Shown: positions 1-33,440 of the stretch, one piece after another | Position numbering within the stretch: position 1 is the first letter of the stretch | Layout of the letters: each line of letters opens with the position of its first letter | Assembly: GCA_020630475.1 (NCBI GenBank) | Contig: JAHDBI010000033.1 | Location: 1-33,440, forward strand | Length of the DNA stretch: 33,440 bases | DNA from: Saprospiraceae bacterium | GTDB taxonomy: Bacteria > Bacteroidota > Bacteroidia > Chitinophagales > Saprospiraceae | Reading direction: 5' to 3' | Notes under the pieces: generated by a model | What the model was told of the DNA's origin: nothing | The model's database searches: none | The model's input: only the letters and a program-made list of their open reading frames with translations | Translations under genes and position numbers: made by a program

Positions 1-422
1 GTATAAGCTTCTGGATTTTGAAAATAACTGAACGCTTCCAACAAAGAACCCAGGATGATCCAGACTATAAAACCAAAAAAAATCTTTTTCCATTGGACTA
101 TCCCCTTTGGATTTATCAATGATATAATTTTTTGTTGATGACCTTTATGAACGAAAATCAGTAATGCAATGAGTGCAAAAAGAAACATTAGGACCATTAG
201 GAAAAAACCAAAATTCGGATTGATTCCAAAAATATCGAAATCAGGATTAGATGTAAATTGCTCCAAGTCTTCAGTCCCTAGAGTTGGATCTCCTTCGATT
301 TGATTTTGCAATACTAAAATCAATGGTATCTGTCCTAAAAAATAGCCCAATAAGAAAATCACAATCCCTATCGGATACTTCCATGCCTGGTCTATCTGTC
401 TTATTGATTCTTGAAATAACAT
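1..422 (-). CDS. CPBP-type intramembrane protease, N-terminal part (cut by window edge)
   Basis: Reading from an ATG at 422 toward base 1 gives 140 codons without a stop; the C-terminus lies outside the window. The protein starts MLFQESIRQIDQAWKYP and has hydrophobic segments at about residues 17-36, 72-93 and 116-130. A WKKIFFGFIVW segment and a FSYFQNPEAY segment close to the edge resemble the N-terminal half of Bacteroidota CPBP (Abi/CAAX-protease-like) membrane proteins. In those proteins the catalytic EExxxR helix comes later, so catalytic residues cannot be checked here. The start lies 4 bases past the stop of the acetyltransferase gene, so the two are probably co-transcribed. The family call is by recognition of the N-terminal pattern only; a different polytopic membrane protein is possible. 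Confidence 0.6.
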   Translation of the reverse strand, partial: MLFQESIRQIDQAWKYPIGIVIFLLGYFLGQIPLILVLQNQIEGDPTLGTEDLEQFTSNPDFDIFGINPNFGFFLMVLMFLFALIALLIFVHKGHQQKIISLINPKGIVQWKKIFFGFIVWIILGSLLEAFSYFQNPEAY

Positions 423-426
423 ATGC

Positions 427-930
427 CTACTTGAAGCAATACTCCCAACAATTAAAAGGAATTTTACTGCCGTGAAAATAGCAAAATCCATTGGCTTTAT
501 TAAAGCCTAGCTTCTCATATAAATAGTTACTCCATGGGTTACTACTAAACGCATCTAAGCGAATGGAAGACATTTTTTTATCTCGCGCATAGTCTATGGC
601 GAACTTCATTAATAAGGTACCAATTCCTTTATTTTGAAACTTAGGATGTACTGCAAATCGATGAATGACCATACATGGTTCTTTAAAGCGCCAAATCACA
701 TCTTTGTATTGTTCGTCCTGCTCTTGATTGATACTCACAACGCCCATTACATTTCCTTCGGATTGATATTTATACAAGTCATGATTTTCGACATCCAATT
801 GAACATCTGATTCTAAAGGGTATGTGTAATTCCATTGGTAAATACCTTTTGAAATCATAGCATCCGTACAAGAAACATACAAGGCAGCTATTTCCTTTAT
901 ATCATTCGGTGTAGCTAATTCAATACTCAT
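427..930 (-). CDS. GNAT family N-acetyltransferase
   Basis: This 167-residue protein has the length and pattern of a single-domain GNAT acetyltransferase, which moves an acetyl group from acetyl-CoA to an amine. The acetyl-CoA pyrophosphate-binding loop is seen as VHPKFQNKGIGTLLM (about residues 93-107, Q/RxxGxG type). It is followed by the typical helix and a C-terminal SNPWSNYLYEKLGF segment (N...Y.k.GF), a common end of the fold. The substrate cannot be inferred. It ends just before the start of the CPBP-type protease gene, suggesting a two-gene unit. It is divergent from the DUF6580 gene, with about 65 bases between the starts. Confidence 0.85.
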   Translation of the reverse strand: MSIELATPNDIKEIAALYVSCTDAMISKGIYQWNYTYPLESDVQLDVENHDLYKYQSEGNVMGVVSINQEQDEQYKDVIWRFKEPCMVIHRFAVHPKFQNKGIGTLLMKFAIDYARDKKMSSIRLDAFSSNPWSNYLYEKLGFNKANGFCYFHGSKIPFNCWEYCFK

Positions 931-938
931 CTTTTTAT

Positions 939-973
939 TTTGATGATTGAAAAAGAAAAATAATGTAATTTTG
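939..973 (+). promoter_or_regulatory. Putative Bacteroidota-type promoter of the DUF6580 gene
   Basis: TTTG at 939-942 and TAATTTTG at 966-973 match the -33 (TTTG) and -7 (TAnnTTTG) elements of the phylum's primary sigma factor; the 23-base spacer is at the long end. Transcription would begin around 980. That places the ATG at 978 at or before the transcript start and favours the ATG at 996. Confidence 0.4.
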
Positions 974-984
974 ATGTATGAACG

Positions 985-990
985 AAGGAG
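985..990 (+). promoter_or_regulatory. Shine-Dalgarno site that fixes the DUF6580 start
   Basis: AAGGAG lies 5 bases before the ATG at 996. A longer reading from the ATG at 978 would place this site inside the coding sequence. Strong Shine-Dalgarno sites are uncommon in this phylum, which makes the site informative for choosing the start. Confidence 0.6.
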
Positions 991-995
991 TTAAT

Positions 996-1562
996 ATGAA
1001 AAAGAATCAAAAATGGACCCTCGCTGCTACTGTTATCATCGTTGTAGCCGCCATCAGTAGATTGCTTCCGCATCCAGACAATGTAACCCCTATTGCCTCT
1101 ATGGCTCTTTTTGGAGGAGCATATTTTGGGAGAAAATATATGATGTTCTTAGTACCATTTGCGGCGTTGCTTTTAAGTGATATCGTTTTGAACAACACCA
1201 TATTGAGAGGTTTTTATCCAGATCAAACGGGTTTCATATTTATTGCTCCTTACATGATTTGGGGATATTTGGCCTTTGGAATTGTAGTTTGTTTGGGTTA
1301 TCTTCTAAAGAACAAAGTGACTGTACTCAATGTTATGGGGATCACTTTGATTTCTTCCTTAATATTCTTTTTTCTAACCAACTATGGATTTTGGTTACAG
1401 TTTGCGCCAGAGAAAAACATGGTCACTTTAGGTGCGACATTTACCGCTGGTGTACCTTTCTTTCGGAATACGATCATTGGCAATCTTTTCTTTTCTCTTC
1501 TATTATTTGGCGGATTTGAATATTTCAAATCATTACAGAACAGTAAAAAGGAGTTAGCCTAA
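996..1562 (+). CDS. DUF6580 family membrane protein (putative transport protein)
   Basis: The 188-residue product is almost entirely hydrophobic, with about five or six membrane segments. It carries the family's hallmark near the N-terminus, AISRLLPHPDNVTPIASMALFGGAYF, followed by a LLLSDIVLN segment. DUF6580 proteins are widespread in Bacteroidota and resemble substrate-binding (S) components of ECF transporters, but no substrate is established. The start at 996 is chosen over an in-frame ATG at 978 because a Shine-Dalgarno site and the likely transcript start lie between them. The stop codon directly abuts the stop of the convergent PgpH-like gene. Confidence 0.75.
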   Translation: MKKNQKWTLAATVIIVVAAISRLLPHPDNVTPIASMALFGGAYFGRKYMMFLVPFAALLLSDIVLNNTILRGFYPDQTGFIFIAPYMIWGYLAFGIVVCLGYLLKNKVTVLNVMGITLISSLIFFFLTNYGFWLQFAPEKNMVTLGATFTAGVPFFRNTIIGNLFFSLLLFGGFEYFKSLQNSKKELA

Positions 1563-3563
1563 CTAGGATTTTGGCTCTTCTGGGTATTCAACTCGAACAT
1601 GATATATGTTTCGAAGTAATGATTTAAAGGTCGACTTACATTTTTCTAAATCATCAAAGGTCAACATAGAGTCATCTAATTGATGGTGCTCTAGTTTGAA
1701 GTTCACAATTTTATCTACTAATTGGTCAATGTCCTGACCGGTTGGGTTTTTCAAACTCTTAGATGCAGCCTCTATTGAATCCGCCATCATCAGAATGGTC
1801 TCTTCTTTTGTTATTGGATTTGGTCCTGGATACCTAAACAAAGATTCGTCAAAGTTGTGTTCCGGATTTTCTTTGAGGTGATTTCTGTAAAAATACTCCA
1901 CACGTGTTGTCCCATGATGCGATTGAATAAAATCGGTAATCACTTTAGGCAGTCTCGCTTTTTTCGCCATTGCCATTCCTTCAGAGATATGACCTATGAT
2001 AATTTTTGCACTTTCAATATTACTCAATTCATCGTGTGGATTTTGGCCCCCGGACTGATTCTCAATAAAATATTGCGAATTAGGGATTTTACCAATATCA
2101 TGATATAATGCAGCTACTTTGATCAATAATGAATTACCACCTATTTTTTCAGTCGCGGCTTCCGCCAAATTGGATACTTGCAATGAATGCTGTAATGTGC
2201 CTGGAGCCTTTAAAGACATCTCCTTTAACAAGGGACGATTCATGTCACTCAATTCTTTCAGCGTAATGTCCGAAGTAAAACCAAACACTCTCTCTATTAA
2301 AGGAATAAATGGATAAGCTAATAAGCACAAAAATACATTAAGCATGAGCCATGGAAAAACATACCAGTCTAGACCTGTAAAGGATCCAGTCTTTATCAAT
2401 GACAATCCTAAATACCCTAAGAGATAGGTTCCGAGAATGATACCTAGTGCAATAAAAAACTTATCCCAGTATCTCGTTTCCGAACTAAATAACACTGCTA
2501 CTATACCTACTAATATTTGCAAGAAGGTAAACTCATAACCAAGATTAGAAAGAAAGCTAGCAATCAATATCACAACAATGTGTACAAACAATGCTAGCCT
2601 TGCGTTATAGAAATTTTTAATTACTATAGGTACTATGCAAAATGGTATTAAGTAGGCACTCAAACCATACGATGATTCTACAAGGGCAACTAAACTTGCA
2701 AAAATCAATGGCCAAATTAGCACAAATGTCAATTTCCTATTGTTGTCATAGATGCTTGGATAATAACTTATCAAAAAGAATAAAAGAGCTCCTATGATAA
2801 GACAAGTCAACAACAGGTAGCCCACAAAAACTATAAAAGGCGATTTGTTATCTTTTGTATTCGCTGCATAAGCATTCTTATATGCATTCAAAATATCTAG
2901 ACGATCTTTGCTTACTGTTTGGCCAGATGATATCAATACATCTCCTTTTGAAATTTCTACCCCTTGTACATTGAGATTAGACAACTTCTCTTGTAAAACT
3001 TGCTTAGTCTTCCCTTCGTTATAAACCACATTTTCATTGAAGACATAACCGTCTAACAAGCTGTTATTGATACCAATACTACTGGCTAACTCTTTTTTAA
3101 CATTATCTATGGTTACAAATTCGGCGAAAGCCTTATCCACAGTATTACCCTCTACCTTATAATTAATCGTCTTATTGGCATATTTCTCAAAATCCTGATC
3201 ACGTACAACACCTCGATTATATGCCCCTGACATGGTTGCACTCAACTGAGTCATATCAATGACTAAACTATCGTTTTGATTTAGTAAGTAATTATTTAAA
3301 TCGTTTAAGGCTTGCGCCAAATTAATGTTAGATTTATCAAAATGCGCTCTATGGTCACGCTCAATTCGTCCTTTTTCTAAGTCTATTATATCCTGATCTG
3401 GATTAACCGTAAAGTCAAAATTGGCAGTAACATCGTCGTTTAACCATTTTTGTCCTTTAACAAAGTTGAAGTTTAATTGTGTTGTCTTGGGAAACAACAA
3501 AGTAATCAAGGCAATGATACCTGCGATAATAATGTACTTCAGTCCTTGAGAAAATTGATTCAT
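1563..3563 (-). CDS. 7TM-HD (HDIG) membrane phosphodiesterase, PgpH-like
   Basis: This 666-residue protein has the full 7TMR-HD architecture. There is a membrane anchor at about residues 10-26, a large extracytoplasmic region (about 30-240), seven membrane segments (about 243-425) and a C-terminal cytoplasmic HD domain. Metal ligands are visible: H459 in PGTLQHS, H488-D489 in the HDIGK motif, H549-H550 in SHHGT and D595 in MADSIEA. Characterised relatives (PgpH of Listeria) hydrolyse the second messenger cyclic di-AMP; that substrate is inferred here from architecture alone. It is the last gene of a run with the adenosyltransferase and ABC ATPase genes (gaps of 39 and 32 bases). It ends flush with the convergent DUF6580 gene, without a terminator between them. 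Confidence 0.85.
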   Translation of the reverse strand: MNQFSQGLKYIIIAGIIALITLLFPKTTQLNFNFVKGQKWLNDDVTANFDFTVNPDQDIIDLEKGRIERDHRAHFDKSNINLAQALNDLNNYLLNQNDSLVIDMTQLSATMSGAYNRGVVRDQDFEKYANKTINYKVEGNTVDKAFAEFVTIDNVKKELASSIGINNSLLDGYVFNENVVYNEGKTKQVLQEKLSNLNVQGVEISKGDVLISSGQTVSKDRLDILNAYKNAYAANTKDNKSPFIVFVGYLLLTCLIIGALLFFLISYYPSIYDNNRKLTFVLIWPLIFASLVALVESSYGLSAYLIPFCIVPIVIKNFYNARLALFVHIVVILIASFLSNLGYEFTFLQILVGIVAVLFSSETRYWDKFFIALGIILGTYLLGYLGLSLIKTGSFTGLDWYVFPWLMLNVFLCLLAYPFIPLIERVFGFTSDITLKELSDMNRPLLKEMSLKAPGTLQHSLQVSNLAEAATEKIGGNSLLIKVAALYHDIGKIPNSQYFIENQSGGQNPHDELSNIESAKIIIGHISEGMAMAKKARLPKVITDFIQSHHGTTRVEYFYRNHLKENPEHNFDESLFRYPGPNPITKEETILMMADSIEAASKSLKNPTGQDIDQLVDKIVNFKLEHHQLDDSMLTFDDLEKCKSTFKSLLRNIYHVRVEYPEEPKS
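3120..3132 (+). repeat. Dispersed motif TTCGGCGAAAGCC, copy 1
   Basis: One of four exact 13-base copies in the window. It lies in the PgpH-like gene, antisense to it, where the complement encodes KAFAE. The GCGAAAGC core is at 3124-3131. Confidence 0.7.
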
Positions 3564-3602
3564 TGATTAAACTTAGATTCAAAGAGAAATTTACAACAAT
3601 AT

Positions 3603-4148
3603 TTAGGAAGATGTCCATTTAACTTCATCCACGTTATCCATGTGACTAATCCATCGACATAGAACAAAAAGGTAATCTGAAAGTCTATTTAAATAACGGA
3701 TAATAACATTGTCTAAATCTTCGACATTTGATAAGGCTACAACACGACGTTCTGCTCTTCTACAAATGGTTCTTGCCAAATGAGCAAAGGCGTTAGATTT
3801 ATTCCCTCCAGGTAATATGAAACTCTTTAACTCGGGCAAGGACTCATTCCATTCATCCATTTGATGTTCTAGGAATTCAATATCATGATCGTCCACGCAG
3901 GGCAAATCAAATTTATTATTTGGGTCCATTGCCAAATTAGAGCCGATATTAAAAAGCAAATGTTGAATTCTATAAAGTTGATCCTTAAAGGCTATATCCT
4001 CACTTAGATGCTCAATCACCAAGGCCAATGAACTATTTAATTCATCCACTGTACCGTATGATTCAATTCTTAAATGATCTTTAGGAACGATTGTCCCTCC
4101 AAATAATGAAGTATTACCCTTATCTCCAGTTTTCGTATAGATTTTCAC
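3603..4148 (-). CDS. Cob(I)yrinic acid a,c-diamide adenosyltransferase, PduO type
   Basis: The enzyme transfers the adenosyl group of ATP to cob(I)alamin to make coenzyme B12 (adenosylcobalamin) in the cytoplasm. The 181 residues show the family pattern: the N-terminal ATP-binding TKTGDKGNTSLFGG (5-18), YGTVDELNS (31-39), FILPGG (110-115), the RTICRRAERRVV helix (126-137) and RYLNRLSDYLFVLCR (151-165). The start codon is GTG. It sits between the ABC ATPase gene and the PgpH-like gene with short gaps, so it is probably co-transcribed with them, although their functions are not obviously linked. A BtuB/BtuG-like cobalamin uptake pair lies about 18 kb away. Confidence 0.92.
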   Translation of the reverse strand: MKIYTKTGDKGNTSLFGGTIVPKDHLRIESYGTVDELNSSLALVIEHLSEDIAFKDQLYRIQHLLFNIGSNLAMDPNNKFDLPCVDDHDIEFLEHQMDEWNESLPELKSFILPGGNKSNAFAHLARTICRRAERRVVALSNVEDLDNVIIRYLNRLSDYLFVLCRWISHMDNVDEVKWTSS

Positions 4149-4180
4149 AGTTCGGTTTTAATCTAAACGAAGGTAATAAA

Positions 4181-4921
4181 TTAGCTTATATTATATCTGT
4201 GTTCTGGGTTATCCACGTGAATGATATTTTTATTCAATTCGTCCGTTTCAACGAGACCATCACGTAATCGGATAATTCGATGTGCGTGTTCTGCTATATC
4301 AGGTTCGTGGGTTACGATAATGATGGTATTCCCATTGGCTTGAATCCGCTCAAAAATGGACATGATTTCAATGGATGTTTTAGTATCTAAATTCCCTGTT
4401 GGCTCGTCGGCCAATATTATAGCAGGATCATTAACCAAGGCACGTGCAATGGCTACTCTTTGTCTTTGTCCTCCTGAAAGTTCATTAGGTTTATGAGAAA
4501 CTCTGTCTCCCAATCCAACTTCGGCTAAAACCTCTTCTGCCCTTGCCATACGTTTCGACCTGCTCATCCCTGAATAAATCAATGGCAATGCAACATTCTC
4601 AAGAGCAGACAAACGGGGCAATAAATTAAAGGTTTGAAATATAAATCCGATCTCCTTGTTTCTAACATCCGCCAATTCGCTATCATCCATTGAACTCACA
4701 TTGATGTTATTCAAAAAATACTGACCGGCAGTTGGAGTATCTAAACATCCTAACAAGTTCATTAAGGTGGATTTACCGGACCCACTAGGCCCCATTAATG
4801 CGACGTATTCGTTTTTTGATATGGTAACATTGATGGATTTTAAGGCGTGAACTTCTTCACTTCCCATAACATAAGTCTTCCTTAAATCATCCACTTTAAT
4901 TATAGTATCCATTTTTGTCAT
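4181..4921 (-). CDS. ABC transporter ATP-binding protein, LolD/MacB type
   Basis: This stand-alone ABC ATPase has Walker A (GPSGSGKST), the Q-loop region ([18 protein letters not shown]), the signature [15 protein letters not shown], Walker B with catalytic Glu and D-loop ([11 protein letters not shown]), and the switch His in [21 protein letters not shown] and EPTGNLD are typical of the LolD/MacB/FtsE group, which drives lipoprotein release, efflux or envelope remodelling with MacB-like permeases. No permease is adjacent, so the partner is unknown. An ATG at 4921 is used; an ATG at 4912 (MDTII) is equally plausible and a TTG at 4927 is possible. The gene is divergent from the deoxynucleoside kinase gene and heads the operon-like run with the adenosyltransferase and PgpH-like genes. 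Confidence 0.88.
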
Positions 4922-4984
4922 TTGCAATAAAGATAAGGAAGCTGAGGAGTTAGATTGTATAAAATAGATTCAGAGCTAATATTA

Positions 4985-4997
4985 TTCGGCGAAAGCC
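4985..4997 (+). repeat. Dispersed motif TTCGGCGAAAGCC, copy 2 (intergenic)
   Basis: An exact 13-base copy in the intergenic region between the divergent ABC ATPase and deoxynucleoside kinase genes, so protein coding cannot explain it. Core at 4989-4996. The remainder of this 164-base intergenic stretch is very AT-rich (about 5016-5060) with no TAnnTTTG element that I can see. Confidence 0.7.
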
Positions 4998-5085
4998 ACG
5001 AAAAAGCCTAAGAACTTACATATTTTAAACATATTTATATTTAAAATTTATATTATTACACTCCTTTTCAAAGAAGAATACTGAG

Positions 5086-5706
5086 ATGATAAAACATATT
5101 GCCGTAGCTGGAAATATAGGAGCTGGAAAAACCAGTTTGTCTGAACGATTATCTCAGCATTATGGGTGGGAGGTACAATACGAAGATACGAGTACCAACC
5201 CCTACCTCAGCGATTTTTATAATGACATGAATCGCTGGTCTTTCAATCTTCAAGTGTACTTTTTAAACAGTCGATATCGACAAGTTTTAGATATTCGCAA
5301 AGGGGATAAAACGGTTATTCAAGATCGGACCATTTATGAAGATGCACACATCTTTGCTCCCAATCTTCATGAGATGGGACTTATGTCCAAAAGAGATTTT
5401 GATAATTACTTCTCCTTATTCGAATTGATGTCACAACATGTTGATGCTCCGGACTTAGTCATTTATCTAAAGGCAAGCATCCCAACGCTGGTGAGTCACA
5501 TTCAAACAAGAGGTCGGGATTACGAAGGTAGTATGAGCCTAGATTATCTAAGAAAGCTCAACGAAAGATATGAATCCTGGATCGATAGCTACCAAGAAGG
5601 AAAACTAGTGATCATTAATGCTGATGAAATTGACTTCATCAATCAACCAGAAGATTTGGGTAAAATCATCGAAGCCATTGATGGCAAACTACACGGTTTA
5701 TTCTAA
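5086..5706 (+). CDS. Deoxynucleoside kinase (deoxyadenosine/deoxyguanosine kinase family)
   Basis: The product (206 residues) belongs to the dNK family, which phosphorylates deoxynucleosides with ATP in the nucleotide salvage pathway. Visible are the P-loop GNIGAGKTS (9-17), the family motif DRTIYED (80-86, with the D-R pair that contacts substrate) and the arginine-rich lid (TRGRDYE, about 145-151). The length fits bacterial dAK/dGK enzymes. The substrate choice (dA, dG or dC) cannot be read from these motifs with certainty. The gene is divergent from the ABC ATPase gene. It shares its last bases with the stop of the convergent C25-like gene (CTAA read on both strands). Confidence 0.88.
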   Translation: MIKHIAVAGNIGAGKTSLSERLSQHYGWEVQYEDTSTNPYLSDFYNDMNRWSFNLQVYFLNSRYRQVLDIRKGDKTVIQDRTIYEDAHIFAPNLHEMGLMSKRDFDNYFSLFELMSQHVDAPDLVIYLKASIPTLVSHIQTRGRDYEGSMSLDYLRKLNERYESWIDSYQEGKLVIINADEIDFINQPEDLGKIIEAIDGKLHGLF

Positions 5707-7859
5707 TTCGTTTTATTGATGGTTATTACTTGTTTCCATCCACATTTAGATTCTAAATTTAATTGATACAAGCCAGAATTTAGATCGGTCAAATTTATAG
5801 GACCATTGATGTCTGCCACCATTTGCTTTTGCCCGAAAGAATTAACTATCGTAAATGAACTAAAGATCGGAGGAAGATTATCCGTGTAAAGTAATCCTGA
5901 TGTCGGATTAGGATACACCATCTTAGATAAATCAATGATGTCCTCAATAGACGAAACCATATCTAATCCATCACAATCTTCGTCAATACCATTGTTAACA
6001 ATTTCTGTTGCACCGGGATAAATGTTTGGATCATTATCGTTACAATCATCAGAATTATCGACATAACCTTCGGGCAAACTACAGTCCATTACAGTGACCT
6101 CAGGGTCTCCGAATCCATCACCATCCGTATCCGCATAGAAACTTGTAATATCACTATTCACTCCTACATAAATGGAAGTTTCACGAGCTAAACTCATGTT
6201 ATAATATGATCCACTGGCTGTCTCTTCTAGACGAATACTTTTAACTCTATAGAAATATTCGTTATCTGGTCCAAGGCAAAAATCCTCGTAACTATTTGTT
6301 GGATACAATTCTTCTATTAACTCCCAGGGACCTTCATCCACTTTGCGGTATAACATAAACCCCTCGGTTGCTTCTTCATTTTCGGACCATTCTACTAAGA
6401 CATCTCCATCAATTTCAGCAGCTCCTATTTCACCCACTGGACGTACATAATGTAAGCGTAATGAAGGATCACCTAACAATGCCATATGCGCCCCTCTCGC
6501 ACCAAATCCCAGGTCAAAAACAGATGGATTCATATTTTGTGAGAATCTTGTAGAAAAACCAATATGCCTACCTAATGCCATATGGTGTGTTGCCCAATTT
6601 GGTCTTCCAGCCCACATATTAGTCAGTATGTCGCCACTTCCTAAAGCTGAACGCAAGAAATTATTTTGAGAATCCCAATCACCAAAATAACTTCCAAAAG
6701 TCATCAAGAAAACCGTATTTAGAGATTTTGAGGCATATAGACTTGCTGTCGAACCAATACCACTCGCACTTGTATATGTTCCTCCACCACAACCATAAGA
6801 ACATAAATAAGATTCATTTTCAAGTGCCACATCAAAATCCCCCACGCTTACACTATCTGCCCCAAACATCGGAACATAATTTCTCCACGCATTTTGTCCA
6901 AACCCCTCCGTGAAGTTTCCAAAATTATTTTCAACAATTGCTCTTCGTCTGTGTCTAATCTCTCCTATTTTATATTGATGAGCTTTGTCCAAGTATTTTT
7001 TCGTTAAGGTCAATTCGTCTTCCGCGAAAGCGGGTAAATTACTAAAGTCAACCCGACCTACTTCTAATTCGACTAAACTAGGAATTCCACTCTGATCAAA
7101 TTTTCCATCACCTGGAATATTCTTATTTTCTGGACGAGAAGAAGTGGTAATATTCACATTTGAATCTGTCCAAATTCCGTCGAGCTCTGCATAAAAGGAA
7201 TCTGACGCCCAAGCACCTACATGATCGCCGTGTCCATCATATGCTGTGGATCCCGAATAAGGCACAGGCACATTACCGATTAAATACAAGGCTTGTGACA
7301 ATTCATAAGACTGATTATACCAGGCCATAATATCTGCTTTAATACCGATCACAAAATCATTCGAACTAACAATTTGATCTTCTACTTCCCAGCCATCCAT
7401 GATGAGATCTGTCTTCAATTGATCAATTTCTTCCGATAAATTAGTGTCGATACTTTCTTCAATAATGAGCAAGACTCGTCCTATCTCATGTTGCGGTTTC
7501 ACTCTTTTACCCGCAAAAATCAAACCTTCAGCTGTGGGTCCAGTTAATGTTTTCTCCATCAAATAATGTACTGATTGACCATCTGAAATTGGATCAATCT
7601 CATACATATCAGTGTTTCCGTCTAAGGTCGCAAGGGGTATAATATTGAAAGGACTATCCTCTACTTGGTATATAGTATAAGCCGTTGCTGCAGGATCAGG
7701 AATCCATTTTAAATACGTACTCCCTGTGTTGTCATCGATGACCAATTCTGTAGCAACTGATTCGTTCAAGTCTACCGTGACTTGTGCATGTGCTGGAGTC
7801 AATGACCAAGAAATGACAAGGAATATTGTAGATAGTAATAATGATGCGCTCGTTCTCAT
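5703..7859 (-). CDS. Secreted gingipain-fold (C25-like) protein with MopE-type metal-binding region and T9SS tail
   Basis: This 718-residue protein has, in order: a signal peptide (1-26, cleaved after AHA), a small beta domain, a region resembling peptidase family C25 (about 125-475), a fibronectin III-like domain (about 475-570), a DxDGDGFGD plus DDCNDNDPNIYPGATE plus DEDCDG segment (575-632) of the MopE/putative metal-binding type, and a T9SS type A sorting domain starting VYPNPTSG (about 648-718). C25-like landmarks are LIGNVPVPYSG (193-203), SDSFYAELDG (219-228), VGRV (267-270) and LLGDPSLRL (461-469). Where gingipains have the catalytic GHG and Cys, this protein reads YGCGGG (355-360) and TFGSYFGDWD (387-396), so the classical dyad appears absent. 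Predicted location is the cell surface or outside the cell. The C25 relationship is by eye. Confidence 0.7.
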   Translation of the reverse strand: MRTSASLLLSTIFLVISWSLTPAHAQVTVDLNESVATELVIDDNTGSTYLKWIPDPAATAYTIYQVEDSPFNIIPLATLDGNTDMYEIDPISDGQSVHYLMEKTLTGPTAEGLIFAGKRVKPQHEIGRVLLIIEESIDTNLSEEIDQLKTDLIMDGWEVEDQIVSSNDFVIGIKADIMAWYNQSYELSQALYLIGNVPVPYSGSTAYDGHGDHVGAWASDSFYAELDGIWTDSNVNITTSSRPENKNIPGDGKFDQSGIPSLVELEVGRVDFSNLPAFAEDELTLTKKYLDKAHQYKIGEIRHRRRAIVENNFGNFTEGFGQNAWRNYVPMFGADSVSVGDFDVALENESYLCSYGCGGGTYTSASGIGSTASLYASKSLNTVFLMTFGSYFGDWDSQNNFLRSALGSGDILTNMWAGRPNWATHHMALGRHIGFSTRFSQNMNPSVFDLGFGARGAHMALLGDPSLRLHYVRPVGEIGAAEIDGDVLVEWSENEEATEGFMLYRKVDEGPWELIEELYPTNSYEDFCLGPDNEYFYRVKSIRLEETASGSYYNMSLARETSIYVGVNSDITSFYADTDGDGFGDPEVTVMDCSLPEGYVDNSDDCNDNDPNIYPGATEIVNNGIDEDCDGLDMVSSIEDIIDLSKMVYPNPTSGLLYTDNLPPIFSSFTIVNSFGQKQMVADINGPINLTDLNSGLYQLNLESKCGWKQVITINKTN
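7024..7031 (+). repeat. GCGAAAGC mini-hairpin motif
   Basis: Octamer core within CCGCGAAAGCGG, a perfect inverted repeat around GAAA. It is antisense to the C25-like gene, whose complement here encodes PAFAE. The arms differ from the GGC/GCC copies yet still pair. Confidence 0.6.
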
Positions 7860-7901
7860 ACGGAAGTATTTCTATATACTAGTTAATATAAGAAATGCTT
7901 G

Positions 7902-8711
7902 CTATTTAAATGCAAAGCCTTGTATAAAGGAATAGTAAAAGACGGCATCTTCATTGGATCTAAGCGATTCAAATTCTTTTTTGACTTTCGTCCAATGTAA
8001 TTTGTTCTTAATACCTCTTTCCTCCAATGGTACATAACCGCTATGAACGAGTCCTTCCCAGTAAGTCAATTTCTCTTCACGCTTATCTGGAGTGGATTTA
8101 TCCCATTGCATAGGAAAGGGTTTAACCACTACCCGAGTAAATTCTGCGTCTTTAAGGATATTGCCCAATTTTAAACCCACATTTGCATCCATGCCCATAT
8201 CAGCTTGAAGCTTGATTGTGGCTTTCCACATGGACATGATCTCATCACAAGTGGGTTCTAAATTTAAACTATCATGAAATACTTCAGTGATTTGAATTAA
8301 AGCATTATCCATTAAATTTGGCTTAATGGCGTTAAGCAACTCCACTGGTTTAGGCACATGTTCTAATACCCAGACCATTAAGAGACTATCAAAATGATTT
8401 ATTGGTAAAGGGTTTTCTTTCAAGACATCAGCACAAATTAGATGGTATCTATCCTCCTCTATACCAGCAAGGGTGAGATTCTTTTTTGCTTGATTAATTT
8501 GTTCTTCTGAATTATCTAATCCCGTCACTTTTAGATTTGGGAATCTTTTTAACAAATAGATCATTTGCGCTCCTACTCCGCAACCAATTTCCAAAACATG
8601 TGTTGAACCATTGAATGACATGTTTTGATAAATGTATTTGGATATTACGTCGTTTTGATAAATCAGACGTTCTTGTTCTTCTTTACTAAATCCGTGTATA
8701 TATTCGCTCAT
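7902..8711 (-). CDS. Class I SAM-dependent methyltransferase
   Basis: Motif I of Rossmann-fold methyltransferases is clear (VLEIGCGVGAQ), followed by an acidic motif II (VTGLDNSEEQI) and the post-motif VWVLEHVPKP. Length is 269 residues, without a signal peptide or membrane segment, so it should be cytosolic. The substrate is unknown: the pattern is shared by many small-molecule methyltransferases. The C-terminal part (about 165-269) contains KLTYWEGLVHSGYVPLEE and is less conserved. It is divergent from yggS with 43 bases between starts and lies 42 bases upstream of the C25-like gene on the same strand, so co-transcription with that gene is possible. Confidence 0.82.
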   Translation of the reverse strand: MSEYIHGFSKEEQERLIYQNDVISKYIYQNMSFNGSTHVLEIGCGVGAQMIYLLKRFPNLKVTGLDNSEEQINQAKKNLTLAGIEEDRYHLICADVLKENPLPINHFDSLLMVWVLEHVPKPVELLNAIKPNLMDNALIQITEVFHDSLNLEPTCDEIMSMWKATIKLQADMGMDANVGLKLGNILKDAEFTRVVVKPFPMQWDKSTPDKREEKLTYWEGLVHSGYVPLEERGIKNKLHWTKVKKEFESLRSNEDAVFYYSFIQGFAFK

Positions 8712-8727
8712 GAAAAATATTCATGTT

Positions 8728-8735
8728 TAAATTTG
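8728..8735 (+). promoter_or_regulatory. Putative -7 element (TAAATTTG) for yggS
   Basis: TAAATTTG matches TAnnTTTG and sits 19 bases before the yggS ATG, implying a short leader. The -33 position has TTCG (8703-8706) instead of TTTG, so the promoter is weakly supported. Confidence 0.35.
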
Positions 8736-8754
8736 AATAATCAATTTGCTATAA

Positions 8755-9402
8755 ATGTATCAAAAAATAAAAAGTCAATTGGCTGATAAAAATGTCAATT
8801 TGGTGGCTGTTTCTAAAACGAAGTCAAAAGAGGCCATTCTTGAAATATACCATCACGGACAGAGGATTTTTGGAGAAAACAGAACTGCTGAATTAAGAGA
8901 AAAACAAGAAGCTTTACCCAAAGACATTTCATGGCATATGATAGGATCTTTACAAAAAAACAAAGTAAAACATATTGCACCATTTGTTGATTTAATTCAC
9001 TCCGTAGATAGCCTTTCTTTAGCCGAACAAATCCATAAAGAAGCCATTAAAAATGACCGACGCATTCCCATTTTATTACAATATAAAATTGGTACAGAAT
9101 TAACTAAGCAAGGTTTAGACATTGGCGAAAGCCAAAGCGCCATCCAAGAAATTCTGCGACTAGAAAACATAGCTGTGCATGGAGTCATGGGAATGGCGAG
9201 CTTTACCAACGATCACGAGCAGGTACGGAAGGAATTCAAACAGCTCAAGTCAATCTTTGATCAATTAAAAAATCAGTATTTCCAAAACATCCCTGAGTTT
9301 AAAGAGATTTCTATGGGCATGTCTGGAGATTATGAAATAGCCATAGAAGAAGGCGCCACCTTAGTAAGGATTGGGAGTTTGATTTTTGGCTCGAGAAATT
9401 AA
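8755..9402 (+). CDS. yggS: YggS/PLPBP family pyridoxal phosphate homeostasis protein
   Basis: The 215-residue protein matches the YggS/PROSC family, a single-domain PLP-binding TIM barrel that buffers free pyridoxal phosphate and has no known catalytic reaction. The PLP lysine lies in LVAVSKTKS near the N-terminus. FGENR, WHMIGSLQKNKVKHI, GVMGMASF and the phosphate-binding SMGMSGDYEIAIEEGATLVRIGSLIFGSR region all agree with the family. The segment after FGEN reads RTAEL where most members have Y/KVQE. The stop overlaps that of the convergent VCBS gene by four bases (TTAA). Confidence 0.93.
   Translation: MYQKIKSQLADKNVNLVAVSKTKSKEAILEIYHHGQRIFGENRTAELREKQEALPKDISWHMIGSLQKNKVKHIAPFVDLIHSVDSLSLAEQIHKEAIKNDRRIPILLQYKIGTELTKQGLDIGESQSAIQEILRLENIAVHGVMGMASFTNDHEQVRKEFKQLKSIFDQLKNQYFQNIPEFKEISMGMSGDYEIAIEEGATLVRIGSLIFGSRN
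9125..9132 (+). repeat. GCGAAAGC mini-hairpin motif
   Basis: Core of TTGGCGAAAGCCAA, a perfect 5-bp arm pair around GAAA, inside yggS where it encodes GESQ. The protein context differs from the other copies. Confidence 0.6.
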
Positions 9403-11666
9403 ATCTTACTGAACTTCAAAGTAATTCCATTTTCCATTTTCACGAAGTATATTCCTGTAGAAAAATGACTAACATCGATAGATTTTCTATTGGACTGGCC
9501 ATTCATCACAAACTGGCCATGACTATTGAACACTCTAAAATACATATCTTCTTTTGTAGAAACATGTAATTGATTCGTAACGGGATTAGGGTAAACTAAG
9601 ATAGAGGCTTCCTTTTCTGGATATGAATCTACATCTGTCAAACCATCGAGGGTTAAATTTGTATCATAAAAGTTTATACCACCTCTAACATTACCGGTGA
9701 CGATTTCATACAATCCATCGTTATCGATGTCCGCCATACTCACGGTCATTTCATTTCCTTGATATACCTTTCCCCATTGAAGAGCTAGAGTATCAAAAAC
9801 ACCTTCTATATTACCTTTAATATTATCATAGGCTCGTATTCCATCTCTTAACGAACCAGTGACTAACCAAAAATCGTCACCTACATCAACCATAGTCGGT
9901 GACGAATTTCCAACAGCAGTATTATTAATTCTTGTGTTTACTCCACCAAAAACGGGGTTAAGATTTGTACTATCATTAAACATAGGCACACCGATGGACC
10001 CTACATTTTCAAAATAATTGACATTACCAACTACCCCGTCAACCGCTTCACCATGTCTCTCTCCTACCACTAAATCTCCAAGGCCATCTTCATTTATATC
10101 AAAAATAGCTGGCTTAGAAATCGACCCCACGTCAATGTCCATGAATTGAAATATCGCGTCTGCATAAACCGCTATTTCTCCAGGATCTGCAATATTTTCA
10201 GAATAATATAGATAACCGTTATTCGTTCCTACGACCAGGTCATCATCACCGTCACCATCCAAATCTCCTATGGCCGGTGCTAAATTTGCGGATTCATTGG
10301 AAAACATGGCATAGGCTGCATAATCATCATCTACCAATTGGAATTGAGGCAATGTTGGTGTTCCAACATTTTCATACAGCAATAATTTCGAATCGTTTTC
10401 AGCATTACTTATTCGATTCCCAGTGGAACCCACTAAAAGATCAATTTTACCATCGAAGTTATAATCAAATAAATGAGGGTTAGAAAAATTGCCAAAATCC
10501 AAGGAGTTGTCTGATATAAAATCATCCTTTATAAATTCAAAAACTTGATTATCCTGTGTCCCAACATTTTTGTAATAATGTACTAAGTCAATATTTTCTA
10601 CACCATTTGATATGTTCGGTGCAAAAACAAGATCTTTTAAACCGTCATTATCAATATCCAAATGGGCCGAACTTAAAAAGACACTCATTTGTACTGGAAG
10701 ATCGTACGAAGGAAATTGAATGTCTTGTGAACTCATCCAAGCTTCATCATCTAATCCTTCATTTTGTAGAAAAACAATTTTGTCATTAGACAAATCTCCG
10801 ATTAACAATTCTAACTTTTGATCTCCATCTACGTCCAAAGCCGTTACAGTAGAACCAGCATGTCGATGATCAGAAGAACCCCCCGATGTAAACAAAGAAG
10901 CGCATTCTGATGAATCATCACTCAAGGTCATTTGTGAGCCGAATGGTTCTTCAACAAACCTACCCCAACATTCATCTGCACGAATAAAGTCAAATGTATC
11001 TAATCCAAGATTATTTTCTACGGCCATGTTTTGATAATAAAACATAGTTGAACCGCCGGGATCAAAGGATAAAACATCTAAGTCTCCATCAAAATCCACA
11101 TCAACGATCTCTGAGATATCAGAAGAAGCAAAGTAAACATTAAAGTAATCTCCAGTAGGTGCTTCGTAGTGCAATCCGTTATAAATAAAATCCACATTTT
11201 CAAAATCATATAACTCAAACCTCAATTGGCCATCCACAATAGTTCCTGTTCTTACCTCAATTCCAGGAGCCGACTGATCGGAATTAATTGGGAAGGTAAA
11301 CATATCTTTTATTCCATCTTGGTTATAATCTCTAAACAATACCCAAGCGAAAGCATCTCCAAAAAGGCCTCTATATTCAGGCGCATATACGTAATTAGCA
11401 TCTCCCTCTTCGCCTTTATTTAAGAAGGGTATAAAAATATCAGCAGCCCTATCGAAAACGACTAAGTCTTCCTTTCCATCCAAGTCAAAGTCTAATTTAG
11501 AGAATTGGGGTGCGCCGAGACCACCAGTGAATGGATTAAGCAGTGATTCTCCATTTCTCTCTACTTCGTAACTAATCTCTGGAAATATGTACTGAGCATC
11601 AGCCCTTGTTCCAAATAAAAACAGAATTAAGCCTGGTAAAAGAAGGGTTTTTATATTTAGCCTCAT
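9399..11666 (-). CDS. Secreted FG-GAP/VCBS repeat protein with T9SS sorting domain
   Basis: A 755-residue extracellular protein with a signal peptide (1-25, cleaved after ADA), a long beta-propeller-like region and a T9SS type A tail starting VYPNPVTN (about 691-755). The propeller carries repeated calcium-loop motifs of the form DxDxDGxxDLxxG at about residues 59, 113, 189, 278, 337, 401, 468, 523 and 646, the pattern of FG-GAP/VCBS (integrin alpha-like) repeats. Such proteins act in adhesion or carbohydrate/protein binding at the cell surface; no ligand can be inferred. No catalytic domain is seen. It is convergent with yggS and has its own start at an ATG about 70 bases from the divergent NhaC gene. 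Confidence 0.88.
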   Translation of the reverse strand: MRLNIKTLLLPGLILFLFGTRADAQYIFPEISYEVERNGESLLNPFTGGLGAPQFSKLDFDLDGKEDLVVFDRAADIFIPFLNKGEEGDANYVYAPEYRGLFGDAFAWVLFRDYNQDGIKDMFTFPINSDQSAPGIEVRTGTIVDGQLRFELYDFENVDFIYNGLHYEAPTGDYFNVYFASSDISEIVDVDFDGDLDVLSFDPGGSTMFYYQNMAVENNLGLDTFDFIRADECWGRFVEEPFGSQMTLSDDSSECASLFTSGGSSDHRHAGSTVTALDVDGDQKLELLIGDLSNDKIVFLQNEGLDDEAWMSSQDIQFPSYDLPVQMSVFLSSAHLDIDNDGLKDLVFAPNISNGVENIDLVHYYKNVGTQDNQVFEFIKDDFISDNSLDFGNFSNPHLFDYNFDGKIDLLVGSTGNRISNAENDSKLLLYENVGTPTLPQFQLVDDDYAAYAMFSNESANLAPAIGDLDGDGDDDLVVGTNNGYLYYSENIADPGEIAVYADAIFQFMDIDVGSISKPAIFDINEDGLGDLVVGERHGEAVDGVVGNVNYFENVGSIGVPMFNDSTNLNPVFGGVNTRINNTAVGNSSPTMVDVGDDFWLVTGSLRDGIRAYDNIKGNIEGVFDTLALQWGKVYQGNEMTVSMADIDNDGLYEIVTGNVRGGINFYDTNLTLDGLTDVDSYPEKEASILVYPNPVTNQLHVSTKEDMYFRVFNSHGQFVMNGQSNRKSIDVSHFSTGIYFVKMENGITLKFSKI
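11347..11354 (+). repeat. GCGAAAGC mini-hairpin motif
   Basis: Core octamer only; the bases just outside (A and A) do not pair. It lies antisense to the VCBS gene, whose complement encodes DAFAW. Confidence 0.5.
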
Positions 11667-11735
11667 TATCTTAAATCTTTATCCTTTAAAGATACGAGGA
11701 TAGCCCATGATTATTATCAGGAATTACCTTTAATT

Positions 11736-13808
11736 ATGAATAAACTCATTCGATTGTCACTTTGGATTATTCTCATTCTTTTGAATCTCCAAACTACCCA
11801 AGCTCAATGCGATAAAGCCAAAATGGATTCTACTTTTTATCCAGAATTAAAATCGATCAGTAAAATATCGATTGCTCAAGAGGCAGAAGATGTTATATTC
11901 ATTACGAGCAACAAAGAATGTGGTAAAATCAGCATAGACATCAACGGTGATTCACAAGAATTAAAATTCATCAATGGTCGAGCCAAATCAAATATTGAGC
12001 TAGATAATAAAGGTACTTTATACTTCCTTTCTTATCCATCTGAAAACAAGGAAAACGCTTTGTTTCATTTAAGCCAAAAAGATAAAAATCCACCAAGAAT
12101 TAAATCAATCCCTCTGTGGTATTCGCTAATCCCTCCTTTACTAGCAATTATCCTTGCGCTAGTATTCAAGGAAGTAATTGTCGCATTATTTTGTGGTATT
12201 TGGGCGGGTGCTTTTATCGCTGGAGGATTGAGGTTTGAATCTCTTTATTACTTTCTTGTTTCATTCATGGAATCTATAGAGAAGTATGTCATCGGTGCCT
12301 TAAATGACGGTGGGCACTTGTCTGTCATTGTTTTCTCTTTGCTTATAGGTGGAATGGTTGCGATTATTTCAAAAAATGGTGGAATGGCAGGTGTGGTGCT
12401 TAGGCTTTCAAAATATGCCAAATCAAAAAGGAGCAGTGAGTTCATTACATGGCTTCTAGGGATTGCTATTTTCTTTGACGATTATGCCAACACTCTCATT
12501 GTGGGTAATACTATGCGTAGCGTTACGGACAAGTTCAAGGTATCAAGAGAGAAGCTGGCGTATATTGTAGATAGTACTGCGGCTCCTGTTTCGGCCATAG
12601 CTTTTATAACAACTTGGATTGGGGCCGAACTGGGTTACATTGATGACGGGGTATCAAAGATCGCATTGGGTGGAGATTTAACCGCTTACGCTATTTTCAT
12701 TAGCTCATTAAAGTATTCATTCTATCCTATTCTCACCTTGGCATTTATATTATTTATTGTCTTGAGTAAAAAGGATTATGGCCCTATGCTTAAAGCAGAA
12801 AAAAGATCCATTCTAAAGGGGCAGGTTTCCCCTGCAAAAAACTTGAGTGAAGATGAACTGAATATGGAAGACTTATCACCTGTTAAGGATGCGCCTCAAA
12901 GATGGTATAACGCCGCAATTCCGGTTTTAACGGTCATATTAGTGACTATTTTCGGATTGATTGATACAGGCATGACGGGTGTTTATAATTCCCTTTCGGG
13001 AATGGAAATAGATAACTTATCCTATTCTTGGGGATCTATTTGGTCTAACATGAACGCTCTCGGTGAAAGTGGAACAGGATTTTTCACTAAGCTTGGTACA
13101 TTGATTGGATCATCCGATTCTTACGTCGCATTACTTTGGGCTTCGTTGTCTGGAGTGGTCATTGCGCTTATTTTAACCGTTTCTCAAAAGATCATGACCC
13201 TGTTTGACTCTATGCATTGGATGGTTAATGGATTTAAAACGATGATGCCCGCATTAATTATTCTCACCTTGGCTTGGGCACTTGCCGCTTGTACAAATGA
13301 ATTACACACTGCAGATTTTTTAAGTGGAGCTTTAGAAAACAGTATCAATCCTTATTTAATACCGGTGATCATTTTCATCTTAGCGGCGTTGATTGCATTT
13401 TCTACAGGGAGCAGTTGGAGTACGATGGCCATATTATATCCCATTGCTATACCCACATGTTTTGCCATTTGTCAAGCGAATGGAATATCTGACGAAATGA
13501 CCTTTGAATTACTTTTAAACGTTATTGCTACTGTTTTAGCAGCTAGTGTTTTAGGGGATCATTGCTCTCCTATTAGTGATACCACCATTTTATCTTCTTT
13601 GGCTTCTGACTGCAATCACATTGATCATGTACGAACACAACTTCCTTATGCATTGACCGTTGGTCTAGTCAGTATCACCTGCGTGGGATTAAGTACTTTA
13701 TTAGGAGGCGGATGGTTAATATCCATTGCTCTACTCATTTCTGGTATGGTATTGTTATGGTTTATAGTACAGCAGTTTGGTAAACGAGTCGAGGTAAGTT
13801 CACATTAA
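11736..13808 (+). CDS. NhaC-family Na+/H+ antiporter with secreted N-terminal domain
   Basis: The C-terminal ~565 residues form a polytopic transporter of the NhaC family. Evidence is the IFFDDYANTLIVG motif, the conserved LAWALAACTNELHTADFL segment, STGSSWSTMAILYPIAIP, and LAASVLGDHCSPISDTTILSS near the end. It should exchange Na+ (or an organic substrate in relatives) for H+ across the inner membrane. Unusually, the first ~120 residues are a signal-peptide-like segment (1-24, ending TQAQC) and a polar, beta-rich stretch (25-122) before the first transporter helix (SLIPPLLAIILALVF). That stretch would face the periplasm. A shorter start inside the reading frame is possible but would leave the upstream open frame unexplained. 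Total length is 690 residues. Confidence 0.87.
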   Translation: MNKLIRLSLWIILILLNLQTTQAQCDKAKMDSTFYPELKSISKISIAQEAEDVIFITSNKECGKISIDINGDSQELKFINGRAKSNIELDNKGTLYFLSYPSENKENALFHLSQKDKNPPRIKSIPLWYSLIPPLLAIILALVFKEVIVALFCGIWAGAFIAGGLRFESLYYFLVSFMESIEKYVIGALNDGGHLSVIVFSLLIGGMVAIISKNGGMAGVVLRLSKYAKSKRSSEFITWLLGIAIFFDDYANTLIVGNTMRSVTDKFKVSREKLAYIVDSTAAPVSAIAFITTWIGAELGYIDDGVSKIALGGDLTAYAIFISSLKYSFYPILTLAFILFIVLSKKDYGPMLKAEKRSILKGQVSPAKNLSEDELNMEDLSPVKDAPQRWYNAAIPVLTVILVTIFGLIDTGMTGVYNSLSGMEIDNLSYSWGSIWSNMNALGESGTGFFTKLGTLIGSSDSYVALLWASLSGVVIALILTVSQKIMTLFDSMHWMVNGFKTMMPALIILTLAWALAACTNELHTADFLSGALENSINPYLIPVIIFILAALIAFSTGSSWSTMAILYPIAIPTCFAICQANGISDEMTFELLLNVIATVLAASVLGDHCSPISDTTILSSLASDCNHIDHVRTQLPYALTVGLVSITCVGLSTLLGGGWLISIALLISGMVLLWFIVQQFGKRVEVSSH

Positions 13809-13836
13809 GAAAATTCGTATATGGCTCTAAATAAAA

Positions 13837-13844
13837 TATATTTG
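13837..13844 (+). promoter_or_regulatory. Putative -7 element (TATATTTG) for the TonB-like gene
   Basis: TATATTTG fits TAnnTTTG; TTCG at 13814-13817 with a 19-base spacer may act as a weak -33 element. The implied leader is about 60 bases. It lies in the 103-base gap after the NhaC gene. Confidence 0.35.
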
Positions 13845-13911
13845 TCTTTTAATATTTTCTTAACCCTATTTGACGTTAGAATAAAGTCAATATTATAAAT
13901 AAACACTGATT

Positions 13912-14931
13912 ATGTCACAAATACTAGCTCACGAAGACGCGAATAAGAAAAAAGGTAAGACAATATCTATTGTAATACACGCTATTCTATTGCTTTTGGC
14001 ATTCTTCTATTACTTTGAGACGAGCCCAAGTCCAGATGATGAAAATCAATTTGCAGTTGCTGTAGAGTTTGTTGAATTCAAACCGAGTTCATTGAGCGAA
14101 TACGCTCATTCAGATGCTGGTGAGAAACGACCAAAATCAGAAGAAAAGCAAAAGACTGAGACTAAACCAGTGGAAGAGGTAAAGCCTGTTGAAGTTAAAC
14201 CAGTTGAAGTAACACGTCCAGAGATTGAAATTCCTAAACCAGATCCTGTTATAGATGTTGAACCGACAGATCCTATTGTAACAGAAACTATAGAGGAAGA
14301 AAGTGATGTCATAGCTTTAGAGGAAGAAATAGAATTAGAAGACATGGAATTTGAGGAAATCCCAGAAGATCCTGTGGTGGAGGAAATTCCAGAACCCGTA
14401 GTGGAAAAACCAACAAAACCTTCGAAGCCTTCTAAACCAAGTGATTCAAAACCCACGAAACCCACTAAGCCGGGAAGCGACGGAGGTACTGGAGACAATA
14501 AGCCTTCTTCATTAGAGGGTAATGAAGGGGGAACGGGTAAAGGAAATAGCGGAGATGGGCCTGGAAAAACTCAAGGTAATGATGACGATGAAGGTGAAGG
14601 AGACGCTGGGAATGGCACGGGTATGTACGACGACTCTGGAGATGGTATTTTTGGAAGAAGAGTTATCTACAGACCGCTTAAGGATATTAAAAATGCAACT
14701 AAGGGATCAGGGCGAGTAGAGGTAAAGGTTTGTGTAAATCAATCTGGTGTTGTTAATTTCACAGAAATTTTAGATGGAGGTACTACAGTTACTGATCGAA
14801 AAAAATTAAAATTAACCCTAAAGGCTGCAAGAGGGTATAAATTCGAACCTGATTATAATGCAGCAAAAGAACAATGTGGAAAATTATTCTTTAATTTTGA
14901 TCTTTCTGACATAAATAAAATAAAAGGTTAA
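13912..14931 (+). CDS. TonB-like energy transducer with long acidic/proline linker
   Basis: The 339-residue protein has the TonB plan: a short cytoplasmic N-terminus, one membrane anchor (about 17-35), a long periplasmic linker (about 40-245) and a compact C-terminal domain (about 250-333). The linker runs from Pro/Glu/Lys repeats (PVEVKPVEV, KPTKPSKPSKPS) through an acidic block (about 127-158) to a Gly/Asp-rich stretch (190-245). The C-terminal domain has GRVEVKVCVNQSG, TTVTD and YKFEPD...QCGKLFFNF, the pattern of Bacteroidota TonB/TolA-type domains with a cysteine pair (C274, C322). It would couple the proton-motive force to outer-membrane receptors. No exbB/exbD lies nearby. A TolA-like role is an alternative. 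Transcription ends at the hairpin at 14948-14979. Confidence 0.75.
   Translation: MSQILAHEDANKKKGKTISIVIHAILLLLAFFYYFETSPSPDDENQFAVAVEFVEFKPSSLSEYAHSDAGEKRPKSEEKQKTETKPVEEVKPVEVKPVEVTRPEIEIPKPDPVIDVEPTDPIVTETIEEESDVIALEEEIELEDMEFEEIPEDPVVEEIPEPVVEKPTKPSKPSKPSDSKPTKPTKPGSDGGTGDNKPSSLEGNEGGTGKGNSGDGPGKTQGNDDDEGEGDAGNGTGMYDDSGDGIFGRRVIYRPLKDIKNATKGSGRVEVKVCVNQSGVVNFTEILDGGTTVTDRKKLKLTLKAARGYKFEPDYNAAKEQCGKLFFNFDLSDINKIKG
14407..14472 (+). repeat. Coding repeat KPT/KPS in the TonB-like linker
   Basis: Tandem Lys-Pro-Thr/Ser units (residues about 166-187 of the TonB-like protein), with a related PVEVK-type repeat upstream at about 14164-14211. Such stiff Lys-Pro linkers span the periplasm in TonB proteins. 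The repeats make an antisense open frame that is not a gene. Confidence 0.7.
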
Positions 14932-14947
14932 TCCATAATAGTACAAT

Positions 14948-14979
14948 AAAAAAGCCGATCCATTGAGATCGGCTTTTTT
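14948..14979. terminator. Bidirectional intrinsic terminator
   Basis: A perfect 13-bp stem (AAAAAAGCCGATC and its complement) with a 6-base loop, A-tract on one side and T-tract on the other. It serves the TonB-like gene from the left and the convergent secreted-protein gene from the right. Confidence 0.92.
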
Positions 14980-14988
14980 ATTTATTCT

Positions 14989-15876
14989 TTAGTTTCTTTT
15001 ATTCTTTTTAAAAGCAGGTTTATTTCTTCCATCCAAAATAGGCTTTGGCCTAGGAGCTTCCTCACTAACCTGATCGTAAATCTTCTCAACGTAATACCAT
15101 TTACCATTCTTGAGTTCCCATCCTACATAACTACCATCTGGAAGATTAGTGGCTCCTTGACCCTCAAGTCTTCCTATTCGAGTAATTAAATGATCATGAA
15201 TTAACATATTTAGTCCTGGATTATATCTAGTGGTCACCGAGGCATCGGAGCTATGCGTTAGCACAAGCCTATTCATTACATCTGCTCTAGAACCATCAGT
15301 GCTTTTATAAAATACTTCTTGACCGAACAGAGGTTTGCCTTCTTCAAAACGAAGGACATCAACAATCTTGATTCGATTAAACTTAGAGAAACTATTATGT
15401 CCATACAGTAAATACATGGTTTCTCCATTGGCTTCAAAAGCCTCAACTCTGTAGTAAAGTGCACCATACCATTCTTCCGATGTAAGGGTAGTATATTCCA
15501 AATCTTCAAGATCAGTTTCCGTATTACTCAAAGGAAAAACATCCCCATTGTTCATTAAAAGAGCGCCATAATGTTCATATTCCTCTTCGCTAACTTTTAA
15601 TTCCCATGAAAACACCTTAAATGTATTCGATGAGTCTGATAATTGAGGTATCCACTTTAAGCCTGAAAAATCTCTATTCCACGAGTCCTCCTCTTTTAAG
15701 GTTTCAAAAAACAGCTTATTAAATTCTTGCTGAGCATATATTCGATTTTCAGCATCACCCGCATTCATCATGACATCACAATAAAAATTCAATTTATCCA
15801 GACCCATAGATGACTCTTGGGCTTTCGCCGAAAGGCAAATAACAACTAGAAGAAAAACTGTTTGTATTACTTTCAT
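14989..15876 (-). CDS. Uncharacterised secreted protein
   Basis: I do not recognise a named family. The 295-residue product has a signal peptide (MKVIQTVFLLVVICLSAKAQ, cleavage after AKA). The mature part is soluble and mixed in composition, with aromatic-rich stretches such as WYGALYYRVEAF and GWELKNGKWYYVEKIYDQV, and a basic tail (RPKPILDGRNKPAFKKNKRN). There is no lipobox, T9SS tail or membrane helix, so a periplasmic location is most likely. It is the last gene after mdh and the peroxiredoxin-like gene on this strand (54-base gap) and ends next to the bidirectional terminator. Confidence 0.8.
   Translation of the reverse strand: MKVIQTVFLLVVICLSAKAQESSMGLDKLNFYCDVMMNAGDAENRIYAQQEFNKLFFETLKEEDSWNRDFSGLKWIPQLSDSSNTFKVFSWELKVSEEEYEHYGALLMNNGDVFPLSNTETDLEDLEYTTLTSEEWYGALYYRVEAFEANGETMYLLYGHNSFSKFNRIKIVDVLRFEEGKPLFGQEVFYKSTDGSRADVMNRLVLTHSSDASVTTRYNPGLNMLIHDHLITRIGRLEGQGATNLPDGSYVGWELKNGKWYYVEKIYDQVSEEAPRPKPILDGRNKPAFKKNKRN
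15820..15832 (-). repeat. Dispersed motif TTCGGCGAAAGCC, minus-strand copy
   Basis: The only copy on the minus strand. It lies in the signal peptide of the secreted protein, encoding SAKA at the cleavage site. Core at 15821-15828. Confidence 0.65.
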
Positions 15877-15930
15877 TATAAGGACATTTGACTATAATCC
15901 AAACGACAGACAGGATAAGAATATTACACT

Positions 15931-16455
15931 TTATGTGACGCAACAATTCACTAGTTGCAGGTAATCCGGCCGATCAGAAACCGACTTATGAATATAACTC
16001 TCTTTGATCGTATTGTTTACAATTAAAAAAACGCCTGGCATTTGAAGACCATCACCAATCTGTTGAATACCAATTTTTACTTTATTCAATGCCACCGCTT
16101 CAACACCTCTTATCCACGACTTTAATCCATACAGTTGAGTAAAACTCCCCTTCGTTAATCCAAATGCATCATACAGGCGACAAGATTCATCAGAAATATG
16201 ATCTACACCTTTGAGATTGTATTCTTCAAAATAGTTTTCAGCGATTTCGTTTGAAGACATATGAACAAAAACAACTTTCACTCCTTTTTTGGTTAAGTCG
16301 TTTCTTCGAACTGCAATGTCCTTCAACGCTTCTCTGCAAAATACACACCCGAAATGTCTTAGAAAAACAAGTAAGACAGGTTGAGCAAGGGAGAGATTTG
16401 CGATAACCTCTCCGTGATTTGTTTTTACGTTGGATAGTAACTCTTTATTCACCAT
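15931..16455 (-). CDS. Peroxiredoxin-like (AhpC/TSA family 2) redox protein
   Basis: The 174 residues show a thioredoxin-fold redox protein. A beta strand PVLLVFLRHFGC leads into a CVFC motif (GCVFCREA, about residues 36-43), the CxxC-type active site of the AhpC/TSA-2 (SelL-related) group. The strand-turn MPGVFLIVNN near residues 138-148 supplies the cis-proline region. It likely reduces peroxides or disulfides in the cytosol, as there is no signal peptide. The substrate and the electron donor are unknown. Two more cysteines sit at the extreme C-terminus (NCCVT). It follows mdh by 30 bases on the same strand and is probably co-transcribed with it. Confidence 0.75.
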   Translation of the reverse strand: MVNKELLSNVKTNHGEVIANLSLAQPVLLVFLRHFGCVFCREALKDIAVRRNDLTKKGVKVVFVHMSSNEIAENYFEEYNLKGVDHISDESCRLYDAFGLTKGSFTQLYGLKSWIRGVEAVALNKVKIGIQQIGDGLQMPGVFLIVNNTIKESYIHKSVSDRPDYLQLVNCCVT

Positions 16456-16485
16456 AATTTGTGAACAACGTGCAATGGCTTTTGT

Positions 16486-17421
16486 TTAAACCAATTTCAT
16501 TTTAGTGAACGTCTTTATCACATCTTTTACGTGATTTGCAGACTTAACCAACATGTTTGACTCTCTTTTATTCAATTTGAGTTCGATAACTTTCTCGATT
16601 CCATTCTTACCTAACTGAACTGGAACTCCAAGGAACATATTTTTAAGACCGTATTGTCCAGATAAATATGCACAACATGGGAAAATTCTTTTATCGTCCT
16701 TAATAATTGACTCGACCATCTGAGCAGCCGCAGCTCCTGGAGCATACCATGCTGATGTACCCATCAATTTCACTAATTCTCCTCCACCCTTCTTAGTTCT
16801 TTCTACGATAGCCTTCAAAGCATTTGCTTCCACTAATTCTGTAACTGGAATCCCCGCAACTGTTGTATATCTAGTCAAAGGAACCATCGAATCACCATGT
16901 CCTCCCATTAATACAGCGGAAATATCTTTTGGTGAACATTTAATTTCAGATGCCAAGAAAGCTCTATATCTAGCGGTATCTAATATACCCGCCATACCCA
17001 TCACTCTATTGCTCTTTAACCCAGATGCTTTGAACGCTGCATGCGTCATAACGTCTAAAGGATTGGAAACTACAATGATGATAGGATTCTTACTGTACTT
17101 TAATATAGACTTCGTTACAGAAACTACAATCTTCGCATTAGTAGCAATTAAATCATCTCGACTCATTCCAGGTCTTCTCGGAATTCCCGCGGTGATAACC
17201 ACGATATCTGACCCTTTCGTGTCTTTGTAACTAGCAGTTCCAGTCAATTTAGTGCTGTAATAATCTATAGGAGCTTGTTGCCAAGAATCTAAAGCTTTAC
17301 CTTTTGCCATGTCACCCTTCAAATCAAGAAGTACGACTTCGTTTACGATATCTTTGTGGGCTAAAACGTTAGCTACTGTTGATCCAACATTTCCAGCTCC
17401 AACTACAGTTACTTTACTCAT
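16486..17421 (-). CDS. mdh: Malate dehydrogenase
   Basis: Malate dehydrogenase interconverts malate and oxaloacetate with NAD in the TCA cycle. The 311-residue sequence has the nucleotide-binding VVGAGNVGSTVA (6-17). The mobile loop GIPRRPGMSRDDL (79-91) contains Arg at the specificity position that favours oxaloacetate over pyruvate. The substrate arginine is in LDTARYR (R151) and the catalytic histidine in GGHGDSMVPL (H175). It is of the LDH-like bacterial MDH group. It heads a minus-strand run with the peroxiredoxin-like gene and an unknown secreted protein. It is divergent from the metalloprotease gene. Confidence 0.96.
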   Translation of the reverse strand: MSKVTVVGAGNVGSTVANVLAHKDIVNEVVLLDLKGDMAKGKALDSWQQAPIDYYSTKLTGTASYKDTKGSDIVVITAGIPRRPGMSRDDLIATNAKIVVSVTKSILKYSKNPIIIVVSNPLDVMTHAAFKASGLKSNRVMGMAGILDTARYRAFLASEIKCSPKDISAVLMGGHGDSMVPLTRYTTVAGIPVTELVEANALKAIVERTKKGGGELVKLMGTSAWYAPGAAAAQMVESIIKDDKRIFPCCAYLSGQYGLKNMFLGVPVQLGKNGIEKVIELKLNKRESNMLVKSANHVKDVIKTFTKMKLV

Positions 17422-17468
17422 TATTATGTTTTAATATTAATATTATTAGAATGTCATATTTAACGCCG

Positions 17469-17476
17469 CAAAAATA
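17469..17476 (-). promoter_or_regulatory. Putative -7 element (TATTTTTG) for mdh
   Basis: Read on the minus strand, TATTTTTG fits TAnnTTTG and lies 47 bases before the mdh ATG. I find no matching TTTG at the -33 position, so support is partial. Confidence 0.35.
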
Positions 17477-17577
17477 CGAATTTTTACAGCTATTTATTAG
17501 AGCATTTATGTTGACAGCTCACGGACACAAAAAATAGAATGAAAAGACTATTTTTACAGACAAATAAATCAAGCATT

Positions 17578-19095
17578 ATGAATAAATTATGGTACACCCT
17601 GACCTTAGTTCTTTTTATGATTCAATTTTCTGATGCGCAGCATATTGGAAAATGTGGAGTGCATTTTGAAGATGGAATGAAAATCAAAGAGCAATTACTT
17701 CTCAACAAAAAATTCATTGCTGAAAATGGTGAACCTAGGGGCGGTGTCTTGTATGTCCCGCTAATTTTCCACCTAGTAGCCAATAATGATGGAACTGGAA
17801 GAATCGAAGAATCTGCCTTATTTAACCAAGTTTGTAGGCTAAATAATGATTATGCCCCAGCTGATATGGTTTTTTATATCAAAGAAGTGAAAGAGTTTAA
17901 TAATAACGCCGTGTTCAATTCACCAACAAATAACGTTGCCATTAATGCCATCATCAGTCAAAAAGGAAATGGTGTGAACGTCTTTATAACGGAAAATGCA
18001 GATACTGGTGGACTAGGAACGACTTTAGGATTTTTCAGTCCAAGTGGTGACTATATTGTTTGTAGAAAACAGGAAATCGTTGCGGCTAACGGAACATTAA
18101 CTCATGAAGTAGGACATTTTTTCACCATGCCTCACACTTTTTTCGGTTGGGAATGTCAAACTCCAGAGGGCAATACATACGATCCAGCTTATCATGGAAA
18201 CCCATTGACAATCACAACGGCTCCTTGTGGCTTTAACGCAGTTGAATTGATGAATGGTTCAAATTGTAATTCAGCAGGAGATGCCATTTGCGACACAGCG
18301 CCTGATTACAACTTTCCTTTTAGCAATGGATTTGGAGGACCTTGTGGTACGTCAAATGATGTTTTTGATTCAAATGGTGACTTAGTGATCCCAATGGCCA
18401 ATAATGTTATGGGATACTTTGATGGGTGTGATAGCTATGAATTCACTTCAGATCAGATGCTTTTGATGAGAGCGAGTTTTAATGCTCCCAATAGAGCTTA
18501 CATTCGTTCCACTTACGTGCCTAACACATCTATCGTCGACCCTAATGCCAATCTCAACGTTAACACGATCAACGAATTTTACAATAGTGTTCAATTATCT
18601 TGGGATGCCGTACCGAATGCAGATTTTTACTATTTAAAAATCACGAATGGTTCAGATCAAAACTTTGTCTATAAAACAGAAAACACGAGCCATATTGAAA
18701 CGAATTTAGAACCTAATGGCCTGTACTTTTGGTTTGTTATTCCTTATAACGAAACATCTGGATGTCACTTGGGAAGTCCTGTAACTACTGTACCTACCGG
18801 CGGTGAATCTACAAGTACTTACGATTTAATTAATGGCGTTAATTCATGGAATGTTTTCCCGAATCCATTAAGCATAAATGATCAGTTAAATGTTCAATTT
18901 GACTTAGATCAAGCTTTAAACGCGAATATCGAATTATTATCCGCAGATGGTAAAGTGGTCTTCTTCAAGAAAACTAGTCTCCTAAAAGGACTCCAAACCA
19001 TTAATCTGAATACCGAGCGATTGTCTCACGGATTCTACTTTGTAAGAGTACAATCCGATCAAGGAACCATGATGAGGAAATTAATCATCCAATAA
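17578..19095 (+). CDS. Secreted M43-like zinc metalloprotease with FnIII and T9SS tail
   Basis: The 505-residue protein has a signal peptide (MNKLWYTLTLVLFMIQFSDAQ, 1-21), a metzincin-type protease domain (about 45-310), a fibronectin III-like domain (about 330-405) and a T9SS type A tail starting VFPNPLSI (about 426-505). Zinc ligands are in HEVGHFFTMPH (H176, H180, H186; catalytic E177), with GDAICDTAP and the Met-turn NNVMGYF (M278) as in pappalysin (M43) relatives. The usual Gly of HExxHxxGxxH is Thr here. The start at 17578 is preferred because the signal peptide begins there; an ATG at 17539 would add 13 residues before it. It ends at a strong hairpin terminator. Confidence 0.85.
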   Translation: MNKLWYTLTLVLFMIQFSDAQHIGKCGVHFEDGMKIKEQLLLNKKFIAENGEPRGGVLYVPLIFHLVANNDGTGRIEESALFNQVCRLNNDYAPADMVFYIKEVKEFNNNAVFNSPTNNVAINAIISQKGNGVNVFITENADTGGLGTTLGFFSPSGDYIVCRKQEIVAANGTLTHEVGHFFTMPHTFFGWECQTPEGNTYDPAYHGNPLTITTAPCGFNAVELMNGSNCNSAGDAICDTAPDYNFPFSNGFGGPCGTSNDVFDSNGDLVIPMANNVMGYFDGCDSYEFTSDQMLLMRASFNAPNRAYIRSTYVPNTSIVDPNANLNVNTINEFYNSVQLSWDAVPNADFYYLKITNGSDQNFVYKTENTSHIETNLEPNGLYFWFVIPYNETSGCHLGSPVTTVPTGGESTSTYDLINGVNSWNVFPNPLSINDQLNVQFDLDQALNANIELLSADGKVVFFKKTSLLKGLQTINLNTERLSHGFYFVRVQSDQGTMMRKLIIQ

Positions 19096-19111
19096 TCAAA
19101 AATAAATAAGT

Positions 19112-19141
19112 AAAAGGCTCAGCAATTGCTGAGCCTTTTTT
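19112..19141 (+). terminator. Intrinsic terminator after the metalloprotease gene
   Basis: A 12-bp stem (AAAAGGCTCAGC with its complement) and an AATT loop run into a T-tract. Its last T residues also form part of the TTTG of the sucC promoter. Confidence 0.92.
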
Positions 19142-19172
19142 GTTAGAAATAGAGCCTAAAACATTACATTTG
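19139..19172 (+). promoter_or_regulatory. Putative promoter of sucC
   Basis: TTTG (19139-19142) and TACATTTG (19165-19172) are separated by 22 bases, matching the Bacteroidota -33/-7 pattern. The ATG follows 21 bases later. The -33 element overlaps the T-tract of the upstream terminator, a compact arrangement. Confidence 0.5.
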
Positions 19173-19192
19173 GCATTCAAAAATATTGACAT

Positions 19193-20395
19193 ATGAATCT
19201 TCACGAATATCAAGGGAAAGAATTATTGGCATCTTACGGTGTAGCCATTCAGAAAGGAGAAGTGGCATCTACTGTCGAAGAAGCTGTTGCAGCTTATAAG
19301 AAAATCCAAGAGCGAACAAATTCAGATTTCGCTATTGTCAAAGCGCAAATTCATGCCGGTGGAAGAGGAAAAGGAGGCGGTGTTAAGGTGGCCAAAAACC
19401 TTGATGACCTGAAGTTACATGCGAGTAATATACTAGGGATGATGCTGAAAACACCACAAACTCCAGGTGGACTTGATGGTGAAGGAAAATTAGTAAGAAA
19501 AGTCTTGATTGCAGAAGACAGTTACGTACCTACGTTTGATTCATGTAGTGAGTTTTATGTTTCGGTTTTAATGGATAGAGAGCGAAAGCAAAACGTAATC
19601 ATCTACTCTACTGAAGGCGGAATGAACATCGAAGAAGTAGCTGAAGAAACACCACATTTGGTACATAAAGAATATATAGATCCTCATTTAGGGTTACAAG
19701 GCTTTCAAGCTAGAAAAGTAGCCTTTAACTTGGGGCTTACCGGTAAGGCATTCAAAGAAATGACAAAATTCATTTCGAATCTATACAAAGCATTCGTTGG
19801 ATCTGACGCCTCATTATTTGAGATCAATCCTTGTATGAAATCAGGTAATGACGACATTATCGCTGTGGACTGCAAAGTAACCCTAGATGACAATGCGTTA
19901 TTTAGACATCCTGAACTAGCAGAACAAAGAGATGTGACAGAAGAAGACCCAACAGAAGTTGAAGCAAAGAGCTTTGGATTAAACTTTGTCAATCTAGACG
20001 GTAACGTTGGTTGTATGGTCAATGGAGCTGGCTTAGCTATGGCTACGATGGATATCATTAAATTATCTGGCGGTTCTCCTGCAAATTTCTTGGACGTAGG
20101 TGGTACAGCTGATGCAGCTAGAGTTGAACAGGCCTTCAGAATCATCCTTAGAGACGAAAATGTCAAAGCGATATTGATCAATATTTTTGGTGGTATTGTA
20201 AGATGTGATCGAGTGGCTCAAGGTGTTGTCGATGCGTATAAAAACATCGGTAACATTAGCGTTCCTATCATTGTGAGACTTCAAGGAACGAATGCAGATA
20301 TCGCTAAAACAATTATTGACGAAAGTGGATTAGAAGTTCATTCAGCAATTCTACTACAAGAGGCAGCAGATAAGGTGAAGCAAGTGATTGCCTAA
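19193..20395 (+). CDS. sucC: Succinyl-CoA ligase (ADP-forming) beta subunit
   Basis: The beta subunit of succinyl-CoA synthetase makes ATP (or GTP) from succinyl-CoA in the TCA cycle together with SucD. The 400-residue length and the start MNLHEYQGKELLASYGV are typical. The ATP-grasp domain shows QIHAGGRGKGGGVK, EINP and DCKV. The C-terminal ligase domain shows GAGLAMATMD, NFLDVGGTAD and NIFGGIVRCD. No sucD gene is adjacent; it must be elsewhere. xseA begins 20 bases after the stop and is probably on the same transcript. Confidence 0.97.
   Translation: MNLHEYQGKELLASYGVAIQKGEVASTVEEAVAAYKKIQERTNSDFAIVKAQIHAGGRGKGGGVKVAKNLDDLKLHASNILGMMLKTPQTPGGLDGEGKLVRKVLIAEDSYVPTFDSCSEFYVSVLMDRERKQNVIIYSTEGGMNIEEVAEETPHLVHKEYIDPHLGLQGFQARKVAFNLGLTGKAFKEMTKFISNLYKAFVGSDASLFEINPCMKSGNDDIIAVDCKVTLDDNALFRHPELAEQRDVTEEDPTEVEAKSFGLNFVNLDGNVGCMVNGAGLAMATMDIIKLSGGSPANFLDVGGTADAARVEQAFRIILRDENVKAILINIFGGIVRCDRVAQGVVDAYKNIGNISVPIIVRLQGTNADIAKTIIDESGLEVHSAILLQEAADKVKQVIA
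19582..19589 (+). repeat. GCGAAAGC mini-hairpin motif
   Basis: Core octamer within sucC (encoding ERKQ), in a frame different from most other copies; outer bases do not pair. Confidence 0.5.
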
Positions 20396-20414
20396 CTTTA
20401 ATGAAGCCCATTCC

Positions 20415-21644
20415 ATGACAGATTCATACTCATTATTTGAGTTAAACGATTATGTAAAGAGAGTCTTTGCACTGAACTTCGCTGATCCTGTGTGGATCAA
20501 TTGTGAAATAAGTCAAGTGAAAGAATCACGAGGCCAACTTTACCTTGAGCTCATTCAAAAATCTGAAGAAACTCAAGAAATCTTAGCTCAAAATCAAGCC
20601 GTAATTTGGTTTAAAACTCATTTATTTCTCAAAAAGAAATTAGGTAAAATCATTGATGATATCCTGGTAGATGGAGTTCAAGTTTTGCTTAAAGTAAATG
20701 TCACCTATCATGAAAGGTATGGCTTAAAACTAAGTATTGTTGACATTGACCCTAAGCATACTATAGGCCAATTAGAATTAAACCGACAGCAAATTTTAGA
20801 ACGCCTACAAAAAGAAGGCAAACTGGAGAAAAATGCTCAAATTGATTTACCCGTCGCGCTTCAAAAAATTGCAGTAATTTCGGCGGAGACGGCTGCTGGA
20901 TTCCAGGATTTCAAAGCACAACTAAGTGAGAACCTACAGTCATATCACTATTCAATAAACCTCTTTCCTGCGGCGCTACAAGGATCAAATGTAGAACGTG
21001 AAGTATGTAATCAATTAGATAACATCGAAGAAAATCATCAGCAATTTGACTGCATTGTAATTATTCGAGGAGGAGGATCAAAAATCGATTTAGCAGGTTT
21101 CGATAATTATAAAATTGGTGCCAAAATAGCCTCCTCATCTCTACCTGTCCTCACTGGAATTGGACACGAGATTGACGACAGCATATCCGATATCGTCGCA
21201 CATACATCCTTAAAAACACCAACTGCCGTGGCAGATTTTATACACGAGCACAATTTAATATTTGAATCATCTGTTAATGAATTGGTTCGTCATATCAAGG
21301 ATTTAAGTCGAGAAAAGCTAAAGTTGGAGTATCAGGATTTAGAGGGTTTAACCCAATGGTTACAAATCAAACCAAAGGATGAAATAGAAAGTCAAAAAAA
21401 CACTTTAGCGTTTCTTCATCAGCAAGTAGGAACGCTCAGTCGATCAATGATTAAAATATCTAAAAAGGAACTCGAATTCATTCAAGCGAATTGCGAAATA
21501 TCCTCCCCTCAAAATATTTTAAAAAGAGGCTTTGCGCTATTAAAAAAAGAGGGCAAATATATTCATTCGGCGAAAGCCGTAACAAAAGATGACATCATCA
21601 CTATTGAAGTCTCTGATGGATCTATCGAATCAAAAGTATTATGA
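20415..21644 (+). CDS. xseA: Exodeoxyribonuclease VII large subunit
   Basis: XseA is the catalytic subunit of exonuclease VII, which degrades single-stranded DNA to oligonucleotides. The 409 residues begin with an OB-fold domain (YSLFELNDYVKRVFALNFADPVWINCEISQ) and continue with the catalytic domain (IAVISAETAAGFQDF, IVIIRGGGSKIDL, PVLTGIGHEIDDSISDIVAHTSLKTPTAVADF). A long helical region follows and a short C-terminal strand segment (ILKRGFALLKKEGKYI). The ATG at 20415 fits the family start; an in-frame TTG at 20388 would overlap sucC. The stop overlaps the xseB start (ATGA). Confidence 0.94.
   Translation: MTDSYSLFELNDYVKRVFALNFADPVWINCEISQVKESRGQLYLELIQKSEETQEILAQNQAVIWFKTHLFLKKKLGKIIDDILVDGVQVLLKVNVTYHERYGLKLSIVDIDPKHTIGQLELNRQQILERLQKEGKLEKNAQIDLPVALQKIAVISAETAAGFQDFKAQLSENLQSYHYSINLFPAALQGSNVEREVCNQLDNIEENHQQFDCIVIIRGGGSKIDLAGFDNYKIGAKIASSSLPVLTGIGHEIDDSISDIVAHTSLKTPTAVADFIHEHNLIFESSVNELVRHIKDLSREKLKLEYQDLEGLTQWLQIKPKDEIESQKNTLAFLHQQVGTLSRSMIKISKKELEFIQANCEISSPQNILKRGFALLKKEGKYIHSAKAVTKDDIITIEVSDGSIESKVL
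21566..21578 (+). repeat. Dispersed motif TTCGGCGAAAGCC in xseA
   Basis: Exact 13-base copy encoding SAKA; the pairing extends to CGGC-GAAA-GCCG. Core at 21570-21577. Confidence 0.7.
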
Positions 21645-21829
21645 AAAAAGAAATGACGTATGAGAAGGCATTGAACGAATTGCAGGCAATCGTTCAGCAT
21701 TTGCAAAATGATGAAATAAACATCGATGACCTCGCAAAAAACATTAAGCGTGCCTCAGGACTATTGAGTTACTGTCAAGATAAACTTAGAAACGTTGAGA
21801 AAGAAGTCAACGACCTCTTAAAGGATTAA
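21641..21829 (+). CDS. xseB: Exodeoxyribonuclease VII small subunit
   Basis: The 62-residue helical protein matches XseB: MTYEKALNELQAIVQHLQNDEINIDDLAKNIKRA is the family pattern (one helix, turn, second helix with the conserved Y-E-A-L-x-E-L start). Several XseB copies bind each XseA. Translational coupling is indicated by the four-base ATGA overlap with xseA. Its stop overlaps that of the convergent BtuG-like gene (TTAA). Confidence 0.94.
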   Translation: MKKEMTYEKALNELQAIVQHLQNDEINIDDLAKNIKRASGLLSYCQDKLRNVEKEVNDLLKD

Positions 21830-22860
21830 TCCACCTTTAAAAAGCCACCTGGTATCAAGCCTACAGAATAGGCATTGATCAATTCACCTGCTCCATCTAT
21901 AACAATGACTTCTCCGGTACTCGCAAAATCCTTGGCATCAGCCAAATAAATCAAACCATCTTGTCCAACAATCATTGAATAATAAAATCCTGAATAAATC
22001 TCATTGTTATCCAATGTGTTAGAATTAATACTTTGAGACTTCACCATTCCGTCAGCTAAATAAAACAGTGTTTGTCCGTTATTTGAAATTTCTAAATGAT
22101 TGGCTCCATTACTCAGTTCGAATGAATTAACCACCACATCATTTTCAATTTTAACCAAACGACCTTGTGTTGAATTATCTGGATTTGCCCAATCGGTAAA
22201 CCCTGTACACAAGACCCAAATTGCTCCGTTGCCATCCACGACCAAGTCATAAGGGTTGTCACCAACAATTATGGTTTGTTCAATTTCATTTTCATTCAAC
22301 TTATAGATAACAGAATCTCTAAAAAATCCACCAGAATTAGTGACGTAAATCGCAGATCCAGAAGAGACAAATTTTTCAGGTCCACCACCTGTTTCAATCG
22401 TAGATATAAGCTCACCGCTAGTGACATCAATTTTGGTCAATTGACCATTGCTACCCGTTTCCCCCCAAGAACTCACCCATGCCTCTGAATTGTTGATCGC
22501 TTGAACAAACCTAGGTTGTTTGATACCTAATATTTCATCTTCAAACTTCAAATCAGCTGTATTGCAAATCACTAAGGATTCAGCATTATTATTGGCAATC
22601 ACGTAGGATGATCCGACCTTCGACATAGATTGCGTTACATTTCCTAAATAAAAATCATTTGAAGAGAAAAAGACATCATTGGCAATAGTACTGTCATCTA
22701 AATCAATAAAACTCAATGACCCTGATCCACTCCCAAAATTCCCTTGGTTTATAACGAATATTCCATTACTGTATAGCCCATTATTCGTTTGTGGATCATC
22801 ATCTCCACAAGCACTTAAAAAGAATAAACCGAGAATAAATAAGATTGCATTTCTACGCAT
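21826..22860 (-). CDS. BtuG-like surface lipoprotein (YncE/DUF5074-type beta-propeller)
   Basis: The 344-residue lipoprotein has a signal sequence ending FFLSAC (C18), followed by GDDD. That acidic run after the cysteine resembles surface-export signals of Bacteroidota lipoproteins. The mature part is repetitive beta structure (NGIFVINQGNFG, ESLVICNTADLK, ESDSxVYK-like, GQLTKIDV, YDLVVDGNGAIWVLCTG, GLIYLADAKDF), typical of the seven-bladed YncE/DUF5074 propellers. Bacteroides BtuG, of the same type, binds cobalamin at the cell surface and caps the BtuB receptor. The gene follows a BtuB-like receptor by 2 bases, which supports that role. The cobalamin ligand is inferred; another small ligand is possible. 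Confidence 0.75.
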   Translation of the reverse strand: MRRNAILFILGLFFLSACGDDDPQTNNGLYSNGIFVINQGNFGSGSGSLSFIDLDDSTIANDVFFSSNDFYLGNVTQSMSKVGSSYVIANNNAESLVICNTADLKFEDEILGIKQPRFVQAINNSEAWVSSWGETGSNGQLTKIDVTSGELISTIETGGGPEKFVSSGSAIYVTNSGGFFRDSVIYKLNENEIEQTIIVGDNPYDLVVDGNGAIWVLCTGFTDWANPDNSTQGRLVKIENDVVVNSFELSNGANHLEISNNGQTLFYLADGMVKSQSINSNTLDNNEIYSGFYYSMIVGQDGLIYLADAKDFASTGEVIVIDGAGELINAYSVGLIPGGFLKVD

Positions 22861-22862
22861 AA

Positions 22863-24680
22863 CTAAAGATTAAATTTTGTCGAAAAGGACCAGTACCTTA
22901 GAGGCATTCCAAAGAATCGGACAACCTCATAGTCCTGGTTAAATAAATTGTGGCACTTTATTGAAACAGATGTCAAATATCTATTTATTTCACTTAAATC
23001 ATAATGAAGTGACAGATCATTAATAAAATATTTTTCCGCTACTAATCGCTCCGAATTATCAAAACTTGTAAAACGCTCGGAAACAAACAATTGATCCAAA
23101 TTAAATGACCATTTACCTACTTCAGCATGAATGCGGTTGACTATTTTATATCTGGGAATATAAATCAATTGGTTACCTACGTATTCCGTAATTGTCTGAT
23201 GTTCTAATATCTCTGTATTGGTCAAATTGACATTCAAATTCCACAGCCATTTAGTCTTTCCGATCGACCTATGGTGTTTTAAGCCAATATCGTATCCGTA
23301 TGTTCTGACCTTAGCGATATTCAAGGGTGACCATATCAACTGATCATTCAAGGTCCATTGAATCCAATTATCAATATGATTCAAAAAGATTTGAGATTCG
23401 ATTTCAAAATTCTTTTTACGATAAACTAATCTTAAATCCCATGAGTAGTTTATTTCAGGCTCTAAAAGTAAATTCCCGCCATTAGGCCAATATAAATCAT
23501 TCAAACTTGGCAACTGAAAGGACTTACTATGTGTTATAGTGTAATCAAAATTATTTCGAATTGAGCCATTAACTCCGATGTTGTATGTAAATACCTCGCC
23601 ATGAGCAGAATATTGATCAAATCGAATAGTCGCTTCAGGTTTAATCCGCCCTCCTGACCATTCGTCTTGAATACTTAAACTCCCTCCAATATTAGTTCGA
23701 TTTTGAATCTCATTAAAAAAATTGGCATCTGTCCTATCCTTTCTATAATTCACTAAACTAGATATCCTCAAGTCATTAGAAAAGTATTTTTTTATTGACC
23801 ACCGGGACATTACACTTTGATTTTTGGCAATGGATTCATCAATTGCTAAATCGTCAAATTCCAGATACTCCTTGAAATACCCAACATTTAAACTACTAGT
23901 CCATGTGTTAGAGTTATAGTTCATTTTGGTATTTATGCGGAGGTTTTTGTCCACCTGCTCGGCACCATTATAACTCGATGATTTTGAGGGCCCGACCTCC
24001 CGCTGGATCCATTGATGCCATACATTAAAGGCTAAGCTTGTATTGTTACTTATTTGTGTCTTTAAGTTTCCAATATACTGTAATGAATTGTACGAATTAT
24101 TGTCCTGTTGAAAACGAGCATTGTTATACTCATAATTAAATCGATTCTTATTGAAATCCATTTCAACTCCAAACTTAGCTGACCACTTTTCTTTACTTTG
24201 TCCATGAAGTAATTGAATCTTGGAATTATTTAAAGTAGAATAATCTAAACTTAATTCAGTCGAAAATTCAGGATTCGTTAAATGACCCAAATCTAAAAAA
24301 CCACCCATCGAAGCATTGCCAAGTAAATAGCTTTTGGATTGGGATGAACTGGAAACTTGATGAAATAAATCAGGTATCATGCTCAAATCATATGTAGAAT
24401 TGACCGGACTTTGTATATTCCAGTCATTCCATAAGATCGCCGTATGCCTTGCTGCCAATCCGTTAAAAAGTAAAGTAGACAAAAGTCCAGGACCGTTAGA
24501 TTGAAGGTGACTACCCTTTTGGAATTCTAAGTTTTTTAATGCTCCAGCCTCATTAGATATATGTAATGAATCTTCGTGATTATGAGTAATCAAAAGAGGC
24601 TCTATATCTATCTGAATTTCTTCTTGAGATATTCCAAAGAACGCATACAAGCATATACAAATTGATATTAGAAATCTCAC
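22863..24680 (-). CDS. TonB-dependent outer-membrane receptor, BtuB-like
   Basis: A 605-residue receptor with a signal peptide (1-18), a plug domain (about 40-130) and a 22-strand-type barrel ending in an aromatic C-terminal strand (RYWSFSTKFNL). The plug motif SNGPGLLSTLLFNGLAARHTAILWNDWNIQSP and the barrel motif SFQLPSLNDLYWPNGGNLLLEPE agree with BtuB-type cobalamin receptors. It is short and has no N-terminal carboxypeptidase-regulatory domain. The start is GTG within a GTGA overlap with the LptF/G-like gene, and the BtuG-like gene follows by 2 bases. I found no cobalamin riboswitch in front. Cobalamin as the substrate is inferred from motif and partner. Confidence 0.83.
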   Translation of the reverse strand: MRFLISICICLYAFFGISQEEIQIDIEPLLITHNHEDSLHISNEAGALKNLEFQKGSHLQSNGPGLLSTLLFNGLAARHTAILWNDWNIQSPVNSTYDLSMIPDLFHQVSSSSQSKSYLLGNASMGGFLDLGHLTNPEFSTELSLDYSTLNNSKIQLLHGQSKEKWSAKFGVEMDFNKNRFNYEYNNARFQQDNNSYNSLQYIGNLKTQISNNTSLAFNVWHQWIQREVGPSKSSSYNGAEQVDKNLRINTKMNYNSNTWTSSLNVGYFKEYLEFDDLAIDESIAKNQSVMSRWSIKKYFSNDLRISSLVNYRKDRTDANFFNEIQNRTNIGGSLSIQDEWSGGRIKPEATIRFDQYSAHGEVFTYNIGVNGSIRNNFDYTITHSKSFQLPSLNDLYWPNGGNLLLEPEINYSWDLRLVYRKKNFEIESQIFLNHIDNWIQWTLNDQLIWSPLNIAKVRTYGYDIGLKHHRSIGKTKWLWNLNVNLTNTEILEHQTITEYVGNQLIYIPRYKIVNRIHAEVGKWSFNLDQLFVSERFTSFDNSERLVAEKYFINDLSLHYDLSEINRYLTSVSIKCHNLFNQDYEVVRFFGMPLRYWSFSTKFNL

Positions 24681-26245
24681 GCGTTGCTCTTGTAGAGTTT
24701 TGATTTCAATTTGATTAGAGATCCAGAAAAATCAAATAATCGACTATCATTCATGGCTTTGATGGTCAGGAAAACAGCGATGGGCGTAAGTACAATACAA
24801 GGCAACCATGCTGCAAAAATCGGACTGGCAGATTCTGATCGATTCAATTTGACTCCAGCAATAAAACTGATCATGAAAATCATATAAAACAATATGGCAA
24901 ATAACAATGGATAACCATAACCTCCCTTCTTTACTATACTTCCTAAAGGAGCACCAATGAATAAAAATATCAAACAGATTAAGGCTACAGAATATTTTTG
25001 ATTCAAAGTAAACATATACATCCTTCTATCCTTTTTAACTAGATTGACTTTAGATCTTACAGAACGAATTTTATCCCTCATACCAATAGCGCCTGAATAA
25101 GAAGTGATCAATACCTTCATGGCATCTGTCAAATCAAAGGTTTCTAAAAAAGAATCCATTTTCTCTAGATCCAAATTTTCTAGTTGTTTATACTTTATTT
25201 CATTCGATCTTGCTTTTTTAGTACTATTCTTTTGCCGTTTCTTAGCCCTAATAGATTGCTTAAACGATTCATCCGATGTATACTTTGGTTTTTTCGGCGC
25301 TTCATCCTCATCTACATTTTGATTCTTTAGTATAGAGTTTTTGGATACCACATCTAAATTTAAATTTTCATCCAATCGTAAAGCCATTAATTTATCCATC
25401 GAATCAATGGCATGATACAGTTGAAAAGAATTTAAAAGATCAAATTTTTTCCTTTGAAGACTAGAAGAAGAACCACTAAAATTAAAAGCATCCATGTCAA
25501 AGACTTTCGACATTTTATCAAAATGCACACGCATGAATGGGTATTTCTTTTTTCGAACCTGGCCTTTAATCTTCGGTGAATTATTCTTTAGTTCTTTATA
25601 CTGGATTCCTTGGTGCAAGTTCATGATAAAATGTGCACCATCATCTGTAACAAACATTTCTCCTGACTTAGCTCGAATCACATTAATCAGGCTTTTATCA
25701 GGATCAGAATGATCATAAATAAGTACATCTTTAATCCCTTTACCATCTTCCAGTTTTTCGCTTACGCGAATGGCAAAGCCCTTAAAATCCTTATTGAATA
25801 TTCCTTGTTCGATGGTCATGGAAGGTTTGGCCTTTTTGATTGAGTCGAATCGCGACAAAAATTCCAAATTGGACTTGGGAACTAGATAATTTGAAGCAAT
25901 AATAGAAAATAGACATGTCATGACGGCAATAGCCATTCCGGCCCTCATGATCCTCCACAAAGATACTCCGGCAGATTTTATGGATGATAATTCATATCTC
26001 TCGGCCATATTTCCGAACACCAATACAGATGAAATCAATATTGTAAGCGGAATCGCCATGGGAATCAAGGTGACAGATAAATAAGACAACAATTCTAGGA
26101 TATTGAACATAGAAATACCCTTTCCTAGGATACTGTCAATTTGCTTCCATAAAAATTGCATTAATAGAACAAATTCAGCCACAAAAAATGCCGCCAAATA
26201 AGGCCCCATAAAACTTGTTGCAACTAATTTATCTATCTTCTTCAC
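24677..26245 (-). CDS. LptF/LptG family (YjgP/YjgQ) permease with large insertion
   Basis: The 522-residue protein has the LptF/LptG plan: three N-terminal membrane segments (about 12-34, 55-77, 98-120), a periplasmic beta-jellyroll part, and three C-terminal segments (about 407-427, 433-455, 470-495). MKKIDKLVATSFMGPYLAAFFVAEF and the ERYELSSIKSAGVSLWRIM helix (the segment contacting the LptB ATPase) are characteristic. The family exports lipopolysaccharide with LptB and LptC. Typical members have about 360 residues; the extra length is a charged, Lys/Ser-rich region (about 265-395). The start is GTG. It is joined by a 4-base overlap to the receptor gene. Confidence 0.85.
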   Translation of the reverse strand: MKKIDKLVATSFMGPYLAAFFVAEFVLLMQFLWKQIDSILGKGISMFNILELLSYLSVTLIPMAIPLTILISSVLVFGNMAERYELSSIKSAGVSLWRIMRAGMAIAVMTCLFSIIASNYLVPKSNLEFLSRFDSIKKAKPSMTIEQGIFNKDFKGFAIRVSEKLEDGKGIKDVLIYDHSDPDKSLINVIRAKSGEMFVTDDGAHFIMNLHQGIQYKELKNNSPKIKGQVRKKKYPFMRVHFDKMSKVFDMDAFNFSGSSSSLQRKKFDLLNSFQLYHAIDSMDKLMALRLDENLNLDVVSKNSILKNQNVDEDEAPKKPKYTSDESFKQSIRAKKRQKNSTKKARSNEIKYKQLENLDLEKMDSFLETFDLTDAMKVLITSYSGAIGMRDKIRSVRSKVNLVKKDRRMYMFTLNQKYSVALICLIFLFIGAPLGSIVKKGGYGYPLLFAILFYMIFMISFIAGVKLNRSESASPIFAAWLPCIVLTPIAVFLTIKAMNDSRLFDFSGSLIKLKSKLYKSNA

Positions 26246-26398
26246 TATGCTAATTATACTTCTACAAAAATGCCAAAAGAATACCCAATCACCTAAGTTA
26301 AACGTCTGAATATGCTATTTCATCTTGGGATATGCAGATAAGTGTTAAAATTCCTGAACTTGTAACAAATTTTAATCTATTGACGTCAATTCAGTGTA

Positions 26399-26902
26399 AT
26401 GCGTGAAGAACAACTTTTGAACTTAATACTTCCATTTAAAGACAAACTATTTCGATTTGCATATCGAATAATAGGTAGCAGTTTTGAAGCTGAGGATATC
26501 GTTCAAGAGGTCATTATTAAAGTGTGGAAGAAAAAGGAGCAATTTGCTGAGATTGAGAATAAAGAGGCTTGGTGCATGACATTAACTCGAAATTTATCGA
26601 TAGATAAAAAACGAGCGAAAAGAATGAAAACTACAGGCATTGAGGATTTTCATCACCTTCAAGACAGTAATGACGACCCTCAAATGTCTTTGGAGCGAAT
26701 GGAGTTAGTCAATAAAGTCCGAGCGATGATAGACACTTTACCGGAAAGACAAAAAATGGTCATTCACTTAAGAGATATCGAAGGATTGAGTTACAAAGAA
26801 ATCAGTAGCACATTAGACTTAAGCCTTGATCAAGTCAAAGTTATATTACACAGAGCAAGAAAATCTTTAAAAGCAAAATTTGCAAAAACAGATGAACAAT
26901 AA
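26399..26902 (+). CDS. ECF-type RNA polymerase sigma factor
   Basis: The 167-residue sigma factor has region 2 (FAYRIIGSSFEAEDIVQEVIIKVWKK, about 17-50) and region 4 (LPERQKMVIHLRDIEGLSYKEISSTLDLSLDQVKVILHRARKSL, about 110-155) and lacks regions 1 and 3, so it is of the ECF class. It directs transcription of an envelope or stress regulon. The following gene overlaps its end by 11 bases and probably encodes its anti-sigma factor. Three DUF4252 genes follow in the same direction before a terminator and are the likely operon products and possible targets. Confidence 0.94.
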   Translation: MREEQLLNLILPFKDKLFRFAYRIIGSSFEAEDIVQEVIIKVWKKKEQFAEIENKEAWCMTLTRNLSIDKKRAKRMKTTGIEDFHHLQDSNDDPQMSLERMELVNKVRAMIDTLPERQKMVIHLRDIEGLSYKEISSTLDLSLDQVKVILHRARKSLKAKFAKTDEQ

Positions 26903-27368
26903 TCAATATATAAAATCACTACTGGATAAGTATTGGGAAGGCGAAACTAGCCTCTCCGAAGAACAAGCTTTGAAAGACTATTTCAAAAGCGGTCATGTCG
27001 CTGACCATCTTAAAGAATACCAAGGACTCTTTGATTTTTATAGTCTTGAAGCTTCAAAAGTTTCTAGTATCGACATGAAGAAGCTTTTAGATAAGCAATC
27101 TTCTAATCATTCAGCCAAAATCAGACCTCTAAGAGGTTGGTTAGTCAGTGTTGCCGCGGCAGTGACGCTTTTGGTCTCAGCTGTTTGGCTTTATAATCAA
27201 AAAGAAACGTTAGTATCCGAAGATTATGTCTACGAAGTTGAAGATCCGGAAGAGGCTTTGGAGATCACTAAAGATGCATTAGCTTTTTTGTCTATCAAGT
27301 TTGACGAAAGCTCTAAAACAATTAACACGAACGTCCAGAAAATCAAGGCCGCTCGAAAATTTAAATAA
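26892..27368 (+). CDS. Putative single-pass anti-sigma factor
   Basis: The 158-residue product has a cytoplasmic N-terminal part (1-78) with LLDKYWEGETSLSEEQALKDYF, a segment common to small Bacteroidota proteins encoded next to ECF sigma genes. One membrane helix follows (about 82-102, GWLVSVAAAVTLLVSAVWLY) and a short charged periplasmic tail ends in ARKFK. No HxxxCxxC zinc anti-sigma motif is present. The role as inhibitor of the upstream sigma factor is inferred from gene order, overlap and topology. The ATG at 26892 is chosen; an upstream TTG at 26880 would lengthen the overlap. Confidence 0.7.
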   Translation: MNNNQYIKSLLDKYWEGETSLSEEQALKDYFKSGHVADHLKEYQGLFDFYSLEASKVSSIDMKKLLDKQSSNHSAKIRPLRGWLVSVAAAVTLLVSAVWLYNQKETLVSEDYVYEVEDPEEALEITKDALAFLSIKFDESSKTINTNVQKIKAARKFK

Positions 27369-27395
27369 CATTATTAACTATAAACAGATAACAAC

Positions 27396-27902
27396 ATGAA
27401 GCAATTTATTTTAACTCTATGCTTGGCATTCGTTGCCTCTATTGGCTCCAGCCAAGCTGATGCTATAGAAAAATACTTTAGCAAGTATTATGACGATGAG
27501 TCATTTACTACAGTATACGTCAGTCCTAAGATGTTTCAAATGGTTACCAAAGTAATCAGTGAAAATGAAAACGAGGAAATTAAAGAATTGATTGAAGGAA
27601 TTAAGGGTCTTAGAATCTTAAGATCAGAGACTAACGCTCCAGCTTTGTACGAAGAGGCTATCAATACTATTAATACCAAAGAGTATGAAGTATTAATGAC
27701 TGTACGGGATAAGGAAAATAACGTTCAGTTTCTCACAAAAGAGTCTAATGATATCATTTCAGAATTATTGTTGCTTGTTGGTGGAGATGAGTTTGTTATG
27801 CTAAGCTTTGTTGGAAATATCAATCTTAACAGTATTGCTAAGCTGGCTAAATCTTTAGATATAGACGGTGCAGAGCACCTCGAAAAACTTGAGGACAAAT
27901 AA
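27396..27902 (+). CDS. DUF4252 domain protein 1 (secreted)
   Basis: This 168-residue protein carries a signal peptide (1-20, cleaved after SSQA) and a DUF4252 domain: FSKYYDDESFTTVYVSPKMFQMV, IKGLRILRSE, YEVLMTVRDKENNVQFLTKES and DEFVMLSFVGNINLNSI. The family is known mainly from Bacteroidota and has no established function. It is the first of three tandem paralogues after the sigma and anti-sigma genes. The lack of a lipobox suggests a soluble periplasmic protein, in contrast to the second paralogue. Confidence 0.85.
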   Translation: MKQFILTLCLAFVASIGSSQADAIEKYFSKYYDDESFTTVYVSPKMFQMVTKVISENENEEIKELIEGIKGLRILRSETNAPALYEEAINTINTKEYEVLMTVRDKENNVQFLTKESNDIISELLLLVGGDEFVMLSFVGNINLNSIAKLAKSLDIDGAEHLEKLEDK

Positions 27903-27925
27903 TAGTCTAAAAAGCTAAATCAAAC

Positions 27926-28435
27926 ATGAAAAAATACTTGCTGTTATCTGTTATTTGTTTGTGCTTCTTAGCATGTTCTTCTCCTACTCGGAGTATAGAT
28001 CGATTTATAGACATCCATAAAGAGCAACGTCACGCTTATGCTGTCACCATACCTGGCTGGTTGATTCGGTCAGGGACAAATTGGGCTTCGCGTTTTGCAG
28101 AAGGTCAGGACGAACAAGCATACTATAGTTTAGGTCAATACATTAAAAAACTTAGGGTTCTTGTGATCAGTGAACAATCATTGGTTCAACAAACCGAATT
28201 TTCTCAACTTATTAAAAACGCTAAGTCAGAAGGTAATTACGAAGAATACGTTACCGTAAGAAAACCTGATGGATTAGTCAACGTGATGGTTAGCCAAGTC
28301 GACAATATTGTAAAAGGATTATTGGTAATAGCCAATGAAGAGGAATCTTTTGCGATTGTTAATTTAAAAACAGACTTACCATTACATATTTTTGAACAAA
28401 CTGACTTCTCCTTTTTAAAAGACAAGGAGAAATAA
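27926..28435 (+). CDS. DUF4252-like lipoprotein 2
   Basis: This 169-residue paralogue has a lipoprotein signal (CFLACSS, lipidated C17) and a diverged DUF4252-like domain: YIKKLRVLVISEQSLVQ, YEEYVTVRKPDGLVNVMVSQVDNIVKGLLVIANEEESFAIVNLKTDL. The same strand order aligns with paralogues 1 and 3. It would be anchored to the periplasmic face of a membrane. The N-terminal half (residues 18-70, with AVTIPGWLIRSGTNWASRFA) is unlike the other two. Confidence 0.78.
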   Translation: MKKYLLLSVICLCFLACSSPTRSIDRFIDIHKEQRHAYAVTIPGWLIRSGTNWASRFAEGQDEQAYYSLGQYIKKLRVLVISEQSLVQQTEFSQLIKNAKSEGNYEEYVTVRKPDGLVNVMVSQVDNIVKGLLVIANEEESFAIVNLKTDLPLHIFEQTDFSFLKDKEK

Positions 28436-28452
28436 TTAAAAAAATACAAATC

Positions 28453-28944
28453 ATGAAAAAGTTAATATTCCTATTTTCCTTCGTTCTATTTACGAGTACT
28501 TCCATTTTTGCTCAAGATGCATTCGATGCTTTTTTCGAATCTCAAAAGAGTGATGAGCATACGATGAAATTAAACCTAGAAGGAGATTTTATCAATATGT
28601 TTTTAAGTGAGGAGCTTGAAAAAGAAGGAAAGGATAAGCTAGATAGCCGCATTGATCAAGTAAAACTATTAATCTATGATAATGCTGGTGGGAACAAAGA
28701 AGTGGTTAAAGGACTTGTGAGTTCATTCAGAACTCAGGGTTACGAACAATTGATCCAACTAAGAGACAAAGGAAACAAAATTGAAGTGTTCTCAAAGGAC
28801 AATGGAGATGTGATCACCAATGCATTTGGATATATTACTCAAGAAAGCGACAAAATGATTCTCGTTAAGGTGATTGGTGAAATTTCAATGAAAGATTTGG
28901 ATATCGTCATCGGGAAAATGTCTGAAAACGAAGGAGATAATTAA
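28453..28944 (+). CDS. DUF4252 domain protein 3 (secreted)
   Basis: The 163-residue third paralogue has a signal peptide (1-20, ending SIFAQ) and the same domain: FFESQKSDEHTMKLNLEGDFINMF, IDQVKLLIYDN, YEQLIQLRDKGNKIEVFSKDNGDVI and SDKMILVKVIGEISMKDL. It ends the sigma/anti-sigma/DUF4252 unit; a strong terminator follows. Like the first copy, it lacks a lipid anchor. Confidence 0.85.
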   Translation: MKKLIFLFSFVLFTSTSIFAQDAFDAFFESQKSDEHTMKLNLEGDFINMFLSEELEKEGKDKLDSRIDQVKLLIYDNAGGNKEVVKGLVSSFRTQGYEQLIQLRDKGNKIEVFSKDNGDVITNAFGYITQESDKMILVKVIGEISMKDLDIVIGKMSENEGDN

Positions 28945-28962
28945 AAGATCCTAACAAATAAT

Positions 28963-29000
28963 AAAAAGCCAGTCAGTGAATGCATTGACTGGCTTTTTTT
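28963..29000 (+). terminator. Intrinsic terminator closing the sigma/DUF4252 operon
   Basis: A 13-bp perfect stem (AAAAAGCCAGTCA and its complement) with a 10-base loop and T-tract. An in-frame ATG for the next gene lies inside this hairpin, which argues against that start. Confidence 0.92.
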
Positions 29001-29023
29001 ATATTGGAACAAATTCGAAAGAC

Positions 29024-31900
29024 ATGAATTATAGAATCAATATTTATCATTTTCTAAAGCTAAGTTTTTGCTGCGTTTTCTTGATTTGCATTTCGTTCAT
29101 TAATGCACAATCGCAAAACCTAGATTGGTTTGATGATAGAAATGAGTTCATATCACAGTCACCATATTCTGATCTATCCTTTGAAAATATTGGGCCCACA
29201 GTATTTAGTGGTAGAGTTGCCGATATCGATGTAAATCCATCTAACCCGGCAGAATTTTACGTAGCCTATGCTTCAGGAGGATTATGGTATACTAATAATA
29301 ACGGGACTACTTTTACTCCTTTGTTTGACCAAGAGGCAGTGATGACCTTGGGCGACGTAGCCGTAAACTGGAAAAATGGACATATATGGGTAGGTACTGG
29401 AGAGGTTAATTCCAGTAGATCTTCATATGCAGGTGTAGGTATGTATAAAAGTGAGGACAAAGGAAAAACATGGCAGCATAAAGGTCTTAATGGAACGGAT
29501 CATATAGGGCGGATAGTTTTGTTTCCGGACGAGCCCAATAAACTTGCCGTTGCTGCATTAGGCAAACTGTATTCTACTAATGAAGATCGAGGCATTTACC
29601 TAACAAACGATGATGGAGAATCGTGGTTAAAAACTTTATATGTCGATAGTATAACAGGTGGCGTGGATCTTATCATAGATCCAACTGATGAAAACATTTT
29701 GTATGCCGCCATGTGGCATAGAATTAGAAAAGCATGGAATTTCACTGAAGCTGGCAAAGGTTCGGGATTGTATAAAAGTGTTGATGGTGGTAGTTCATGG
29801 ACGCGATTAAATAATGATGGATCGGGTTTCCCCAATGGTGAAGGCGTAGGACGAATAGGACTAGACATTAGCGCTGACGGTAAAAAAGTTTATGCCCTTT
29901 TAGATAATTATTTTCGTCGACCGGCTGCCCCGAAGAAAAAATCTCAAGGCTTAACTAAAGAAGAATTTGTAGACATGACCGCGGCTTCATTTTCGCAAAT
30001 TCCCAAAAGTGAATTAGAGGCATTCCTAAAGGACAATGGTTTTCCTAAAAAGTATGATGTAGTGAAGGTAAAGGAGATGGTTGCAAGCAACAAAATAAAA
30101 CCTTCTGCTTTAAAGGAATACTTAGAAGATGCGAATAGGCTTTTATTTGACACACAAGTCATTGGCGCGGAAGTTTATTGTACCGTGAACGGGGGTAAGT
30201 CTTGGGCGAAGACCCACAATAAATATCTAAACAATGTTTATAATTCATATGGTTATTATTTTGGTCAAATCAGAGTAGCTCCGAGAAATAAAGATCAAAT
30301 ATATATCATGGGTGTTCCTATATTAAGATCGGACGATGGTGGCAATACTTATGTATATGTCAATGGTGAAAACGTTCATGTCGATCATCACGCGCTTTGG
30401 ATTAATCCTAATATTGAAGGGCATATCATCAATGGAAACGACGGTGGAATTAACATTAGCTATGATCATGGAGAAAGCTGGATAAAATGTAACTCCCCTT
30501 CTGTGGGCCAATTTTATTATATAAATGTGGACAATGCAGAACCTTACAATGTATACGGCGGACTTCAAGACAATGGTGTTTGGATGGGCTCCCATTATTA
30601 TAGAGAGGGAGTCAGATGGCATAATACTGGACGCTACCCTTATCAATCCATCATGGGAGGTGATGGGATGCAAATCCAAATAGATAAAAGAGATAATACC
30701 ACGGTGTATACTGGATTTCAATTTGGAAATTATTTCCGAATAAACACACAAACGTCTAAACGACAATACATCACTCCGAAACACGAGTTGGGTGATCGAC
30801 CATATAGATGGAATTGGCAATCTCCAATTCATTTATCTGTGCACAATCAAGACATCTTATATCTTGGATCAAATAAGTTATTGCGAAGTTTTAATCAAGG
30901 CGATGACTTTGAAGAAATCTCTGGCGACTTAACCAATGGAGGTAAACCTGGCGATGTCCCTTATGGAACGTTAAGCTCCGTACATGAATCCAGACTAAAA
31001 TTTGGACTTATTTACACTGGATCAGACGATGGTGCAGTTCATGTCACGAAAGATGGTGGTCATTCATGGACAAGAATAGACGGAAATTTACCTCAAGGAT
31101 TATGGGTTAGTAGAATTCAAGCTTCAGCTCATAAAGAATCAAGAGTTTATTTAAGTTTAAACGGCTATAGAAATGATTCTAGGTCGAGTTATTTATACAT
31201 GAGTGATGATTATGGAAGTAACTGGACGGACTTAAGTGGCCTTATTCCTCACGAGGCGGTTAATGTTTTTAAAGAAGATGCTCAAAATGAAAACATGCTC
31301 TTTGTTGGAACTGATCATTCCACATATATATCAATTGATATGGGAAAAAGTTTCCAACGAATTGGCAACAACATTCCACAAACACCAGTGCATGATCTAG
31401 TTGTGCAAGAAAGAGATGATCATTTACTCATTGGTACCCATGGACGTTCGATTTTCAAAGCATCTCTTGCGCCATACAGATTTCATATCAATAATAAGGA
31501 TCAAGAATTAACTTTAATGAGTCTTAGCGAAATCAAGCATTCAAGTGCATGGGGAAATAAAAGGTCATTTTACTCTAAGATCAATTCCCCTAATGTTGAT
31601 ATTCATGTCTATTCAAAAGTGGCGCGGGATATTGACATCAAAATTTTGACACAAGACAAAAAAGAGCTGAAAAAACTCAAACATTCAGCGAAAGCTGGAT
31701 TGAATCTTGTGAAATTTGATTTAACTATAGATGATTCTCGAAAATCCAATTTAGAGAAGCACGTTAAATCGAGCACCAAGAATAAAAAGGCATCTGTTCT
31801 CGTGAAAGATGACGGCAATATTTACTTGGAGAAAGGAACGTATATCGTACTAGTTCAGACGGGCAGTCATAAATCCGAACAATCATTAGTTATCGAATAA
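29024..31900 (+). CDS. Secreted sortilin/BNR-repeat beta-propeller protein
   Basis: The 958-residue protein has a signal peptide (1-29) and a long propeller with Asp-box/BNR-type repeats: KSEDKGKTWQH, TNDDGESWLK, KSVDGGSSWTR, CTVNGGKSWAK, RSDDGGNTYVY, TKDGGHSWTR and MSDDYGSNWTD. The start FENIGPTVFSGRVADIDVNPSNP matches the VPS10/sortilin-like 'glycosyl hydrolase' family common in Bacteroidota. Despite that name no hydrolase activity or catalytic residues can be read here. A Lys-rich helical insert (about 298-381) interrupts the propeller. There is no T9SS tail. The start at 29024 is used because it begins the signal peptide and lies beyond the terminator. Confidence 0.85.
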   Translation: MNYRINIYHFLKLSFCCVFLICISFINAQSQNLDWFDDRNEFISQSPYSDLSFENIGPTVFSGRVADIDVNPSNPAEFYVAYASGGLWYTNNNGTTFTPLFDQEAVMTLGDVAVNWKNGHIWVGTGEVNSSRSSYAGVGMYKSEDKGKTWQHKGLNGTDHIGRIVLFPDEPNKLAVAALGKLYSTNEDRGIYLTNDDGESWLKTLYVDSITGGVDLIIDPTDENILYAAMWHRIRKAWNFTEAGKGSGLYKSVDGGSSWTRLNNDGSGFPNGEGVGRIGLDISADGKKVYALLDNYFRRPAAPKKKSQGLTKEEFVDMTAASFSQIPKSELEAFLKDNGFPKKYDVVKVKEMVASNKIKPSALKEYLEDANRLLFDTQVIGAEVYCTVNGGKSWAKTHNKYLNNVYNSYGYYFGQIRVAPRNKDQIYIMGVPILRSDDGGNTYVYVNGENVHVDHHALWINPNIEGHIINGNDGGINISYDHGESWIKCNSPSVGQFYYINVDNAEPYNVYGGLQDNGVWMGSHYYREGVRWHNTGRYPYQSIMGGDGMQIQIDKRDNTTVYTGFQFGNYFRINTQTSKRQYITPKHELGDRPYRWNWQSPIHLSVHNQDILYLGSNKLLRSFNQGDDFEEISGDLTNGGKPGDVPYGTLSSVHESRLKFGLIYTGSDDGAVHVTKDGGHSWTRIDGNLPQGLWVSRIQASAHKESRVYLSLNGYRNDSRSSYLYMSDDYGSNWTDLSGLIPHEAVNVFKEDAQNENMLFVGTDHSTYISIDMGKSFQRIGNNIPQTPVHDLVVQERDDHLLIGTHGRSIFKASLAPYRFHINNKDQELTLMSLSEIKHSSAWGNKRSFYSKINSPNVDIHVYSKVARDIDIKILTQDKKELKKLKHSAKAGLNLVKFDLTIDDSRKSNLEKHVKSSTKNKKASVLVKDDGNIYLEKGTYIVLVQTGSHKSEQSLVIE
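31688..31695 (+). repeat. GCGAAAGC mini-hairpin motif
   Basis: Core of CAGCGAAAGCTG, a 4-bp pairing around GAAA in the sortilin-like gene (encoding SAKAG); the outer bases differ from the GGC/GCC copies but still pair. Confidence 0.6.
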
Positions 31901-31908
31901 GCATAGAA

Positions 31909-33222
31909 ATGATCAAGAAGTTATTGAGTATTCTAGGGATTTTATTCATCATCTTATTTATTGCTGGTTACTTTTTTGTCGCCCCAAAAATTCCTATTCT
32001 TTCTGGCTACGTGGCTAAAAACATGTGCAGCTGTCATTTTGGTGCAAGTAGAAATATTGAAAACATATCGACCTATGATTTGAATTTCAGTCCAATAAAT
32101 CTCGCGAGCTTTGATGTTAACGAAAAGAAAAAGGAAGTTGTGGCCTCGGTTTTTGGAATGGGAAAACAACGAGCAGTTTTTAAAAAAGGCTTAGGATGTC
32201 AACTCATTATTGGGCAAGATGATTATCATATTGAGTATCCTAAAACGGCTTCTACCGAGCAAAAAGGGTTTCAGTTTGAACAAAATGATAGTATTCAAAA
32301 TACTTTAGACCAGGCACTTCTAAATGATGCTTTAACCTCGGCGTTTAAAGAGGAATGGAAAACTAGAGCTTTACTAGCAGTCCATAAAAATCAAATTATA
32401 CTCGAAAAGTACGGCGAAGGTGTTGATCCAAATACCCCGCAATTGGGGTGGTCTATGACCAAGAGTATTGTCAATGCGTTAATTGGAATATTAATTCAAC
32501 AAGGAAAATTGAATGTCCATCAAAAACGACTTTTTGAAGAATGGAAAAACGATGAAAGAAAGAATATTGAAATCCATCATTTACTTCAAATGAACAGCGG
32601 TTTGTCTTGGGAAGAGGAATATGGAAAAGTCTCCGATATCACTAAACTACTCTACTTAGAAGAAAACATTCTTTCTCTAGCCATCAACAAACCATTAGCT
32701 CACGATATTGGAACAAATTGGTATTATGCCTCCGGGACAACGAATATACTTTGTGGCATCATTAAACAACAATTCAAGCGACAAGAGGACTATTTGAGCT
32801 TTCCAAAAAGCGCCTTGTTTGACAAACTTGGTATGAAGAGTGCCTTCATTGAATGTGATGAGTCGGGAAATTTCATTGGTTCTTCTTTTGGGTTTGCCAC
32901 TGCTAGAGATTGGGCTCGCTTTGCATTACTGTATTTAAATAATGGCGCAGTTAATGGTGAACAATTATTTCCTGAGGACTGGGTAGAATATAGCACTACA
33001 CCAGTAAGTGAAGAAGTAGAAAATTATGGTGCACAAATTTGGTTGAATTACAATCATCATTACTTCAAAGACTTACCATCGGAAATGTACTCCTTCAATG
33101 GATTTCAAGGTCAAAGAGTGGCTGTATTTCCAAATGATGATTTAGTGATTGTTAGATTAGGACACTCTTCAGATTTTGATGTTAATGAAGTCTATTCTAA
33201 AATTTTGAAGGCCGTCCAATGA
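31909..33222 (+). CDS. Membrane-anchored serine hydrolase, class C beta-lactamase fold
   Basis: The 437-residue protein has an N-terminal membrane anchor (about 5-25) and a beta-lactamase-type domain. The SxxK nucleophile motif is SMTK (S182, K185), the YxN-equivalent is YAS (Y273) and the third motif region is FNGFQGQ (396-402), as in esterases and peptidases of this fold. A short segment with CSCHFGASR (about 40-48) precedes the domain. The natural substrate (ester, D-amino-acid peptide or other) is not known and resistance activity should not be assumed. Its start lies 8 bases after the sortilin-like gene. Its stop overlaps the next lipoprotein's start by four bases (ATGA). Confidence 0.87.
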   Translation: MIKKLLSILGILFIILFIAGYFFVAPKIPILSGYVAKNMCSCHFGASRNIENISTYDLNFSPINLASFDVNEKKKEVVASVFGMGKQRAVFKKGLGCQLIIGQDDYHIEYPKTASTEQKGFQFEQNDSIQNTLDQALLNDALTSAFKEEWKTRALLAVHKNQIILEKYGEGVDPNTPQLGWSMTKSIVNALIGILIQQGKLNVHQKRLFEEWKNDERKNIEIHHLLQMNSGLSWEEEYGKVSDITKLLYLEENILSLAINKPLAHDIGTNWYYASGTTNILCGIIKQQFKRQEDYLSFPKSALFDKLGMKSAFIECDESGNFIGSSFGFATARDWARFALLYLNNGAVNGEQLFPEDWVEYSTTPVSEEVENYGAQIWLNYNHHYFKDLPSEMYSFNGFQGQRVAVFPNDDLVIVRLGHSSDFDVNEVYSKILKAVQ

Positions 33223-33440
33223 AATCTTTGATTACCATAACCGCGCTACTCTTAGTCTTCAACTCTTGCAAAAGGTCGGATCATTTAGTTAGTGCTTCTA
33301 AAACAATCATTACGGAGTCTTTCTCCATGGAACTACCATCGGACTTTTACCTTGTAAAAGAAGAAGGAATGTCAACTAGTTCTGGCACTATAACCAATGA
33401 CAAATTAAGTTTTAGATATAGTAGTAGTAGTAGTAGTAGT
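33219..33440 (+). CDS. Lipoprotein, N-terminal part (cut by window edge)
   Basis: An ATG at 33219 overlaps the hydrolase stop and opens 74 codons to the window edge. The signal peptide MKSLITITALLLVFNSCKRS ends in a lipobox-like FNSC (C17). The mature part begins polar (SDHLVSASKTIITESFSMELPSDFYLVKEEG) and reaches a run of seven serines encoded by (AGT)n at the edge. No domain can be identified from this fragment. Confidence 0.7.
   Translation, partial: MKSLITITALLLVFNSCKRSDHLVSASKTIITESFSMELPSDFYLVKEEGMSTSSGTITNDKLSFRYSSSSSSS
33420..33440 (+). repeat. (AGT)n trinucleotide repeat at the window edge
   Basis: Seven AGT units in the coding frame of the truncated lipoprotein, giving polyserine. 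The repeat runs to the last base, so its length is unknown. Slippage would change the serine count by whole codons. Confidence 0.9.

Follow-up and report, generated by a model that had tools for sequence, protein, structure and literature searches.

A conserved ECF-type promoter and a DUF4252-associated anti-sigma tail in a probably self-activated Bacteroidota operon, described from a Saprospiraceae bacterium

The RpoE-RseA-RseB system of E. coli is encoded by an operon of a sigma factor, an anti-sigma factor with one transmembrane (TM) helix, and a periplasmic partner. In P. gingivalis, the genes PG0214-0218 comprise, in this order, a sigma factor, a putative anti-sigma factor, a DUF4252 protein and two more genes; for one mutant under HPS, a joint increase of about 5- to 10-fold is reported, and a second set, PG0985-0987, rises alongside (PMC10101095). 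The latter set was lowered in two sphingolipid mutants (PMC9045371), and PG0215, PG0216, PG0985 and PG0987 were reduced in a mutant of the Fur orthologue (PMC4222909). In P. bivia, the genes for a sigma factor and three DUF4252 proteins drop jointly (PMC11410844). The sigma factor PGN_0319 was named SigCH, and cdhR and hmuYR are given as its direct targets (PMC5607195); we equate it with PG0214, because PGN_0320 corresponds to PG0215 in the same source. For F. psychrophilum, an ECF-type motif that includes a CGT box was described in front of a sigma/anti-sigma pair (PMC9723704). In their available portions, the published transcriptomes support joint regulation and a link to the envelope or to stress, and give no mechanism. 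Within the available text of the literature naming DUF4252, we found no link between these proteins and an anti-sigma tail.

The locus described here lies in a window of 33,440 nucleotides, which is the whole stretch of DNA that was analysed (contig JAHDBI010000033.1 of a Saprospiraceae bacterium). A sequence-only reading had assigned to positions 26399-28944 a sigma factor, an anti-sigma factor and three diverged DUF4252 proteins, bounded by a terminator; coordinates and family scores confirm this assignment (Table 1). The ATG of the anti-sigma gene is located within the sigma gene, the overlap being 11 bases, and the gaps following the anti-sigma gene, D1 and D2 measure 27, 23 and 17 bases. 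The terminator folds with a z value of -6.4; 0 of 200 shuffles were equally stable. That these genes constitute one unit is supported by the gene-order survey described below, in which the same arrangement is kept across the phylum. The named loci closest to this operon come from Saprospiraceae assemblies.

Table 1. Features of the DUF4252 operon and the evidence for their assignment
Feature	Position	Strand	Evidence
ECF-type promoter TGTAAC-N17-CGTC	26361..26387	+	11 bases 5' of sigma ATG
ECF sigma factor, PG0214/GFO_1088 family	26399..26902	+	NF058625; Sigma70_r2 and r4_2
Putative anti-sigma factor	26892..27368	+	position, model, conservation, domain scores
DUF4252-1 (D1), secreted	27396..27902	+	PF14060 101.7 bits; model pLDDT 80.1
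DUF4252-2 (D2), lipoprotein	27926..28435	+	PF14060 47.0 bits; lipobox FLAC
DUF4252-3 (D3), secreted	28453..28944	+	PF14060 40.8 bits
Intrinsic terminator	28963..28998	+	16-bp stem, loop 4, T run

Upstream of the operon, a divergent gene for an LptF/LptG-type permease is found (24677-26245, minus strand), and 3' of the terminator a large Sortilin/BNR-repeat protein is encoded (28976-31900, plus strand). LptF was rejected as a conserved partner, as it is the divergent neighbour only in the window's family. The assembly contains a second, diverged operon with the same neighbours on contig C12 (L007, positions 4500-12500). Over 3361 bases, this operon matches a contig of the congener G002 at 97.8% identity, and C12 was therefore taken as a contaminant contig. 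A duplication was rejected on the same grounds, the identity between the C12 and window operons being only 72-78% in matches over 200 bases. In the congener itself, a single contig carries all three DUF4252 matches.

DUF4252 is present in 87 of the 296 sampled genomes of the phylum. Leaving the window's genome aside, the survey set consisted of the 144 matches listed, which form 92 clusters, all of them fetched; four of the 87 genomes, having weaker matches, lie outside this set. The sequence-only reading had named as counter-evidence that DUF4252 genes might lie mostly away from sigma genes in relatives and not be controlled by this sigma factor. With respect to linkage, the opposite was found: among the matches listed, 81 of the 92 clusters contain a sigma gene, and a scan of named loci gave sigma, anti-sigma and DUF4252 genes in 77 of 80 cases, the remaining three running into a contig edge. 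Starting from the sigma factor, 51 of the 64 family matches over the cut-off outside the window's genome adjoin a listed DUF4252 cluster, as judged by eye, and so do the best 27 without exception (27/27). The sigma/anti-sigma/DUF4252 arrangement is phylum-wide. At the position that LptF takes in the window's family, an S41/PDZ peptidase cluster occurs in 35 of 92 loci; the cluster was grouped by single linkage, and Pfam was applied to two of its members.

Usually, one to three DUF4252 genes are found per operon. By a simple pattern, a lipobox is present in the second gene of 49/66 clusters in the phylum set; for the named set, the figure is 15/68. A soluble first and a lipoprotein second DUF4252 protein are therefore common, not fixed. 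In six operons (L067-L071, L079) the first DUF4252 protein has a length of about 420-440 residues, and the DUF4252-DUF2807 fusion of L067 is real. Apparent fusions of anti-sigma factor and DUF4252 in high-GC genomes were rejected; their long N-terminal parts resemble out-of-frame readings before a signal peptide. The sigma-less clusters are L082, L092, L095, L116, L124, L140, L144, L146, L153, L154 and L155; among these, L155 lies at a contig end and L116 retains a short anti-sigma gene. In L092, L095, L144 and L146, a lone DUF4252 gene is located 3' of genes encoding 272 and about 230 residues; in L144, the genes 5' of DUF4252 match panB and a pseudouridine synthase.

The sigma factor of the window scores 182 bits with NF058625 (sigma_PG0214; curated cut-off 130) and therefore belongs to a family already known to curators. 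The sequence 5' of its gene is TGTAACAAATTTTAATCTATTGACGTC, and the promoter given in Table 1 is the sole match of the motif within the window. TGTAAC followed by CGT has the -35/-10 shape of ECF promoters. The pattern TGTAAC-N15-17-CGT occurs in 80 of 100 stretches upstream of sigma genes, always with a spacing of 16 or 17, compared to 0 of 100 reverse strands and a mean of 0.1 per 100 shuffled stretches. Note that the 100 stretches include 19 from relatives, some of them redundant; if these are left out, 65 of 81 carry the motif. This conserved ECF-type promoter before most sigma genes of DUF4252 operons is a new observation, and with regard to control by the sigma factor, it would likewise speak against the counter-evidence named by the sequence-only reading. 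The window operon possesses the ECF-type promoter 5' of the sigma gene by which ECF autoregulation is recognized; from this -35/-10 shape we infer that the operon is probably activated by its own sigma factor.

When the strict pattern TGTAAC-N16/17-CGTC was applied to the window's genome, three matches resulted, namely the window operon, the contaminant contig C12 and one intragenic site; the reversed control pattern gave 14. A wide regulon was not found by the strict pattern in this assembly, which is 89.9% complete, so that targets of the sigma factor may be missing from it. The operon's output had been called unknown, which is true in part: cdhR and hmuYR are named as targets of SigCH (PMC5607195), and the operon genes co-vary in the published data available. 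In nine flavobacterial genomes, 35 of 40 chosen pattern matches were reported without an overlapping ORF. At two loci (L310, L311), a different ECF sigma gene is preceded by two divergent TGTAACC-N17-TCGTC motifs, and paired matches of this kind are listed in further flavobacterial genomes. As another ECF gene bears a similar motif, the flavobacterial targets were not assigned to the PG0214-family sigma factor. The motif TGTAAC...TCGTC was also seen 34-57 bases 5' of ABC-2 exporter operons (L163, L169, L194; also L312 and L314), which are about 80% alike across three genomes.

The second gene product is a putative anti-sigma factor, as suggested by adjacency to and overlap with the sigma gene. 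It consists of a cytoplasmic three-helix domain, one TM segment and a periplasmic tail of about 50 residues with the conserved helix DPEEALEITKDALAFLS. In the model, helices comprise residues 3-15, 21-32 and 38-56, and the TM helix (80-104) coincides with the hydrophobic stretch; the N-terminal helices are confident, with pLDDT values of about 90 or more (90-96 for the block up to residue 50). The predicted structure has the helical cytoplasmic domain followed by one TM helix that is characteristic of class I anti-sigma factors. Features of a zinc anti-sigma factor (ZAS) were absent from the window protein, which gave no zf-HC2 match and has no HxxxCxxC by eye; the protein had accordingly been described well as single-pass and lacking a zinc motif. 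In one DUF4252-linked anti-sigma factor of family f31 (L123), HLKKCSNC can be seen by eye, yet zf-HC2 is not matched. Among Pfam and NCBIfam models, no match to the window protein was obtained; none of 30 aligned relatives had a consistent Pfam match, and no solved structure is related to it by sequence. A read-through chain of anti-sigma factor and D1 was modelled with a pTM of 0.55. Besides D1, it displays three confident helices, the TM helix and a helix in the tail (119-152); the output lists no interface, and no contact was observed in this chain. A fold search with the fused model returned no anti-sigma domain among the best 50 matches. In L083, L010 and L018, the cytoplasmic domain is present in two or three tandem repeats.

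In order to relate the two halves of the anti-sigma factor to the neighbouring genes, each protein was cut at the TM helix, and the halves were scored with profiles from 77 DUF4252-linked anti-sigma factors. The 77 training sequences for the tail comprised 49 of the 77 named anti-sigma factors, restricted to lengths of 130-180 residues, and 28 members of family f20; no ORF was obtained for L105, and the ORF obtained for L080 was wrong. The comparison included 13 loci (L297-L309) with a sigma gene of the same family and no listed DUF4252 neighbour. In L297, L299, L301 and L303, two secreted proteins of the DUF4097 Toastrack type replace DUF4252, and the anti-sigma tail has about 150 residues. 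The Toastrack assignment is based on Pfam for L299 and L303 (one of four proteins just under the cut-off) and on position and length for L297 and L301; L298, whose partner genes lie past the contig end, was placed in the same set. L305-L307 are flavobacterial second copies with a secreted protein of 156-176 residues after the anti-sigma factor; the TonB plug match was checked for L305, and L306 and L307 were assigned by position. L302 has a sigma/anti-sigma pair and no partner, L308 and L309 represent another kind of pair, and L300 (plus an OMP) and L304 contain weak DUF4252 genes.

The cytoplasmic half scored 66-77 bits and the tail at most 3.0 in the five Toastrack-set loci (both partner genes seen in four); the values were 30-32 bits and below 1 in the three plug-set loci, and 88.5 and 0.5 bits in the locus having no partner. 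This sample of five, three and one loci is small and represents few independent events. The reverse situation is found in the 15 DUF4252-linked anti-sigma factors of family f31: their cytoplasmic halves score -0.8 to 8.9 bits, and 13 of the 15 tails outscore the best of 2040 shuffled tails. A tail profile from families f31 and f49 recognized 3/3 tails of f33, 8/11 of the high-GC group of f44 and others, and 5/6 of f23, and none of the Toastrack set (0/5) or the plug set (0/3). A profile trained on Saprospiria found 28 of 28 flavobacterial tails, and the reverse training 47 of 49. Recognition was incomplete in several cases. With the first profile, no f33 tail was found (0/3); f19 gave a mixed result (3/6 with the first, 0/6 with the f31/f49 profile), and with the f31/f49 profile, 29 of the 77 standard tails scored higher than every shuffle and 48 did not. 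The tails of L300 and L304 reached 1.1 and 5.2 bits despite the presence of DUF4252, which is not above the earlier shuffle limits. Taken as a correlation over few lineages, these scores suggest that the cytoplasmic half tends to go with the sigma factor and the tail with DUF4252. The separate scoring of the two halves and the co-segregation of tail and DUF4252 are new here. As the tail tends to follow DUF4252, we read the pattern as a contact between the two.

All three DUF4252 proteins score above the PF14060 cut-off of 23.9 bits, D1 being only 15% identical to D2 and 17% to D3. With the GFO_1090 family NF058626, D1 (100.5 bits) and D3 (38.5 bits) stay below the cut-off of 150. As read from the sequence, the signal peptides of D1 and D3 look ordinary and D2 carries a lipobox, which agrees with the earlier description of two soluble secreted proteins and one lipoprotein. 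A model of D1 was built from 69 sequences. Foldseek returned nothing at E 0.001 or better; in a second structural search, DcrB (6e8a; Z 6.7, 119 aligned, 5.5 Å) and SciW (6xrb; Z 6.3, 93 aligned, 4.2 Å) were found, followed by PA1624, EagT6 and Mog1, with PsbP-like proteins lower. The best structural neighbours thus form a consistent group of DcrB/EagT6/Mog1/PsbP-like proteins, all below the safe Z value of 8; tentatively, the DUF4252 fold may be DcrB/Mog1/PsbP-like. A sequence search of the PDB with D1 gave no hit below E 0.17, and no solved relative was found.

We consider it somewhat more probable than its denial that the operon encodes a self-activating envelope-stress switch, in which exported DUF4252 proteins act on the anti-sigma tail. 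The membrane-bound anti-sigma factor would hold the sigma factor through its cytoplasmic domain; once released, the sigma factor would transcribe its own operon from the promoter of Table 1. The DUF4252 proteins, D1 and D3 in soluble and D2 in lipid-anchored form, would act in the periplasm on the tail helix, and their state (free or engaged by a stress ligand) would set the grip of the anti-sigma factor on the sigma factor. Most likely, this would be a negative feedback similar to that of RseB: free DUF4252 would shield the tail, and engaged DUF4252 would permit its cleavage. As periplasmic partners of the tail, DUF4252 proteins would probably sense or damp envelope stress. What the analysis establishes is the anatomy of the operon, its linkage, the conservation of the promoter and the joint occurrence of tail and DUF4252; autoactivation, the contact, its sign, the proteolytic release and the ligand are proposals, and the lack of a protease gene in the window's operon counts against this reading.

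The sequence-only reading had considered the DUF4252 proteins as sensors or as effectors. That they are effectors only, i.e. abundant, envelope-protective products of the sigma factor having no part in signalling, we regard as unlikely, albeit worth serious attention. Two sigma-less DUF4252 loci, the single-gene L124 and the two-gene L140, have a TGTAAC...TCGTC motif of their own at 47-49 bases upstream, which the other nine sigma-less clusters lack; in the window's genome, no strict match except those of the window operon and the contaminant copy is placed as a promoter, which would make the operon's genes the main output; and PG_0987 is described as vesicle-located (PMC5378342). However, a role as effectors only does not predict that the tail should persist alongside DUF4252 and disappear in its absence. 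The co-segregation favours the signalling half of the earlier alternative, and the promoters at L124 and L140 keep the effector half in play.

The same co-segregation would fit equally well if the DUF4252 proteins were positive co-regulators, whose ligand-bound form promotes release of the sigma factor, the anti-sigma factor alone being inhibitory; in these operons, the sigma/anti-sigma pair is accompanied by one or more DUF4252 proteins, which is likewise compatible. Under autoactivation, however, an activator made together with the sigma factor would be prone to keep the switch in its on state, and we judge this variant improbable. Finally, linkage might merely reflect an ancestral gene order, tail and DUF4252 co-varying by descent and not interacting. 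The sets with Toastrack, plug or no partner comprise few loci and may stem from a single lineage each, but operon order and promoter persist across the phylum while the outside neighbours change, and the tail is retained in proteins that differ in their cytoplasmic half; pure descent is the account to which we give the least credence, and a very low one. With the self-activating switch as the preferred reading, DUF4252 is tied to one anti-sigma tail and one promoter, so that binding to the tail becomes directly testable, and the operon offers an entry to envelope-stress sensing in Bacteroidota. A broader reading, for which we see slightly less than an even chance, is a common Bacteroidota sigma/anti-sigma chassis whose periplasmic cassettes (a tail and its matching partner) are swapped as a unit; the proposed cassettes are the DUF4252 set, the DUF4097 Toastrack pair and the TonB-plug-like protein. 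If this were true, an undescribed anti-sigma family would have in DUF4252 the first periplasmic partner family assigned to it.

In gene make-up, the window operon resembles RpoE-RseA-RseB of E. coli, but it has three paralogous partners, and D1 gave no RseB match in Pfam, PDB sequence and Foldseek searches. The EcfO/Dma systems of Bacteroides and Phocaeicola are likewise Bacteroidota ECF switches tied to envelope stress. There, the dual membrane-spanning anti-sigma factor is described as crossing the periplasm and ending in an outer-membrane barrel (PMC9308784), whereas the anti-sigma factor of the window ends in a tail of about 50 residues and has separate partners. The PG0214/PGN_0319 (SigCH) operon of P. 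gingivalis is similar in that its sigma factor belongs to the same equivalog family, NF058625. SigCH is stated to act on cdhR and hmuYR, and the family of the window's sigma factor includes the regulator which P. gingivalis reportedly uses for hemin genes (PMC5607195).
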